NCBI GenBank assembly: GCA_000209815.1
Contig: FP929036.1
Coordinates: 1,377,824-1,441,823 of the forward strand
Reading direction: 5' to 3'
Length of the DNA: 64,000 bases
Source of the DNA: Butyrivibrio fibrisolvens 16/4
GTDB taxonomy: Bacteria; Bacillota; Clostridia; Lachnospirales; Lachnospiraceae
The position numbers and the translations under genes are program-made. Positions within the stretch are counted from its first letter, which is position 1, and each line of letters begins with the position of its first letter. Below are positions 1-64,000 of the stretch, in pieces. The notes beneath the pieces were generated by a model. That model had not been told where the DNA came from. It saw only the letters and a program-made list of their open reading frames with translations, and did not search any database.

Positions 1-1
1 A

Positions 2-27
2 GAGCCTTAAGTAGTAACTTAAGGCTC
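2..27 (-). terminator. Intrinsic terminator of the CheX-like gene
   Basis: Perfect 10-bp inverted repeat (GAGCCTTAAG / CTTAAGGCTC) with a 6-nt loop, just past the stop codon of the minus-strand gene. The following T tract on the minus strand would lie outside the window, so only the stem is confirmed. Confidence 0.6.
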
Positions 28-34
28 GTATTAT

Positions 35-916
35 TTAGTAGCAAACTAGAAGATGAATGGTTCCAAAGGGGTAGGCCACTGGGAAATCTACACATCTCAC
101 CTTTCCTGAGAGGACACCTTCTTCTGTGATATAAGGTGGCGAAAGTGAAATATCCTTTGAAAGCTGATTAGATGCATTTACGATAAATAATCCATTATGG
201 AGATTCATAAAATCCTCTAATGCAGCTACGATATATTCATTAAATTCAATGAAATCTTCTTTTGCATATCTAGATGCAAATGCGATAGCAGTTTCTCTAT
301 CACAATCAATATGTGTTATGAACTCTTCATTGCTAATTATGTTCTGAGAAATACCAAAGGTAATTGGAAATTCATCCAACACAATTGGTGTTAGAGGAGA
401 GAAATCCTCTCCGATAAATCTAATCAAGCTGTTAAATAATAGCTCTAAATACATTACATTTAGTTCATTTGTAGGCATATCTGCCATAGTAAAGAACTTT
501 GAAATGATATTTTGAACAGCTTCTTGATTTTCTACATCCAGACTTAAGTCATATATTTCAGTCTCATTCTTATAATCGAAAATAATTCGTTCTAGCTCCT
601 CGTAAGAGATGACACCATTCTCTACAAGAGTTTGACCTAAAAGAACATAATCGGGAGTCTGCTTATCAAGAAGCTCAGAAACCTGAGATTCCTGCAAATA
701 GCCTCGCTGAATAGCGATTTCTCCAAATTTTTTATCCTCACGAGTCTGAACATAAAGGCATTCATCAACCTCGTTGGCTGTCATTAACCCTTCGTGGATA
801 GCAATTGTTCCCAGTTTTATATGGGCTTCTGACAGGCGAGTCATAGCATCAAATAGTTGATCCTGAGTGACAATGCCCTTTTGCAACAGATAGTTGCCTA
901 AGAACTGTGTATACAT
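35..916 (-). CDS. CheX-like protein with N-terminal MshEN-type repeats
   Basis: 293 residues. The first ~120 residues are three helical repeats of the GspE/MshE N-terminal type (FLGNYLLQKGIVTQDQL, KLGTIAIHEGLMTANEV, LLGQTLVENGVISYEEL), a fold that in other proteins binds c-di-GMP. The last ~150 residues resemble CheC/CheX phosphatases; the helix DFMNLHNG lines up with their E-x-x-N motif but has Asp for Glu. It starts 3 nt after a single-domain CheY-like response regulator, so the pair is probably co-transcribed and the protein may dephosphorylate that regulator. The family assignment is by eye; phosphatase activity is inference. Confidence 0.6.
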   Translation of the reverse strand: MYTQFLGNYLLQKGIVTQDQLFDAMTRLSEAHIKLGTIAIHEGLMTANEVDECLYVQTREDKKFGEIAIQRGYLQESQVSELLDKQTPDYVLLGQTLVENGVISYEELERIIFDYKNETEIYDLSLDVENQEAVQNIISKFFTMADMPTNELNVMYLELLFNSLIRFIGEDFSPLTPIVLDEFPITFGISQNIISNEEFITHIDCDRETAIAFASRYAKEDFIEFNEYIVAALEDFMNLHNGLFIVNASNQLSKDISLSPPYITEEGVLSGKVRCVDFPVAYPFGTIHLLVCY

Positions 917-919
917 AAA

Positions 920-1299
920 CTATTTTCCTCCAAGTCGAAGCTCAATAATCTCCTGGATTTGATTCTTCTCAAATGGCTTTTGTATAAAATCCTTTGCACC
1001 TAGCTGGATGGCTTTTTTTAGCTGCTCCTGGGTACCTACAGAAGATACGATAATAATAGTTGCATCCTCATCGAAAGACCTTATTTCTTCGAGAGCCTGA
1101 GTGCCATCTTTTTGAGGCATAACAATATCCATAAATACAAGTTCTGGTTTTCCTTTTTGTAAACATCAACGGCTTCAGCACCATTTTTTGCTTCCAAAAA
1201 TGTTGCACCTGATGAAACTTCATTTACAGCGTCAATTAATTGTTTCCTAGCAAGTACTGAATCATCGCATACCAGTATTTTCTTGTTTGTAATGTCCAT
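920..1299 (-). CDS. CheY-like single-domain response regulator (frame broken)
   Basis: Receiver domain only, about 126 residues once the frame is repaired. The first half begins MDITNKKILVCDDSVLAR (acidic pocket DD), the second holds the phosphoacceptor Asp in FMDIVMPQKDG, the switch Ser pair in IVSSVG and the Lys in QKPFEK. The two halves lie in different frames; adding one T to the T4 run at 1148-1151 restores YKKEKPELVFMDIVMP, the canonical sequence. No output domain, so it probably signals by protein contact, likely with the CheX-like protein encoded 3 nt downstream. The break looks like a homopolymer error rather than decay because both halves keep every conserved residue. Confidence 0.75.
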
Positions 1300-1521
1300 A
1301 AAGCATAATCCTCCTGCTAATTAAAGAAGTCACATGTTAATAATACAATATAAAATTAGCAGATTCAAACATATTTATCAGATATTTTGCGTAGATTCTA
1401 TGAATTTTAGCAAAATTTCAGCTGATAATTTATGTGGTGCAAATCCATTGATTTAAATAGAAAAAAGAGGAAGGTTGGGTATAATTATTCCATTGAGATT
1501 ATATTTTTGGAGGGACAAATA

Positions 1522-1872
1522 ATGAATATGAATTTTTTCTCAATTTTCGACGTTATTATAGGATTACTTGGTGCATATCTTGCTTTTACTGGCATCAAGG
1601 GATACAAGAATGGAGAGGTTGATCCAATGATTATCACATCTGAGGAAATTACCAGATGTGGAGATATAAAGGGCTTATCTGCTTATATCATGCCAAGAAC
1701 AGCTATCTTTGGAGCATTTTGTGTTATCTTTGGCATTCAGGGTCTATTAAATGATTCTCAGTATGTTAATTTTCCAAAGGCAGTAAATATTGCATTTCTT
1801 ATAGCCTTTGTTGTAGTTTGGATTTTGTTTTCAATGGCTATTCGCAAAGCTAAGAAAGATTATATTCATTAA
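1522..1872 (+). CDS. Small membrane protein of unknown function
   Basis: 116 residues from the ATG at 1522, chosen because TTGGAGGG lies 8-14 nt upstream; a longer reading from 1432 lacks a ribosome binding site. Three hydrophobic segments are visible: IFDVIIGLLGAYLAFTGI near the N-terminus, TAIFGAFCVIFGIQGLL in the middle and IAFLIAFVVVWILFSMAI at the C-terminus. No known catalytic motif. It precedes a two-component system but is separated from it by ~85 nt. Function unknown. Confidence 0.6.
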   Translation: MNMNFFSIFDVIIGLLGAYLAFTGIKGYKNGEVDPMIITSEEITRCGDIKGLSAYIMPRTAIFGAFCVIFGIQGLLNDSQYVNFPKAVNIAFLIAFVVVWILFSMAIRKAKKDYIH

Positions 1873-1956
1873 AGAATTACTGCTCCATCACCTGGTGTTC
1901 ACATTGATACCTGATAATGCTAAATGTAATTTGGTGAAGACTATTAGGAGGCGTAT

Positions 1957-2628
1957 ATGAAAAAGATTTTGGTGGTTGATGACGAAGAGAAGATTCGCTC
2001 AATTATCCGCAAGTACGGTGAGTTTGAAGGCTACGAAGTATCCGAGGCCTGCGATGGTATGGATGCCATCCAAAAGGTAAAGGAAAACAGCGATTATGAT
2101 GTCATTATTATGGATGTTATGATGCCTGAGCTCGACGGTTTTTCAGCCTGCAGTGAGATAAAGAAAATAAAAGATATTCCAGTTATTATGCTTTCCGCAA
2201 GAGGCGAAGAGTACGATAGGATTCACGGTTTTGAGGCGGGGGTTGATGACTATGTTGTTAAGCCATTCTCCCCAAAGGAACTTATGATGAGAGTGAATGT
2301 CGTCACTAGCAGAAGCAAGCCTGAAGCAGTATCAGCAGATATTTTTAGATACGAAGGCCTGGAGGTTAATTTTACTGCCCGTACCGTTTCAATCGATGGA
2401 AAGAGAATAGAAATGTCACCAAAGGAGTACGAGCTTCTGTTTTATCTTGTGAGAAATAAAAACATAGCCCTAGAAAGAGAGCGTCTGATTACAGAGGTTT
2501 GGGGATATGATTATTATGGAGATGACAGAACCTTGGATACCCATATCAAGCTTCTTAGAAATAGCCTGGGAGATTACAGAAAGCTTCTGGTTACTTTAAG
2601 AGGCGTTGGATATAGATTTGAAGTATAG
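1957..2628 (+). CDS. OmpR/PhoB-family response regulator
   Basis: 223 residues. Receiver domain (1-118): acidic pair VVDDEEK, phosphoacceptor Asp in IIMDVMMPELDG, Thr/Ser position in VIMLSARGEE, Lys in VVKPFSPKEL. Winged-helix DNA-binding domain (~128-223) ends with the usual DDRTLDTHIKLLRNSL and TLRGVGYRFEV. It is a cytoplasmic transcription factor phosphorylated by the histidine kinase that begins 17 nt downstream. AGGAGG precedes the ATG at 1957. The signal and targets cannot be told from sequence. Confidence 0.92.
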   Translation: MKKILVVDDEEKIRSIIRKYGEFEGYEVSEACDGMDAIQKVKENSDYDVIIMDVMMPELDGFSACSEIKKIKDIPVIMLSARGEEYDRIHGFEAGVDDYVVKPFSPKELMMRVNVVTSRSKPEAVSADIFRYEGLEVNFTARTVSIDGKRIEMSPKEYELLFYLVRNKNIALERERLITEVWGYDYYGDDRTLDTHIKLLRNSLGDYRKLLVTLRGVGYRFEV

Positions 2629-2644
2629 TTGGTGGAGGCGTTCT

Positions 2645-4176
2645 TTTGAAAAAGAATAGAATTAGTATTAAGTGGAAGACTTTTTCAATATTCCTGATTT
2701 TTACCATAGTGCTCGTTGGAGTACTATGGTTTTTCAGATAGTCTACCTTGATGATTTTTATAAAATTATAAAACGAAATGAGACAGAACAGGTCTTAGAT
2801 CACGTTGAGGAGCTTATAACCACAAGTGATGATTGTTCTGAGGAAATAGATAAGATTGCAGCCAATCACAATCTTGGAATATTCATAACAGATCAGGATG
2901 GAAATTCTATATATAATGCTGAGTACATTTCAAACTCTCAGATGTCATCAATTCCTACCTTCCTTTTTGGAGCGTTTTATGATGAGGCAATAGCCAATGG
3001 TGGTGAAGCCGTTATCGAGTACAAGGGTGGCGAAATGAAGAACAAAATGATGGAAGTCTTCAACGCCATTATGAATGAACCAGACACCTCTGATTTAACG
3101 GAAGGGAAAATCGCATATACGATACCTCCTAAAAGAAATGAACCAGAGCAGTTTAGGCAAAACATTGGAAATGATATGGCGGAATCTGTTATCTACGTGA
3201 GAGTGGTAGATGTGGGAGATGCCAAAAATGTAATAATGATTAATTCAGTACTTACTCCTGTTGATGCCACTGTAAGTACCTTAAAGGCAGAGCTTAGAAT
3301 TTTTCTATTATCCTTATTTTTATAGCATTTATTTTGGCGCTGGCTTTATCTAGAAGTCTTTCAAAGTCTATTATCAAGATTAATGATGAGGCTAAAAAGC
3401 TGGCAGAAGGAGATTACTCGGTAAACTTTAATTCAAAGGATTATATGGAAGTTGCAGAGCTTTCTGATACATTGAATTATGCTGCATCAGAGCTTGGCAA
3501 GGCTGACAGCTTCCAAAAGGAATTAATAGCCAATGTATCTCATGATTTGCGTACTCCACTTACAATGATAAAGGGATATGCTGAGGTAATGAGAGATATT
3601 CCTGGTGAAAATACTCCTGAAAATGTACAGGTTATTATCGATGAGACAGAGCGTCTGTCGGGACTTGTTAATGATATGCTTGATATTTCAAAGCTGAAGG
3701 CTGGAACAATCGCTATTCAACCTGAGGAATACAATATCACTGAAAGCATCCGCCATGTACTGGAGCGTTATAATAAGCTGAGAGAGGTAGATGGCTATAC
3801 TATAGACTTTATCTATGATGATGAGGTTATCGTATATGCGGACGAGCAAAAAATGTATCAGGTGCTTTACAATCTGATTAACAATGCTATTAATTACACT
3901 GGAGAGGATAAGAAGGTTACAGTTATTCAAAAGGTATTGGATAACACTCTTAGAATAGAGGTGAAGGATACTGGTGATGGCGTAAAGCCAGAAGACATCC
4001 CTTATGTATGGGATAGATATTACAAGGATTCCTCTACTCATAAAAGAGCAATCCAGGGAACTGGACTTGGACTTTCTATCGTTAAAAATGTACTGGAACT
4101 CCACGGCGCCAAATACGGCGTGTCATCCGTGAGAGGCGTTGGTGCCACATTTTGGTTTGAACTTACATTAGATTAA
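2645..4176 (+). CDS. Membrane sensor histidine kinase (two frame breaks)
   Basis: Partner of the upstream response regulator. Reading from the TTG at 2645 (GGTGGAGG just upstream) gives a basic start and a membrane segment (FSIFLIFTIVLVGVLWFF), then an extracellular sensor domain, a second membrane segment, HAMP, the H-box (ANVSHDLRTPLTMIKGY), N-box (NLINNAINYT), G1 (VKDTGDGV) and G2 (GTGLGLSIVK). The frame breaks at the T5 runs 2730-2734 and 3300-3304; one extra T at each restores a continuous ~510-residue protein with both membrane segments intact. All kinase motifs are present, so the gene is probably whole and the breaks are read errors. Confidence 0.85.
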
Positions 4177-4180
4177 AAAA

Positions 4181-4274
4181 AGCCACCTAGTAAGCTTCAA
4201 GCTATTAGAATTCTCAAGCGAGACGTGTTGTCGAGTGGAGAATTACTAATGCTTGTAGCTGTAACTAGGTGGCT
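4181..4274 (+). ncRNA. Structured RNA element, copy A (long hairpin with conserved internal loops)
   Basis: A ~94-nt imperfect palindrome between two convergent genes. From outside in it has helices AGCCACCTAGT/ACTAGGTGGCT, CAAGC/GCTTG, ATTAG/CTAAT, ATTCTC/GAGAAT and GAC/GTC. An internal loop AAGCGA (4216-4221) faces GAGTG (4233-4237). Copy B at 18991-19079 has the same layout and loop motifs with compensatory changes in the helices. On the minus strand the outer stem is followed by seven T, so it can also serve as the citrate synthase terminator. Strand and function are inference. Confidence 0.6.
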
Positions 4275-4290
4275 TATTATATTTCATGAC

Positions 4291-5664
4291 TTAGTCAACG
4301 ACTCGGTCTTCAATAGGAATGTACTTCTTGTGTGGACATACTGTCATGTAGGCAGGACGCATAATCTTACCCTTGTGGCAAACCTCCTCCATACGGTGTG
4401 CACTCCAACCAGCAATACGTGCAATGGCAAAGATAGGAGTGAAGAGCTCGCTAGGAATGCCAAGCATCTGATAAACAAATCCTGAATAGAAATCCACATT
4501 AGGCGAAACACCTTTGTAGATTTTTCTTTCCTCTGCAATAATCTTTGGAGCAAGCTTTGCAACTAACTCGTAAAGGTTGTATTCCTTTTCCATTCCTTTT
4601 TCTACTGCAAGCTTTTCTACGAATGAGTGGAAAGTGAGAGCACGTGGGTCTGATACAGAATAGATGGCGTGACCCATACCGTAAATAAGACCCTGTCTGT
4701 CGAAGGCTTCTCCGTGAAGAAGGGCACGTAAATATTCGCCAACTTCTTCTTCATCTTCCCAATCCTTTAAAACTGATTTCATTTCATCAAACATCTTAAC
4801 TACTTTGATATTGGCACCACCATGCTTTGGTCCTTTGAGAGAACCGAGGGCTGCAGCGATGGCAGCGTAAGTATCTGTACCAGACGATGAAACCAGGTGA
4901 GTAGTGAATGTAGAGTTGTTACCACCACCGTGCTCCATATGAAGAATAAGTGCTACATCAAGAAGCTTTGCTTCAAGTGGAGTGAATTTGCTATCTGGTC
5001 TAAGGCAGTGCAGAATATTTTCTGCTGTCGAGTAATCAGGTCTAGGCTGATGAATGATAAGGGAGTTTTCATTATAGTAATAATCGTAAGCTGCGTAGCT
5101 ATATACAGAGAGCAGTGGGAAGTTAGCAATAAGCTGTAAGCACTGTCTAAGTACATTTGGCTCCGATGTATCATCAGCGTAATCGTCGTATGAATAAAGA
5201 GCAAGTACGGAACGAGCAAGGGAATTCATCATATCCTTAGATGGGCTCTTCATAATCATATCTCTAACAAAGTTTGGTGGAAGAGAGCGATAGTGAGCTA
5301 AAATCTGTTTGAATTCTGAGAGCTGCTCTAAGGTTGGGAGAGTACCAAATAATAATAGGTATGCACATTCTTCAAATCCGAAATGCTGTTCACTAGGAAG
5401 GTTTTTAACCAAATCCTGAACATTATATCCTCGATAGAAGAGCTGACCATCACAAGGTACTTCTTTTCCGTCTACAAACTTCTTTGAATTAACCTCTGAA
5501 ATCTCAGTGATACCAACTAGTACACCTCTACCATTAAGATCACGAAGACCTCTTTTTACATCGTAAGTGGTATATAGCTCTGGATCTATATATGAAGACT
5601 TCTTGGAAAGCTCTGCAAGCTTTTCCAACTCAGGAGTAATCTCGGAATAATTTTCAATTACCAT
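4291..5664 (-). CDS. gltA: Citrate synthase
   Basis: 457 residues; condenses oxaloacetate and acetyl-CoA to citrate, feeding 2-oxoglutarate and glutamate synthesis. Catalytic landmarks are present: His in MEHGGGNNSTF, His in GMGHAIYSVSDPRALTF (the family signature G-x-G-H-x-x-x-x-x-D-P-R), and Asp in GVSPNVDFYSGFVYQML. The N-terminal ~40 residues form an extension before the usual core. Start ATG at 5664 has TAAGGAGGAAA upstream on the minus strand. It is a single-gene unit divergent from pckA. An anaerobe with citrate synthase and PEPCK but a partial TCA cycle would use it for biosynthesis. Confidence 0.93.
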   Translation of the reverse strand: MVIENYSEITPELEKLAELSKKSSYIDPELYTTYDVKRGLRDLNGRGVLVGITEISEVNSKKFVDGKEVPCDGQLFYRGYNVQDLVKNLPSEQHFGFEECAYLLLFGTLPTLEQLSEFKQILAHYRSLPPNFVRDMIMKSPSKDMMNSLARSVLALYSYDDYADDTSEPNVLRQCLQLIANFPLLSVYSYAAYDYYYNENSLIIHQPRPDYSTAENILHCLRPDSKFTPLEAKLLDVALILHMEHGGGNNSTFTTHLVSSSGTDTYAAIAAALGSLKGPKHGGANIKVVKMFDEMKSVLKDWEDEEEVGEYLRALLHGEAFDRQGLIYGMGHAIYSVSDPRALTFHSFVEKLAVEKGMEKEYNLYELVAKLAPKIIAEERKIYKGVSPNVDFYSGFVYQMLGIPSELFTPIFAIARIAGWSAHRMEEVCHKGKIMRPAYMTVCPHKKYIPIEDRVVD

Positions 5665-5886
5665 GTAACATTTTCCTCCTTATGTACTATTTCACACTTT
5701 AATGCGCTAAATTGTTTAATGTATACTACCATAAAATTTAGTAAAAGTACAAGGGTTATTGTGCCATTATTTAAGAGAAAAATGCAAGAAAAATAGTTCA
5801 ATTTTAGAAATATTTAATAGTTGGCAATTTGCTAAAAAACAGGGGTAAAATTGTACAAATCATAAAACAATTTTTATGTGAATTTA

Positions 5887-5915
5887 TTGACAATGTTTTC
5901 GGTAACGTCTAGAAT
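5887..5915 (+). promoter_or_regulatory. Sigma-A-type promoter of pckA
   Basis: TTGACA (5887-5892), 17-nt spacer, TAGAAT (5910-5915). A ~85-nt leader follows; ACTAGC near 5920 can pair with GCTAGT near 5963, so the 5' UTR may fold. The rest of the 338-nt gap between gltA and pckA is AT-rich, without another clear feature. Confidence 0.7.
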
Positions 5916-6002
5916 GATAACTAGCGAAAATTAGTTATAAACCTTAAATATATAGGGGTTTGCTAGTTAAAAATTATATTTAGAAAAGTGAGGTAAGACA
6001 AG

Positions 6003-7616
6003 ATGGCTAATGTTGATTTAACAAAGTATGGCATCACAGGAACAACAGAAGTTGTTCACAACCCTTCTTATGAGGATCTCTACAAGGAAGAGCTTGATTC
6101 TAAGCTTGAGGGATACGAGGTAGGTAAGGAAACAGAGCTTGGCGCTGTAAACGTAATGACAGGTATTTATACAGGTCGTTCACCTAAGGATAAGTACATC
6201 GTTATGGATTCAAACTCTAAGGATACTGTTTGGTGGACAACAGAAGAGTACAAGAATGATAACCATCCTATGTCTGAAGAGGTTTGGGAGAAGGTAAAGG
6301 AGCTCGCTAAGAAAGAGCTTTGCGATAAGAGATTATTTGTAGTAGACGCATTCTGCGGTGCTAACAAGGATTCTCGTATGGCAGTTCGTTTTATTATGGA
6401 GGTAGCTTGGCAGGCACACTTCGTTGAGAATATGTTTATTAAGCCAACAGCAGAAGAGCTTGCAAACTTCGAGCCAGATTTCGTAGTTTACAATGCATCA
6501 AAGGCTAAGGTTGAAAACTTCAAGGAGCTCGGTCTTAACTCTGAGACTTGTGTAGCTTTCAATATCACATCTCGCGAGCAGGTTATCATTAATACATGGT
6601 ACGGCGGAGAGATGAAGAAGGGTATGTTCTCTATGATGAACTACTTCCTTCCACTTAAGGGTATGGCTTCAATGCACTGCTCAGCTAACTGCGATATGGA
6701 TGGAAAGCACACAGCAATCTTCTTTGGTCTTTCTGGAACAGGTAAGACTACACTTTCTACAGATCCTAAGCGTCGTCTTATCGGTGATGACGAGCACGGC
6801 TGGGATGATAACGGCGTATTCAACTTCGAAGGTGGTTGCTACGCAAAGGTTATCGGTCTTGATAAGGAGTCTGAGCCAGATATCTACAACGCAATCAAGA
6901 GAGATGCTCTTCTTGAGAACGTAACAGTAGCTGCTGATGGAAAGATTGATTTTGATGATAAGAGCGTTACAGAGAACACTCGTGTATCTTACCCAATCGA
7001 GCACATCAACAATATTGCAGCTGAGGTAAATAAGGTTTCTGCAGGTCCTGATGCTGAGAACGTAATCTTCCTTTCAGCTGATGCGTTCGGAGTACTTCCT
7101 CCAGTATCTATCCTTACACCAGAGCAGACAAAGTACTACTTCCTTTCTGGTTTCACAGCTAAGCTTGCTGGTACAGAGAGAGGTATCACAGAGCCTACAC
7201 CTACATTCTCTGCTTGCTTCGGTCAGGCATTCCTTGAGCTTCATCCTACAAAGTACGCTGAGGAGCTTGTTAAGAAGATGGAGAAGTCTGGAGCAAAGGC
7301 ATACCTTGTAAACACAGGTTGGAACGGAACAGGTAAGCGTATCACAATTAAGGATACAAGAGGTATCATCGATGCTATCCTTTCTGGTGACATTAAGAAG
7401 GCTCCTACAAAGACAATTCCTATGTTCAACTTCGAGGTTCCTACAGAGCTTCCAGGTGTTGATCCTAAGATTCTTGATCCTAGAGATACATATGCTAACG
7501 CTTCTGAGTGGGAAGAGAAGGCTAAGGATCTTGCAGCTAGATTCAACAAGAACTTTGTTAAGTACACAACAAACGAAGCTGGTAAGGCACTTGTTTCAGC
7601 AGGTCCACAGTTATAA
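6003..7616 (+). CDS. pckA: Phosphoenolpyruvate carboxykinase (ATP)
   Basis: 537 residues, the normal length of the ATP-dependent family. Interconverts oxaloacetate + ATP and PEP + CO2 + ADP in the cytosol. Visible motifs: [11 protein letters not shown] near residue 58, the kinase-1a loop [11 protein letters not shown] near residue 242, kinase-2 [11 protein letters not shown], and the C-terminal [11 protein letters not shown] adenine region. Own promoter, GTGAGGT ribosome binding site, and terminator at 7640. In rumen-type anaerobes the enzyme often runs in the carboxylating direction toward succinate, but the direction here cannot be read from sequence. Codon use is strongly biased, suggesting high expression. 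Confidence 0.96.
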
Positions 7617-7639
7617 TTTGTAATCTAATTAACGGTTTT

Positions 7640-7674
7640 AAAGCCCAAAGTGATAAAGACACTTTGGGCTTTAT
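7640..7674 (+). terminator. pckA intrinsic terminator
   Basis: AAAGCCCAAAGTG / CACTTTGGGCTTT, a 13-bp perfect stem with a 7-nt loop, 24 nt after the pckA stop; the T tract is short. Confidence 0.8.
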
Positions 7675-7729
7675 TTGGTAAAAAATGGTTCTTTATTTTA
7701 TCACAATTATGTAGTAGTATAATTGCAGG

Positions 7730-7978
7730 TAGAAGATACCGAATATTACCTAACCTGGGATGTACGATTTAACTTATCCTTTTTGAACCTACATTTACTT
7801 TAAATGGAATGCTTATATTTCTAATCGGCTGTCAGGCCTCCTTAGCAGTGGAAGGCAAAAGATTAGTTGCGGCGATCCACCTAGCTGGCGCTAGGAGTCA
7901 ATTGATAGGCCCGGCACCTCCGGGTTAGGTTTTAAATGAAACCATAGCGGCTATGCGTTGCATAGTCGCTTTTTCTTT
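7730..7978 (+). ncRNA. ssrS: Probable 6S RNA
   Basis: A ~245-nt stretch with no ORF, preceded by TATAAT at 7718-7723 and ended by a strong terminator (AGCG-CTATGC/GCATAG-CGCT plus T run, 7945-7978). A closing helix pairs CCTAACCTGG (near 7750) with CCGGGTTAGG (near 7920), enclosing a long interrupted hairpin that includes TTTTTGAACC and TGCGGCG. Size, closed-bubble layout and free-standing transcription fit Firmicute 6S RNA, which binds sigma-A RNA polymerase. No covariance search was run, so another structured RNA is possible. Confidence 0.5.
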
Positions 7979-8009
7979 GCTAGAATTTAGTCTTGAGGAG
8001 AATATACTT

Positions 8010-8880
8010 ATGTGGACATTTTTAGGATATGGAAAAACATATTTAGATAAATGCGGAAGGGATAATATTGGGGCTTATGCTGCCCAGACGGCATATTTTA
8101 TGATTATGACATCTATCCCTGTAATGATGCTTCTTGTGTGGATTGCAGGCTATATTCCTTCTATTGGACAGTATTTAAACGAACTGGTATATAATGTGCT
8201 TCCAAATGAGTTTTCTCCATATATGGCCAAGGTTATCAGGCTTGTTACCCAGGCTTCGGTAGGGGCTATTTCCATTTCTGTTTTGATGGCTATTTGGGCA
8301 TCAGGAAAGGCTTTTCAGAATCTTATGGTAGGCCTTAATCAGGTCAATAAAATAGAAGAGACACGCAACTGGGTAGCCAGAAGAATAAGGGCAATTTTTT
8401 ACACCTTGGTTCTTTTAATGGTAATCGTTGTTATCATGCTGATGCTGGTATTTACTCAGAATCTCCAATACTACGCTGATAATTATTATGGATTTTTAGC
8501 TTATGTTGTAGGTATCAGACCTTTATTTAGAAGTATCTTTGTTTTATCTTTTTGGTTATCGTATTTACGTTTTATTTACAGTACTACCTAATAAAAATCT
8601 TACATTTTTCAGCCAGCTTCCAGGTGGCGTCATCTGTGCCCTAAGCTGGTATATTTTCAGTTTGTTGCTTGCTGTTTGGGTTAAGATTTTTAATAATTTT
8701 TCAATGTATGGCGCCTTTGCTACTATGATGATGTTTATGTTCTGGCTGTACTTTTGTATGTACTTTATGCTTATGGCTGCGGAGGCTAATGTTTTCTTTG
8801 CAGAGGCCTTTGGCCTGGCCTGGGAAAAGTGGAAGAATAGATTTAAGGAAAGACATCTGGGTAATTGGACTACAAAGTAA
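8010..8880 (+). CDS. YihY/BrkB-family membrane protein (two frame breaks)
   Basis: About 290 residues after repair; start at ATG 8010 with TTGAGGAG upstream. Six hydrophobic segments are visible, beginning GAYAAQTAYFMIMTSIPVMM, the family's N-terminal signature, and later a hydrophobic segment running into TVLPNKN and QLPGGVICALSW, its C-terminal signature. Inserting one T in each of the runs 8549-8553 and 8570-8573 joins the halves as LSFLVIVFTFLFTVLPNKN. The family was once called RNase BN but is an integral membrane family of unclear function, possibly an exporter. It stands alone after the ncRNA. Confidence 0.78.
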
Positions 8881-8945
8881 TTGTATGTTAAACTACTAGT
8901 TTGAATGATGTTTTAAATAAGAAATAAATTTTTAGAAAGAAAGTT

Positions 8946-9983
8946 ATGTTAGTTAAAGATTTTGATTATGAACTTCCTGAGGAGCTTATTGCTCAGGATC
9001 CCCTTGAAAAAAGAAGTAATTCAAGACTTATGGTTTTGGATAAGCACACAGGTGAGATTGCTCACCGTCATTTCTACGATATTAAGGAATATCTTAGACC
9101 AGGAGATTGCCTGGTTATCAATAACACTCGAGTTATTCCAGCGAGACTTTATGGAGCACGTGTAGGCTCTGGCGGAAAGGTAGAGATTCTCCTTCTAAAA
9201 AGAATCAGCGATAATCAGTGGGAATGCCTTGTAAAGCCAGGTAAGAAGGCTCGTCCTGGAATGGAGATTTCTTTTGGAGATGGTCTTTTAATCGGAAAGA
9301 TTGTAGACATCGTCGATGAAGGAAATCGTATCATCGAATTCACCTATGAAGGTATATTTGAAGAGATATTAGATAAGCTTGGAGAAATGCCACTTCCACC
9401 ATACATTACACACAAGCTTCAGGACAGAGACAGATATCAGACTGTCTATGCAAAGTTTGATGGTAGTGCGGCAGCTCCTACTGCAGGTCTTCACTTTACA
9501 CCAGAGCTTCTTGAAGAGGTTAAGGCAATGGGAGTAAGGATTGCAGAGGTTACTCTTCACGTTGGTCTTGGTACATTCAGACCAGTTAAGGAAGACGAGG
9601 TATTAGATCATCATATGCATTCTGAGTACTACGAAATTACTCAGGAGGCCTGCGATATAATTAACGAGACAAAGGCAAATGGCGGCAGAGTTATTTCTGT
9701 TGGTACCACAAGCACTCGTACACTAGAGTCTGCTGCAGAGGCAGGAAAGCCACTTTCGCCAAAGAGCGGATGGACTCAGATTTTCATTTATCCAGGATAT
9801 GAATTTAAGGTAATCGATTGCCTTATTACTAATTTCCATCTTCCTCAGTCTACTCTTATTATGCTGGTTTCAGCTCTTGCAGGAAGAGAGCATGTCCTTG
9901 CAGCTTATAAGAAGGCAGTTGAGGAAAAATATCGTTTCTTCTCCTTTGGAGATGCAATGATGATTACAGATTTAGAGCAATAG
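8946..9983 (+). CDS. queA: tRNA preQ1(34) S-adenosylmethionine ribosyltransferase-isomerase
   Basis: 345 residues, full length. Transfers and isomerises the ribosyl group of SAM onto preQ1 in tRNA, giving epoxyqueuosine. Family hallmarks: [19 protein letters not shown] at the N-terminus, [47 protein letters not shown] and [16 protein letters not shown] near the C-terminus. No other queuosine gene is next to it. The ribosome binding site is weak (AGAAAGAAAG). Confidence 0.96.
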
Positions 9984-10051
9984 CATTGAATTTAACACTT
10001 TCAACTGTTAAAATTTTGACTTAATGAGATTATTATTTAGGGAGGCCACCT

Positions 10052-11107
10052 ATGGTAGATATTATTACTGAATTAAGTGCCAAGTTTGAGGCAGAGCTTC
10101 AGAATATCAAGAATTCTGAAGAGCTTGAAAACATTCGTGTTTCATACCTTGGCAAAAAGGGTAGTGTTACAGCTGCCATGAAAGAAATGGGCAAGCTCTC
10201 AGCGGAAGAGAAAAAAGAGTTTGGTCAGAAAATTAATGTGCTTAAAAACACTGTTGCTGAGAAGATCTCAGAGAAGAAAGATGAGATTGCAGCTTTAGAG
10301 CTTCAGAAAGAAATCGATAAAGTTCCAGAGTTTGATATTTCCCTTCCAGAGCATTTTGATCAGGGAAGCTATCATCCAATCACTCTTGTTCAGCGTCAGT
10401 GCGAGACTATCTTTAAGTCTATGGGCTTTACAGTAGAGGATTACAGCGAGGTGGTTACAGATTACGAGTGTTTCGAGGCTGTTAACATTCCTAAGTATCA
10501 TCCTGCTCGTGATATGCAGGATACATATTATCTTGAAAATGGTCAGCTTCTTAAGTCTCAGACTACAGCTGCTCAGAATGCTATCTACAAGAAGTATCGC
10601 AAGCAGTTAATCGAGAACGGCACACCAATCAAGGCTATTTTCCCAGGTCGTTGCTTTAGAAATGAGGCTACAGATGCCTGCCATGAGAACACATTCTTCC
10701 AGATGGAAGGTGTTATGGTTGGTAAGGATATTTCTATTTCAAACCTTATCTACTTTATGAAGACTATGCTTTCTGAGGTATTCAGACGCGATATCAAGGT
10801 TCGTCTTCGTCCAGGCTTCTTCCCATTTGTGGAGCCAGGCTTCGAGCTTGATATTAACTGCCTTAACTGTGGTGGAAAGGGTTGCCCTTCTTGCAAGCAC
10901 TCAGGTTGGTTAGAGCTTTGCCCTTGCGGTATGGTTCATCCAAAGGTTCTTGAAGAGGGTGGCATCGATCCAGAAAAGTATACAGGTTTTGCCTTTGGCC
11001 TTGGCCTTACAAGACTTGCAATGATGAAATATGGAATTAAGGATATCCGTGATTTGAACAGCGGCAACTTAAGCAGCTTGGCTCAGTTCACAGATGACGA
11101 GCAGTAA
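10052..11107 (+). CDS. pheS: Phenylalanyl-tRNA synthetase alpha subunit
   Basis: 351 residues; catalytic alpha subunit of the alpha2beta2 class II synthetase. N-terminal coiled coil (~1-95) for tRNA binding, then the class II core: motif 2 FPGRCFRNEATDACHENTFFQMEG and motif 3 GFAFGLGLTRLAMMKYGI. The insert CLNCGGKGCPSCKHSGW is typical of Firmicute PheS. AGGGAGG precedes the ATG. pheT follows after 14 nt with its own GGGAGG, so the two are co-transcribed. No T-box was seen upstream. Confidence 0.97.
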   Translation: MVDIITELSAKFEAELQNIKNSEELENIRVSYLGKKGSVTAAMKEMGKLSAEEKKEFGQKINVLKNTVAEKISEKKDEIAALELQKEIDKVPEFDISLPEHFDQGSYHPITLVQRQCETIFKSMGFTVEDYSEVVTDYECFEAVNIPKYHPARDMQDTYYLENGQLLKSQTTAAQNAIYKKYRKQLIENGTPIKAIFPGRCFRNEATDACHENTFFQMEGVMVGKDISISNLIYFMKTMLSEVFRRDIKVRLRPGFFPFVEPGFELDINCLNCGGKGCPSCKHSGWLELCPCGMVHPKVLEEGGIDPEKYTGFAFGLGLTRLAMMKYGIKDIRDLNSGNLSSLAQFTDDEQ

Positions 11108-11121
11108 GGGAGGACTAAAAG

Positions 11122-13482
11122 ATGTTTATTTCAATGAATTGGATCTCTGATTTTGTTGACCTTTCAGGTCTCGACAAGATGGAGCTTATTGCAAAGTTCT
11201 CTCTTGCAACAGCAGAGGTTGAAAATGATATTTTCCACAAGGGTGAGGATTTATCTAGTGTAGTTGTTGCTGAAATCAAATCAGTAGAAGAGCATCCAGA
11301 ATCTAAAAAGCTTCATCTCTTAAAGGTGGATGCCGGTGATGGCAAGCTTACAGATGTTGTCTGTGGTGCACCAAATGTTCGCGTTGGTATGAAGACAGCC
11401 TTTGCTAAGGTTGGAGCACAGCTTGGAGATATTACAATTGCTCCAAGACCACTTGCAGGTTACGAATCTTTCGGTATGTGCTGCTCTGAAAAGGAAATCG
11501 GCATTTCTGATAACAATGACGGTATCATGGATATCTTAGAGGATGTTGCAAATGGTACTGATATCAAGGATTTATACGAAATCGATGATATTATCTTCGA
11601 GGTTGATAATAAATCACTTACAAACCGTCCTGACCTTTGGGGCCACTACGGTATAGCAAGAGAGTTTGCTACAATCGCAAAGCGTCCGCTTAAGGAGCTT
11701 CCTACAATCGACTTGAGCTGCTATGACAATCTTGAAAAGGTTGATTTAAAGATTGAGGATGAGCTTTGTCAGAGATATTCTTCACTTAAGGTAGAAAATA
11801 TTGAGAAGAATGTTGCTCCTATGAATATGCGCATTCGTCTTTTCTACTGTGGTATGAGAGGAATCAATCTTCTTGCAGACCTTACAAACTATATTATGCT
11901 TGAGATGGGTCAGCCAATGCATGCATTCGATTCACGTAAGGCTGAAAAGATTCGTGTTAAAAGATTTGACAAGCCATTTACATTTACAACACTTGATGGA
12001 GTAGAGCGTAATATCGATGAGAACACTCTTATGATTTGCAATGGTGATACTCCAGTTGCTATAGCAGGTATTATGGGTGGCCTTGATTCAGAAATCGTAG
12101 AGGACACTACAACACTTACACTTGAATCTGCTACATTTAATGCAGCATCAATTAGAAAGAGTGCAGTTCGTCTTGCTCACAGAACAGATGCTTCTGCACG
12201 TTACGAGAAGAGCCTTGATCCAGAGATGACTACAGTTGCCATCGCTCGTTTCATGAAGCTTCTTCTTGATATTGATCCAGGAGTTAAGGTTGTATCCTCA
12301 CTTACAGATGAATATGCATTCCATTATCCACACATTGCTCTTGATTTTGATAAGAACTTTGTGGATAAGTACACAGGAATTGAGATTACAAATGAGCACA
12401 TTGTGGATACTCTTACAGCACTAGGCTTTGGAGTAACACAAAATGGTGATAACTTCCACGTAGATGTTCCATCATATCGTGCTACAAAGGATATTAGTCT
12501 TAAGGCTGATATCATCGAGGAAATTACTCGTATTTACGGATACGACAATTTCGAGCTTGTTACAACATCTGCACCTCTTTATCCAGTACGTATGGATGAG
12601 ACAAAGAATGTTGAAGACAGAATCAAGGATATCCTTGTTAAGAGATTTAAGCTTCACGAGGTACATTCTTATGTATGGCAGTATGCTGATGAATACAAGA
12701 AGCTTGGTATGGATGTAGAAGAAAATGTAAAGCTTGCTAATTCTACAAATCCTAACATCGAGACACTTAGACGTTCAATCATTCCTACACAGCTTTGTCA
12801 GGTTAATTACAACACAGGCTATGCTACTGATTTTGGTATCTTTGAGGTAGGCCGTGTGGTAGAGGGGCTTAAGGAAGATGGACTTTGCGATGAAAAGAAG
12901 AAGCTTTGCATCACATTATTCTCAAAGACAAAATCTTTAGAGCAGCTTTACTTCGAGCTTAGAGATATGGTTGCTGAGACTATTGATGATGTTAGAAACA
13001 AGGCTCTTACATACAAGAAGCTAGAGGCTAGCCACTCATACGAGCATCCAAAGAATCTTAATGCACTTGTTCTTGATGGTGTAGAAATTGGTAAGATTGG
13101 TGTAGCACATCCACTTGTATCAAAGAAAATCGATAAGAAAGCAGCTATTGTTTTCGCAGAAATCGATGTTGAGGCTCTTTCAGATATCGCTCCAGAGCCA
13201 ATAAAATATGTAGAACCTTCAAAATATCCTTCAATTGAAGTAGATTTATCGTTTGTAGCCGAGAAATTTTCAGAAATAAATGATACAATAAAAGAGGGCG
13301 CTAAAGAAATCTTGAAGAAGGTTGGAGTATCCGACGTATATTCAGATGGAAATAGCAAGTCAATTACAGTAAGACTTCTCTTTGGCGACGACGAACGTAC
13401 ACTTACTCACGAAGAAGTACAAGAAGTAGTTGACGAAATTATCGAAAAGCTTAAGAATAAAGGTATAAATCTTAAAGCTTAA
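11122..13482 (+). CDS. pheT: Phenylalanyl-tRNA synthetase beta subunit
   Basis: 786 residues, the usual length. Order of parts: N-terminal B1, EMAP-type tRNA-binding OB fold (~40-155, with VVVAEIKSVEEHPESKKLHLLKVDAG), B3/B4 editing region that hydrolyses Tyr-tRNAPhe, B5 domain, and the C-terminal ferredoxin-fold anticodon-binding domain (~690-786). Forms the tetramer with PheS encoded just upstream. The stop is followed 34 nt later by a PilZ gene without a clear terminator between. Confidence 0.97.
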   Translation: MFISMNWISDFVDLSGLDKMELIAKFSLATAEVENDIFHKGEDLSSVVVAEIKSVEEHPESKKLHLLKVDAGDGKLTDVVCGAPNVRVGMKTAFAKVGAQLGDITIAPRPLAGYESFGMCCSEKEIGISDNNDGIMDILEDVANGTDIKDLYEIDDIIFEVDNKSLTNRPDLWGHYGIAREFATIAKRPLKELPTIDLSCYDNLEKVDLKIEDELCQRYSSLKVENIEKNVAPMNMRIRLFYCGMRGINLLADLTNYIMLEMGQPMHAFDSRKAEKIRVKRFDKPFTFTTLDGVERNIDENTLMICNGDTPVAIAGIMGGLDSEIVEDTTTLTLESATFNAASIRKSAVRLAHRTDASARYEKSLDPEMTTVAIARFMKLLLDIDPGVKVVSSLTDEYAFHYPHIALDFDKNFVDKYTGIEITNEHIVDTLTALGFGVTQNGDNFHVDVPSYRATKDISLKADIIEEITRIYGYDNFELVTTSAPLYPVRMDETKNVEDRIKDILVKRFKLHEVHSYVWQYADEYKKLGMDVEENVKLANSTNPNIETLRRSIIPTQLCQVNYNTGYATDFGIFEVGRVVEGLKEDGLCDEKKKLCITLFSKTKSLEQLYFELRDMVAETIDDVRNKALTYKKLEASHSYEHPKNLNALVLDGVEIGKIGVAHPLVSKKIDKKAAIVFAEIDVEALSDIAPEPIKYVEPSKYPSIEVDLSFVAEKFSEINDTIKEGAKEILKKVGVSDVYSDGNSKSITVRLLFGDDERTLTHEEVQEVVDEIIEKLKNKGINLKA

Positions 13483-13516
13483 TTTGTAACTAATTAATTG
13501 TATTGGGAGGCAGAGT

Positions 13517-13861
13517 ATGGAGGAGAAAAGAAAGAATAAGCGTCTGGATATTGGCGTTAAGGTTGAAATCGAGCGTATCGATGAAGCGAACATCACCACC
13601 GTAAAATATATGGAGGTTGAGGTTACCAATATCTCAAAGACTGGTTTAGCATTTAGGGTTCCATTTGAATTTGAAGTAGGGGCATGCTTTGATGCAAAGA
13701 TTCAAATTTGGACCAAGGAAACTATTGATACTGTATTTAAGGTAGTTAGGGTTAACCAGCTTGAGAACGGCGTTTATGAGTACGGCTGCATATTCGTTGG
13801 CATGACTGATACTGATGCTTTGAAAATTGAGATTTATCAATTATTTTCAGATGCACAATAG
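13517..13861 (+). CDS. PilZ-domain c-di-GMP-binding protein
   Basis: 114 residues, a single PilZ domain. The c-di-GMP contacts are visible: R-x-x-x-R as RKNKR at residues 4-8 and (D/N)-x-S-x-x-G as NISKTG near residue 38. No output domain, so it likely acts as a c-di-GMP adaptor. GGGAGG at 13505. Between pheT and lgt it has no functional partner, but the window also encodes an EAL protein (62264) and an MshEN-type protein (35), so c-di-GMP signalling is present. Confidence 0.82.
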   Translation: MEEKRKNKRLDIGVKVEIERIDEANITTVKYMEVEVTNISKTGLAFRVPFEFEVGACFDAKIQIWTKETIDTVFKVVRVNQLENGVYEYGCIFVGMTDTDALKIEIYQLFSDAQ

Positions 13862-13876
13862 AGGAGAGACATAAGA

Positions 13877-14731
13877 TTGGATACTAGCATTATTTTTCCA
13901 AATCTACATATCACCTTGAACAATATTGGAAAAGGATTCTATATAGGATCCTTTTTCATTGCGTTTTATGGCATGATTATTGCCCTTGGTATGTTGGTTG
14001 GAGTTAGCGTGATTTTAAAAGAGGCAAAACGAGTTGGCTTTGACGAGGACAAGTTCCTTGATGTTTGTATTATTACTATTATTGTAGGTGTAATTGGGGC
14101 CAGACTTTATTATGTTATTTTTGCCTGGGACTATTACAAGGACAATCTACTTAGCATCTTTAATATTAGACAGGGAGGGCTTGCTATCTATGGTGGCGTT
14201 CTTGCAGGCATTGCTTGTCTTGCTGTCCTTTCAAAGATTAGAAAGCTTGATTTTCTTCAGGTTTTAGATGTTTCTATTTTAGGTGTGGTTATAGGCCAGA
14301 TTTTTGGTAGATGGGGCAATTTCTTTAATAGAGAGGTATTCGGACAGTATACAGATGGTCCTTTTGCCATGTTACTTCCTTTAAATTCCATCAGAAGTCA
14401 GCAGGATGTTACTCCTGAAATGCTTACTAATCTGGTTCATTTAAATGGGGTAGATTACATCTCTGTACATCCTACATTCCTTTATGAATCCTTATGGAAT
14501 TTGGGATTGCTTATTATTATGCTTCTTATGAGAAAGAAAAAGAAGTTTAATGGTCAGATTTTCTTTATGTATCTGCTTGGTTATGGAGCAGGACGTTTCT
14601 GGATAGAGGGCATTCGTACTGATCAGCTAAAGCTGTGGGGCACAAATCTTCCAGTTTCGCAGCTTGTAGCTGCTGTTATGGTCGTTTTAGGAGCCCTGCT
14701 TATTACGTATAACCTAATGAAAAGTAAATAA
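13877..14731 (+). CDS. lgt: Prolipoprotein diacylglyceryl transferase
   Basis: 284 residues, polytopic membrane enzyme that adds diacylglycerol to the lipobox Cys of prolipoproteins. The Lgt signature is present as GQIFGRWGNFFNREVFG, with IRQGGLAIYGGVLAG and the C-terminal GYGAGRFWIEGIRTDQL. Start is TTG at 13877 preceded by GAGGAGAG; a TTG start at a strong ribosome binding site is believable here. A terminator follows at 14758. Confidence 0.95.
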   Translation: MDTSIIFPNLHITLNNIGKGFYIGSFFIAFYGMIIALGMLVGVSVILKEAKRVGFDEDKFLDVCIITIIVGVIGARLYYVIFAWDYYKDNLLSIFNIRQGGLAIYGGVLAGIACLAVLSKIRKLDFLQVLDVSILGVVIGQIFGRWGNFFNREVFGQYTDGPFAMLLPLNSIRSQQDVTPEMLTNLVHLNGVDYISVHPTFLYESLWNLGLLIIMLLMRKKKKFNGQIFFMYLLGYGAGRFWIEGIRTDQLKLWGTNLPVSQLVAAVMVVLGALLITYNLMKSK

Positions 14732-14757
14732 ATTGTATTTTTTTAAGTACAATCTGA

Positions 14758-14786
14758 GACATTGGTGTATCCAATGTCTTTTTTTT
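14758..14786 (+). terminator. lgt intrinsic terminator
   Basis: GACATTGG / CCAATGTC stem with a 5-nt loop and eight T, ending the pheS-lgt side before the dcw cluster. Confidence 0.85.
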
Positions 14787-14878
14787 ATGCCTTTTTTTAG
14801 CATATCTTGTGCCAATTGTGGGCTAGACCACCACTTTACACCACATGTGGGGAATGCCCAATTTACGGGCTTTGCGGG

Positions 14879-14905
14879 TTGCACATATGGGTTTTTTAGT
14901 ATAAA
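14879..14905 (+). promoter_or_regulatory. Possible promoter of the dcw cluster
   Basis: TATAAA at 14900-14905 with TTGCAC at 14879-14884; the 15-nt spacer is short, so the -35 is uncertain. It lies just upstream of the MraZ boxes. Confidence 0.4.
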
Positions 14906-14914
14906 ATGTAGTTA

Positions 14915-14952
14915 AAAGTGGAGGAAAGTGGAATAAAAGTGTCATAAAGTGG
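14915..14952 (+). promoter_or_regulatory. MraZ operator: four direct repeats
   Basis: AAAGTGG at 14915, 14925 and 14946 and AAAGTGT at 14936, starts spaced 10, 11 and 10 nt, i.e. about one helical turn. This matches the published MraZ box (AAAGTGG repeats in front of mraZ). Because the array is between the likely -10 and the mraZ start, bound MraZ should repress its own operon. Confidence 0.8.
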
Positions 14953-14996
14953 TGGATATGGAGACAATCTGCCATTTGGAAAGGAGGAAGTGTCTC

Positions 14997-15428
14997 ATGT
15001 TCATGGGCGAATACAGTCACAATCTAGACGCGAAAAACCGTCTTATTATGCCTGCAAAGTTTCGTGAGCAGTTGGGAGAGCACTTCGTAGCCACAAAGGG
15101 ACTTGATGGATGTCTTTTCGTTTATCCACTTAGCGAATGGCAGAACATAGAAGAAAAGTTCCGAGAGATTCCACGTACCACAAAAGATGCTAGAAAGTTC
15201 TCCAGATTCTTCTTCGCAGGCGCAGCGGAATGCGACATTGATAAGCAGGGAAGAGTACTTATTCCAGCAAATCTAAAAGAATACGCTGGAATAGACAAGG
15301 AAGTAGTTTCTGTAGGTGTCCTTAACAGAATTGAAATTTGGTCTAAGGAACGTTGGACTGAGGAAGGCACTTACGATGATATGGATGAGATAGCAGAGCA
15401 CATGGCTGAGTTAGGATTGGGAATTTAA
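14997..15428 (+). CDS. mraZ: Division/cell wall cluster transcriptional repressor MraZ
   Basis: 143 residues from ATG 14997, selected because AAAGGAGG lies at 14981-14988 and the protein then starts [15 protein letters not shown] like its homologues. Two swapped-hairpin AbrB-type repeats, each with a D-x-K-x-R motif: [14 protein letters not shown] (first) and [14 protein letters not shown] (second). Forms ring-shaped oligomers that bind the tandem repeats at 14915-14952. Stop and rsmH start overlap (TAATG), so the two are translationally coupled. Confidence 0.95.
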
Positions 15429-16367
15429 TGGAATTTAATCATTATTCGGTTCTCTTATATGAGACAGTAGACAATCTAAATATTAAACCTGATGGGATTT
15501 ACGTTGATGGTACATTAGGCGGTGGCGGACATTCTTTTGAAATTGCCAGTCGTCTTACAACAGGTCATCTTTACGGATTCGATCAGGATACCGATGCCCT
15601 GAAGGCAGCTGGGGAGAGGCTGGCTTGTTATGGGGACAAGGTCACCAGAATTCATAGCAATTATGAGTTCATGAAGGAACGTCTCGCAGAGCTTGGAGTT
15701 ACCAAGGTGGATGGCATTATGTTAGATCTTGGTGTTTCCAGCTTCCAGCTTGATGAAGCTGACAGAGGCTTCACCTATAGAGTAGATGACGCTCCACTTG
15801 ATATGCGAATGGACAAGGATAATCCTATGACGGCTGCTGATATTGTTAATACATATTCAGCAGAGGATTTAACCCGCGTCCTATTCACATATGGTGAGGA
15901 GAAATTTTCAAAGCAGATTGTTAAGAACATCATTAAAGAGAGAGAAAAGGCACCAATCCTTACAGCCGGACAGTTAAATAAAATTATTGCAGAGAGCATT
16001 CCTAAAAAGGCACAGGTAGGTCAGGGGCATCCTTCAAAGAGGACCTACCAGGCTCTCAGAATTGAGTTAAACAGAGAACTTACAGTTCTTGAAGATCATA
16101 TAGACGATATGATTGATTTATTAAATCCAGGTGGAAGACTTTGTATCATCACCTTCCATTCACTGGAGGACAGAATTACAAAGGTTGCATTCAAGAGAAA
16201 TGAAGATCCTTGTACTTGTCCTAAGAATTTCCCGGTTTGTGTTTGTGGGAAAAAAATCAAAGGGAAAAGTGGTTACGAGAAAGCCAATTTTACCTAGTGA
16301 TGAAGAGTTAGAGAATAATTCGCGTTCAAAGAGCGCAAAGCTAAGGGTATTTGAGAGGGGTAATTAG
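15428..16367 (+). CDS. rsmH: 16S rRNA (cytosine1402-N4)-methyltransferase (one frame break)
   Basis: About 313 residues after repair. SAM-dependent methylation of C1402 in the 30S P site. Motifs: [17 protein letters not shown] loop [52 protein letters not shown], and [10 protein letters not shown]. The tail [15 protein letters not shown] then runs into another frame ([20 protein letters not shown]...), the normal C-terminus. The break is at the A7 run 16250-16256; one A too many explains it. Couples directly to mraZ upstream. Confidence 0.93.
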
Positions 16368-16406
16368 CAAAATATTTTTACTAGTTAGAGTTAGAGGATT
16401 TGAGAT

Positions 16407-16894
16407 ATGCAGGAATTAAAGACTTATTATTACAACGACGGAAATGCCGTACGCAAAGAAACTGAATATGTAATGCGTCCAGCTAGAAGTCTGCCTACAC
16501 GTGAGCAGCGCGAGCAAGAGAAACGTGAGGATGCTATCCGTCGTCAGAAGATTACAGATAGAAGACGTGCGGCTGCACTTAGAAAAATAGATTATTAACA
16601 GGCTATATGATTATGGCAGTTATGCTTACTTGTATTATGTTGGTTGGTTATGTGTCACTTCAGACCAATGTTACTACAAGAATGAATCGCATTGCGGATA
16701 TGGAAAATCAGCTCTCAACAATCAATGCAGATAACAACGCAGCAGAGAGCCGTATCGCTACAAATACAAACCTTTCTGAAATTAAGGACAAGGCTATAAA
16801 CGAATTAGGAATGGTATATGCAACCAGCAGTCAAATAGTGTATTATAGTGTAGATGGTTCTGACTACATGAGTCAGTACAAGGATATTCCATAG
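16407..16894 (+). CDS. ftsL: Cell division protein FtsL-like (one frame break)
   Basis: About 162 residues after repair. A basic cytoplasmic N-terminus (REQREQEKREDAIRRQKITDR...) leads into one membrane span (MAVMLTCIMLVGYVSL) and an extracellular coiled coil (MNRIADMENQLSTINADN). Size, topology and place between rsmH and the PBP gene fit FtsL, which with DivIC/FtsQ scaffolds septal peptidoglycan synthesis. The two parts are in different frames; adding one A to the A5 run 16583-16587 reads RKNRLLTGYMIMAVML without a stop. FtsL is poorly conserved, so the name rests on position and topology. Confidence 0.75.
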
Positions 16895-16962
16895 GAAGAT
16901 ATGCGTAATGCCTAGTAATAAAAACGAAGAAGAATAAAACCTAATAAAAAATATTAAAAAGA

Positions 16963-18977
16963 ATGCAAAGAAAGCTCTGGTTCGTGTTTGGAGTTATTTG
17001 TATTCTTTTTGTTGTTCTAATAGGCCGCATCATGTACATTCAGTACACCAGTGGCGACAGATACGAGAAAATAGTTCTTGGTCAGCAAAAATACGATAGT
17101 ACCATTATTCCTTTTCAGCGAGGAAATATAGTAGATGCCAGAGGCACAGTCCTTGCTACCAGCGTAGATGTTTACAATGTAATATTAGACTGTAAGGTTC
17201 TTAATGAAAACGAATCTAATGCAAAAAAGCAGGAAAAAGACAGTGTCATCACTCCGACTGTTAATCTGGTGGCGGAATGTTTTCCTGAAATAGACAAAGA
17301 AAAAATCAGAACCCAGTTAGAAGAACATCCAAAGTCACAGTATTTTATCTTGGCTAAAAAGGTTCCTTACGAGGAGATGGCTGCATTCCAAGAAAAAAGG
17401 AATCTGATGAATACAAAAATAAGATATATGGCATTTGGTTCGAGAAAGAATACGTTCGTCAGTATCCATACGGAAGCCTTGCTGCTGCCACTATTGGCTA
17501 TGCCAGCGGCGGTAATGTAGGTGTTATCGGTCTTGAAAATAAATATTCCAACGTCTTAAACGGAATCAATGGTCGTACCTACGGCTATCTTAATTCAGAC
17601 AGTAACTTAGAGCAGACTACCATAGATGCCACAAATGGAAACAATATCATCTTATCACTTGATGTTAATATTCAGACCATTGCAGAAAATGCTATTAAGG
17701 ACTGGAACGACAAGACTATGGCCCAGTGGAATGCGGACCATCCAGATGAACCAGAATATCAGGGTTCCCTTCATACTGCAGCTCTTGTTATGAATCCAAA
17801 TAATGGCGAGATTTTGGCAATGGCTCAGTATCCATCCTTCGATTTAAATAATCCTAGAGATTTATCAGCTTATTACACTGAGGAACAGCTTGATGAAATG
17901 ACTCAGGAACAGAAGATGGATGAGCTTAACAAAATCTGGCAAAACTTTGCTATTACATACACATACGAGCCAGGTTCAACTTTCAAGCCATTTACTGTTG
18001 CTATGGGATTGGAGACTGGTGCCCTTAATGGTAATGAGTCATACTTTTGCGATGGTGGTGAAATGATTTCCGGCTATCCAAAGTTGGTAAAGTGTGTTGC
18101 CCACAAAAGAGGTGGCCATGGTACACAAAATATTGCCGAGGCACTTTCAAATTCCTGCAACGATGCTTTGATGCAGATGGCGAGAGTAATCGGACCAGAT
18201 ACATTTTCTGATTATCAGTCCATATTTGGCTTTGGTCAAAAGACAGGTATTGATCTGACTGGAGAGGCCAGCACAGCAGGACTTATTTATAGCAAGGAGG
18301 ATTTACATTCTGCAATCAACCTTGCAACTAATTCTTTCGGACAGAATTTTAACACCACTATGATTCAGCTTGGAAGTGCGTTCTGTTCCATTGTTAATGG
18401 AGGTACTCTTTACGAGCCTCATTTAGTTAAGAAGATTACTGATACTAATGGCAATACAGTTGATGAAATCAGTCCTACTATTTTAAAGCGAACAGTCTCA
18501 AAGGAAGTTAGCGATATGCTAAAGGAGTACCTGGAATTCGTTGTATCTGATGGTACAGGTAAGACTGCAGGTGTTAATGGATATAGAATTGGTGGTAAAA
18601 CAGGTACTGCCGAAAAGCTTCCTCGAGGTAATCATAAATATTTAGTTTCTTTCATTGGCTTTGCACCAGTGGAGAATCCACAGCTTGTAGTTTATGTAAT
18701 TGTTGATGAACCAGGTGTTGGTGCGGAAGGTGACAACCAGGCCCACAGTAGCTTTGCTCAGGAAATCGTTCATAATATTTTCGAGCAGGCACTTCCTTAT
18801 TTAGGAGTGGAATCTTCCCTTACAGAGGAAGAAGAGCAGGAGGCTGCTAATGCACTCACAGAAGCTGCTCAGCAAAGCGAGCCTGATGAAGGTGTAGCAG
18901 AAGATACACCTGAAGGTGGCGAATCAACAGCCGACCCTAGCGTTACCCCTGATAATGGTAATGAAGAGAATAATTAA
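16963..18977 (+). CDS. Class B penicillin-binding protein, SpoVD/FtsI type (frame broken)
   Basis: Bitopic transpeptidase for septal (or spore cortex) peptidoglycan. N-terminal span FVFGVICILFVVLIGRIMYI, dimerisation domain beginning RGNIVDARGTVLA, then the transpeptidase with SxxK as STFK in YEPGSTFKPFTVA, SxN as SNSC, and KTGT in GGKTGTAEKLPRG. No PASTA repeat is seen; the C-terminus is an acidic tail of ~50 residues. Frame break at the A5 run 17415-17419; one extra A restores NKIYGIWFEKEYVRQYPYGSLA. The true start may be the ATG near 16913 (MPSNKNEEE...) if two more A are missing at ~16930-16950, since the ATG at 16963 has no ribosome binding site. Confidence 0.88.
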
Positions 18978-18990
18978 AAGTTTTATATGA

Positions 18991-19079
18991 GCTGGTAGCT
19001 ATCAATCTCTGAGTAATACTCAAGCGAAGCATTCTATAGCTGAGCGGAGTATTATCTCAGGATTGAGAGTGTAACCAGC
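18991..19079 (+). ncRNA. Structured RNA element, copy B (long hairpin with conserved internal loops)
   Basis: An 89-nt interrupted hairpin in the gap between the PBP gene and mraY. Helices from outside in: GCTGGT/ACCAGC, CAATC/GATTG, CTGAG/CTCAG, AATACTC/GAGTATT, AGC/GCT. The internal loop AAGCGA (19022-19027) faces GAGCG (19042-19046), as in copy A at 4181-4274, and a 3' GTGTA precedes the outer helix. The helix sequences differ from copy A but remain paired. It ends 17 nt before the mraY start and has no T tract, so it is not a plain terminator. Confidence 0.6.
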
Positions 19080-19096
19080 GGATTGGAGTATTAGAA

Positions 19097-20043
19097 ATGT
19101 TAGAAGTTTTTTACCTATGTTAGTTTCATTTTTTATAGTTTTATTACTTGGTCCAGTATGTATTCCGCTTCTTAGACGTCTTAAGATGGGAAACACAGAG
19201 CGTGAGTACATCAAGGAGCATAAGGCAAAGAATGGTACTCCATCTATGGGTGGTATCATGATTCTTATAGCCTTTGCAGTTGTAGGTTTATTCTTTGCAA
19301 GAACAGCTCCACAGATTTATCCTATAGTATTTCTTACATTAGGATTTGGTGTTCTTGGATTTGTTGATGATTTACTCAAGGCATTAAAAAGAAGCTCAGA
19401 TGGACTTAAGGCTTGGCAGAAGATGCTTGGCCAGATTGTTCTTACAACAGGCTTTGCTGTTTATATGATAAAGTTTTCTGATGTATCACTTGAGGTAAGA
19501 GTTCCTGCTACAGGTGCATTTGTTGATATCAGCTGGCTTGCAGTACCACTTTTATTCCTTGCAGTGCTTGGCACAGTTAATGGTGCTAATTTCACAGATG
19601 GACTTGATGGACTTGCTACTTCAGTTACACTTGCCATTGCAGCCTTTTGGGGCGTTGTTTCAATCAGTCTTGAATCACAGATTACACCAGCCATTGCAGG
19701 TATGATTGGTGCTTTATTTGGATTCTTAATGTTCAATGTTCATCCTGCAAAGATTTTTATGGGAGATACAGGTTCCCTTGCACTTGGTGCATTTGTGGTT
19801 TCTGTTGCTTATACACTTCAGATGCCATTGTTTATAATAATTGTAGCTTTGATTTACCTTGCAGAGGTACTTTCAGTTATCCTTCAGGTTGGATACTTTA
19901 AACTCACAGGAGGAAAGCGAATCTTTAGAATGGCTCCAATCCATCATCACTACGAGCTTGGTGGCTGGTCTGAAGTAAAGGTAGTTGCTGTATTTACAAC
20001 AGTTACTATTTTCTTATGTGCATTTGCATATTATCTGGTATAG
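19097..20043 (+). CDS. mraY: Phospho-N-acetylmuramoyl-pentapeptide transferase (one frame break)
   Basis: About 315 residues. Membrane enzyme joining UDP-MurNAc-pentapeptide to undecaprenyl phosphate to give lipid I. Motifs: GTPSMGGIMIL, the Asp pair FVDDLLKALKR, NFTDGLDGLATSVT, MGDTGSLALGAFVV and the histidine cluster APIHHHYELGGWSE. The start is taken as ATG 19097 (GGATTGGAG upstream); one T missing from the T6 run 19107-19112 separates MLEVF from LPMLVSFFIVLLLGP. Without that correction the first span would be cut short. Confidence 0.93.
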
Positions 20044-20060
20044 GGGAGTTTGATTAGTTT

Positions 20061-21217
20061 ATGGCGCGAAATAAAGAGCTGGCTGCCTCCAGGAAGGAGG
20101 CACGTAAGCGTAAGAAAATAATAAAGCTATTAAATTTTGATTATACGTTGCTTTTTATTGTTGTATTTATTTTGGCATTTGGGTTGGTTATGCTTTACAG
20201 CACATCAGCCTATGCCTCTTCATTAAAATTTGGTAATTCTGTTTATTATCTAAAAAAGCAGCTTACTGCTGCCTGTCTAGGTTTTGTTGGAATGTTTTTT
20301 CTGACAAAGATTGATTACAGAAGATGGGGCGCTCTTGTGTGGCCTATCTATATGATTTCCGTTTTCTTTGTGTGTTAGTTATTTTTGTAGGTTCTAATAT
20401 TAACGGTTCTACTCGTTGGCTTAAAATCGGTGGTATGTCAGTACAGCCATCGGAGATAGCCAAGGTGGCGGTTATTCTTTTGTTGGCCCAGGTTATTGAA
20501 AAGGGACCAAAGGCTCAGAGAAGTCTTAAGGTAAACGCCATTACAATGCTTTTGATTTCACCTATCTTTTTGGTAGTTGCTTATAACAATCTTTCTACTG
20601 CTGTAATCATTGCAGGCATTGCCTTTGCAATGGTATTTATTTCATCTCCAAAGTATATGCAGTTTATGGCAGTGGGAGCGGGACTAGTTGTCCTTGTACT
20701 TATATATATCAGCCTGGAATCCTATCGTGCAGGACGTATTGCAGCCTGGCTTCATCCAGAAGAAAATGTTAGTGATAAGGGATATCAGACTCTTCAGGGA
20801 TTGTATGCCATTGGTAGTGGCGGCCTCTTCGGAAAAGGGTTAGGTGGCAGTATGCAAAAGTACATAGTGCCAGAAGCCCAGAACGATATGATTTTTTCCA
20901 TCATATGCGAAGAATTAGGAATGTTTGGTGCGGTATGTATTATTCTCTTGTACATCCTTCTTATATATCGCCTATTATTTATTGCAAATCACGCTAAGGA
21001 CATGTTTGGCTCTTACATTTGCATAGGTATTATGGCACACATCGCACTTCAGGTTATTCTTAATATTGCAGTAGTAACCAATTCAATTCCAAATACAGGT
21101 GTTTCGCTGCCGCTTATTAGCTACGGTGGTACATCTGTAGCCATACTTTTATCGGAATTTGGACTGGCTCTCAGCGTTTCAAAAAATATGGAATTCCAGG
21201 AGGATGACGATGTCTAG
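20061..21217 (+). CDS. ftsW: FtsW/RodA/SpoVE-family lipid II polymerase (one frame break)
   Basis: About 385 residues; SEDS glycosyltransferase working with the class B PBP encoded upstream. Basic cytoplasmic start (MARNKELAASRKEARKRKK), then about ten spans. Hallmarks: GLVMLYSTSAYAS, NGSTRWLKIGGMSVQPSEIAK, and the C-terminal NTGVSLPLISYGGTSVAI. The frame breaks at ~20362-20369 (runs TTTT and TTT); one extra T gives a hydrophobic join into CVLVIFVGSNINGSTRW. The C-terminus overlaps ftsQ by 8 nt. Confidence 0.92.
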
Positions 21218-21962
21218 AAGAAGAAAAAGGCGACGAAAAGCCTTTATACTGGTACTGATAGAGTTTATCCTGGCAGTTTTGATAGTGGCAGCAATTCTTG
21301 GGGTAGGTGCATATTTCCTTTGTCCAATCAAGGAGCTAAAGGTTGAAGGCACAGACTTATATACCTCAGATGAGATTAAGGATTACATTTTAGATGATGA
21401 ATATTCTGGCAATGCAATATATGTATATGTAAAAAACAAGCTCTTCCCAAAGGGTGACGCAGAGTTTATAGACTCCTTTGATGTCAGGCTCACAGGAATG
21501 AACTCAATTACTATTCACTGTAATGAAAAGAAGATTTTAGGCTATATTCTTCAAGAGGATGGCAAATATATTTATTTCAATTATAGTGGTGTGATAGTAG
21601 AAATAAGCGAAACCTTTGTAGATAGAGGATATATGAAGGTGGAAGGCGTGGAATGTGAAAAGCCTGAAATCGGATCTACCCTTTCTATAGGCGAAGAACA
21701 GATAGGATATCTTACTTCATTAATTAAGATTCTTAATAAAAATGATTTAATGCCTAACGTGGTTTCTTATGATGAAAATGGACGTATAGTTTTATCCTAT
21801 GACACATACAATATTGCACTTGGTAGCAGCGTTTATCTGGAAGAGAAAATTGACAGGGCTCTGAGGATTTTGCCTCAGCTGGATGGATTGAGCGGAACAC
21901 TACATCTTGAAAATTATTCTAGCTCTAGCACAGATATTGTATTTGAAAAGGATTCTGAGTAA
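21210..21962 (+). CDS. ftsQ: Cell division protein FtsQ/DivIB
   Basis: 250 residues from ATG 21210, chosen for AGGAGG at 21198-21203; a longer frame into ftsW has no site. A strongly basic start (SRRRKRRRK), one span (FILVLIEFILAVLIVAAILGVG), then a POTRA domain (CPIKELKVEGTDLYTSDEIKDYIL) and the FtsQ beta domain. Scaffolds FtsL/DivIC at the septum. Overlap with ftsW shows co-translation. Confidence 0.87.
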   Translation: MSRRRKRRRKAFILVLIEFILAVLIVAAILGVGAYFLCPIKELKVEGTDLYTSDEIKDYILDDEYSGNAIYVYVKNKLFPKGDAEFIDSFDVRLTGMNSITIHCNEKKILGYILQEDGKYIYFNYSGVIVEISETFVDRGYMKVEGVECEKPEIGSTLSIGEEQIGYLTSLIKILNKNDLMPNVVSYDENGRIVLSYDTYNIALGSSVYLEEKIDRALRILPQLDGLSGTLHLENYSSSSTDIVFEKDSE

Positions 21963-22094
21963 TAAAAAATTAAGAATTTTTTAATAAAAATGGTTGCTAA
22001 AAGTAGTGAAAAAATATAATATTATATATAGTATTTTGGTATTAGAGAATTTTTTCGACCTCCCTTAGAGGTTTAATAAAAGGAGGATAAAGTT

Positions 22095-23318
22095 TTGATT
22101 AACATTACGACTGACGAGACAGGTGCTCCTGTCAGAATCATTGTTGTAGGCGTGGGCGGAGCTGGCAACAATGCAGTAAAGCGTATGGTTGAAGAGGGTA
22201 TTGGGGGAGTTGAGTTTATTGGAATCAACACTGATAAGCAGGCGTTGGATTTATGTAAGGCGCCTACTCTTTTAGCTATAGGTGAAAAGACAACAGGTGG
22301 AAAGGGCGCAGGCGCTAATCCAGAGGTAGGAATGAAGTCAGCAGAGGAGAGTGCTGAGGATATTTCTGCTGCTATTAAGGGCGCTGATATGGTATTCATC
22401 ACATGTGGTATGGGTGGTGGTACTGGTACAGGTGCTGCTCCAGTTGTTGCTAGAATTGCAAAGGAACAGGGCATCCTTACTGTAGGTATCGTTACAAAGC
22501 CTTTCCAGTTTGAAGGAAAGCCACGTATGAACAATGCCCTTAATGGTATTGAAAGATTAAAGGAGAGCGTTGATACTCTTATCGTTATTCCTAATCAGAA
22601 GCTTGTTGAAATCTGCAACAAGTCTATGGGAATTGGCGAGAGCTTCCGCATGGCAGATCAGGTGCTTCACCAGTCTGTTCAGGGTATCACAGATCTCATT
22701 ACTAAGAATTCACTTATTAACCTTGACTTCGCAGATGTTCAGACTGTTATGAAGGACAAGGGCTTAGCACACGTTGGTATCGGTTCTGCTAAGGGAGATG
22801 AGAAGGCACTTGAGGCTGTTAAGGCAGCTGTTGCTTCTCCACTTCTTGAGACAAGCATCCAGGGTGCTACAGATGTTATCGTTAATATCTGTGGTGATGT
22901 TGGTCTTAACGATGCTAATGAGGCTACATCTTACGTTCAGGATATGACAGGTGCAGATGCTAATATCATCCTTGGTATCACAGTTGACGAGACTATGGAC
23001 GACGAAGTATCTGTTACAGTTATCGCTACAGGACTTGGCGAGCCAGTTTCTACACCAGTTGGTGCATTCCGCAATGCATCAGGCATGGTATACAATGCTC
23101 AGCCAAGACAGTCTAGTGCAGATTTACTTGCAGGTATGAGAGGAGCAGCAGCTCCAGCTAGCCAGGCTGGTGTTACTAATCCTACACCAGTAGTTAACAG
23201 AACTGTTACACCAACACCATCTATTCAGAAGCCTGTTACACCAGTTGCTCCTACTGAAAGTTCAGTACCAGAGCTTAACATCAAAATGCCAGACTTCATG
23301 AGCTCAATCAAAAAATAA
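22095..23318 (+). CDS. ftsZ: Cell division GTPase FtsZ
   Basis: 407 residues. Tubulin-like GTPase forming the Z ring. Motifs: [17 protein letters not shown], tubulin signature [17 protein letters not shown]7 synergy loop [11 protein letters not shown], and a C-terminal peptide [14 protein letters not shown] for FtsA/SepF/ZapA binding after a ~70-residue Pro/Thr linker. Start is TTG at 22095 with AGGAGG at 22081. A short hairpin (CCTCCCTTAGAGG) lies just before the ribosome binding site. A 132-nt gap after ftsQ gives room for its own promoter. Confidence 0.97.
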
Positions 23319-23333
23319 TTAATCAAAATATTT

Positions 23334-23363
23334 ACGGCACCGAATATTCGGTGCCGTTTTTTT
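23334..23363. terminator. Bidirectional terminator between ftsZ and the K+ channel
   Basis: Perfect 12-bp palindrome ACGGCACCGAAT/ATTCGGTGCCGT followed by seven T; convergent genes on both sides. Confidence 0.9.
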
Positions 23364-24099
23364 ATAATTCATATTTACTTTTCTTTTTTGTAATCTCGGC
23401 CATATAGGCTGCCGTAATAATACCAGTCGGTAGAGCAATTACCGCCATTCCCATCAATGCAGAAATCATAGTAATAAATCTTCCCACAGGAGTTATAGGA
23501 TAAATATCGCCGTAGCCAATAGTCGTTATAGAAATAGTAGCCCAATACAGAGCATCAAAGAAGGTCTTAAACAGGTTTGGCTCCAGCTGGAATACCAGCA
23601 TTGCCGAAACAAATATATAAACAATAATCAAAAGCAATACGGCTAAAAGCTGTGTTCTTACCTTTCGAACTACGTTTGCAATAACAATCATTGTTTTTGA
23701 ATATCTGACTAGCTTTAGAACTCTAAAAACCCTGAACAATCTAAACAGGCCGATGACTGCAAAACTTGGAAAGAAGATATACAGAATTGGAGAAATCGAA
23801 AGCAAATCAAATATTGCTAGTGGAGTGAAAATATAGGCTATATAGGCTCTATAATTCTTCACACCCATTTTATAATCAGCCGTATATATTCTGGCAATAT
23901 AATCAATGATAAACAGAATACTTACCAGAATATCAATCATTAGTGTATATATATTATTATCCTTTAATGTCAAAGGAACTAAGCCTACAATAATGGCTAT
24001 AGTCATAAGCTTGTCATAGGCTCGGCTTGAGACATCGCCAATACTGGAGACCTCTAATACTTCGTATATACGTCGCTTAAAATCATAATTATTTTCCAT
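23362..24099 (-). CDS. Voltage-gated-type potassium channel
   Basis: 245 residues, six spans plus pore loop. S4 carries regular arginines (GLFRLFRVFRVLKLVRYSK), and the selectivity filter is TTIGYGDIYP. The S6 helix GMAVIALPTGIITAAY follows, and there is no RCK domain. It belongs to the Kv/KvAP-like prokaryotic family. Its ATG overlaps the stop of the tiny membrane gene upstream (TGATG), so the two are co-translated. Confidence 0.92.
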   Translation of the reverse strand: MENNYDFKRRIYEVLEVSSIGDVSSRAYDKLMTIAIIVGLVPLTLKDNNIYTLMIDILVSILFIIDYIARIYTADYKMGVKNYRAYIAYIFTPLAIFDLLSISPILYIFFPSFAVIGLFRLFRVFRVLKLVRYSKTMIVIANVVRKVRTQLLAVLLLIIVYIFVSAMLVFQLEPNLFKTFFDALYWATISITTIGYGDIYPITPVGRFITMISALMGMAVIALPTGIITAAYMAEITKKKSKYEL

Positions 24100-24256
24100 C
24101 AGAATGTCCCTTTAATAAACGCAATCAATCCTAGAGCAATCAAAACAATGGCAATAATATCGCACAAAAAACAAATATTCTTGCCTGTTTGGTATGCTCA
24201 TCCTCCAAAATTCCCGAATCACTTATCAATTCGTCTTTACGATTACTATTAGCCAT
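24099..24256 (-). CDS. Small single-span membrane protein coupled to the K+ channel (one frame break)
   Basis: ATG at 24256 with GGAGGGG 9 nt upstream. It reads MANSNRKDELISDSGILEDE..., then, after adding one T (minus strand) to the run at 24166-24171, a hydrophobic segment (CDIIAIVLIALGLIAFI) and KGTF-stop, about 52 residues. Without the correction it stops within the span. The repaired stop overlaps the channel start codon. Candidate channel accessory subunit by position only; no family recognised. Confidence 0.5.
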
Positions 24257-24326
24257 ACACTTCCCCTCCAAGCTCATACTATCACGCCACTGTGAAAATA
24301 TTTTGTAACTATTCTGAAATTAGTGG

Positions 24327-24355
24327 TTGACAGAGGGGAATTGTAATGCTATAGT
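24327..24355 (+). promoter_or_regulatory. Promoter of the trp operon
   Basis: TTGACA (24327-24332), 17-nt spacer, TATAGT (24350-24355), near consensus, directly upstream of the T-box leader. Confidence 0.8.
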
Positions 24356-24379
24356 TACTTTAACACAATAAAGTATTAA

Positions 24380-24662
24380 ACCGATGAGGGAGAGGAGTAC
24401 CTCTTTATGATTCCTAGGAGAGAGCTGCGATGGTGGGATGCAGTAGGATAGTAATTAGGGAATGGACTCCTGAGGGCGTGAGGAAATAATGAGTTTCGGC
24501 TCGTTAGAGTATTGCACGACGTAGGACATACGTTAGTTGTCTGGGATATGATGGTATCCTGTAAGGGCATAGGCATTGCTTATGAATTCAAGGTGGCACC
24601 GCGGAAAAGATTTTTCGTCCTTGATAGAACTTGAGGTTCTATCAAGGACTTTTTGTTTTTAT
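24380..24662 (+). promoter_or_regulatory. T-box leader, tryptophan-specific
   Basis: Classic T-box: stem I region with AGAGG and GGATG-type elements, specifier TGG (24463-24465) in the loop GGGAATGGACTCC, and the T-box sequence TGGCACCGCG at 24594-24603. The terminator GTCCTTGATAGAAC/GTTCTATCAAGGAC plus T run ends at ~24661. Uncharged tRNA-Trp pairs with the specifier and TGG of the T-box, stabilises the antiterminator and lets trpD onward be transcribed. This is direct Trp control, with no TRAP or TrpR seen. Confidence 0.92.
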
Positions 24663-24728
24663 AGAAACCTCGCAGACACAAATTGTTAAGTCCCCAAAGG
24701 GGATGGCTAGAAACAGGAGGATAAGAAA

Positions 24729-25802
24729 ATGATTAAAGAAGCTATCGTAAAAATTGTTAACAAGGGTGACCTTACATACGACGAGGCATACCAGGTAATG
24801 AATGAGATTATGAGTGGTGACACATCTCAGACTCAGAACGCTGCTTTCCTTGCAGCCCTTTCTACTAAGAGTACAAAGGCTGAGACTATTGAGGAAATCG
24901 CAGGTTGTGCGACAGCTATGAGAGAGCATGCCATCAAGGTTGAGACTGGTATGGATGTTTTTGAAATCGTAGGTACAGGTGGAGACAATGCACATAGCTT
25001 TAATATTTCTACAACATCTGCACTTGTATGTGCGGCTGCAGGAATGAAGGTTGCAAAACACGGCAATAGAGCAGCATCTTCACTTTGTGGAACAGCTGAT
25101 TGCCTGGAGGCACTTGGAGTTAATATTCAGCAAGATCCTCAGAAATGTGTAGAGCTTTTGGAAAAGGTAGGAATGTGTTTCTTCTTTGCCCAGAAGTATC
25201 ACACTTCAATGAAGTATGTAGGATCTATTAGAAAAGAGTTGGGATTTAGAACTGTATTTAATATTTTGGGGCCTCTTACAAATCCGGCAACCCCTTCAAT
25301 GCAGCTTCTTGGTGTGTATGATGATTATCTTGTAGAGCCACTTGCTCAGGTTCTTACAAGCCTTGGGGTAAAACGCGGAATGGTTGTATATGGAATGGAT
25401 AAGCTGGATGAGATTTCACTTAGCTCGGAGACAAAGATTTGTGAAATCAATAATGGGGAGTATTTAACCTACACTATTACACCTGAGGATTTTGGTTTTG
25501 AAAGATGTACTAAGGATGATCTTAAGGGTGGTACACCAGAAGAGAATGCAAGAATTACAAGAGAGATTTTAAATGGAGCTAAGGGTCATAAGAGAAATGC
25601 AGTACTTTTAAATGCTGGTGCTTCTCTCTACATTGGTGGCAAGGCAGAGAGCTTCTCAGATGGTATCAAGCTTGCCGCAAATATTATCGATTCTGGAAAG
25701 GCTCTTGAGACATTAGAAAAGTTTATTATGGTCAGCAACGAGATTAAGGCAGGGGAGACAGATGAACATACTACAGCAGCTGGCGCTTTATGCAACGCAT
25801 AG
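24729..25802 (+). CDS. trpD: Anthranilate phosphoribosyltransferase
   Basis: Second tryptophan step: anthranilate + PRPP gives phosphoribosyl anthranilate. Motifs: [41 protein letters not shown] and [13 protein letters not shown]. As read it is 357 residues and overlaps trpC by 41 nt. One extra A near 25740 would instead end it at a TAA at ~25748 as VSKRD, leaving trpC's GGGGAGACAG free as a ribosome binding site, closer to the ~340-residue norm. First gene after the T-box; AGGAGG upstream. Confidence 0.95.
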
Positions 25803-26541
25803 AGTAGAGGAAGCCAAAAAGATTAAATCACTGGAAGAGATAAAGGATGAGGCCCTTAGCCTTCCAAAAGGTGATTTTGAATTTGAGAAGGCACTTCAAA
25901 AGCCGGGAATCAGCTTCATTTGTGAATGCAAAAAGGCTTCTCCTTCTAAAGGAATTATCGCAGAAGAATTTGATTATCTTACTATTGCAAAAGAGTACGA
26001 AAAAGCAGGAGCTGATTGTATTTCGGCGCTTACGGAACCAAAGTGGTTTTTAGGAAGCGATGAGTATCTTAGAGAAATCGTAAATACGGTAAAGATTCCT
26101 TGCATCAGAAAGGACTTTACAGTAGATGAATATATGATTTACGAGGCAAAGGTTCTTGGAGCAAAGGCGGTGCTTTTGATATGTGCAATCCTTACTGAGG
26201 AGCAAATAAGGGAGTATATAAGAATTTGTGATGAGCTGGGAATTAGCGCTTTGGTGGAAGCACATGATGAGCAGGAAATTGCAGTAGCCATAAGAGCAGG
26301 AGCCAGGCTGATAGGAGTGAACAATAGAAATCTTAAGGACTTTTCAGTTGATACAAATAATAGCAGACGCCTAAGAGAAATGATTCCTAAAGGAGTGCTT
26401 TTTGTATCGGAAAGTGGAATAAAGGATTCAGGTGATATAAAACTTCTAAAAGAGGCAAATGTAGATGCAGTGCTTATTGGTGAGACACTAATGAAGGCAA
26501 CTGATAAGACTAAGAAACTTAGAGAGTTAAGAGGAAATTAA
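25762..26541 (+). CDS. trpC: Indole-3-glycerol-phosphate synthase
   Basis: 259 residues, TIM barrel. Family motifs: [80 protein letters not shown]. Converts CdRP to indole-3-glycerol phosphate. trpF starts 1 nt after its stop. Not fused to trpF as in enterobacteria. Confidence 0.96.
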
Positions 26542-26542
26542 A

Positions 26543-27144
26543 ATGACAGCTATAAAACTATGCGGACTTACAAGAGAGGAAGATATAAAAAAGGCTAACG
26601 AAGTAAAGCCTGAATACGTAGGGTTTGTTTTCTATGAAAAAAGCAGAAGAAACATCACTAAGGATAAGGCAAAAAGCTAAAAGCTATGCTTAATCCTGAG
26701 ATTAAGACAGTAGGTGTATTCGTAGATGCGAATCCGGTAGAGATAGAAAATCTTTATGATGAGAGGATTATTGATGTGGCTCAGCTTCACGGAAATGAAA
26801 GCGAGGATTATATCAAAGAGCTTCAGGATAAATCAATTCCTGTAATCAAAAGATTTAAAGGTGATGAACCAGGGGAGCTTATCAAGGCAGAAAAATCCAG
26901 CGCAGATATGATTCTTTTCGATGTTGGACAGGGAACTGGCGAAACCTTTAATTGGAAACTCTTAACTTATATTGATAGACCTTTTATTTTAGCAGGGGGA
27001 TTGAATCAGGAGAATGTGGCACAGGCCATTCAGGAAACAAACCCATACGGTGTAGATGTTAGTTCAGGTATTGAAACTGATAAGTTAAAAGACGGACATA
27101 AGATGCGCGAATTCGTAAATGCGGTAAGAGAGGATAAGAAAGTG
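26543..27144 (+). CDS. trpF: Phosphoribosylanthranilate isomerase (frame break; no stop before trpB)
   Basis: About 200 residues. Starts [15 protein letters not shown] at ATG 26543 with GAGG upstream; continues in another frame from ~26676 ([63 protein letters not shown]). Adding one A to the run 26671-26675 joins them. The repaired frame has no stop before trpB, so the isomerase and TrpB appear fused; whether this is real is discussed in the findings. End coordinate is set at the probable trpB start. Confidence 0.88.
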
Positions 27145-28332
27145 GTGAAAACTACAGGACGTTTTGGAATCCACGGTGGACAGTATATTCCAGAGACTCT
27201 TATGAATGCTGTTAATGAGTTGGAAGAAGCCTACAACTACTACAAAGATGATCCAGAATTTAATAAAGAGTTAAAGGAACTACTTGATAATTATGCAGGC
27301 CGTCCTAGTCTTCTGTACTACGCAAAGAAGATGACAGAGGATTTGGGTGGGGCAAAGATTTATCTCAAGAGAGAGGATTTAAATCATACTGGTTCTCACA
27401 AGATTAATAATGTTTTAGGTCAGGCTCTTCTTGCAAAAAAGATGGGAAAGACCAGACTTATTGCCGAGACTGGGGCAGGTCAGCACGGTGTTGCAACAGC
27501 TACAGCAGCAGCTCTTTTAAATATGGAGTGCGTTATTTTTATGGGAAAGGAAGACACTGAGCGTCAGGCACTTAATGTATATAGAATGAAATTACTTGGT
27601 GCAGATGTTGTACCTGTAACCAGTGGGACAGCTACATTAAAGGATGCGGTTTCAGAGTGTATGAGAGAGTGGACAACAAGAATCGATGATACACACTATT
27701 GCCTCGGCTCTGTAATGGGACCACATCCATTCCCTACAATTGTTAGAGATTTCCAGGCTGTTATTTCAAGAGAATCAAGAGCACAGATTCTTGAGGCAGA
27801 AGGTAGATTACCAGATGCAGTGGTTGCCTGTGTAGGCGGTGGAAGTAATGCAATGGGTTCCTTCTATCATTATATTGGAGATGAGAATGTTAGACTAATT
27901 GGCTGTGAAGCAGCAGGACGAGGAATCGACACATTTGAGACAGCTGCTACAGTAAATACTGGTAAGGTTGGAATTTTCCATGGTATGAAATCTTATTTCT
28001 GCCAGGATGAATATGGACAGATTGCTCCTGTATATTCTATTTCCGCAGGACTGGATTATCCAGGCGTTGGTCCAGAGCATGCTTACCTTCACGATATTGG
28101 AAGAGCAGAGTATGTTCCGGTTACAGATGATGAAGCTGTAGAGGCATTTGAGTATATAGCAAAGACTGAAGGTATTATTGCAGCAATTGAAAGCAGTCAC
28201 GCTATCGCATATGCGAAGAAGCTTGCTCCTACAATGGATAAGGATCAGATTATTATGGTTACTGTTTCAGGACGTGGAGATAAGGACTGTGCTGCAATTG
28301 CACGTTACAGAGGAGAGAACATCTATGAGTAA
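27145..28332 (+). CDS. trpB: Tryptophan synthase beta chain
   Basis: About 395 residues from a GTG at 27145 with GAGAGGAT 10 nt upstream; begins [19 protein letters not shown] as stand-alone clostridial TrpB does. PLP lysine in [20 protein letters not shown] phosphate loop [29 protein letters not shown]. Condenses indole with serine. The same frame is open upstream through trpF. trpA overlaps its last 8 nt. Confidence 0.94.
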
Positions 28333-29098
28333 GATAGCAGAAGCATTTAATAACAAAAAGCCTTTATTCCTTTTATTACATGTGGTGACCCAGATCTGGA
28401 TACCACAAAGGAAATCATAAAGGAGCTTGAAAAAACGGAGCAGATTTAATAGAGCTTGGAATTCCATTTTCTGATCCAACAGCAGAGGGACCAGTAATTA
28501 TGGAGGCAAATATCAGGGCTCTTAAAAATAAAATTACAACAGATCATGTATTTGATATGGTTGCTGAAATCAATAAAGAAGTCAGTATACCACTTGTATT
28601 TATGACCTATGCCAATGTGGTTTACTCATACGGTATCGACAGATTCTTTGAACGATGTAAGGAAACAGGAATCTGCGGGATTATTCTTCCAGATGTACCT
28701 TTTGAAGAGAAGGCTGAGTTTGAGGATGCAGCCTCAGAATATTCTGTGGAATTTGTTTCAATGGTAGCTCCAACATCAGAAGACAGAATCGATATGATTT
28801 CATCAGATGCAAAGGGATTTATCTATATAGTTTCAAGCCTTGGTGTTACAGGAACAAGAAAAGAGCTTAATGGAAATATAAAGTCTTTGGTAGAGAGGGT
28901 TAGAAAAACACTGATGTACCTTGCGCTGTTGGATTTGGTATTTCTACACCTGAGCAGGCTGCTGAGATGGCAAACATTTCCGATGGAGCAATTGTAGGTT
29001 CAGCTATTGTAAGAGTTATTGCAGAGTATGGAAAAGATGCTCCTAAGCAGGTAGGAAAATTCGTAAAAGAGATGAAAGAGGCATACTATGTTTCCTAG
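28325..29098 (+). CDS. trpA: Tryptophan synthase alpha chain (three frame breaks)
   Basis: About 259 residues once repaired: [45 protein letters not shown] (catalytic Glu), [24 protein letters not shown] (catalytic Asp), [31 protein letters not shown]. One A is missing from each of the runs 28355-28359, 28430-28435 and 28904-28908. All catalytic residues are intact, so decay is unlikely. Cleaves indole-3-glycerol phosphate; the indole tunnels to TrpB. Its end overlaps trpE by 11 nt. Confidence 0.9.
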
Positions 29099-30581
29099 TT
29101 TAGATGAAGTTGTAAAAATCGCAGCCACAAAGGAATACAAACGTGTTCCAGTGGCCATAGAAATTCTTTCAGATAGCCTTACTACAATTGAGGTTGTCAG
29201 GATTTTAGAGAAGGCAAGCCATCAGTGTTATCTATTGGAAAGTGCCAGCCAGACAGAGACCTGGGGCAGGTATTCATTCTTAGGATTTAATCCTAAAATC
29301 GAAATTACCTGTCAGGATGGTGTTGTAAAAATAAAGGAAAACCATGGGGCGGATAAGATTCTTGTGGAGGAGCGAAAGGTGGCTCATCCTGGATTAATCC
29401 TTCGTCAAATGATAGCAGATTATAAATCACCTACAATAGATAGTCTTCCAACCTTTACAGGTGGGCTTGTAGGATATTTTTCCTACGATTACATTAAATA
29501 TGCAGAGCCAAAATTGTCTCTTGAAAATCACGGTGAGGATGATTTCAAGGATATGGATTTGATGCTTTTTGATGATGTAATAGCCTTTGACAATTATAAG
29601 CAAAAGATTTTTCTTATTACAGGAATAATGCTAGAGACGGATTCTTTGGAGCAGGCATACGAAAAAGCCAGTGCCAGACTAGAAGAATTAAAGAATCTTT
29701 TGGTCAGCGGACAAAAGGCAGAGTTTAAGCCACTAAGATTAAAATCAGAAATCACTCCAAAGTTTACAAAGGAAGAATATGGTCAGATGGTGGAAAAGGC
29801 AAAGAATTACATAAAGGAAGGGGACATTTTCCAGGTGGTTCTTTCAAATCCTATGACTGCAAAAGCAGAAGGAAGTCTTTTTGATACCTATAGATATCTT
29901 CGTGCCACTAATCCATCGCCATATATGTTTTATTTTTCAAGTGATGATATTGAAATTGCAGGTGCATCACCAGAGACTCTGGTAAAGGTAGAGCAGAAGA
30001 AGGTTAGCACTTTCCCTCTGGCAGGAACCAGACCAAGAGGTGCAAATAAGGATGCTGATAATGCTTTGGAAAAGGAGCTTTTATCTGATGAGAAGGAGCT
30101 GGCAGAACACAATATGCTAGTTGATTTAGGTAGAAATGACATTGGAAAAATCAGCAAGCTAGGCTCTGTAAATGTGGAAAAGTATATGGGAATAGAGCGT
30201 TATTCTCACGTAATGCATATTGGTTCTACAGTGGTGGGGCAGCTTGCAGATAATAAGGATGTTATAGATGCAGTGGATGCCATATTACCTGCAGGAACAC
30301 TTTCTGGTGCACCAAAGTTTAGAGCCTGCCAGATTATAGAAGAACTGGAACAGAGCAAGCGAGGCATCTATGGAGGTGCCTTAGGCTACATAGATTTCAC
30401 AGGAAATCTGGATGTATGTATAGCCATCAGATTGGTTTATAAGAAAAATGACAGTATCTGTATACGATCAGGGGCAGGAATTGTTTATGATTCTGTTCCA
30501 CTTACAGAGGCTACAGAGTGTATAAACAAGGCAAAAGCCGTTGTAAATGCGGTTAAACAGGCAGAGGGAGGATTGGCATGA
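29088..30581 (+). CDS. trpE: Anthranilate synthase component I
   Basis: 497 residues. Chorismate to anthranilate using ammonia from TrpG. The feedback Trp-binding motif LLES is in [20 protein letters not shown]; catalytic region: [69 protein letters not shown]. Lies near the end of the operon, after trpA, rather than first. Its stop overlaps trpG (ATGA). Confidence 0.97.
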
Positions 30582-31144
30582 TTTTACTTATAGATAATTA
30601 CGATAGTTTTTCATACAACCTCTATCAGCTAGTGGGTGAGTTGGATTCAGACATACTTGTAATTCGTAATGACGAATTACGGTTATGCGATATAGAAAAG
30701 CTGAATCCAGACAAGATAATTATTTCTCCAGGGCCAGGAAGACCTATTGATGCTGGAATATGCGAGGATGTTATTGCTCACTTTGCAGGAAAGGTGCCAA
30801 TCCTTGGAGTGTGCCTTGGTCATCAGGCCATTTGCGAAACCTTTGGTGCAAACATTACATATGCAAAGGAGCTTATGCATGGCAAACAGTCTGTGGTAAC
30901 AGTAGATAAGGAATGCAAGCTTTTTAAGGGACTTTCAGATGAGATAAAGGTGGCCAGATATCATTCTTTGGCTGCTGATTCAAGTGAGCTTCCTTCTAAT
31001 CTAAAGGTGGTTGCTAAAGCTGATGATGGAGAGGTAATGGCAGTAAAGCACAAAGACTATGAAGTATATGGCCTTCAGTTTCATCCAGAATCTATTCTTA
31101 CTCCAGATGGAAAAGAGATGATTAGGAACTTTCTTGTGGTATAA
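30578..31144 (+). CDS. trpG: Anthranilate synthase component II (glutamine amidotransferase)
   Basis: 188 residues, class I glutaminase. Oxyanion motif SPGPGRPIDAG, nucleophile Cys in GVCLGHQAICETFG, His-Glu pair in QFHPESILTPDG. Supplies ammonia to TrpE. Could also serve PabB, as in some Firmicutes, but the ATGA overlap with trpE points to tryptophan. Last gene of the operon. Confidence 0.95.
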   Translation: MILLIDNYDSFSYNLYQLVGELDSDILVIRNDELRLCDIEKLNPDKIIISPGPGRPIDAGICEDVIAHFAGKVPILGVCLGHQAICETFGANITYAKELMHGKQSVVTVDKECKLFKGLSDEIKVARYHSLAADSSELPSNLKVVAKADDGEVMAVKHKDYEVYGLQFHPESILTPDGKEMIRNFLVV

Positions 31145-31176
31145 TATCTCCATATTATTATCACAGGAGTTTTGAC

Positions 31177-32529
31177 ATGAAAGACAATTTACTAGCGGAT
31201 AAGGGATTTTTAAAGCGACTTTGGAATCTTACATTGCCACTGGCTTTTCAGGCATTGATGCTTGCACTTGTAGCAGCCAGCGATGCTGTTATGCTTGGTC
31301 GAATAGAGCAGAATTCTATGGCGGCAGTTTCCCTTGCAACTCAGGTCCAATTTATTCAAAATATGATGCTTTGTGCAGTTACTGGATCTATCTCTATTTT
31401 AGGTGCCCAGTACTGGGGAAAGGGAGATAAGAAGACTCTTCATAAGATTTTCGGAATGAGTCTTAGAATTGCATTTATTATTTCAGGCATTTTTTGCGTT
31501 GCCTGTATATGCTTTTCTAGACAGCTTATGATGATATTTGCTTCAGATGAGGCGCTGATTACAATAGGTGCAGGATACTTAAAGATTGCTGGCTGGTCAT
31601 ATCTACTTACAGGATTTTCCCAGTGCTATCTTGGAATGATGCGTGTCACAGATCACGCTAATCGCTGTGCACTTATCAGCTCAGGGGCTGTGGTTATCAA
31701 CATCATTTTAAATGGCATTTTTATATTTGGTCTTTTGGGGTTCCCTGCTCTAGGTGCTAATGGTGCAGCACTTGCCACATTGATTGCAAGAATTATAGAG
31801 CTTATCTGGGCAGTAGTATCTTCATATCAAAAGGATTTTATTCATCCATCAGCAAAGGACTTGCTTACAAGAGATGCGCTACTATTTAAGGATTATGTAA
31901 AATGTGGTCTTCCTATTGCAGGTGCTGCTTTGTTCTGGGGCGTTGGATTTACTTCATACACTGCTTTCATGGGACATTTAGGAGCAGATGCCGCTGCAGC
32001 AAATTCTGTGGCAGCCGTTGTTAGAGATTTAATGTGCTGTGTTTGTGATGGTGTTAGTGCCGCAGGTGGAATCATAGTTGGAAACGAGTTGGGGGCAGGA
32101 AATCTTGCTACAGGAAAGCTATATGGTCAGCGAGTTTCTAAAATGTCCATATTCATCGGATTTATGTCCACCGTCATAATTCTTTTAGTGACTCCAGCTG
32201 TTGTGAATTTTATGATTCTTACACCAGCTGCAAAAAGCTATCTTATTGGAATGATGGTCATTATGGCCTTTTATATGATAGGTCGATGCATAAACACTGT
32301 TATCATCAACGGAGTTTTTGGGGCAGGAGGAGACACACTATTCGACGTATACAGCCTGGCTGTATGTATGTGGTGCATTGCTGTTCCTTTAGCATTCCTA
32401 GGAGCCTTTGTATTTAAATGGCCTGTACTTGCAGTATATGCCTGCACCTGTGTAGACGAAGTAGGCAAACTCCCTTGGGTATTTGCCCACTACAAGAAAT
32501 ACAAATGGGTCAAAGATCTTACAAGATAA
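31177..32529 (+). CDS. MATE-family efflux transporter
   Basis: 450 residues, about 12 hydrophobic segments in two similar halves. N-terminal LWNLTLPLAFQALMLALVAASDAVMLGRI is the family's typical entry. Family members export drugs or metabolites against Na+ or H+. ACAGGAG precedes the ATG. It follows trpG by 32 nt, with a possible TATAAT at 31140, so co-transcription with trp is possible but not required. Substrate unknown. Confidence 0.9.
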   Translation: MKDNLLADKGFLKRLWNLTLPLAFQALMLALVAASDAVMLGRIEQNSMAAVSLATQVQFIQNMMLCAVTGSISILGAQYWGKGDKKTLHKIFGMSLRIAFIISGIFCVACICFSRQLMMIFASDEALITIGAGYLKIAGWSYLLTGFSQCYLGMMRVTDHANRCALISSGAVVINIILNGIFIFGLLGFPALGANGAALATLIARIIELIWAVVSSYQKDFIHPSAKDLLTRDALLFKDYVKCGLPIAGAALFWGVGFTSYTAFMGHLGADAAAANSVAAVVRDLMCCVCDGVSAAGGIIVGNELGAGNLATGKLYGQRVSKMSIFIGFMSTVIILLVTPAVVNFMILTPAAKSYLIGMMVIMAFYMIGRCINTVIINGVFGAGGDTLFDVYSLAVCMWCIAVPLAFLGAFVFKWPVLAVYACTCVDEVGKLPWVFAHYKKYKWVKDLTR

Positions 32530-32618
32530 AAGTAATTGAAATTTCCGGGTGTATTTTATTTTATTTATGATATTATATTTTTGTACCTCATTTTTAGGTA
32601 CAAAAGGAGAATAATATT

Positions 32619-34187
32619 ATGAAGGACTTCGGAGAATTCGACTACAATAAGAAGGCGGCCAGTCGCGGACGTCGCCAAAGAAATGACATACGAAAACAGA
32701 GAATACTTATTGCTGGAATTGCTGTAGGTATTCTTTTTTTGGTGGTTGGGGCATTTTTCCTTGGCAAAATCACTTCTAATAAGGAAGAACCAGAGCAGGT
32801 GGCTGAAGAAACCACACAGGCAGACGATGCTAAAATAGAAGTAGTGGAGGAACAGCCTAAGGAAGCTGAGGAGGAAGATCCTCAGGTAGAAGTAGAGACA
32901 GAATCAGGTGCTGATGTAGATGTCAGCAGTCTTGTTAGTGCCAGCAATGTAGGGGAGAATTCCTCAGTAACTTATGGTATAGATGTTTCCAGATTCCAGG
33001 GCACAATTGACTGGGCACAGGTTGCATCAACAGGAATTGATTTTGCCATGATTAGAGTTGGCTACAGAGACAAGGCTACAGGTGAAATCAAAGCTGACAC
33101 AAATGCTAAATACAATATGCAGGAAGCCGAGAAAAACGGAATAAAGATTGGAGCATATTTCTTCTCTACAGCTTGCACAGGTGACGAAGCTATACAGGAA
33201 GCAAAATGGGTTACAGACTACATTGCCCAGTATCCAATTACCTATCCTGTAGGCTACAACTGCGAAGGTTTTGAAAACAGCGACAGCAGACAGTTTGGTC
33301 TTACAAAGGATGCCAGAAGTGATATTGCCGTAGCCTTCCTAAATCAGATATACAATGCAGGCTACACACCAATTTTCTACGCATCTAGAAACGAACTTGT
33401 AAACGACACTAAATGGAATACTTCTACTATAGAAAAGAACTACAAGATTTGGATGGCCTGGTACAATCAGGACACCTCTACAATTTCTACAGGCCCAGAC
33501 TACAGTGGCAAATGCGCTATGTGGCAATACACTAATCAGGGTACTATAGCTGGTATCAGCAAAAAGGTAGACGTAGATGTAGCATATTTTGGATACAACG
33601 GAACTGAGACAGCAAAAGATACATCAGAGCGTGCAACAGCATCAGCTGATGTAGAAGCACTTATGAAATTTGATTCCGTAGAAGAGACAGTCACAGCAAA
33701 GAGCAAGACTAATCTTCGTGACAAACCAAGCCAAGGTTCAGACAGTACAGTTAAGGTTACATTGTTAAATGGACAGACTGCCACCCGCACAGGTGTCAGC
33801 AAAAGCGGATGGTCAAGGGTAGTATACGAAGGCGGCACATATTATGCCGTATCTAGCTACCTTACCACAGACCTTAGTGCAGCCTCAGCTGCCCCTGCGC
33901 CAACACCTGCTGCCGAGGCAGCCCCTACACCTGCACCGGAGCAGCCAGCCTCTACAGGTATTAAAACTAAATTCACAGACTGTAACGAACTTATAACTGC
34001 AAAAGAAATCGTAAACCTCCGTTCTAAGCCAAGTGTCACCGATGCAGATTCCCAGGTTGTCATCACTCTCTACAACGGAATGACTGCCACCCGTACCGGA
34101 ATCAACAACGACTTAGGCTGGTCCCGCATCGACTACAACGGACAAACACTTTACTGCGTAAGCAGCTTCATAAAGGTCGTTCAATAA
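32619..34187 (+). CDS. GH25 lysozyme with two SH3 domains, membrane-anchored
   Basis: 522 residues. Cytoplasmic basic start, one span (ILIAGIAVGILFLVVGAFFLG, ~residues 30-50), an acidic linker, GH25 muramidase (~115-325) and two bacterial SH3 domains (~345-425 and ~455-522) separated by an Ala/Pro linker. GH25 landmarks: TYGIDVSRFQGTIDW (Asp122) and PVGYNCEG, where the usual D-x-E pair reads N-x-E (Asn214, Glu216). It would cut or remodel peptidoglycan at the outer face. A hairpin (TTGTACCT/AGGTACAA, 32581-32603) sits just before its AAAAGGAG site and could affect translation. Confidence 0.9.
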   Translation: MKDFGEFDYNKKAASRGRRQRNDIRKQRILIAGIAVGILFLVVGAFFLGKITSNKEEPEQVAEETTQADDAKIEVVEEQPKEAEEEDPQVEVETESGADVDVSSLVSASNVGENSSVTYGIDVSRFQGTIDWAQVASTGIDFAMIRVGYRDKATGEIKADTNAKYNMQEAEKNGIKIGAYFFSTACTGDEAIQEAKWVTDYIAQYPITYPVGYNCEGFENSDSRQFGLTKDARSDIAVAFLNQIYNAGYTPIFYASRNELVNDTKWNTSTIEKNYKIWMAWYNQDTSTISTGPDYSGKCAMWQYTNQGTIAGISKKVDVDVAYFGYNGTETAKDTSERATASADVEALMKFDSVEETVTAKSKTNLRDKPSQGSDSTVKVTLLNGQTATRTGVSKSGWSRVVYEGGTYYAVSSYLTTDLSAASAAPAPTPAAEAAPTPAPEQPASTGIKTKFTDCNELITAKEIVNLRSKPSVTDADSQVVITLYNGMTATRTGINNDLGWSRIDYNGQTLYCVSSFIKVVQ

Positions 34188-34193
34188 CACGTA

Positions 34194-34222
34194 AACCTTC
34201 CCACAATCGGGGAGGTTTTTTT
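34194..34222 (+). terminator. Intrinsic terminator after the GH25 gene
   Basis: AACCTTCCC/GGGGAGGTT stem with a 6-nt loop and a T7 run, 7 nt after the stop codon. Confidence 0.85.
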
Positions 34223-34326
34223 ATTTTTCACGGTGTGACACTTGTGTGATATTTGGGGTGATATTATGTGTTTGTCAAAGGGACAGAGGAGAAAATAAAA
34301 CGAAACATTTTTGGAGGAGTTAAGAG

Positions 34327-34872
34327 ATGAAAACATTTGAGAGAATCACAAGAAGCATTATGGTAATGGCATTAGTATTTTCAGCAACAGTTATGGTTGC
34401 AAAGGCTGGCGCAGATAAGACTACAGTAGTTGATGGAATCGGAACATATCAGAGCAAGGCTGGTTGGTCAGTAAAGTATGATGCTGATTTGATTGAAGTG
34501 AATGAGTTTGATGATGGGGTTGGTTTTGTATATACAGGTGAGTGTGCTGGAACTTGTATGGTAGTGATTACAAATACACCAGATAAGAAAGCAGAATACG
34601 TTAGAGATGACATCGCTGCAAGCTGGGGTTCTGATAATGTAGAAAAGTATGAGGCTCCTTTATATGCAGATGGAGCAGAGGTTAATGCATATTGGGCATA
34701 CCTTGGAGCATCAGAGGGCGACGATGGTCTTTATGAAACAGCAATCGCAGTGGAGCATAACAATGGTGTAATCCTTTGCGAGTGCATAGATCATATGAGT
34801 GGAAATGAAATGATGGATATGCAGGTATGCGATACACTTTCTATGATCATTGACTCAATTGCTTTTAACTAG
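34327..34872 (+). CDS. Secreted protein of unknown function
   Basis: 181 residues with a signal peptide (MKTFERITRSIMVMALVFSA ending near AKAGA). The mature part is acidic, with three or four cysteines (ECAGTC, LCECID) that could pair outside the cell. It reads like a small beta-rich domain (YQSKAGWSVKYDADLIEVNEF) similar in feel to PsbP/DUF1795-type lipoprotein domains, but I cannot name it. TTTGGAGG upstream. Lies between a GH25 gene and the nitrogen island with its own flanking signals. Confidence 0.7.
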   Translation: MKTFERITRSIMVMALVFSATVMVAKAGADKTTVVDGIGTYQSKAGWSVKYDADLIEVNEFDDGVGFVYTGECAGTCMVVITNTPDKKAEYVRDDIAASWGSDNVEKYEAPLYADGAEVNAYWAYLGASEGDDGLYETAIAVEHNNGVILCECIDHMSGNEMMDMQVCDTLSMIIDSIAFN

Positions 34873-34886
34873 TTGAAAAAATAGTC

Positions 34887-34915
34887 TTGCATAAAAATAC
34901 TAAAAGTTGTATAGT
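34887..34915 (+). promoter_or_regulatory. Promoter of gltBD
   Basis: TTGCAT (34887-34892), 17-nt spacer, TATAGT (34910-34915). The predicted transcript begins only a few bases before the ANTAR-type hairpin. Confidence 0.65.
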
Positions 34916-34923
34916 TTTGCACA

Positions 34924-34983
34924 AGACAAAGGCGTCTAAAAGAAACCCGTAGTGGGATTTCTTTTAGGCGTCTTTGTTCGTTT
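34924..34983 (+). promoter_or_regulatory. ANTAR-type antiterminator/terminator leader of gltB
   Basis: Hairpin AGAC-[AAAGGC]-GTCT (34924-34937) with a six-base loop having A at position 1 and G at position 4. The GGC of the loop is also the start of a 15-bp terminator stem (GGCGTCTAAAAGAAA with TTTCTTTTAGGCGTC, 34931-34972) followed by a T-rich stretch. The two folds exclude each other. A second hexaloop hairpin, as in the textbook tandem motif, is not evident. Confidence 0.65.
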
Positions 34984-35009
34984 ATCTAAAAGTGGAAGGA
35001 GTAGCAAAC

Positions 35010-38000
35010 ATGGATAATGACAATCAGCAGATGGGATTATATGATCCCTCCTTTGAACACGACAACTGTGGAATCGGTGCGGTGGTTTCCATTAAGGGAA
35101 TAAAAACTCATCAGACTGTATCGGATGCTTTAAAGATTGTAGAAAATCTTGAGCATCGAGCTGGTAAGGACGCAGCCGGAGAAACTGGCGATGGAGTAGG
35201 TATTTTGCTTCAGATATCTCACAAGTTTTTTAAGAAAGCTTGTAAGGCTTCAGGAATTGCCATTGGAGATGAGAGAGAATATGGCGTTGGTATGTTTTTT
35301 CTTCCTCAGGATGAGTTGAAGAGAAAACAGGCAATGAAGATGTTTGAAATCATTGCTGCAAAAGAGGGCCTGGAGTTTTTAGGTTGGAGAGAAGTTCCTA
35401 CAAAAGCAGAGATTTTAGGAAAGCTTGCAGTGGAATGCATGCCACATATTATGCAGGGCTTCATTAAAAAGCCGGCAGATTGTAATAAGGGGCTGGATTT
35501 TGATAGAAAGCTTTATGTTGCACGTCGTGTGTTTGAGCAGACTGCTGAGGATACCTATGTAGCTTCTCTTTCTAGTAGAACAATCGTATATAAGGGAATG
35601 TTTTTGGTGGACCAGCTTAGACTTTTCTTTGAAGATCTTCAGGATGAGGATTACGAGTCAGCTATTGCTACAGTTCATTCAAGATTCTCTACAAATACAA
35701 ACCCATCTTGGGAGCGTGCTCATCCAAATCGTTTCATTGTACATAATGGTGAGATTAATACTATAAAGGGTAATGCGGACAAGATGCTTTCCCGTGAGGA
35801 GACAATGGTTTCTCAGGTTCTAGAATCAGAGATGACGAAGATTACTCCAGTTTGTAATCAGGCAGGTTCCGATTCGGCAATGCTTGATAATGCATTGGAA
35901 TTTCTTGTTATGAATGGAATGCCACTTCCTTTGGCGGTAATGATTACCATTCCAGAGCCTTGGGTAAAGAATAAGTCTATGGAGCAGGCCCGTAGAGATT
36001 TTTATCAGTATTATTCTACTATGATGGAGCCTTGGGATGGACCAGCATCAATTCTTTTCTCAGATGGAGATATTATGGGTGCGGTTCTTGATAGAAATGG
36101 CCTAAGACCATCAAGATACTACATTACAAATGATGATTATCTTATTCTTTCTTCAGAGGTAGGTGTACTTCCTATTGAGGAGAGTAGAATCAAGGCAAAG
36201 GATAGATTAAAGCCTGGCAAGATGCTTCTTGTAGATACAGTTGAAGGAAGACTTATTGCAGATGATGAGCTGAAGGCTACATTTGCAGCACGCAAGCCTT
36301 ACGGGCAGTGGCTTGATGCAAATCTTGCTCATCTTTCCGAGATTAAGATTCCTAATGAATCAGTGCCAGTGTATACACAGCCAGAGAGAGATAAGCTTCA
36401 AAAGGCCTTTGGATATTCATACGAGGAGATTAAGGAGTCTATTCTTCCTATGGCATTAAATGGTGGAGAAAACACAGGAGCTATGGGTATTGACGTACCA
36501 CTTGCTGTGCTTTCAAAACATCATCAGCCACTTTTCAATTACTTTAAGCAGCTTTTTGCTCAGGTAACAAATCCACCAATCGACTCTATTCGAGAGGAGA
36601 TTGTCACAGCTACAACTATCTATCTTGGTACAGCTGGAAATGTGCTAGAGGAAAAGAAGAAAACTGTAATATGCTTCAGATTAATAATCCTATCCTTACT
36701 ACTACAGATTTGATGAAGATCAAGTCTATGAAGGTACCAGGACTTAAGGCAGAGACTGTGCCAATTATCTATTACAAGAACACTTCTCTTGAGAAGGCTA
36801 TAGAGCATCTCTTTGTGGAGGTGGATAGAGTAAACAGAGAGGGTGCAAATATAATCATTCTTTCTGACAGAGGTGTGGATGAAAACCATGTGGCAATTCC
36901 ATCACTCCTTGCAGTTGCCGCTGTACAGCGTCACTTGGTTCAGACAAAGAAGCGTACAAGCCTTTCAGTTATTCTTGAATCTGGTGAACCTAGAGAGGTA
37001 CATCACTTTGCTACACTTTTAGGCTATGGTGCATCTGCAATCAATCCATATCTTGCACAGGAGACTATTGCAGAGCTTATAGAAAAAGGTCAGCTGAAAA
37101 AGGATGTTCACGCAGCAGTTGATGCCTATAACGAAGCTGTAATAAATGGAATCATCAAGATTGCATCAAAGATGGGTATCTCTACTGTTCAGTCATATCA
37201 GGGTGCTAAGATTTTTGAGGCAATTGGAATTAGTACTGATGTTATTGATAAATACTTTACAGGCACTATCAGTAGAATTGGTGGAATCACACTAAAGGAT
37301 ATTGAGGAGCAAGTGGATATGCAGCACTCACAGGCTTTTGATCCACTTGATTTGGATGTGGATGAGACTCTTGATTCCAGAGGCCAGCACAAGATGCGTT
37401 CAGGTGCAGAGGAGCATCTGTATAATCCGGCTACCATCCATCTTCTTCAGCTTTCTACAAGAACGGGAGATTACAATACCTTTAAGGAATACACTAGCTT
37501 AGTAAATGAAGAGGATAACATCAGAAATCTTCGTGGTCTTATTGATTTCAATTATCCTAAGAAGGGCATTAGTATTGATGAGGTAGAGTCAGTTGATTCT
37601 ATCGTTAAGCGTTTTAAGACTGGTGCTATGAGCTATGGCTCTATTTCAAAAGAAGCTCACGAGACTATGGCTATCGCTATGAATATGCTTCACGGCAAAT
37701 CAAATTCCGGTGAAGGTGGCGAGGAAGATGAAAGATATGAGATTGGGCCAGATGGTCTGAACCGTTGCTCTGCTATAAAGCAGGTGGCATCAGGTAGATT
37801 TGGTGTTACCAGTAAATATCTGGTAAGTGCAAAGGAAATCCAGATTAAAATGGCACAGGGTGCAAAGCCTGGTGAAGGTGGACATCTACCAGGAAAGAAG
37901 GTTTACCCTTGGATTGCAAAGACACGTCTTTCTACTCCAGGTGTAGCTCTTATTTCTCCACCACCTCATCACGATATTTATTCAATTGAGGATTTGGCAG

Positions 38001-39541
38001 AGCTTATCTATGATTTAAAGAATGCAAATAAGGATGCCCGTATTTCTGTAAAGCTTGTATCTGAGGCAGGTGTAGGAACTATTGCTTCAGGTGTTGCAAA
38101 GGCTGGTGCCCAGGTAATTCTAATTTCTGGATACGATGGAGGAACTGGTGCAGCTCCAAAATCATCTATTCATAATGCAGGTCTTCCTTGGGAGCTTGGT
38201 CTTGCTGAGGCTCATCAGACACTTATGATGAATGGGCTTAGAAATAAGGTCGTCATCGAGACAGACGGAAAGCTTATGAGTGGAAGGGATGTGGCCATCG
38301 CATGTGCCCTTGGTGCAGAGGAGTTTGGTTTTGCCACAGCACCACTTGTTACTATGGGCTGTGTAATGATGCGTGTCTGCAACCTTGATACTTGTCCAGT
38401 TGGTGTGGCTACTCAGAATCCAGAGCTTAGAAAACGCTTTAGTGGAAAGCCAGAGTACGTTGTAAACTTTATGCGATTTATTGCTGAGGAGCTTCGTGAA
38501 TATATGGCTCAGCTTGGCTGTAAGACTGTAGATGAGCTTTGTGGACGTACAGATTTACTTAAGGTTAAGGACAACTGCAAGAACGGTGCTTATGGCAAGG
38601 TTGATATGTCTGCAGTTCTTAATAATCCATTCGAGGGTGAGAAGATTTCTTACGAGAACAAGAATGTATATAACTTTGAGCTTGAGAAGACTGTCGATGA
38701 AAAGATTCTTCTGAAGAAGCTTTCTAGCGCTATAAAGGCGGGAAAGCCATCCGAGCTTACTGTAGATATTTCTAATACCGACAGAAGCCTTGGAACTCTT
38801 CTGGGTGCAGAGCTTACACGTCATTTTGGTGAAAGCCTCGAGGAGGATACCTATAGGGTTAACTGTCATGGTGCAGGTGGCCAGTCCTTTGGTGCATTTA
38901 TTCCTAAGGGCCTTACACTTGAGCTTGAAGGTGACTCTAACGATTACTTCGGTAAGGGACTTTCAGGAGGTAAGCTTATTGTTTATCCATCAAAGGAGGC
39001 TACCTATAAGCAGGATGAGAATATCATCATTGGTAACGTGGCTCTTTATGGTGCTACAAGCGGAAAGGCATTTATAAATGGTGTGGCAGGAGAGCGTTTT
39101 GCAGTTCGTAATTCTGGAGCAACAGCTGTAGTAGAAGGCTGCGGTGACCATGGCTGCGAGTATATGACTGGTGGTTGTGTAGTTGTGCTTGGAACTACTG
39201 GCAAGAATTTTGCTGCAGGTATGTCAGGCGGTATTGCCTATGTTCTTGATGAGGATGCAACACTTTATAAGAGATTGAACAAGTCCATGGTAAGCCTGGA
39301 GACTGTAACAGATAAGTATGATGTTTTAGAGCTTAAGGAAATCATTAAGGAGCATGTCAAGGCAACAGGCTCTGTAAAGGGTAAGGAAGTATACGAAAAC
39401 TTTAGCGAGTACCTTCCTAAGTTCAAGCGAATTGTGCCATTCGATTACAAGAAGATGATGCAGACTATTGTTCAGATGGAGGAAAAAGGATTGTCTTCAG
39501 AACAGGCACAGATAGAGGCCTTTAATTTGTTATGTCGATAG
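35010..39541 (+). CDS. gltB: Glutamate synthase large subunit (one frame break)
   Basis: About 1510 residues. Glutamine amidotransferase class II domain first (nucleophile Cys in FEHDNCGIGAVVSIKG, freed by propeptide removal), then central domain, FMN-binding synthase domain (KPGEGGHLPGKKVYPWIAKTR, GYDGGTGAAP) with the 3Fe-4S cysteines in MGCVMMRVCNLDTCPVGVATQ, and the C-terminal beta-helix (GADHGCEYMTGG-like GCGDHGCEYMTGGCVVVLG). Glutamine + 2-oxoglutarate + NADPH gives 2 glutamate. Start ATG 35010 has GGAAGGAG. Frame break at A4 36660-36663; one extra A restores KKKNCNMLQINNPIL. Confidence 0.95.
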
Positions 39542-39556
39542 GAGGGAAGGATTATC

Positions 39557-41053
39557 ATGGGAAAGCCAACAGGATTTTTAGAATATGAGCGTAAAGAGGC
39601 TTCTGCAGTTAGTCCTCTTTGCCGTATAAAGAATTTTAACGAGTTTCATACACCACTTTCAAAGGAGGAGCAGCAGAAGCAGGCTGCCCGCTGTATGGAG
39701 TGCGGTGTTCCATTTTGTCAGGCAGGAATGACCATTAAGGGGATGACTTCCGGCTGTCCTCTTAACAACCTGATTCCTGAGTGGAATGATTTAGTTTATC
39801 AAGGAAATTATGAGATGGCCTATAGACGTCTTCACAAGACTAGCAATTTCCCTGAGTTTACCTGCAGGGTATGTCCGGCACTTTGTGAGAAGGCATGTAC
39901 CTGCGGACTTAACGGTGATGCTGTCTCTACAAAGGAAAATGAGATGGCCATAATCGAATATGCTTATGCAAATGGCCTTGCTGAGGCAAAGCCACCAAAG
40001 GTTCGTACTGGAAAGAAGGTAGCAGTAATTGGTTCAGGCCCATCTGGTCTTGCAGTGGCAGATCAGCTTAATAGACGTGGTCATAGCGTCACTGTTTATG
40101 AGCGCAATGATAAGGTAGGCGGACTTTTACGTTATGGTATTCCAAACATGAAGCTTGAAAAGCAGATTATTGATCGCAAGGTTAAGGTGATGGAGCAGGA
40201 AGGAATCAGCTTTATCGTAAATGCGAATGTAGGCGACAACGTTAAGGCCAGTGATGTGTTGTCTAAGTATGATGCTGTAATTCTTTGCTGTGGTTCATCC
40301 AACCCTAGAGACATTGTAGCCACAGGCCGTAAGGAGGCTAAGGGAATATACTTTGCTGTGGATTTCCTCACCTCTACCACAAAATGCCTGTGGGCTAATA
40401 ATATGCAGCTTGTGGATGGCCAGTATATATCAGCTAAAGGCAAGGATGTAATCATCATCGGTGGTGGTGATACAGGAAATGATTGTGTCGGCACAGCTAT
40501 TCGTCACGGCTGTAAATCTGTTACACAGCTAGAGATGATGCCAAAGGCTCCAGACGAACGTGCAGAGTCTAATCCATGGCCACAGTGGCCACTTGTGTGC
40601 AAGACTGATTACGGCCAGCAGGAGGCTGTTGCAAAATTTGGTCACGATCCCCGTATCTACACAACTACAGTAAAGGAATTTAAGACTGACAAAAATGGCA
40701 ATCTAAAGTCAGTAGTTCTAGTGTCCTTAGAGTCACAGGTGGATAAGAAAACTGGTCGAAAGATGATGGTACCTGTAGAAGGCACTGAAAAGGAAGTACC
40801 ATGCCAGCTTTGTCTTATTGCTGCAGGGTTCCTTGGTGCACAGGATTATGTCACAAAGGCCTTTAAGGTTGATGTGGATGGCCGTACTAACGTATCATCC
40901 GTAAATACGAATTCATTTGCCACTAGCGTAAAGAAGGTCTTCACTGCAGGAGATATGCATACAGGACAGTCTCTTGTAGTAAAGGCTATTCGCCAAGGTC
41001 GCGATTGTGCCCGGGAGGTAGATGAATATCTTATGGGATATTCAAATTTATAA
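39557..41053 (+). CDS. gltD: Glutamate synthase small subunit
   Basis: 498 residues; passes electrons from NAD(P)H via FAD and 4Fe-4S clusters to GltB. N-terminal cluster cysteines: CMECGVPFCQ, TSGCPLNNLIPEW and CRVCPALCEKACTCG. FAD fold VAVIGSGPSGLAVADQL, NAD(P)H fold VIIIGGGDTGNDCVGTA, C-terminal FAD motif VFTAGDMHTGQSLVVKAI. 15 nt after gltB with GGAGGGAAGG between. Confidence 0.96.
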   Translation: MGKPTGFLEYERKEASAVSPLCRIKNFNEFHTPLSKEEQQKQAARCMECGVPFCQAGMTIKGMTSGCPLNNLIPEWNDLVYQGNYEMAYRRLHKTSNFPEFTCRVCPALCEKACTCGLNGDAVSTKENEMAIIEYAYANGLAEAKPPKVRTGKKVAVIGSGPSGLAVADQLNRRGHSVTVYERNDKVGGLLRYGIPNMKLEKQIIDRKVKVMEQEGISFIVNANVGDNVKASDVLSKYDAVILCCGSSNPRDIVATGRKEAKGIYFAVDFLTSTTKCLWANNMQLVDGQYISAKGKDVIIIGGGDTGNDCVGTAIRHGCKSVTQLEMMPKAPDERAESNPWPQWPLVCKTDYGQQEAVAKFGHDPRIYTTTVKEFKTDKNGNLKSVVLVSLESQVDKKTGRKMMVPVEGTEKEVPCQLCLIAAGFLGAQDYVTKAFKVDVDGRTNVSSVNTNSFATSVKKVFTAGDMHTGQSLVVKAIRQGRDCAREVDEYLMGYSNL

Positions 41054-41062
41054 AAAAAGTTG

Positions 41063-41091
41063 TTGACAACGAATTAACAAAGTTTTATTAT
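41063..41091 (+). promoter_or_regulatory. Promoter of asnB-glnN
   Basis: TTGACA (41063-41068), 17-nt spacer, TATTAT (41086-41091), a near-consensus sigma-A promoter. Confidence 0.75.
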
Positions 41092-41114
41092 TCAAATCAA
41101 TAAAAATCAATGGA

Positions 41115-41167
41115 ACGACAAAGGCGTCGTGAGAAACACTTAATGTGTTTCTCACGGCGCCTTTTTT
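41115..41167 (+). promoter_or_regulatory. ANTAR-type antiterminator/terminator leader of asnB
   Basis: Hairpin ACGAC-[AAAGGC]-GTCGT (41115-41130); the loop has A1 and G4. Starting inside that loop, GGCGTCGTGAGAAACAC (41123-41139) pairs with GTGTTTCTCACGGCGCC (41145-41161) and is followed by six T: a strong intrinsic terminator placed before, not after, a gene. The hairpin and the terminator are mutually exclusive. The loop and lower stem match the gltB leader (GACAAAGGCGTC in both). Confidence 0.75.
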
Positions 41168-41192
41168 GTTTCATACTGGGAAGGTGATTTAT

Positions 41193-42779
41193 ATGTGTTC
41201 AATTATGGCTTTATCTAAATGCCACGTAGAAATGAAAGATTTCGAAGAGGCATTTTCTAAAACAGTATCTAGAGGACCAGATATGCAAAAGGTGATACGC
41301 ATAAACGATTCGGTCCTGGGTTTTCAAAGATTATCAATTATGGGCCTGACAGATTCAGGAATGCAGCCCTTCGAACTGGATGGAAATTATGTAATCTGCA
41401 ATGGTGAGCTATACGGATTCAAACCTGTTCGAGAAGAGCTAAAGGCTGATGGTTATAAGTTCTTAAGTGACAGCGATTGCGAAATCATTTTACCAATGTA
41501 TCGTAAATACGGATGTGAGATGTTTGAAAAGCTTGATGCTGAGTTTGCAATGGTTATCTACGACAAGGAACTTGATGATTTGGTGGCAGCCAGAGATCCA
41601 ATAGGAATCAGACCTTTGTTTTATGGATACGATAAATCAGGCTCCATAATGTTTGCATCGGAGGCAAAGAATTTGGTTGGGCTTACAGATGAGGTTAAGC
41701 CATTTCCACCAGGACATTATTACAAGGCAGGGAAGTTCGTTTGCTACAGAGATTTGGCAGCTAGAAGGCCTTATAGCAAGGACGGCGTAGAAGAGGCGTC
41801 AGCAAAGATTAAAGAGCTTCTTGTGGCAGGAATAGAAAAGAGACTTGATGCAGATGCACCTGTAGGTTTTCTTCTTTCTGGAGGACTTGATTCATCACTT
41901 GTTTGTGCAGTAGCGCAGAAGATGCAGGATAAGCCAATAAAGACCTTTGCAATCGGAATGAATGAGGATGCCATAGATCTTAAATATGCCAAAGAGGTTG
42001 CGGATTACATTGGTAGCGAGCATCACGAAATTATCATCAACAAGGACATTGTACTTAAATCATTGGAGGAGGTTGTAGCGGCTCTTGGAACCTACGACAT
42101 CACAACAATCAGAGCAAGTATGGGAATGTATCTGATTTGTAAGGGAATCAAAAAGCAATTTCCAGAGATTAGGGTTCTTCTTACTGGTGAGATTTCAGAT
42201 GAAATTTTCGGATATAAATATACAGACTTTGCTCCAAACGCTGAGGAGTTTCAGCTGGAGGCAGAGAAGAGACTGAGAGAACTTTATATGTACGACGTAT
42301 TAAGAGCAGATAGATGCATCTCAGTACATTCAATGGAAGCAAGAGTTCCATTTGGTGATTTAGCCTTTGTGGATTATGTAATGAGCATTAATCCTGAAAT
42401 AAAGATGAATAAGTACAACAAGGGAAAATATCTTCTGAGGCATGCATTTGAGGGAGACGATTACCTGCCTTACGACATTCTCTTTAGAGAGAAAGCAGCA
42501 TTTTCCGATGCAGTTGGACATTCAATGGTTTATTACTTAAAGGAGTATGCAAACAGTATTTATTCAGATGAAGACCTGGAGAATGCTTTCCGTAAATACG
42601 AATTCAGAGCACCATTCACAAAGGAATCTCTCCTGTATAGAGATTTATTTGAAAAATATTATCCAGGACAGGCAAGGATGATTGTAGACTTCTGGATGCC
42701 AAATAAAAACTGGGAGGGCTGTAACGTCAACGACCCATCGGCTCGCGTATTAAGTAACTACGGAGCTAGTGGAATTTAA
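41193..42779 (+). CDS. asnB: Asparagine synthase B (glutamine-hydrolysing)
   Basis: 528 residues from ATG 41193 (GGGAAGGTG upstream), which puts the nucleophile Cys at position 2 as the class II amidotransferase needs (MCSIMALSK). The synthetase domain has the ATP pyrophosphatase loop FLLSGGLDSSLVCAVA and LTGEISDEIFGYKYTD. Makes asparagine from aspartate, ATP and glutamine. Transcribed with glnN 15 nt downstream under an ANTAR-type leader, tying it to nitrogen status. Confidence 0.94.
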   Translation: MCSIMALSKCHVEMKDFEEAFSKTVSRGPDMQKVIRINDSVLGFQRLSIMGLTDSGMQPFELDGNYVICNGELYGFKPVREELKADGYKFLSDSDCEIILPMYRKYGCEMFEKLDAEFAMVIYDKELDDLVAARDPIGIRPLFYGYDKSGSIMFASEAKNLVGLTDEVKPFPPGHYYKAGKFVCYRDLAARRPYSKDGVEEASAKIKELLVAGIEKRLDADAPVGFLLSGGLDSSLVCAVAQKMQDKPIKTFAIGMNEDAIDLKYAKEVADYIGSEHHEIIINKDIVLKSLEEVVAALGTYDITTIRASMGMYLICKGIKKQFPEIRVLLTGEISDEIFGYKYTDFAPNAEEFQLEAEKRLRELYMYDVLRADRCISVHSMEARVPFGDLAFVDYVMSINPEIKMNKYNKGKYLLRHAFEGDDYLPYDILFREKAAFSDAVGHSMVYYLKEYANSIYSDEDLENAFRKYEFRAPFTKESLLYRDLFEKYYPGQARMIVDFWMPNKNWEGCNVNDPSARVLSNYGASGI

Positions 42780-42794
42780 AGGAGGATATATATT

Positions 42795-44887
42795 ATGAGC
42801 AAGGTAACAGAGATATTTGGAAGCAAGGTTTTTAACGACGAGACCATGAAGGAACGTCTTCCAAAGGACGCTTATAAAGCGCTCAGAAATACTGTGGAGG
42901 AGGGACGCCCTCTAGATAGAGAGCTTGCAAATGTAATTGCACATGCTATGAAGGAGTGGGCTATTGAGCTTGGAGCTACACATTTCACACATTGGTTCCA
43001 GCCAATGACAGGTGTTACTGCAGAAAAGCACGACTCATTCATTCAGCCAGAGGAAGGTGGAAAAGTCATTATGACTTTCTCAGGCAAGGAGCTTATTAAG
43101 GGTGAGCCTGATGCATCTTCATTCCCATCAGGTGGACTTAGAGCTACATTTGAGGCAAGAGGCTATACAGCCTGGGATCCAACAAGCTACGTATTCATCA
43201 AGGATGATACACTTTGCATCCCAACAGCCTTCTGTTCATATTCAGGAGAGGCACTTGATAAGAAGACACCACTTCTTCGTTCAATGGAAGCTCTTGATAA
43301 ATCAGCTGTTAAGGTACTTAAGCTATTCGGACATGATGATGTAAAAAGAGTTATTACAACAGTAGGTCCAGAGCAGGAATATTTCCTTATTGATTCTGAG
43401 ATGTACAATAAGCGTCCAGATTTAATTTACACAGGCCGTACACTTTTCGGGGCAAAGCCTCCAAAGGGACAGGAGCTTGAGGATCATTATTTTGGAACAA
43501 TCAAGCCTAGAGTATCGGCTTTCATGAAAGAGTTAGACGAGGAGTTGTGGAAGCTGGGAGTTCTCGCAAAGACAAAGCACAACGAGGTTGCTCCTGCACA
43601 GCACGAACTTGCACCAGTTTTCTCAACCACTAATATAGCAACCGATCATAACCAACTCACCATGGAGATGATGAAGGTAGTGGCAGGCAGACACGGCATG
43701 ACATGCCTGCTCCATGAGAAGCCTTTCGCTGGTGTAAATGGTTCGGGTAAGCACAACAACTGGTCTATATCAACTGATACCGGAGTAAACCTGTTAGAAC
43801 CAGGCGCTACTCCTTCCCAGAATGCTCAGTTCTTATTATTCCTCACAGCTGTTATCAAGGCTGTTGATGAATATCAGGAGTTACTCCGAGTATCTGTTGC
43901 ATCTGCTGGAAACGACCATAGACTTGGAGCAAATGAGGCACCACCAGCAATCATTTCTATGTTCCTTGGTGATGAGCTGGAGGCTATCGTAGAATCAATT
44001 ATTGATGGCACCGATTATGCAGATATTAAAAAAAGAAGATGTCAGTTGGTGCTGCTGTAATTCCTAGCATTTCACAGGATACTACAGACAGAAACCGTAC
44101 ATCTCCATTTGCTTTCACTGGTAACAAATTTGAGTTTAGATCACTTGGTTCATCAGCATCTATTTCAGGACCAAATGTAATCTTAAATACAATCGTAGCA
44201 GAGGAGCTTGATAAGTTCGCAGAGGAATTAACATCTACAAAGGACTTTGACAAAACTCTTGCAGAACTTTTAAAGAGAGAGCTTACAGCCCACAAGAGAA
44301 TCATCTTTAATGGAAATGGATACTCAGAAGAGTGGGTAAAGGAAGCTGAAAAGAGAGGTCTTAAGAATCTTAAATCTACAGTAGATGCTCTTCCAGCATT
44401 TATTGATAAGAAGGCTATTGATGTATTTACAAAGCATAACGTATTTACGGAGCAGGAGCTTTTCAGCCGTTATGATATTCAGCTTGAAAATTACTATAAG
44501 GTAATTGATATCGAGGCGCTTACTTTTGATTCAATGGTTAAGAAGGATATCATGGCAGCAGCTACTGACTATCAGTACACACTTGCTGAAACACTTAATG
44601 CAAAGGCTGCTACAGGTCTTTCAGTTGACTCTAGTGTAGAGAAAAAGCATCTTGAAAGAGCATCAAAGCTTACCTATGAGATGGATGAAAGACTTGAAAA
44701 GCTTGAGGCAGATATTGAAAAGGCCAAAGAGCTTTCAGATACCTATGAGCTTGCTAAGTTCCATCATGATGTAATCTTTGCAGATATGAATGAACTTAGA
44801 GAGGTGGTAGATGAGCTGGAGACAGTGGTTCCAAGCGACATTTGGCCATATCCAACTTATGGAGAGATTTTATATTCAGTTAAATAG
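42795..44887 (+). CDS. glnN: Glutamine synthetase type III (one frame break)
   Basis: About 697 residues, typical of GSIII, which is longer than GSI. Motifs: [21 protein letters not shown] near residue 65, [26 protein letters not shown] (metal Glu pair), [45 protein letters not shown] and [22 protein letters not shown]-terminal third is helical. Frame break at the A7 run 44028-44034; one extra A joins DYADIKK and [11 protein letters not shown]. Assimilates ammonium; probably the working glutamine synthetase of this locus, given the altered residues in the GS-like protein at 46880. Confidence 0.95.
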
Positions 44888-44889
44888 TT

Positions 44890-44937
44890 ACGCAATGGGG
44901 CGTGACTCACGAGGTGAGTCGCGCCCCATTTATTTTA
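44890..44937 (+). promoter_or_regulatory. ANTAR-type antiterminator/terminator leader of the Amt-PII gene
   Basis: Hairpin ACGC-[AATGGG]-GCGT (44890-44903), again A1 and G4 in a six-base loop but with a different loop and stem sequence from the asnB and gltB copies. The terminator arm AATGGGGCGTGACTCAC (44894-44910) starts in the loop and pairs with GTGAGTCGCGCCCCATT (44914-44930), followed by TATTTTAT. The T tract is weak. It could alternatively be simply the glnN terminator. Confidence 0.55.
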
Positions 44938-44957
44938 TATATTAGGAGGAATGTATT

Positions 44958-46703
44958 ATGGAAGAATACACAAGCATTTTATTTGGAGTGTGGTTCCTTA
45001 TAGGTGCCGCATTGGTATTTTGGATGCAGGCAGGATTTGCAATGGTAGAGGCAGGCTTTACCAGAGCAAAAAATACAGGAAACATCATTATGAAGAATCT
45101 GATGGATTTCTGTATTGGAACAGTTATGTTTGTATTACTCGGTTTTGGTCTTATGTTTGGTGAAGATACACTGTTTGGTCTTGTGGGAAAACCAACCCTT
45201 GGAATCTTTACAAATTATGCCAGCTTTGATTGGAGTAACTTTGTATTTAACTTAGTTTTCTGTGCCACAACAGCTACAATCGTTTCAGGTGCTATGGCAG
45301 AGCGTACAAAGTTTATCAGCTACTGTATTTACTCAGCAGTCATTTCACTTGTAATTTATCCAATAGAGGCTCACTGGATTTGGGGTGGCGGCTGGTTAGC
45401 ACAGCTTGGTTTCCACGATTTCGCAGGTTCAGCAGCAATCCACATGGTAGGTGGTATCTGTGCACTTATTGGTGCTAAAATCTTAGGACCTCGAATTGGT
45501 AAATTTAGTCATGATAAGAATGGTAAGATTGCAAAGGTTAATGCATTCCCAGGTCACAATATTGCTCTTGGTGCACTTGGTGTATTTATTCTTTGGCTTG
45601 GCTGGTATGGCTTCAATGGTGCCGCAGCTACATCACTTGAGCAGTTAGCATCTATCTTTGTTACAACAACAATTGCTCCTGCAGTTGCCACATGTACTAC
45701 AATGGCATTTACCTGGATTAAATTTGGCAAGCCAGATGTTTCTATGTCGCTTAACGCCAGCCTTGCAGGCCTTGTAGCAATCACAGCCCCATGCGACGTT
45801 ACAGATGCACTTGGTGCAATCATCATTGGTATTGTTTCTGGTTTCCTTGTGGTATTTGGTGTATGGTTTTTAGATTACAAGCTTCATATTGATGATCCAG
45901 TTGGCGCAGTTGCAGTACATATGATGAATGGTATTTGGGGAACAATAGCAGTAGGTCTTTTTGCTACACCTTCTGCTCCAGCCAGCGAGCTTACAGGTCT
46001 TTTCTATGGAGGTGGATTCAAGCTTCTTGGAATTCAGCTTCTTGGAATCATTACAGTAGGAGCATGGGCTGCAGTAACAATCACTATCGCATTTACGGTA
46101 ATCAAAGCAACAATCGGTCTTCGCGCATCTGCCGAGGAAGAAATTGTGGGTCTTGATAGAACAGAACATGGTCTTCCATCAGCATATTCAGGATTTAACA
46201 TGCTTGATGATGATTTTGATTCTGATGATTACGACGAGGAGACAGCTAGTCTTATTACAGAAACTCTTGAGGCTGCTGGTCTTGCAACACCTGATGAGGC
46301 TATTGAGGTAGAGTATGCGCCATCTCAGATTACAGCTGCAGGCAAGCCTCGTATGACAAAGGTAGAAATCCTTTGCAAGGAGCGTAATCTTGAAAAGCTT
46401 AAGAATGCACTGCTAAAGCTTGGCATCACAGGTATGACAGTATCTCACGTAATGGGGTGTGGTGTACAGAAGGGTGCTCCAGAGTATTACAGAGGTGTCG
46501 CTTTAGAGCCTGCACTTCTTCCTAAGATTCGTGTGGATGTAGTTGTATGCAAGGTTCCGGTACAGCAGGTTATCGACACAGCAAAGAAGGTTCTCTACAC
46601 AGGCCACATCGGCGATGGAAAGATATTTGTTTATGATGTAGAGCAGGTTGTAAAGATTCGTACAGGAGAGGAAGACTTTGCAGCTTTACAGGATGTGGAA
46701 TAA
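44958..46703 (+). CDS. Ammonium transporter fused to a PII signalling domain
   Basis: 581 residues. Amt channel of ~11 spans (residues ~1-400): FVLFGVWFLIGAALVFWMQAGFAMVEAG-type start, GAMAERTKF, HMVGGICALIGA, PGHNIALGALGVFILWLGWYGFNG and DDPVGAVAVHMMNGIWGT with the twin-His pore. An acidic linker (~420-460) leads to a complete PII domain (~470-581): MTKVEILCKERNLEKLKNAL, T-loop with the conserved Tyr in APEYYRG, B-loop TGHIGDGKIFVYDV and C-loop KIRTGEED. PII (GlnK) normally plugs Amt in trans when 2-oxoglutarate is low; here the plug would be tethered. AGGAGG upstream. Confidence 0.95.
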   Translation: MEEYTSILFGVWFLIGAALVFWMQAGFAMVEAGFTRAKNTGNIIMKNLMDFCIGTVMFVLLGFGLMFGEDTLFGLVGKPTLGIFTNYASFDWSNFVFNLVFCATTATIVSGAMAERTKFISYCIYSAVISLVIYPIEAHWIWGGGWLAQLGFHDFAGSAAIHMVGGICALIGAKILGPRIGKFSHDKNGKIAKVNAFPGHNIALGALGVFILWLGWYGFNGAAATSLEQLASIFVTTTIAPAVATCTTMAFTWIKFGKPDVSMSLNASLAGLVAITAPCDVTDALGAIIIGIVSGFLVVFGVWFLDYKLHIDDPVGAVAVHMMNGIWGTIAVGLFATPSAPASELTGLFYGGGFKLLGIQLLGIITVGAWAAVTITIAFTVIKATIGLRASAEEEIVGLDRTEHGLPSAYSGFNMLDDDFDSDDYDEETASLITETLEAAGLATPDEAIEVEYAPSQITAAGKPRMTKVEILCKERNLEKLKNALLKLGITGMTVSHVMGCGVQKGAPEYYRGVALEPALLPKIRVDVVVCKVPVQQVIDTAKKVLYTGHIGDGKIFVYDVEQVVKIRTGEEDFAALQDVE

Positions 46704-46761
46704 TCTAAAAAAATAACAATAAAACACTTTACAAACACATACGCCTGTTGTACTCTAAATG

Positions 46762-46816
46762 AGTACAAAGGCGTATTTTTTGAGCTATAAGTGTCTCAAA
46801 AGATGCGCCATTTTTG
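46762..46816 (+). promoter_or_regulatory. ANTAR-type antiterminator/terminator leader of the GS-like gene
   Basis: Hairpin AGTAC-[AAAGGC]-GTATT (46762-46777), same loop as the gltB and asnB leaders. GGCGTATTTTTTGAG (46770-46784) pairs with CTCAAAAGATGCGCC (46795-46809), then ATTTTTG. A further inverted repeat just upstream (ATACGCC...GGCGTAT) may end the Amt-PII transcript. About 60 nt of AT-rich leader follow before AGGAGGG and the start. Confidence 0.65.
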
Positions 46817-46879
46817 TTATTTATAAAAAGTAAAAATGAATGACAAATAATATCATTTCATTATAAATTAGGAGGGATT

Positions 46880-48130
46880 ATGTCACAGTTTACAGTTGAA
46901 GATGTTATCGAATTTGTTGAAGAAAATGACGTAAAGTTTATTCGCTTGGCTTTTTGTGATTTATATGGTATTCAAAAGAATATTTCTATAATGCCAGGGG
47001 AGCTTCGTTCAGCCTTTGAAAAGGGGATTAATTTTGATTCATTTCTTATTAATGGATATGAGAATATAGAGAATCAGGATTTGTTTTTAAAGCCTGATCC
47101 AGACACTCTTCATATTTTGCCTTGGCGTCCACAGTCAGGCAGAGTTGTAAGACTGTACTGCGATATAGTCTTAGCAGATGGAACTCCATTTGCCTTTGAT
47201 TACAGACAGTTTTTAAAGGATACACTAAAAGAGTGTGAAGAGCTTGGCTTCACCACCCGAATGGGACTTAAATCTGAGTTCTATCTTTTCAAAACAGACG
47301 AGGATGATAATCCTACAAACATTCCATTTGATAATGGTGGATATTTTGATGTGGCTCCAAATGATAAGGGGGAAAACATCAGACGTGAAATTTGTCTTAC
47401 CTTAGAGGAGATGGGAATCAATCCACAATCCTCACATCACGAAAGAGGACCAGGACAAAATGAAATAGATTTTATGCCAGCAGATGCTCTTACTACTGCA
47501 GATAATTTCGTAACCTACAAAAACGTAGTAGAAAACATTGCTGCAAGAAACGGCGTGTTTGCATCATTTGATCCTATGCCAATAGAGGATAAGCCAGGAA
47601 ATGGTCTTCATGTGAAGATGGCAAATTACAAAAAGGATGAGAATCTCCAGATTACAGATAAGGCTTTTTCTGAGAGCTTTATAGCAGGAATATTAAATAG
47701 AATGAGGGATATCACACTGTTCCTTAATTGTAGAAAGGATTCCTACAGCAGATTTGGAAATTCTGAGGCACCAAAATATATTACCTGGTCAGCCCAGAAC
47801 AATTCCAGACTTTTAAGAGTTCCAGAGATAAATGGCAAAAAAGAGCACTTTATTCTTCGTTCACCTGATTCATGTGTGAACCCATATCTTGCCAGTGCCA
47901 TTATTATTCAGGCAGGCCTTGCAGGAGTAAGAAATAAGGAACAGCTTCCACCACCACTTGATATTAATTCAAGATTTTTGACAGAGGACAGGTCTGCATA
48001 TCTTGATACACTTCCTCTTTCAATCGAGGAAGCTATAGATTGTGCTTCTAATAGTGATTTTATTCAGAATTCAAATTTTGCTGATATAGCAAGCCATTAT
48101 ATTGAAACAATAAAATCAAAGGTTAAATAA
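46880..48130 (+). CDS. Glutamine-synthetase-like protein lacking n2 metal ligands
   Basis: 416 residues, clearly GSI-fold (GGYFDVAPNDKGENIRREI, SSHHERGPGQNEIDF, TWSAQNNSRLLRVP) but ~25 shorter than Firmicute GSI, missing the C-terminal end. Compared by eye with Bacillus GlnA: GPEPEF reads GLKSEF (metal Glu129 to Lys), VEVRS reads FILRS (metal Glu357 to Ile), and GSGMH-C-N keeps the metal His but the next positions differ. The n1 ligands (Glu131, Glu212, Glu220) and the flap Glu remain. Two of three n2 ligands are gone, so normal catalysis is doubtful. It lies 13 nt upstream of an ANTAR regulator and may be a glutamine or nucleotide sensor for it; that role is inference. Confidence 0.85.
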   Translation: MSQFTVEDVIEFVEENDVKFIRLAFCDLYGIQKNISIMPGELRSAFEKGINFDSFLINGYENIENQDLFLKPDPDTLHILPWRPQSGRVVRLYCDIVLADGTPFAFDYRQFLKDTLKECEELGFTTRMGLKSEFYLFKTDEDDNPTNIPFDNGGYFDVAPNDKGENIRREICLTLEEMGINPQSSHHERGPGQNEIDFMPADALTTADNFVTYKNVVENIAARNGVFASFDPMPIEDKPGNGLHVKMANYKKDENLQITDKAFSESFIAGILNRMRDITLFLNCRKDSYSRFGNSEAPKYITWSAQNNSRLLRVPEINGKKEHFILRSPDSCVNPYLASAIIIQAGLAGVRNKEQLPPPLDINSRFLTEDRSAYLDTLPLSIEEAIDCASNSDFIQNSNFADIASHYIETIKSKVK

Positions 48131-48143
48131 TAAGGAGCAATAA

Positions 48144-48707
48144 ATGGATAGGGCACTGATTGTGTGCGATAACGAAAAGGGTACTTCCTTTTACAAATCC
48201 TTCCTGAAAGAAAATGGCTATATTGACATAGTGGCAGTTACAAGTGGCCCTATGGCAAAGAGAGCTATTTTGGACTATGATTTTGAGATTTGCATTATTA
48301 ATGGTCCTATAGGAGGAACCAGTGGAGAGGAACTCTCTATAGATATCGCTGAGAAAAATATTTGCCAGGTTATACTTTTTGTTAAGGCTGAGCTTTTGGA
48401 AGAAATCTCCGCCCAAGTGGAGGACTATGGAGTCATTACAGTAAGCAAGCCTATCAACAGGCAGCTGTTCTGGCAGGCACTAAAGCTTGCAAAGGTAGCT
48501 CAAAGACGTATTAACATGGCTCATAAGGAAAATGTGAAGCTGGAGAAAAAGCTTGAGGATATGAAGATTATCTCCAGAGCAAAAATCCTTTTGATGGTAG
48601 AACAAAACATCTCTGAGGAGGAGGCCCATAAGCTGATTGAGAAGCAGGCCATGGACCGAAGAATGACGCGAATTGAAGTGGCTCGAGAGATTGTTGGAAA
48701 TAAATAA
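48144..48707 (+). CDS. ANTAR-domain response regulator (NasR/NitR type)
   Basis: 187 residues. N-terminal receiver-like domain (~1-120) whose acidic pocket is poor (LIVCDNEKG, and INGPIGG where the phosphoacceptor D-x-x-x-P would be), so classical phosphorylation is unlikely. A coiled coil (~125-150) leads to a C-terminal ANTAR domain (~140-187): AKILLMVEQNISEEEAHKLI and DRRMTRIEVAREIV. ANTAR proteins bind hexaloop RNA hairpins and prevent termination. AAGGAG upstream. Its likely targets are the four leaders at 34924, 41115, 44890 and 46762. Confidence 0.9.
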   Translation: MDRALIVCDNEKGTSFYKSFLKENGYIDIVAVTSGPMAKRAILDYDFEICIINGPIGGTSGEELSIDIAEKNICQVILFVKAELLEEISAQVEDYGVITVSKPINRQLFWQALKLAKVAQRRINMAHKENVKLEKKLEDMKIISRAKILLMVEQNISEEEAHKLIEKQAMDRRMTRIEVAREIVGNK

Positions 48708-48718
48708 AGATATAATTC

Positions 48719-48749
48719 TTGTGGGCTATTTGAGAAAAAAAGCCCACAG
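48719..48749 (+). terminator. Hairpin after the ANTAR gene
   Basis: TGTGGGCT/AGCCCACA stem around an A-rich loop, 12 nt after the stop; no T tract, but the second hairpin at 48764 has one. Confidence 0.5.
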
Positions 48750-48763
48750 GAACCTATATAAAA

Positions 48764-48811
48764 AATTCCTATTAGAGACTATAGATAAAATCTATTAGGG
48801 AATTTTTTTAT
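48764..48811 (+). terminator. Intrinsic terminator of the nitrogen island
   Basis: AATTCCTATTAGA pairs with TCTATTAGGGAATT, then seven T. Ends the gltB-to-ANTAR island. Confidence 0.8.
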
Positions 48812-48898
48812 TCTTCTTGACTTTAGCACTATAAAGTGTTATCAATTTAAATTAGTACTGTTAATTAAACATAGTTTTACTTTTTGGGAATATAATCT

Positions 48899-49562
48899 AT
48901 GGCAAAGCTTGATATTACAGAGGTTGAATCTGATTCACTATTAAACAATTTAATGCAGCAACAGGAAGAGGGAAAAATCATTGATAGAGATGAATTGGGT
49001 CTTTCTGATAGTAATAATGAAGAAACAGATTTACATGTATATATCGCATTTACGGACCAGGTGACTATAAATCAAGGAATACAGACGATTGAGTCTAAGG
49101 TCTGTAATGGAAATAGTCTTCAGGTTACAAGAGAAGATAAAACAGGAAACGCAGTAGTAGCTATTGTAAGTAGCAAAGAAGCCAAGGCTATAGAGAAGCT
49201 GGATGAGGTAAGTTTTGTAAAGATAGATTCAGGTGTTGATACAACAGCAACAATTGACGGGGAAAATAAATCTCAAAATAACAACGTCCAAAAATTCAGC
49301 AGGAGAATCAGAATAGTTCAAAGGAAGAATCACAGGAACAAATTGATACAGAAATAAAAATACAGCGGATGACACAGCAGAAACTACCCAGGAAACTGTA
49401 GTGGTTTCTGAGAATAATTTTGATACGGAGAATAAAACAGGTTATGGCCCAATACTGGCTACAGTTATTGTGGGAGTAGCTATTTTATTGGGGGATATTA
49501 TTTGTAAAAAGAAACAAGTGATAAAAGGCGTATCTGACTTTTTTGTTGGATACGTTTTTTAA
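48899..49562 (+). CDS. I9-inhibitor-like, C-terminally membrane-anchored protein (frame breaks)
   Basis: About 220 residues if three short A stretches (near 49290, 49312 and 49352) each lack one A. The 45-110 region (LHVYIAFTDQV, TGNAVVAIVSSKEAKAIEKLDEVSFVKID) resembles peptidase inhibitor I9, the subtilisin propeptide fold. A Ser/Glu/Thr-rich stalk follows, then one span (GPILATVIVGVAILLGDII) and a basic tail. No signal peptide is seen before MAKLDITEV, odd for an outward-facing domain. It is 28 nt from a secreted subtilase. It could be an inhibitor or folding helper for that protease, or a decayed gene; the family call is tentative. Confidence 0.5.
49529..49562 (+). terminator. Terminator before the subtilase gene
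   Basis: CGTATC/GATACG stem with T-rich loop followed by six T, overlapping the end of the I9-like frame. It would limit read-through into the subtilase gene. Confidence 0.6.
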
Positions 49563-49589
49563 TAAATTTTTTAAGGGAGGACTCAGAAT

Positions 49590-52500
49590 ATGAGAAGGAA
49601 CTGGATACCTAAAAAGGTATTGTCTGTAATCCTGGCAGCAGCAATGTCAATGTCGCCAGCGATGACAGCACTTGCTAGTCCAGTTGACGAGTCAGCAGAG
49701 GTTAATGTCCAGGCAGAAGCCAGTGACGAGACTGTAGCTGAGGCTTCTGTAGAGGCAGATGAGACCGAAGATGCAAAAGACGCAGATGCATCAGAGGAAG
49801 AAGCTGCAAAGACAGAGGATGAAGAGACAGAAGAAGCTGAAGCGCCATTGTTTGAGGAAGTAGATCCTCAAGAGGAAGGTCTCGTAGATCCATTGGAGAA
49901 TGTAGACGGTGAAACAGTAGAAACACCAGTTGAACCACAGGATCCAAACGAGCAGACTAGAGTAATTATTGTAATGGAGGGCGACAGTGTCCTCGACAAG
50001 GGCTTTGACACAGCAGATTTAGCAGACAACAAGGCTGCTATGAAGACAGCTGATAAGATTGAAGCTCATCAGGAGAAAGTTGTAGAGAAAATTGAAAGAG
50101 AAGCTCTTTCAGGAGAAGAACTTGATGTTAACTATAATTTCTCTATTTTAACAAATGCTGTATCAGCAGATGTAGCATTTAAAGACATTGAAGAGATTGA
50201 AAAGGTTGACGGTGTTGCAGCTGTACATGTTGCTGCTCAGTATGAACCACTTGTAGAGACAGCTCAGCCAAACACAATCACTTCAGGTGACATGGTAGGC
50301 AGCTACAATACCTGGACAGCTGGCTACACAGGTGCAGGCACAAGAATCGCTGTAATCGATACAGGTATCGATATCGATCATCCATCATTTGATGGTTCAG
50401 CATTTATTGCTCACCTTGAAGAGACTGCAGAAGATGCAAGCAAGACAGTAGAGGATTACGATCTTCTTGATGAGGACGAAATCGCTGCAGTATTGCCAAA
50501 TCTTAATGCATCAAAGAGATATGCTGATTTAACAGCAGAGGCTCTTTATAATAATGAAAAGGTTGCTTACGCATTCAACTATGTAGATAAGAACCTTGAC
50601 ATTACACACGACAACGATAAGCAGGGAGACCACGGTACACACGTATCTGGTATTTCTCTTGCAAACACTTACGTTCCAAATGCTGCTTCAGCAACAGGTT
50701 TTGCTAAGCAGGATGCAGGTGTAGTTGGTATCGCTCCAGATGCACAGCTCATCTCTATGAAGGTATTTGGTACAAACGGTGGTGCTTATTCAGATGATTA
50801 TATGGCTGCTATTGAGGATGCAATCCTTCTTAAGGCTGATGCAATCAACCTTTCACTTGGTTCTTCTGCAGCAGGCGATTCATATGATGAAGAAGAGTAC
50901 ATTAATGATATCTTCAAGAAGCTTGAGGGCACAAGCACAGTAGTATCTATCTCAGCTGGTAACTCAGGTCGCTGGTCAGATAATTCTATGTATGGTGTAA
51001 ACCTTAGCAAAGATGTAAATCTTGATACAGTAGGTTCACCAGGATCATACTACAATGCTCTTACAGTAGCTTCTGCTGTAAACTCAGGTTTCACATCATC
51101 ATATTTTGTATCAGAGGATGGACAACATATATTCGTTGATGATGCAAGCGAATCAAACTCACCATTCTTCTTAACTCTTGATACATCAGCTGATAAGAAT
51201 GGTACAGATTATCCATTTGTTTTCCTTGACAGCTTTGGTGAGGCTTCAGATTATGAAGGCCTTGATGTAAAGGATAAGATTGTATTTGTATCACGTGGTT
51301 CAATCACATTTGGTGAAAAGCATTCTAATGCTGGAGCTGCTGGTGCAAAGGCAATTGTTATTTACAACAATCAGCCAGGCACAATCTCTATGACAGTTAA
51401 GGGATCAACAGCTACTATTCCTGTTGTTTCTATCAAGCAGGTTGAAGGTGCTGCAGTAAAGGCTACTGGTAAAGAGGTTGCTGAGGGTGTATACGAAGGA
51501 ACAATTAAGGTAATGGCTGTTCCTGAGACATTAAGAGATGTTGCTGATGGATACACAATGAGTGATTTCTCATCTGTTGGTGTTCCAGGATCTCTTGACC
51601 TTAAGCCAGAAATTACAGCTCCAGGTGGAAACATCTACTCAACAATTGACAATGGTTACTATGGCCTTATGAGTGGTACATCAATGGCTGCTCCATCAAT
51701 CGCTGGCCAGAGTGCACTTGTTCAGCAGTACATTCGTGAGAATGACCTTGCTGAATTAAATGGCGTTTCTGTACGTACACTTGCTCAGTCACTTCTTATG
51801 AGTACAGCAACTCCATTATATGAAGGCAATGATAGAGAGAATGGTCTTGAGTATTCTCCACGTGCACAGGGTGCAGGTCTTGCTAACGTTAATGACGCTG
51901 TATCTTCTCCTTCATACATCCTTGTTGGTGATAAGGAAGGTAACGATGGTAAGGTAAAGGCTGTTCTTGGAGATGATCCTACAAAGAGCGGTTCTTACTC
52001 ATTTGATTTCGACATCTATAATATGGGTGTTGATCCACAGTACTATGAGCTTGATGCATCTGTATTAACAGAGCAGCTTGGTGAGGAAGATGGTATCACA
52101 TACTTTAATGGAACATCTTATGCTCTTAACCCTGAGGTTACACTTTCAGCAGATGACACAAAGCTTGTTTATGACCTTAACGATGACGGTAAGGTAAATG
52201 CAAAGGACCGTAAGGTTCTCCTTCAGGTAGTAAACGGAACAAAGAACGTTTCTATCGTAGAGACAAAGGAAGAGTACTACGACTTTAATAACGACGGTGT
52301 TGTTAATACAAAGGACGTTTATGTATTCTCAAGAGCCCTTAAGGGTAAGGCAGATGTTGCTCTTGACCTTCAGGTAGTAGAGGTTAAGGATAGCACAAAG
52401 ATTTCTGTAGATATCAACCTTTCAGATAGCGATAGAGAGTATCTTGCAGCATTTGAAAACGGTATGTATGTAGATGGTTTCATCTATGTAAATGGTACAG

Positions 52501-53843
52501 TTGATATGTCAGTTCCATTCCTTGCATTCTATGGAAACTGGGCTGATTCTCCAATGTTTGAAGACTTTGACTTCATGAAGTATGTACACGATCCTGAGTA
52601 TGCTAAGGAAGCAGTTACATATTCAGGTGTTTCAAAGACAAACTTCCTGTCATACTTCCCACTTGGAACAAGCAACGAAATGTACTATGTTCCAAACTAC
52701 TTTACAGATGATGATAAGTACATCGCAGATCGTAATGCTATCAGCAACGAGAACGGTACAATTCTTGGTGCACAGTACTTCTCATTAATCAGAAATGCTA
52801 GCAGAGTTGCACTTACAATTACTGATAGAAAGACAGGCGAGAAGTATTTCGAGAATGTTTCAAAGGATAAGGTCGCTGAGTTCTACTATGCAAATGAAGG
52901 CAGATGGGTAAATTATCTTGATGCAGAAGATCTTCTTTGGAAAGGTACAGATGCAGATGGAAATCCACTTGCAGATGGAACAGAAGTAGATATTACACTT
53001 CAGGCAGTACCAAGCTACTATGATGATGTTGAGGACATTTCAACACTTACATCACCTGGAATGTACATTACTACACCAATGGCAATCGATAATACAGCTC
53101 CTTCTATTTCAGATGGATTTGTTGATGATGATGGCAACTTAAATATCGAAGTTAGCGATAATCGTTACGTTGCTTCAGTTCTTTTAATTGCTAAGGATAA
53201 GAATACAATTCTTAAGTCATACGCTGTAAATCAGGAATCTATTGATGAGAACAAGACTATCAAGATTGACACTCCAGAGGACATCTTCTATGTAGAGGTT
53301 GTTGACTACGCATTTAACTCTAGAGTTTACCGTTTCAACAACACAGGTCACGATGATACTACAGTAGTAGATTCTCTTACTGTTGATCCAGAAGAGGTAG
53401 AGCTTGAGGTTGGCGAATCTGTACAGGTTAAGGCTACAGTTGGACCAGCTTGGTTAGCTGAAGGTGCTGACAGATTAGTATGGATCAGCGATAACAGCCG
53501 CATCGCATCTGTTACTCAGGCCGGTGTAATCACTGGTAAGAAGGCAGGCGAGACAAACATCACTGTTTATACTGTAGGAAGAGATGCTGACGGAAATCGT
53601 CTCACAGCTACAATTAAGGTTAAGGTAGTTGATAAGAAGACTGATGATGCTGACACAGAAGAGACAACTGATACAGAAGAGAAGAAGTCTGATGCTGAGG
53701 CAGAGGATGAGACTACAGAGGAAGTTGTAGATTCTGAGAAAGATACAGATGCTAAGGCTGATGATTCAGAAGAAGAGACAGAGGAATCTGATCAGGATTC
53801 AGAAGTAGCAGAGGATGAGTTAGGAGGAGAGAATGATGATTAA
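49590..53843 (+). CDS. Secreted subtilase (S8) with PA, internal dockerin and Big2 domains
   Basis: 1417 residues, lactocepin-like. Signal peptide (~1-29), acidic segment, I9 prodomain (~120-215), S8 catalytic domain with Asp257 (AVIDTGID), His348 (GDHGTHVSG), oxyanion Asn (ISAGNSG) and Ser698 (GTSMAAPS), and a PA domain inserted at ~530-640. After the protease an Fn3-like domain is interrupted by a dockerin pair at ~862-919: DLNDDGKVNAKDRKVLLQVVNG-type repeats, each with Asp/Asn ligands at 1, 3, 5 and 12. A Big2 domain (~1260-1350) and an acidic tail end it. No LPXTG or SLH. GGGAGG upstream. The next gene encodes a cohesin. Likely releases peptides outside the cell. Confidence 0.93.
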   Translation: MRRNWIPKKVLSVILAAAMSMSPAMTALASPVDESAEVNVQAEASDETVAEASVEADETEDAKDADASEEEAAKTEDEETEEAEAPLFEEVDPQEEGLVDPLENVDGETVETPVEPQDPNEQTRVIIVMEGDSVLDKGFDTADLADNKAAMKTADKIEAHQEKVVEKIEREALSGEELDVNYNFSILTNAVSADVAFKDIEEIEKVDGVAAVHVAAQYEPLVETAQPNTITSGDMVGSYNTWTAGYTGAGTRIAVIDTGIDIDHPSFDGSAFIAHLEETAEDASKTVEDYDLLDEDEIAAVLPNLNASKRYADLTAEALYNNEKVAYAFNYVDKNLDITHDNDKQGDHGTHVSGISLANTYVPNAASATGFAKQDAGVVGIAPDAQLISMKVFGTNGGAYSDDYMAAIEDAILLKADAINLSLGSSAAGDSYDEEEYINDIFKKLEGTSTVVSISAGNSGRWSDNSMYGVNLSKDVNLDTVGSPGSYYNALTVASAVNSGFTSSYFVSEDGQHIFVDDASESNSPFFLTLDTSADKNGTDYPFVFLDSFGEASDYEGLDVKDKIVFVSRGSITFGEKHSNAGAAGAKAIVIYNNQPGTISMTVKGSTATIPVVSIKQVEGAAVKATGKEVAEGVYEGTIKVMAVPETLRDVADGYTMSDFSSVGVPGSLDLKPEITAPGGNIYSTIDNGYYGLMSGTSMAAPSIAGQSALVQQYIRENDLAELNGVSVRTLAQSLLMSTATPLYEGNDRENGLEYSPRAQGAGLANVNDAVSSPSYILVGDKEGNDGKVKAVLGDDPTKSGSYSFDFDIYNMGVDPQYYELDASVLTEQLGEEDGITYFNGTSYALNPEVTLSADDTKLVYDLNDDGKVNAKDRKVLLQVVNGTKNVSIVETKEEYYDFNNDGVVNTKDVYVFSRALKGKADVALDLQVVEVKDSTKISVDINLSDSDREYLAAFENGMYVDGFIYVNGTVDMSVPFLAFYGNWADSPMFEDFDFMKYVHDPEYAKEAVTYSGVSKTNFLSYFPLGTSNEMYYVPNYFTDDDKYIADRNAISNENGTILGAQYFSLIRNASRVALTITDRKTGEKYFENVSKDKVAEFYYANEGRWVNYLDAEDLLWKGTDADGNPLADGTEVDITLQAVPSYYDDVEDISTLTSPGMYITTPMAIDNTAPSISDGFVDDDGNLNIEVSDNRYVASVLLIAKDKNTILKSYAVNQESIDENKTIKIDTPEDIFYVEVVDYAFNSRVYRFNNTGHDDTTVVDSLTVDPEEVELEVGESVQVKATVGPAWLAEGADRLVWISDNSRIASVTQAGVITGKKAGETNITVYTVGRDADGNRLTATIKVKVVDKKTDDADTEETTDTEEKKSDAEAEDETTEEVVDSEKDTDAKADDSEEETEESDQDSEVAEDELGGENDD

Positions 53844-54639
53844 GAATTTAAAAAGAGCAGTCGTTCTCGGTATGGCGGCAATCACATTGCTTACAGCAAC
53901 ACCTGCTACACCAGCTAAGGCTGCAGAGCTTAAGCCTGTTCACACAACAGTTTCTACAACAGGTAAGGGCGATAGCTTAAAGGTTACATATAAGGTAACA
54001 CTTGATAAGTCTGTAGTAACAGACGGTAGAGTTGCTGTTGAGTACGACCCAAATGTACTTGAGCTTACAAGCAATTCTCAGGGAATTAAGTTTAGCGATA
54101 CTGATGTAAACAAGTCATTTACTGATGGTTCTTCAAAGGGCGTTGCATACGCATTCGTTTCAGATGATCCTAAGACTGTTAGCGGAACACTTATGACTGT
54201 TCAGTTTACAGCAAAGAAGGGACTTGAAGAGCAGAAGACTAAAATCGGTACAAAGGTATTTGAAATCAATAACGAGGACAAAGCAGTTGTATCTGAAACA
54301 TTGCTTGAGGATGCTGTAACAGTTGGTAGACCTAAGCTTAAAAAGCCTTGTATCACAGGTCTTTTCCAGGCAGTTATCGGTATTCACGTAGGTTGGACAT
54401 GGGATAATAATGCTGATGGATACGAGTTATATAGAAGTACATCAAAGAATGGAAACTACTATAAAGTTGGCGAGATTTGGAAAATGAACAACATGATAGA
54501 TATTACTTGCCGTAATAATACAAAGTACTACTACAAGGTTGTTGCATATCAGGGATACGGTAAAGACCGTGTTTACTCTGAAAAGTCAGAGCCAGTATCA
54601 GTTACTGTTAGAAAGTTCTTTGGTTTATTTAGCTGGTAA
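53833..54639 (+). CDS. Secreted cohesin-FN3 protein
   Basis: 268 residues. Signal peptide (basic NLKRAVV, AITLLTATPATPAKA), then a cohesin-type beta-sandwich (~35-155): LKVTYKVTLDKSVVTDG, VAVEYDPNVLELTS, GVAYAFVSDDPKTVSGTLMT and VQFTAKKG. A fibronectin-III-like domain (~170-260: WTWDNNADGYELYRSTSKNG, YYYKVVAYQGYG) follows. No membrane anchor, LPXTG or SLH at the C-terminus. It overlaps the dockerin-bearing subtilase by 11 nt, with AGGAGG inside that gene, so the two are co-translated. Probably binds the subtilase dockerin and links it to something recognised by the FN3 domain. Confidence 0.8.
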   Translation: MMIKNLKRAVVLGMAAITLLTATPATPAKAAELKPVHTTVSTTGKGDSLKVTYKVTLDKSVVTDGRVAVEYDPNVLELTSNSQGIKFSDTDVNKSFTDGSSKGVAYAFVSDDPKTVSGTLMTVQFTAKKGLEEQKTKIGTKVFEINNEDKAVVSETLLEDAVTVGRPKLKKPCITGLFQAVIGIHVGWTWDNNADGYELYRSTSKNGNYYKVGEIWKMNNMIDITCRNNTKYYYKVVAYQGYGKDRVYSEKSEPVSVTVRKFFGLFSW

Positions 54640-54647
54640 AAGCTAAA

Positions 54648-54677
54648 GAAATACCCCTTGCTAAGCAAGGGGTGTTT
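54648..54677. terminator. Terminator between the cohesin gene and the thioesterase
   Basis: ACCCCTTGCT/AGCAAGGGGT stem with a T6 run on the plus strand, between convergent genes. Confidence 0.85.
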
Positions 54678-54678
54678 T

Positions 54679-55062
54679 TTATTTGAGGCCATTTGCCTTT
54701 GCCATAAATTTTTCGTTGTTAATGATGAAACGTTCGTGGGTGCCCATTCCAACAACTCCGTTTTCATCGGAGCAAACTACCTCGAAAGTAAGTCTTCTGC
54801 CATCCATTTCAATTAGTGTAGCTTCACACATAACAGTTTTTCCAATAGCACTTGGAGCCATATGGCTGATATTTACTTTGGTTCCTACAGAGCCAAGACC
54901 TTCTTCTAATTCTGGCTGTATCATTTTCCAACAGGTTTCCTCCATAAGGGCAATCATAGCTGGGGTAGCAAATACCTCTAAAGCTCCGCTTGCGAATGCC
55001 TTTGCAGTGTTGTCAATGGTAACAACTGTTTCGGCATTACCCTTCATTCCAATTTCTAACAT
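54679..55062 (-). CDS. Hotdog-fold thioesterase (FlK-like)
   Basis: 127 residues, single hotdog domain like fluoroacetyl-CoA thioesterase FlK and its many anaerobe relatives: the acidic helix ATPAMIALMEETCW and VGTKVNISHMAPSAIGKTVMCEA. Probably hydrolyses a short acyl-CoA in the cytosol. Substrate unknown; fluoroacetate specificity should not be assumed. Start ATG 55062 has GGAGCACC upstream on the minus strand. Single-gene unit. Confidence 0.85.
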   Translation of the reverse strand: MLEIGMKGNAETVVTIDNTAKAFASGALEVFATPAMIALMEETCWKMIQPELEEGLGSVGTKVNISHMAPSAIGKTVMCEATLIEMDGRRLTFEVVCSDENGVVGMGTHERFIINNEKFMAKANGLK

Positions 55063-55167
55063 TTTATAGGTGCTCCTTCCATAGCAACAATTTTACAATT
55101 ATTATACTCTTTTTAACAAAAAAGTGGTATTATTAATACATGTACCATAGGAAAGGAGACAATAAGC

Positions 55168-55536
55168 ATGATTAATGAAGAGAACATTATTGATTTATCT
55201 GATTTCGCAGAGCGGGATATCAAAGAAGAATTCACTCGGATTAAAGATAGCATCTCTGCGTTGGAAAAGCTTATTGATGCCAAGGAACAGGAACAGTCAG
55301 ATGAAGGTGCTGCCAATATGGCCAAAATCAAGGCTAGTATTCGGGAAAATGTGGAAGAAATCAGTCTTCCTCTGGAGCACAAGTGCGACGTTTTAGAAGC
55401 AAAATTAAACAGCATACAGGAAGGCCTTAATCAGGTCAGATCAAGACAAGAATCAAGATCACGATTATTAGTTTTAAATACAATTGGTATAGGGATTATT
55501 CTTGTCATGTATGTTCTGCAATATATTGGAATATAA
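55168..55536 (+). CDS. Coiled-coil protein with C-terminal membrane anchor
   Basis: 122 residues; AAAGGAG upstream. Mostly charged heptad-like helix (residues ~10-92, e.g. IKDSISALEKLIDAKEQEQ, LEAKLNSIQEGLNQV), then one C-terminal span (LLVLNTIGIGIILVMYVLQYI) with almost nothing after it, i.e. tail-anchored with the helix in the cytoplasm. No family recognised. Own terminator; no informative neighbours. Confidence 0.7.
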   Translation: MINEENIIDLSDFAERDIKEEFTRIKDSISALEKLIDAKEQEQSDEGAANMAKIKASIRENVEEISLPLEHKCDVLEAKLNSIQEGLNQVRSRQESRSRLLVLNTIGIGIILVMYVLQYIGI

Positions 55537-55548
55537 TGAAATTTTGTG

Positions 55549-55578
55549 GAGAATCCCGCGATTGTGGGATTCTCTTTT
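55549..55578 (+). terminator. Intrinsic terminator
   Basis: GGAGAATCCC/GGGATTCTC stem with an 8-nt loop and T6, just after the coiled-coil gene. Confidence 0.88.
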
Positions 55579-55671
55579 TTATGGTATAATTTGACACCGT
55601 GAGTTCGCTATTTTACAGCTTTTAATAAAAGCTTGAACCATCTATAAAAGAAATAAATATGGAGGATAAGA

Positions 55672-57432
55672 ATGAAAGCAATTCTTCAGCAAATCAAAGA
55701 AGAAGTTGTAGCAGGTTTTAAGGCCTGTGGATACGACGAAAAATACGGTATGGTTTCACTTTCAAACCGTCCAGATCTTTGCCAGTTCCAGTGTAATGGA
55801 GCACTTGCAGCTGCAAAGGAATATAAAAAGGCACCTATCGCCATTGCCGGCGAAGTTGCAGAGAAACTTGCTTCTAATAGCATGTTTTCAAAGTGCGAGG
55901 CTTGCCCTCCAGGATTCATTAATATGAATCTTTCAGATCAGTTCATTGTTGATTTTGTATCAACTATGGCTGATGATAAGGAGCGCTTCGGTGTAGACAA
56001 AGTTTCTTCACCAAAGAAGGTTATGATAGATTACGGCGGACCTAATGTAGCCAAGCCACTTCATGTTGGTCATCTTCGTTCAGCTATCATTGGCGAGTCT
56101 ATTAAGCGTACAGCACGTTTTATGGGAGACGAGGTAATCGGTGATGTTCATCTTGGAGACTGGGGTCTTCAGATGGGTCTTATTATCACAGAGCTTAAGC
56201 TTCGTCAGCCAGACCTTGTATATTTTGATGAGTCTTACGATGGAGAGTATCCTACAGAGCCTCCATTTACAATTACAGAACTAGAGGAGATTTATCCTTG
56301 CGCATCAGGTAAATCAAAAGAGGATGCTGCTTATAAGGAGGCTGCCATGACAGCTACTTACGAGCTTCAGCATGGAAGAAAGGGCTATCAGGCACTTTTG
56401 TCACACATCCTTAATGTATCAGTTAACGACTTAAAGCGTAACTACGAAAAGCTTGATGTAGATTTCGATCTTTGGAAGGGTGAAAGCGATGCACAGCCTT
56501 ACATCCCTGATATGGTTCAGAAGATGAAGGATGATGGATTTGCTTACATTTCAGAGGGCGCTCTTGTAGTAGATGTTAAGGAGGAAACCGATACAAAAGA
56601 AGTACCACCTTGTATGATTCTTAAATCAGATGGTGCATCTTTATATAACACTACAGACCTTGCTACAATGGTTTGGAGAATGAAGGACTACAATCCAGAT
56701 TCAATCATCTACGTTGTAGATAAGCGTCAGGAGCTTTACTTTACACAGGTATTCCGCTGTGCAAAGAAGACAGGCATTGTTCCAGCAGATAAGAATCTTT
56801 ATTTTGTGGGATTTGGTACTATGAATGGCAAGGACGGCAAGCCATTCAAGACACGTCAGGGTGGCGTTATGCGTCTTGAGTATCTTCTTCAGGAAGTAGA
56901 AGAGAAGATGCTTGAGAAGATTAGAGAAAATGGCACTATGGATGAAGAAGAGGCAGAAAAGACTGCGCAGATAGTTGGTCTTTCAGCTGTTAAATATGGT
57001 GACCTTTCAAATCAGGCTTCAAAGGATTATATCTTTGATATCGATCGTTTCACTTCAGCAGAAGGAAACACAGGCCCATATATTCTTTATACAATTGTAC
57101 GTTGTAAATCTATCCTCACAAAGGCAGGAGTTAGCTCATTTAACGGAGCTATTCTTCCTGCACATTCAGAGTCAGAGCGTGGACTTCAGCTTGAGCTTAC
57201 AAAGTTTATGGCAGCTCTTACATCTGCTTATGAGGAGATGGCACCACACAAGATTTGCGCTTACATCTACGATTTAGCTAACGCATTCAACAGATTTTAT
57301 CACGATACAAAGATTTTGGCTGAGGAGGATGAGGCAGTAAAGGCCAGCTACCTTAAGCTTTTATGGCTTACAAGGGGCGTTCTGGAAAAGGCTATAGACC
57401 TTCTCGGTTTCAATGCACCGGAGCGTATGTAA
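55672..57432 (+). CDS. argS: Arginyl-tRNA synthetase
   Basis: 586 residues, class I. N-terminal Add-1 domain (~1-100) for the tRNA D-loop, then the catalytic fold with HVGHLRSAIIGE as the HIGH motif (after GGPNVAKPL), and a C-terminal DALR anticodon domain (NAFNRFYHDTKIL, ending LLGFNAPERM). The KMSK loop is degenerate, as common in ArgS. GGAGGATAAG before the ATG. The next gene starts at the base after its stop codon. No T-box seen in the ~90 nt upstream. Confidence 0.97.
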   Translation: MKAILQQIKEEVVAGFKACGYDEKYGMVSLSNRPDLCQFQCNGALAAAKEYKKAPIAIAGEVAEKLASNSMFSKCEACPPGFINMNLSDQFIVDFVSTMADDKERFGVDKVSSPKKVMIDYGGPNVAKPLHVGHLRSAIIGESIKRTARFMGDEVIGDVHLGDWGLQMGLIITELKLRQPDLVYFDESYDGEYPTEPPFTITELEEIYPCASGKSKEDAAYKEAAMTATYELQHGRKGYQALLSHILNVSVNDLKRNYEKLDVDFDLWKGESDAQPYIPDMVQKMKDDGFAYISEGALVVDVKEETDTKEVPPCMILKSDGASLYNTTDLATMVWRMKDYNPDSIIYVVDKRQELYFTQVFRCAKKTGIVPADKNLYFVGFGTMNGKDGKPFKTRQGGVMRLEYLLQEVEEKMLEKIRENGTMDEEEAEKTAQIVGLSAVKYGDLSNQASKDYIFDIDRFTSAEGNTGPYILYTIVRCKSILTKAGVSSFNGAILPAHSESERGLQLELTKFMAALTSAYEEMAPHKICAYIYDLANAFNRFYHDTKILAEEDEAVKASYLKLLWLTRGVLEKAIDLLGFNAPERM

Positions 57433-58752
57433 ATGGATACATCTTTTTTACCAATTGATTTTATTAATCGCATGGAGCAGGACTTAGGTCCTGACTTCCA
57501 TGCGTTTTTGCGTTCTTATGAGGAAAACAAAATATCTGCTTTGCGTTTTAATCCAATAAAAGCTGATGATAAGGCTGTGGATAAAATGGCTTCTGTACTT
57601 ACAGGTAAGGTGGATTGGAGCAAGAACGGATATTATTACGACGAGGAATCAAGGCCAGGTTTACATCCATATCATGCAGCTGGTGTTTATTATATTCAGG
57701 ATGCCTCAGCTCAGCTTCCTGTAGAGATGTTGGCTCCGGTTCCTGGGGATTATTGCTTGGACTTATGTGCGGCCCCAGGAGGGAAGTCCACCCAGATTGC
57801 CGGATATTTAAAGGGCGAAGGCATTCTGGTTTCCAACGAGCCAATTAAAAACAGAGCAAAAATTCTCTCTGAGAATGTAGAGAGACTTGGAATAAAAAAC
57901 TGTATAGTTACATCAGAATATCCTGATAAGCTTTCAGAGGTTTTCACGGAATATTTTGATAGAATTATGGTAGATGCCCCTTGCTCAGGGGAGGGCATGT
58001 TCAGAAAGAATCACGATGCATGTACAGAGTGGTCCTTAGAATCTGTGGAAATGTGTGCTGCACGTCAGGCAGAGATTTTGGACAGAGCTTATGAGATGCT
58101 TATACCTGGGGGCAGGATGTGCTATAGTACCTGTACCTTTGCTAAATTGGAGGACGAGGAAGTGGTGGCTTCATTCATAAGTCGTCATCCTGATATGTCT
58201 TTAATAGAGGAGAGACGTTTGTGGCCGCACGAGGTAAAGGGGGAAGGTCACTATGCCGCTTTACTTGAAAAGGCAGATTCTGATGGAAGAGCAGAAGAAT
58301 GTAGGGCCTGCAGACATACCTACGAAACGAAAAAGATTAGCGATAAACTATTAAATGACTATTTAATATTTGCTAAAGATACTTTAGTAGAAAGTCTAAG
58401 AGATAGATTGTTACTTCTAGGAGATTTGTTGTATAGACTTCCAGAAGGCTGCCCAGATTTTAATGGGCTTCACGTATTACGTGGAGGATTATTCTTAGGA
58501 ACACTTAAGAAAAATCGTTTTGAACCAAGCCACGCTTTGGCTCTTGCACTTACTAAGGAAGATGTTAAAAATAGCTTTAATTTATCTTCCGACAGTCAGG
58601 ATATTCAAAATTATCTTAGAGGTCAGTCGATTATGGCTGATGTACAGGATGGATGGACCCTCATCACTGTAGATGGATATTCTGTAGGCTGGGGCAAAGC
58701 TGTTAAGGGTCAGATTAAAAATCATTATCCAAAGGGGTTACGTTTATTATGA
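57433..58752 (+). CDS. RsmF/NOP2-type rRNA cytosine-C5 methyltransferase
   Basis: 439 residues. SAM domain (~90-300): CLDLCAAPGGKSTQIAGYL, SNEPIKNRAKIL, MVDAPCSGEGMFRKN (motif IV Cys) and CYSTCTFAKLEDEEVV (motif VI catalytic Cys). The C-terminal ~140 residues form the RsmF-type extension ending VDGYSVGWGKAVKGQIKNHYPKG. Methylates C5 of a 16S rRNA cytosine. In Firmicutes RsmF can methylate more than one site, so the exact target is left open. Follows argS without a gap and overlaps yitT (ATGA). Confidence 0.92.
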   Translation: MDTSFLPIDFINRMEQDLGPDFHAFLRSYEENKISALRFNPIKADDKAVDKMASVLTGKVDWSKNGYYYDEESRPGLHPYHAAGVYYIQDASAQLPVEMLAPVPGDYCLDLCAAPGGKSTQIAGYLKGEGILVSNEPIKNRAKILSENVERLGIKNCIVTSEYPDKLSEVFTEYFDRIMVDAPCSGEGMFRKNHDACTEWSLESVEMCAARQAEILDRAYEMLIPGGRMCYSTCTFAKLEDEEVVASFISRHPDMSLIEERRLWPHEVKGEGHYAALLEKADSDGRAEECRACRHTYETKKISDKLLNDYLIFAKDTLVESLRDRLLLLGDLLYRLPEGCPDFNGLHVLRGGLFLGTLKKNRFEPSHALALALTKEDVKNSFNLSSDSQDIQNYLRGQSIMADVQDGWTLITVDGYSVGWGKAVKGQIKNHYPKGLRLL

Positions 58753-59615
58753 TTCATAAAATTTATAGGCATAAACAGGATATTTACGAATATATCATGT
58801 TTACAATTGCATCTGCTGTAATGGTTGTAGGTATTTATTTTTTCAAATTCCCAAACCATTTTTCATTCGGAGGAGTCAGCGGTATTTCTATTGTACTTGC
58901 ACAGCTTTTACCTAGAACACCAGGAAATATCAACTTAATCATAAATATGTTTCTTCTTGTAATCGGCTTTCTTGTTTTTGGCAAGAAATTTGGATTGAAG
59001 ACTACTTATATCACGTTGCTTGTTTCTTTTGGACCTAGAATTTTGGAAATGGTTTGTCCAATGGATGGACCTCTTACAAATCAGCCAGTACTGGAGCTTT
59101 TATTTGCTGTGGGCTTGCCAGCTTTTTCATCTGCTATATTTTTCAATCTTGGTGCTTCATCAGGTGGTACAGATATTGTAGCTATGATTTTAAAGAAATA
59201 TACAAAGGTAGACATTGGTACAGCGCTTTTCATGTCAGATGTATTTATTGTTGTCTGTGCTTGCCTTGTATTTAATGTTCAGACAGGTCTTTTCTCATTA
59301 GTTGGACTTTTGGCCAAGTCTCTTGTTGTTGATGAAACTATTGAGAATATTAACCTTGCAAAGTATTTTACTATCATATGTAATGACCCTGAACCTATAG
59401 TAAATTTCATTATGAATGACCTTGGTAAGGGTGCTACTGTTTACAAGGCTGAAGGAGCCTATGGTCATCAGGAAAAGACCGTAATTCTTACAATCCTTAA
59501 GAGACAGCAGGCTGTGGAGCTTAAGAATTTTATTCGTCGAAATCAGCCTTCTGCATTTATTGCAATCACAAATTCCAGCGAAATAATTGGAAAGGGCTTT
59601 AGGGGATATAATTAA
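58749..59615 (+). CDS. YitT-family membrane protein
   Basis: 288 residues: five or six spans (AVMVVGIYFFKFPNHFSFGG, INLIINMFLLVIGFLVFG, etc.), the family's GGVSGISIVLAQLL and LGASSGGTDIVAMILKKYT, and a C-terminal soluble DUF2179 domain (GKGATVYKAEGAYGHQEKTVILTILKR, ferredoxin-like). Function unknown. Overlaps its neighbours at both ends (ATGA, TAATG), so it is part of the argS operon. Confidence 0.93.
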   Translation: MIHKIYRHKQDIYEYIMFTIASAVMVVGIYFFKFPNHFSFGGVSGISIVLAQLLPRTPGNINLIINMFLLVIGFLVFGKKFGLKTTYITLLVSFGPRILEMVCPMDGPLTNQPVLELLFAVGLPAFSSAIFFNLGASSGGTDIVAMILKKYTKVDIGTALFMSDVFIVVCACLVFNVQTGLFSLVGLLAKSLVVDETIENINLAKYFTIICNDPEPIVNFIMNDLGKGATVYKAEGAYGHQEKTVILTILKRQQAVELKNFIRRNQPSAFIAITNSSEIIGKGFRGYN

Positions 59616-62159
59616 TGAAATCCGTTTGGGGAATAATGGCACATGTGGATGCGGGAAAAACCACATTATCAGAGGCTATACTTTATAATGCAGGCCAGAT
59701 AGCAGCCATCGGTCGTGTAGACCATGGCGATACTTTTTTAGATACAGATTCACAGGAAAAAGATAGGGGAATCACTATCTTTTCAAAGCCTGCAGTTTTT
59801 CAATACAATAATCTTTCTATGACTCTTTTAGACACTCCGGGACATGTGGATTTTGCCACCGAGGCTGAAAGAGCTGTTTGGGCACTTGATTTTGCCATTC
59901 TCTTAATTTCAGGTACTGATGGTGTTCAGTCACACACTAAAACCATCTTTAAACTTCTAGAAAAGAACAACATTCCAACAGTTATTTTTGTAAATAAAAT
60001 GGATATGGATTCTGCCAGTGTTGATTTAGTTCTTGATGGACTGAATCAGCAGCTTTCTGATAGATGCATAGATTTTTATGATGATGAGTCTATGGCTGCA
60101 GAGGATGAGAAGGCTTTGGATGAATTCTTAGAGAATGAGAACCTTTCCAACGACACCATAAAAAGACTGGTATTTGAAAGAAAGGTCTTTCCTGTTTTCT
60201 TTGGGTCAGCCATTAAAAATGAAGGTGTCGTTGAATTAATGAATTTTATGGCCGTTCTTTCTTCTGGTTTAAAGGAAGAAAAGGAATTTGGTGGTAGAAT
60301 CTACAAAATCGAAAGCCTTGGAAGAGACGCAAGACTGACCTTTACAAAAATTACCGGTGGTAAAGTAAAGGTAAAGGATGTTCTTCCTACAGGTGAAAAG
60401 ATTAATGAGCTACGAGTATATTCTGGAATGAAATACACTCAGGTGGATGAGGCTTCCCAGGGGGATGTTGTGGCGATAGTTGGCCCAAAGGAAACCTTTG
60501 CAGGCCAGGGCTTAGGTACAGAAAATAATAGAATTGAGCTTTCTCTTAGACCTGTGCTTCAGTACAAGCTTTCTTTTAAGGATGGCACCATTCCAAAGCT
60601 TGCCTATCCAAAACTGCTTGCTTTAAATGAGGAAGACCCTTCATTAAATGTTAACTGGGATTCCCATAAGGAAGAGGTTAGCCTTAATCTTATGGGCGAA
60701 GTTCAGACAGAAATTCTTATCAACAGAATTAAAAGAGAATTGAATTATGAGGTTGAATTTGAGGAATCCGGTGTTTTATATAAGGAGACTGTGGCAAAAC
60801 CTGTGGAGGGTGTTGGTCACTTTGAACCACTTAGACATTACGCCGAGGTACACATTCTAATGGAGCCTCTTAAGGAAGGAGAGGGAATTGTTGTAGAAAC
60901 TGATGTGTCTACAGATGATCTTTCTTTAAATTGGCAAAGACTTATAGAGACTCATATTCTTGAAAAGGAACATGTGGGTGTAGAGATTGGTGCACCACTT
61001 ACAGATATCAAATTTACCATCATCGGTGGAAGAGCTCATATTAAACATACTGAAGGTGGAGATTTTAGAGAGGCTACCTATAGAGCAATCAGACAGGGAC
61101 TTATGGAAGCTGGTACAACTATCCTTGAACCTTATTTGCATTTTTGAGATACTTGTTCCGTCTGATGCTATTGGCAGGGCTATGACTGATATTGAGACTA
61201 TGTCAGGAACCTTTGATGTTCCAGAGGATTTGGATGGAATGTCAAAACTTTCAGGTACAGCGCCTGCATCAGAAATTAAGAATTATCAAGCGAAGCTTAT
61301 TACATACACTAAGGGAGAAGGACAGTTGTCCCTTTCTTTTGCAGGCTACCAGATATGTCACAACAGTGAGGCAGTAAAGAGTCAGATGGAATACAATCCT
61401 GAAAGTGATATTGAAAATCCTGCAGCTTCTGTATTCTGTTCTCATGGAAGTGCAGTAATAGTACCCTGGGATCAGGTTAAGGATAAATGCCATGTGCCTT
61501 GTCGAAATGAAAAGAGGCAGATGATTGAAGAGGAGCCTACTACTAAAAGAATGAATCATTCTGTGGATGAATGGCTAGACCCAGACGAGATAGATAAAAT
61601 TCTCCATATGGCTACCCACAGCAATCACGGAAAGAATCCTAAAAAAGGATGGCATTACGGAGAGTCTAACAGACCAAGACGCGTAGATTCTGACTATGTT
61701 TATACAGCCCCAAAGGAGGTTAAGGCCAAAGAAAAATATCTTCTGGTGGATGGTTACAATCTGATTTATGCCTGGCCAGAACTAAAGGCAGTTCTTGATG
61801 TAAACTTAGATGGAGCCAGAGGAAAGCTTCTTGATATTCTTAGCAACTATAAGGCCATGACAGATTACAATGTGATTGCTGTTTTTGATGCATATCGTGT
61901 GAAGGGCCATGAGGTTACAGCATCAGATTATTTAAATATCCATCAGGTTTTTACGGCAGAGGCTCAGACAGCAGATGCTTATATTGAACGATTTACCCAC
62001 GAACATGGCAAGAAATATGACATATCTGTTGTTACTTCAGATGGCTTGGAACAGGTTATAATAAGAGGCGCAGGAGCAAGACTTATCTCTTCAAGAGAGT
62101 TTATTGAAGAGGTGGAAAGACGGGCTCAGGAGCTTCGAGAGCAGTTCGATATAAAATAA
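59615..62159 (+). CDS. TetM-like translational GTPase fused to a Rae1/YacP-like nuclease domain (one frame break)
   Basis: About 848 residues after repair. EF-G-like part: G1 MAHVDAGKTTLSEA, G2 DRGITIFSKP, G3 DTPGHVDF, G4 VNKMD, domains II-V through GYQICHNSEAVKS and VFCSHGSAVIVPWDQV, as in TetM/TetO relatives. After a ~65-residue linker comes a NYN-type domain (~710-848): YLLVDGYNLIYAWPELK, VIAVFDAYRVKGHE, VFTAEAQTADAYIERF and SVVTSDGLEQVII. This matches Bacillus YacP (Rae1), a ribosome-dependent A-site endonuclease. Frame break at T5 61141-61145: one T too many; with four, LEPYLHFEILVPSDAIGRAMTD reads through. Start TAATG coupled to yitT. Confidence 0.88.
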
Positions 62160-62263
62160 TTAATAGATTAGCGCTATTTCTTTTAACAAAATATTCATAG
62201 GTTTTAGTTATATTTTAATATGAAGTTGTGTGATTCTTGATTCACAGCTTTCGGGGAGGCTCT

Positions 62264-64000
62264 ATGGATAAATACGAATTTGGTGACGTTGAAAGAAAAG
62301 CGTTGGAAAAACTTAATATTCCGTTTGTTATATACCAGTTTATTGATAAGCGAGTATACACTCTTCTTGTAACAGACGGAATGTGTGCCATTATGGGGAT
62401 GAAGCGAGAGGAAGTTGTCGAGCTTTTTGACACTGACATGTATCGCGATACTCATCCCGATGATAAGGCCAGGGTTGCGGATGCAGCTTTTAAGTTTGCT
62501 TCAGGCGGAGAAAAGTTTGATGTTGTTTATCGTTCGATGTCTCACATAATGCACGATTATGTGATTATTCACTCTCATGGAGCTCATTTCTTTACTGATA
62601 ACGGAATTATGCTTTCTACCACTATGTATATGGTAGAGGGTATAGGTGGAGATGTTACAAATCCGCTGACAGAAGCATTGGCTTCTAATTTCAACAGTCT
62701 GATGACAAAGGAAAGTCTGATTCGTGACAATTTCTACGATACTCTCACTGGACTTCCTAATATGTCGTATTTTATCCAATTAGCTGATGCAGCAAAAAAA
62801 CGTTTATTTTCAGTTGGCAAAATACCAGCTGTTCTTTTCATGGACATGGTAGGAATGAAGTTCTTTAATGAAAAGTACGGCTTGAGAGAAGGAGATATAC
62901 TTTTAGTGGAGTTTGCCAATTTACTTAGAAAGTATGCCTCAAATGAAGACTGCGGTAGAATTGGTCAGGATCATTTTGCCATGTTTTTATGTGCTGATGA
63001 TATCGAGTCTATTGTTGAACAATTGTTTAACGACATGAAGTATGTAAATGATGGTAGAACCCTTCCAGTTCATATAGGTATTTATTCGGCATCCTTTGAA
63101 GATGTATCTGCTTCTACAGCTTTAGATAGAGCAAAAATAGTTTGCGATATGCAAAAGGGTATTTATAATTCCAGCTTTGCATATTACAACAAGGATGTAC
63201 ATGAACAGACTAAACAATACGATTATGTACTAAATAATTTCAAAAAGGCGATGGAAGAACGCTGGATATGTCCTTATTATCAGCCTATTATCCGTTCTAT
63301 TAATGGAAAAGTGTGTGATGAAGAAGCTCTGGCACGTTGGATAGATCCAGCTAAGGGATTAATCCCACCAGATAAATTTATAAGTGTTTTAGAGGATGCA
63401 AATTTAATTCATATTTTGGATTTATACATTGTAGATAGAGTGCTAGAGGACATGAATTATACAAAATCATTAGGCATGCCTCTTATTCCAGTATCTATTA
63501 ACCTTTCAAGATTTGATTTTAAATTATGCGATATCATTAGTGAAATAGAAAAGCGAGTTAAGGAAGCTGGAATCCTACCAGAGCTTATCACTATCGAGGT
63601 TACTGAAAGTGTTTCGGATTTTGAAAGTGACTTTGTAAAGGCTCAGATAGCCAAGATTCATAAGGCAGGATTTAAAATTTGGATGGATGATTTCGGAAGC
63701 GGTTATTCATCTCTTAATAATCTTCAGGAATTTGACTTTGATACAATCAAGTTTGACATGAAATTTATTCGTGAATTTACGAATAACAAGAAGAGCCACA
63801 TTATAGTTAGAGAGCTTATGCAAATGGCAGATAAGCTGGATATCGACACTGTTATGGAGGGTGTTGAGACTCTAGAACAGGCTAAATTCCTTCGAGAAAT
63901 AGGTGCCGATAAGATGCAGGGATTTTTCTGGGGAAAGCCAAATTCATTGGAGTCTAAGCACACAATCTATCAAAAAGATATAGGTAATCCTACAGAAAGT
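62264..64000 (+). CDS. PAS-GGDEF-EAL protein, degenerate GGDEF (runs off window)
   Basis: Open for 579 codons from ATG 62264 (CGGGGAGG upstream) to the window end. Order: PAS-like sensor (~1-140), GGDEF domain (~150-310) whose signature reads GRIGQDHFAM instead of GG(D/E)EF, and EAL domain (~325 onward) with E354-A-L (DEEALARW), INLSRFDF, ITIEVTES, WMDDFGSGYSS, IKFDMKFIR, MEGVETLEQ and QGFFWGKP. The cyclase half should be inactive (possibly GTP-binding), the EAL half keeps the metal and catalytic residues, so a c-di-GMP phosphodiesterase is expected. No membrane span. Confidence 0.9.
   Translation, partial: MDKYEFGDVERKALEKLNIPFVIYQFIDKRVYTLLVTDGMCAIMGMKREEVVELFDTDMYRDTHPDDKARVADAAFKFASGGEKFDVVYRSMSHIMHDYVIIHSHGAHFFTDNGIMLSTTMYMVEGIGGDVTNPLTEALASNFNSLMTKESLIRDNFYDTLTGLPNMSYFIQLADAAKKRLFSVGKIPAVLFMDMVGMKFFNEKYGLREGDILLVEFANLLRKYASNEDCGRIGQDHFAMFLCADDIESIVEQLFNDMKYVNDGRTLPVHIGIYSASFEDVSASTALDRAKIVCDMQKGIYNSSFAYYNKDVHEQTKQYDYVLNNFKKAMEERWICPYYQPIIRSINGKVCDEEALARWIDPAKGLIPPDKFISVLEDANLIHILDLYIVDRVLEDMNYTKSLGMPLIPVSINLSRFDFKLCDIISEIEKRVKEAGILPELITIEVTESVSDFESDFVKAQIAKIHKAGFKIWMDDFGSGYSSLNNLQEFDFDTIKFDMKFIREFTNNKKSHIIVRELMQMADKLDIDTVMEGVETLEQAKFLREIGADKMQGFFWGKPNSLESKHTIYQKDIGNPTES

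Follow-up and report, generated by a model that had tools for sequence, protein, structure and literature searches.

The window, as the whole 64,000-nucleotide stretch of Butyrivibrio fibrisolvens 16/4 DNA analysed here is called, contains the parts of a gene for a translational GTPase joined to a nuclease domain, together with its upstream neighbor. The features are as follows.

58749..59615, + strand: upstream gene for a YitT-family membrane protein (ORF list and Pfam match)
59615..61147, + strand: first frame, a translational GTPase of 510 aa with domains G, II, III, and IV, ending at the frame change
59627..60250, + strand: G domain (PF00009) with the P-loop, switch I, DTPGH, and NKMD (Pfam match and translation)
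60773..61111, + strand: domain IV (PF03764, Pfam match)
61025..61069, + strand: tip loop 3 of domain IV, with an EF-G-type His and a Lys at the place of TetM Pro-509 (alignment columns)
61135..61150, + strand: frame change splitting the gene in the window genome (sequence compared with relatives in the genus)
61149..61367, + strand: remainder of domain V (EFG_C, PF00679) in the second frame (Pfam match)
61428..61493, + strand: C-terminal extension, SVFC.HG...VPW..V...H (sequence and alignment)
61587..61613, + strand: short conserved linker motif, EIDKILHMA in the window (linker comparison)
61740..62147, + strand: NYN_YacP/Rae1-like nuclease domain, matching positions 1-138 of 166 of PF05991 (Pfam match)
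61749, 61887, 61974, and 62040, + strand: Asp codons of the NYN motifs (window sequence)

The stop codon of the YitT-family gene shares one base with the start codon of the GTPase gene. Pfam matched GTP_EFTU (E = 1.3e-49), EFG_IV (1.6e-16), and EFG_III (1.8e-8) in the first frame, and EFG_C (3.3e-13) and NYN_YacP (PF05991, 2e-46; 158.5 bits, the curated cut-off being 24.6) in the second frame, which ends at 62159. The G1-G4 motifs, the catalytic His, and domains II-V were all found as in the EF2 family of translational GTPases, with domain II counted despite its score of 24.7 bits, under Pfam's cut-off of 27.

A preliminary description of this DNA had a complete GTPase followed by an NYN domain in the same frame. 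The domain pairing was confirmed by the Pfam matches, but the single frame was not: the frame of the GTPase differs from that of domain V and NYN_YacP, and the change lies inside 61135-61150, a break that the preliminary description had partly noticed. In 27 of the 28 other genomes of the genus, a single open frame 847-872 aa long holds the whole gene. The profile match runs over one or two stops, taken to be the gene's end, in four of these 27. The 28th genome (G024) has the gene in two contig-end fragments. Thus, the gene is normally fused, and the break is peculiar to the window genome. Within the same 64 kb, the genes for PBP, FtsW, and GltB look divided between frames, and so, less surely, does the type III glutamine synthetase gene. 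Since these four other housekeeping genes look frame-split, an assembly (indel) error is the likeliest cause of the break. It is very improbable that the frame change is real in the strain, either as programmed frameshifting giving two products or as decay of the gene. Such a change would agree with the occurrence of the break in a single-contig genome and with the conservation of both halves (the NYN part is 99.3% identical to that of the nearest relative), but it is opposed by the one open frame in the genus relatives and by the other split genes. Moreover, breaks elsewhere in the family fall at other sites (in the linker in G055 and G215, and in domain III in G132). Programmed frameshifting itself was rejected on the grounds of the genus relatives and the other split window genes.

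Is the fusion common outside the genus? A match was found in 181/200 Lachnospiraceae genomes, and the fused GTPase-nuclease is present in 175/200. Among the 150 Lachnospiraceae matches listed, 133 are frames of 848-1045 aa, seven are stand-alone, and ten are split, cut, or unclear. A single-frame fusion is seen in 78 of the 80 named loci retained from one scan, with L128 and L155 left out as having no single frame by the filter; this is far beyond chance. Many gut and rumen bacteria carry the GTPase-nuclease protein; one intact copy is that of the commensal Pseudobutyrivibrio sp. 49 (locus L088). The pairing of an EF-G/TetM-like GTPase with a Rae1/YacP-like NYN domain is therefore not the oddity of a single genome, and the same architecture, when sought, was found throughout the genus (27/28) and in many members of the family. 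The preliminary description had named the loss of the catalytic Asp residues or a stop between the two parts as findings against it; neither holds for the family (78/78 and 27/28, respectively). The architecture is already in print: Atkinson 2015 (PMC4342817) reported a YacP NYN domain on Tet proteins of ten clostridial species, and the searches of the open-access PMC literature turned up this paper alone in connection with the fusion.

The YacP/Rae1 landmarks ascribed to the NYN domain were borne out by comparison with Rae1/NYN profiles. Besides its match to PF05991, the window nuclease has B. subtilis YacP/Rae1 (PDB 5mq8/5mq9) as its closest solved relative (E ~1e-19), and a profile of 29 fused NYN parts matches Rae1 along nearly the whole chain (E = 1e-40). 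The Asp residues of the DGYN, FDA, TAD, and TSD motifs, which I take to be the catalytic residues of NYN, are invariant in the 78 named fused proteins, in all 29 of a second set, and in the window. Active-site residues are invariant in both enzymes of the fused protein. B. subtilis Rae1/YacP has the NYN_YacP domain and these four motifs in common with the fused nuclease. It differs in that the window nuclease is fused to a GTPase and the genus nuclease has no C-terminal tail: full-length matches in the genus end at or before position 144 of the 166 of PF05991, and the window NYN domain is 141 aa compared with 167 in the alignment, in which L035 and L069 are one and the same gene. In many other fused members, the PF05991 matches reach 160-166. 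Because the tail up to profile position 166 is missing, the window protein is, judged by its sequence, Rae1-like and not a canonical Rae1. The tail lost in the genus lies near the position of B. subtilis R166, and R166P is listed among loss-of-function suppressors in PMC6613710. Rae1 acts on A-site mRNA in B. subtilis (PMC12320835 and PMC6613710).

The GTPase is a subfamily of its own and not a Tet protein (tree support 100/99). In a tree of 59 rows, the fused GTPases form a single clade (100/99, 30 rows) outside the Tet clade, and the subfamily is about equidistant from TetM and EF-G. Three of the 16 unfused loci (G416, G176, and G098) and three EF-G2 loci were not parsed and were left out of the tree. 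Three genomes with scores below 540 bits are not counted as clade members: L258 (G521) and L259 (G563) fall outside the GTPase clade, and G416 was not placed. EF-G has the domain order, the GTPase motifs, and the tip-loop His (28/29 fused, 6/6 EF-G) in common with the fused GTPase. In contrast to EF-G, the fused GTPase has no loop 1 QSGGRGQ insert, branches separately, and scores low against the EF-G profile TIGR00484 (267.2 bits for the fused relative L042, against a cut-off of 659.4), while the window genome's own EF-G reaches 1117 bits. Tet(M)/Tet(O) have the same domain order, G-II-III-IV-V, the GTPase motifs, and likewise no EF-G-type loop 1 insert. The fused proteins differ from them in clade, in score, at the drug site, and in the C-terminal extension, which the unfused relatives have as well but which none of the aligned Tet and EF-G rows shows.

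These differences bear on the proposal, published in Atkinson 2015 (PMC4342817), that the fusion of a Tet-type ribosomal protection protein with an RNase is a new mode of tetracycline resistance. NCBIfam's tet_protect is indeed the best NCBIfam match of L042, RefSeq labels one fused member as well as unfused members TetM/TetW/TetO/TetS, and a chromosomal TetM-like protein of B. toyonensis, which may belong to the unfused branch, confers resistance (PMC5209696). However, L042 scores 383.5 bits, half the 775-bit cut-off; the first piece of the window scores 341.7 bits and eight unfused members of the clade 391-431 bits, whereas true Tet proteins score 790-874 bits and are separate genes in 16/100 family genomes. 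The fused protein, with its 175/200, is not patchy in the family. At the place of TetM Pro-509, which a 2021 review locates in the drug site (PMC8161019), Lys is found in 78/78 named fused proteins and in 25/29 of the second alignment, whereas Pro is kept in 10/10 Tet rows aligned. With the separate clade added, the resistance proposal is quite unlikely, and the term "TetM-like" is not supported in its functional sense.

Within the genus, no part of the protein is under stronger constraint than the nuclease (91% vs. 71% identity). Its mean dN is 0.075 against 0.232 for the GTPase (36 pairs each), roughly a threefold difference in constraint. The linker motif occurs in 57 of 73 linkers, compared with 0.2 in shuffles; five of the 78 linkers were dropped since the C-terminal-extension pattern failed. 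The constraint, the conserved motif, and the fusion in 133/150 listed matches make it unlikely that the GTPase has a job of its own, such as EF-G-like translocation or drug/stress relief, the nuclease being retained solely for co-regulation or stability. Such a job would fit the EF-G-type His retained at the domain IV tip, the unfused GTPases of the same kind (by score) in 39/299 genomes of the class of G497, and five genomes that have the GTPase and no detectable Rae1.

A stand-alone rae1 follows rlmB in 5/7 genomes with a stand-alone gene and in 0/13 fused genomes, the window genome included. In 11 of the 13, a SigH-like gene follows rlmB; SigH is the best NCBIfam match in all six of these genes scanned, four of them over the curated cut-off. 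In the window genome, the SigH-like gene (176 bits, the cut-off being 208) lies directly after rlmB, the gene order rlmB-rae1-sigH was not found, and a search for a separate rae1 found none. Among the Lachnospiraceae matches listed, an unfused GTPase occurs in 6/7 genomes with a stand-alone rae1 (in one, the frame is partial and contains a stop) and in 0/19 without rae1 (p = 3e-5, a statistic that ignores phylogeny, from a table limited to the stand-alone genes in the 150 listed matches). Outside Lachnospiraceae, no such association was seen in the phylum sample (4/7, Fisher p = 1.0) or in the class of G497 (Rae1 in 37/39 genomes with an unfused GTPase and in 287/299 overall). Thus, the test for a dependence on Rae1 of the GTPase across the phylum was negative.

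The gene neighborhood was scanned in 107 loci. The largest neighbor cluster occurs in 13, a YitT-family gene lies just upstream in seven, and no pathway is indicated outside the genus; the loci of unfused relatives likewise held nothing pointing to a pathway. In the window, rsmF lies two genes upstream. The unfused gene of L. salivarius has the rpsN (S14) gene beside it. The S14 pattern, which recognizes that gene, was found in 0/31 other loci with a parsed GTPase, and this link was discarded; the scan took in 33 loci (L261 and L300 were not parsed), of which at least three duplicate a gene already in the set and twenty have only about 1.5 kb of flank. PADLOC gave no anti-phage defence match for the fused protein, and this role was set aside; one unfused relative had a 17.9-bit LeoA match. 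No Rfam family was found in 54000-64000, no tRNA in the window, and no tandem repeat near the gene, and promoter-like sites are not in excess (11 vs. 11.4 in shuffles).

A stand-alone rae1 adjoins rlmB and a frame presumed to encode mini-RNase III, whose copy in the window genome has no NCBIfam match at 1e-5. Together with the rsmF gene in the window, this arrangement is compatible with ribosome quality control or rRNA processing, in which the GTPase would probe the 70S or 50S and the NYN domain would cut rRNA or tRNA, not mRNA. YacP-like NYN was in fact first proposed for rRNA/tRNA maturation, as cited in PMC4342817. Nevertheless, the studied member of the NYN family acts on A-site mRNA (PMC12320835 and PMC6613710), and no rRNA-related neighbor of the fused gene recurs outside the genus; ribosome quality control or rRNA processing is improbable.

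The architecture seen here is identical to that in Atkinson 2015 (PMC4342817). In contrast to the Tet filing there, the GTPase here forms a separate subfamily with unfused relatives, and the fusion is found where a stand-alone rae1 is missing. Added here are the GTPase subfamily, the single fused clade, the missing rae1, the constraint on the nuclease, and the linker motif.

The best reading, for which I judge the chances to be evenly balanced, is that the protein may be a Rae1-type endonuclease, chromosomally encoded and targeted to the ribosome, that has a translational GTPase built in. It would be a core protein of Clostridia, and of Lachnospiraceae above all, with the endonuclease as the C-terminal arm and the GTPase belonging to a separate subfamily. 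This reading is backed by the single frame in 27/28 genus genomes and 133/150 listed matches, the one fused clade, the invariant Asp (78/78), the absence of rae1 after rlmB in 13/13 fused genomes, the lower dN of the nuclease, the linker motif, the Lachnospiraceae table (6/7 vs. 0/19), and the attack of Rae1 on A-site mRNA in B. subtilis. It is weakened by the unfused GTPases that occur without Rae1 and show no association with it outside Lachnospiraceae, by the crowding expected if domain IV and NYN were both in the A site, by the loss of Rae1's C-terminal tail in the genus, and by the lack of any neighbor outside the genus that points to a pathway. Somewhat more tentatively, the protein may be a ribosome-rescue or mRNA-surveillance factor, a GTPase with its own A-site mRNA endonuclease, serving as the standard form of Rae1 in most Lachnospiraceae and in many other Clostridia; one protein would recognize the paused ribosome, open the A site in a GTP-dependent manner, and cut the message there. 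No description of such a class was found in the literature searched.

From the sequences, I infer that A-site cleavage may be GTP-gated. Like EF-G and Tet proteins, the GTPase would bind paused ribosomes at the factor site, and it would then clear the A site or hold it open. The linker-tethered NYN domain would next cut the A-site mRNA, and GTP hydrolysis would set the time of release. The cycle would have to be sequential, since domain IV and NYN should not fit into the A site together. The outcome would be decay of the mRNA, a truncated mRNA for trans-translation, or both.

In the fusion, nature has paired Rae1 with a GTPase shaped like EF-G and Tet, a kind that docks at the presumed site of Rae1 action. 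This makes the GTP- and ribosome-dependence of Rae1-type cleavage a testable question; in B. subtilis, bmrX and S1025 are targets of Rae1-dependent cleavage. The tip loop suggests that the fused members do not protect against tetracycline. If so, TetM-type labels on them would inflate the resistome counts of gut Clostridia. The protein seems to be a core factor in the control of translation, and its gene can be wrongly annotated as one for tetracycline resistance.

The GTPase-NYN fusion is real and widespread, and its function is putative. The architecture is already in print and is classed there as Tet (PMC4342817). No later study of the fusion was found among the open-access (PMC) papers listed; core Rae1 papers outside that scope might mention it. 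Of the 200 Lachnospiraceae genomes sampled, 181 contain an NYN_YacP domain, as do 229 of the 398 genomes in the phylum sample, nearly always as a single copy per genome. Among the 150 rows listed from the Lachnospiraceae matches, frame lengths are bimodal: 133 are fused (848-1045 aa), 7 are stand-alone (174-210 aa), and the other 10 are split, truncated, or ambiguous. The GTPase profile A2 matched 40 of the 398 phylum-sample genomes at E 1e-140: 29 have a fused frame, 10 have an unfused frame (645-674 aa), and the last is the window genome with its split gene. Scanning of named genomes yielded at least 80 loci (588 stretches encode some relative), and 78 of the 80 listed are single-frame fusions, as selected by the filter. 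They include those of Fusibacter, Anaerovorax, Eubacterium xylanophilum, Intestinimonas, Flavonifractor, and Herbinix. Among 1031 plasmid records with a match, coverage of the fused protein reaches 80% in just 2, both large and typed as non-mobilizable. The fused gene behaves like part of the chromosomal core and not like a mobile gene. A full-length or near full-length fused gene is also present in two 'Bacteriophage sp.' records without annotation, MT835514.1 (L301) and MT835563.1, both derived from human stool; these may be bacterial DNA that was mis-binned or may represent a copy in a phage.

In the window, the fused gene is read in two frames, and the frame change lies inside 61135-61150. 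The two pieces and the other genes that appear split are as follows.

59615-61147: first frame of the fused gene; translational GTPase, domains G, II, III, and IV
up to 62159: second frame of the fused gene; rest of domain V, short C-terminal extension, linker, and NYN_YacP domain
16948-17520 and 17358-18977: penicillin-binding protein, apparently frame-split
20058-20378 and 20315-21217: FtsW, apparently frame-split
34974-36713 and 36671-39541: glutamate synthase (GltB), apparently frame-split
42795-44060 and 44039-44887: type III glutamine synthetase, frame-split less surely

The window genome is presumed to belong to Pseudobutyrivibrio (Lachnospiraceae), since the nearest named loci (L079, L080, and L088) carry that name. 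In 27 of the 28 other genomes of the genus the gene is a single open frame of 847-872 aa, and in the 28th it is interrupted by contig ends. Since four further housekeeping genes of the window appear split, frame breaks are frequent in this assembly (a single contig of 3.16 Mb), and the break in the fused gene is most likely of the same kind. It is probably an assembly error. The assembly seems to contain many indel errors, and its frame-based oddities call for caution. The two pieces were analysed separately throughout. The fused gene is also frame-split, in the linker or domain III, at L213, L066, and L067 (genomes G055, G215, and G132, respectively), where the breaks may be either sequence errors or true separations. 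A small ORF at 53833-54639 of the window has a marginal cohesin-domain match (24.5 bits against a cut-off of 24.1).

The solved structures closest to the fused NYN domain are those of B. subtilis Rae1/YacP. The motif aspartates of DGYN, FDA, TAD, and TSD are invariant in all 78 named fused proteins. In the NYN tree, the fused domains cluster with the seven stand-alone Lachnospiraceae rows (100/100), to the exclusion of five rows that represent four genes of other families in the phylum; a single clade of fused domains is weakly supported (76/72). Within the genus, mean identity is 91.1% for the NYN domain versus 71.2% for the GTPase, and dN is 0.075 versus 0.232 (36 pairs each; dS was saturated or not computable). 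The linker shows 74.2% identity (28 pairs). The nuclease is under far stronger constraint than the GTPase in this genus. The final ~25 profile positions of PF05991 are missing from the nuclease of this genus, which counts against a plain Rae1 role. The missing tail is near the place of B. subtilis Rae1 R166P, a substitution listed among loss-of-function suppressors in PMC6613710.

It was found that all fused GTPases, including the window's first piece, form one clade (100/99) in a 59-row tree whose rows include 29 fused proteins and that piece, 13 unfused proteins, 10 Tet, and 6 EF-G. This clade is nested with 11 unfused relatives in a larger clade (100/99), apart from Tet and EF-G. The two remaining unfused rows lie outside it: L258 forms a long branch, and L259 sits next to Tet. 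The closest sister of the fused clade (89/85) is the unfused GTPase of G586 (L252), a genome in which no NYN_YacP domain was matched; it may represent either the ancestral state or nuclease loss. With NCBIfam tet_protect, locus L042 scored 383.5 bits against a cut-off of 775, eight unfused clade members 391-431, L258 457, and L259 614. Of 100 family genomes, 16 encode true Tet proteins by separate genes, and these score 790-874 bits. In a comparison with the PDB, profile A2 scored almost equally with TetO (396 bits), TetM (388), and EF-G (387). All 29 fused rows retain the P-loop Lys, the switch I Thr, the catalytic His, and both the Asn and the Asp of NKxD. TetM Pro-509, at the domain IV tip, is assigned to the tetracycline site in a review (PMC8161019). 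This position is Pro in 10/10 Tet rows, whereas it is Lys in 78/78 named fused proteins, 25/29 of set A1, and 9/11 unfused relatives. Next to it, the His of EF-G is present in 28/29 fused and 11/11 unfused rows, in contrast to Tyr in 10/10 Tet rows. In fused and unfused members alike, domain V is followed by an extension with invariant F, G, and W (29/29 and 11/11), which the Tet and EF-G rows lack. These sequence features indicate that the fused protein's GTPase is not a Tet protein. An unfused relative of about 42% identity is encoded on Ligilactobacillus salivarius megaplasmids (L300, NZ_CP011404.1 135792-137726), adjoining an rpsN gene; it also terminates in the extension, and most records listed label it as TetM-type resistance.

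The linker between the extension and the nuclease is 62-146 residues long (median 80) in 73 of the 78 fused proteins, the other 5 not being parsed. The motif E[LIMV]xx[IVL][FIL]xx[TA] occurs in 57 of the 73, beginning 35-54 residues upstream of the NYN domain in 52 of the 57. Shuffled linkers contained it 0.2 times on average (maximum 2), a comparison that is not independent because the motif was derived from the same, related sequences. The linker does not look like a simple spacer, and the motif, at a guess, is a docking helix. EF-G and Tet proteins insert domain IV into the A site and are released through GTP hydrolysis. A-site mRNA is the Rae1 target described in PMC12320835 and PMC6613710. 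Since domain IV and the NYN domain together should not fit in the A site, a sequential cycle is proposed. The GTPase would dock on a paused ribosome and clear the A site. GTP would then be hydrolysed and domain IV withdrawn while the protein remains held; alternatively, the linker motif would let it rebind. The cut would be made by the NYN domain on its tether. I infer all kinetic steps of this cycle; the anatomy alone is observed.

Is the GTPase tied to the nuclease beyond the fusion? Among the 200 Lachnospiraceae genomes, 175 have both, 6 have NYN without GTPase, 19 have neither, and none has GTPase without NYN; no unfused GTPase was found in the 19 NYN-less genomes. An unfused GTPase is encoded elsewhere in six of the seven listed genomes with stand-alone rae1 (the frame in G098 is partial and contains a stop), and G032 has none. 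In the phylum sample, NYN accompanies four of seven unfused clade members. In the class of G497, NYN is present in 37 of 39 unfused-GTPase genomes, against a background of 287 of 299 genomes. Five genomes (G502, G542, G586, G803, and G874) have the GTPase with no Rae1 detected. Support for a functional tie comes from the fusion and from Lachnospiraceae, and no rule holds across the phylum.

Stand-alone rae1 lies directly 3′ of rlmB in five of the seven Lachnospiraceae that have it, and elsewhere in the other two. None of 13 fused genomes examined, the window genome included, has rae1 after rlmB. A SigH-like gene follows in 11 of them and a different gene in two (G057 and G163). SigH was the best NCBIfam match in the six of the 11 that were scanned, above the curated cut-off in four; the remaining five were called by sequence resemblance. 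The order rlmB-rae1-sigH may be ancestral. Since rae1 is absent after rlmB and no second NYN_YacP domain was found in the window genome, the fusion seems to take the place of Rae1 in these bacteria.
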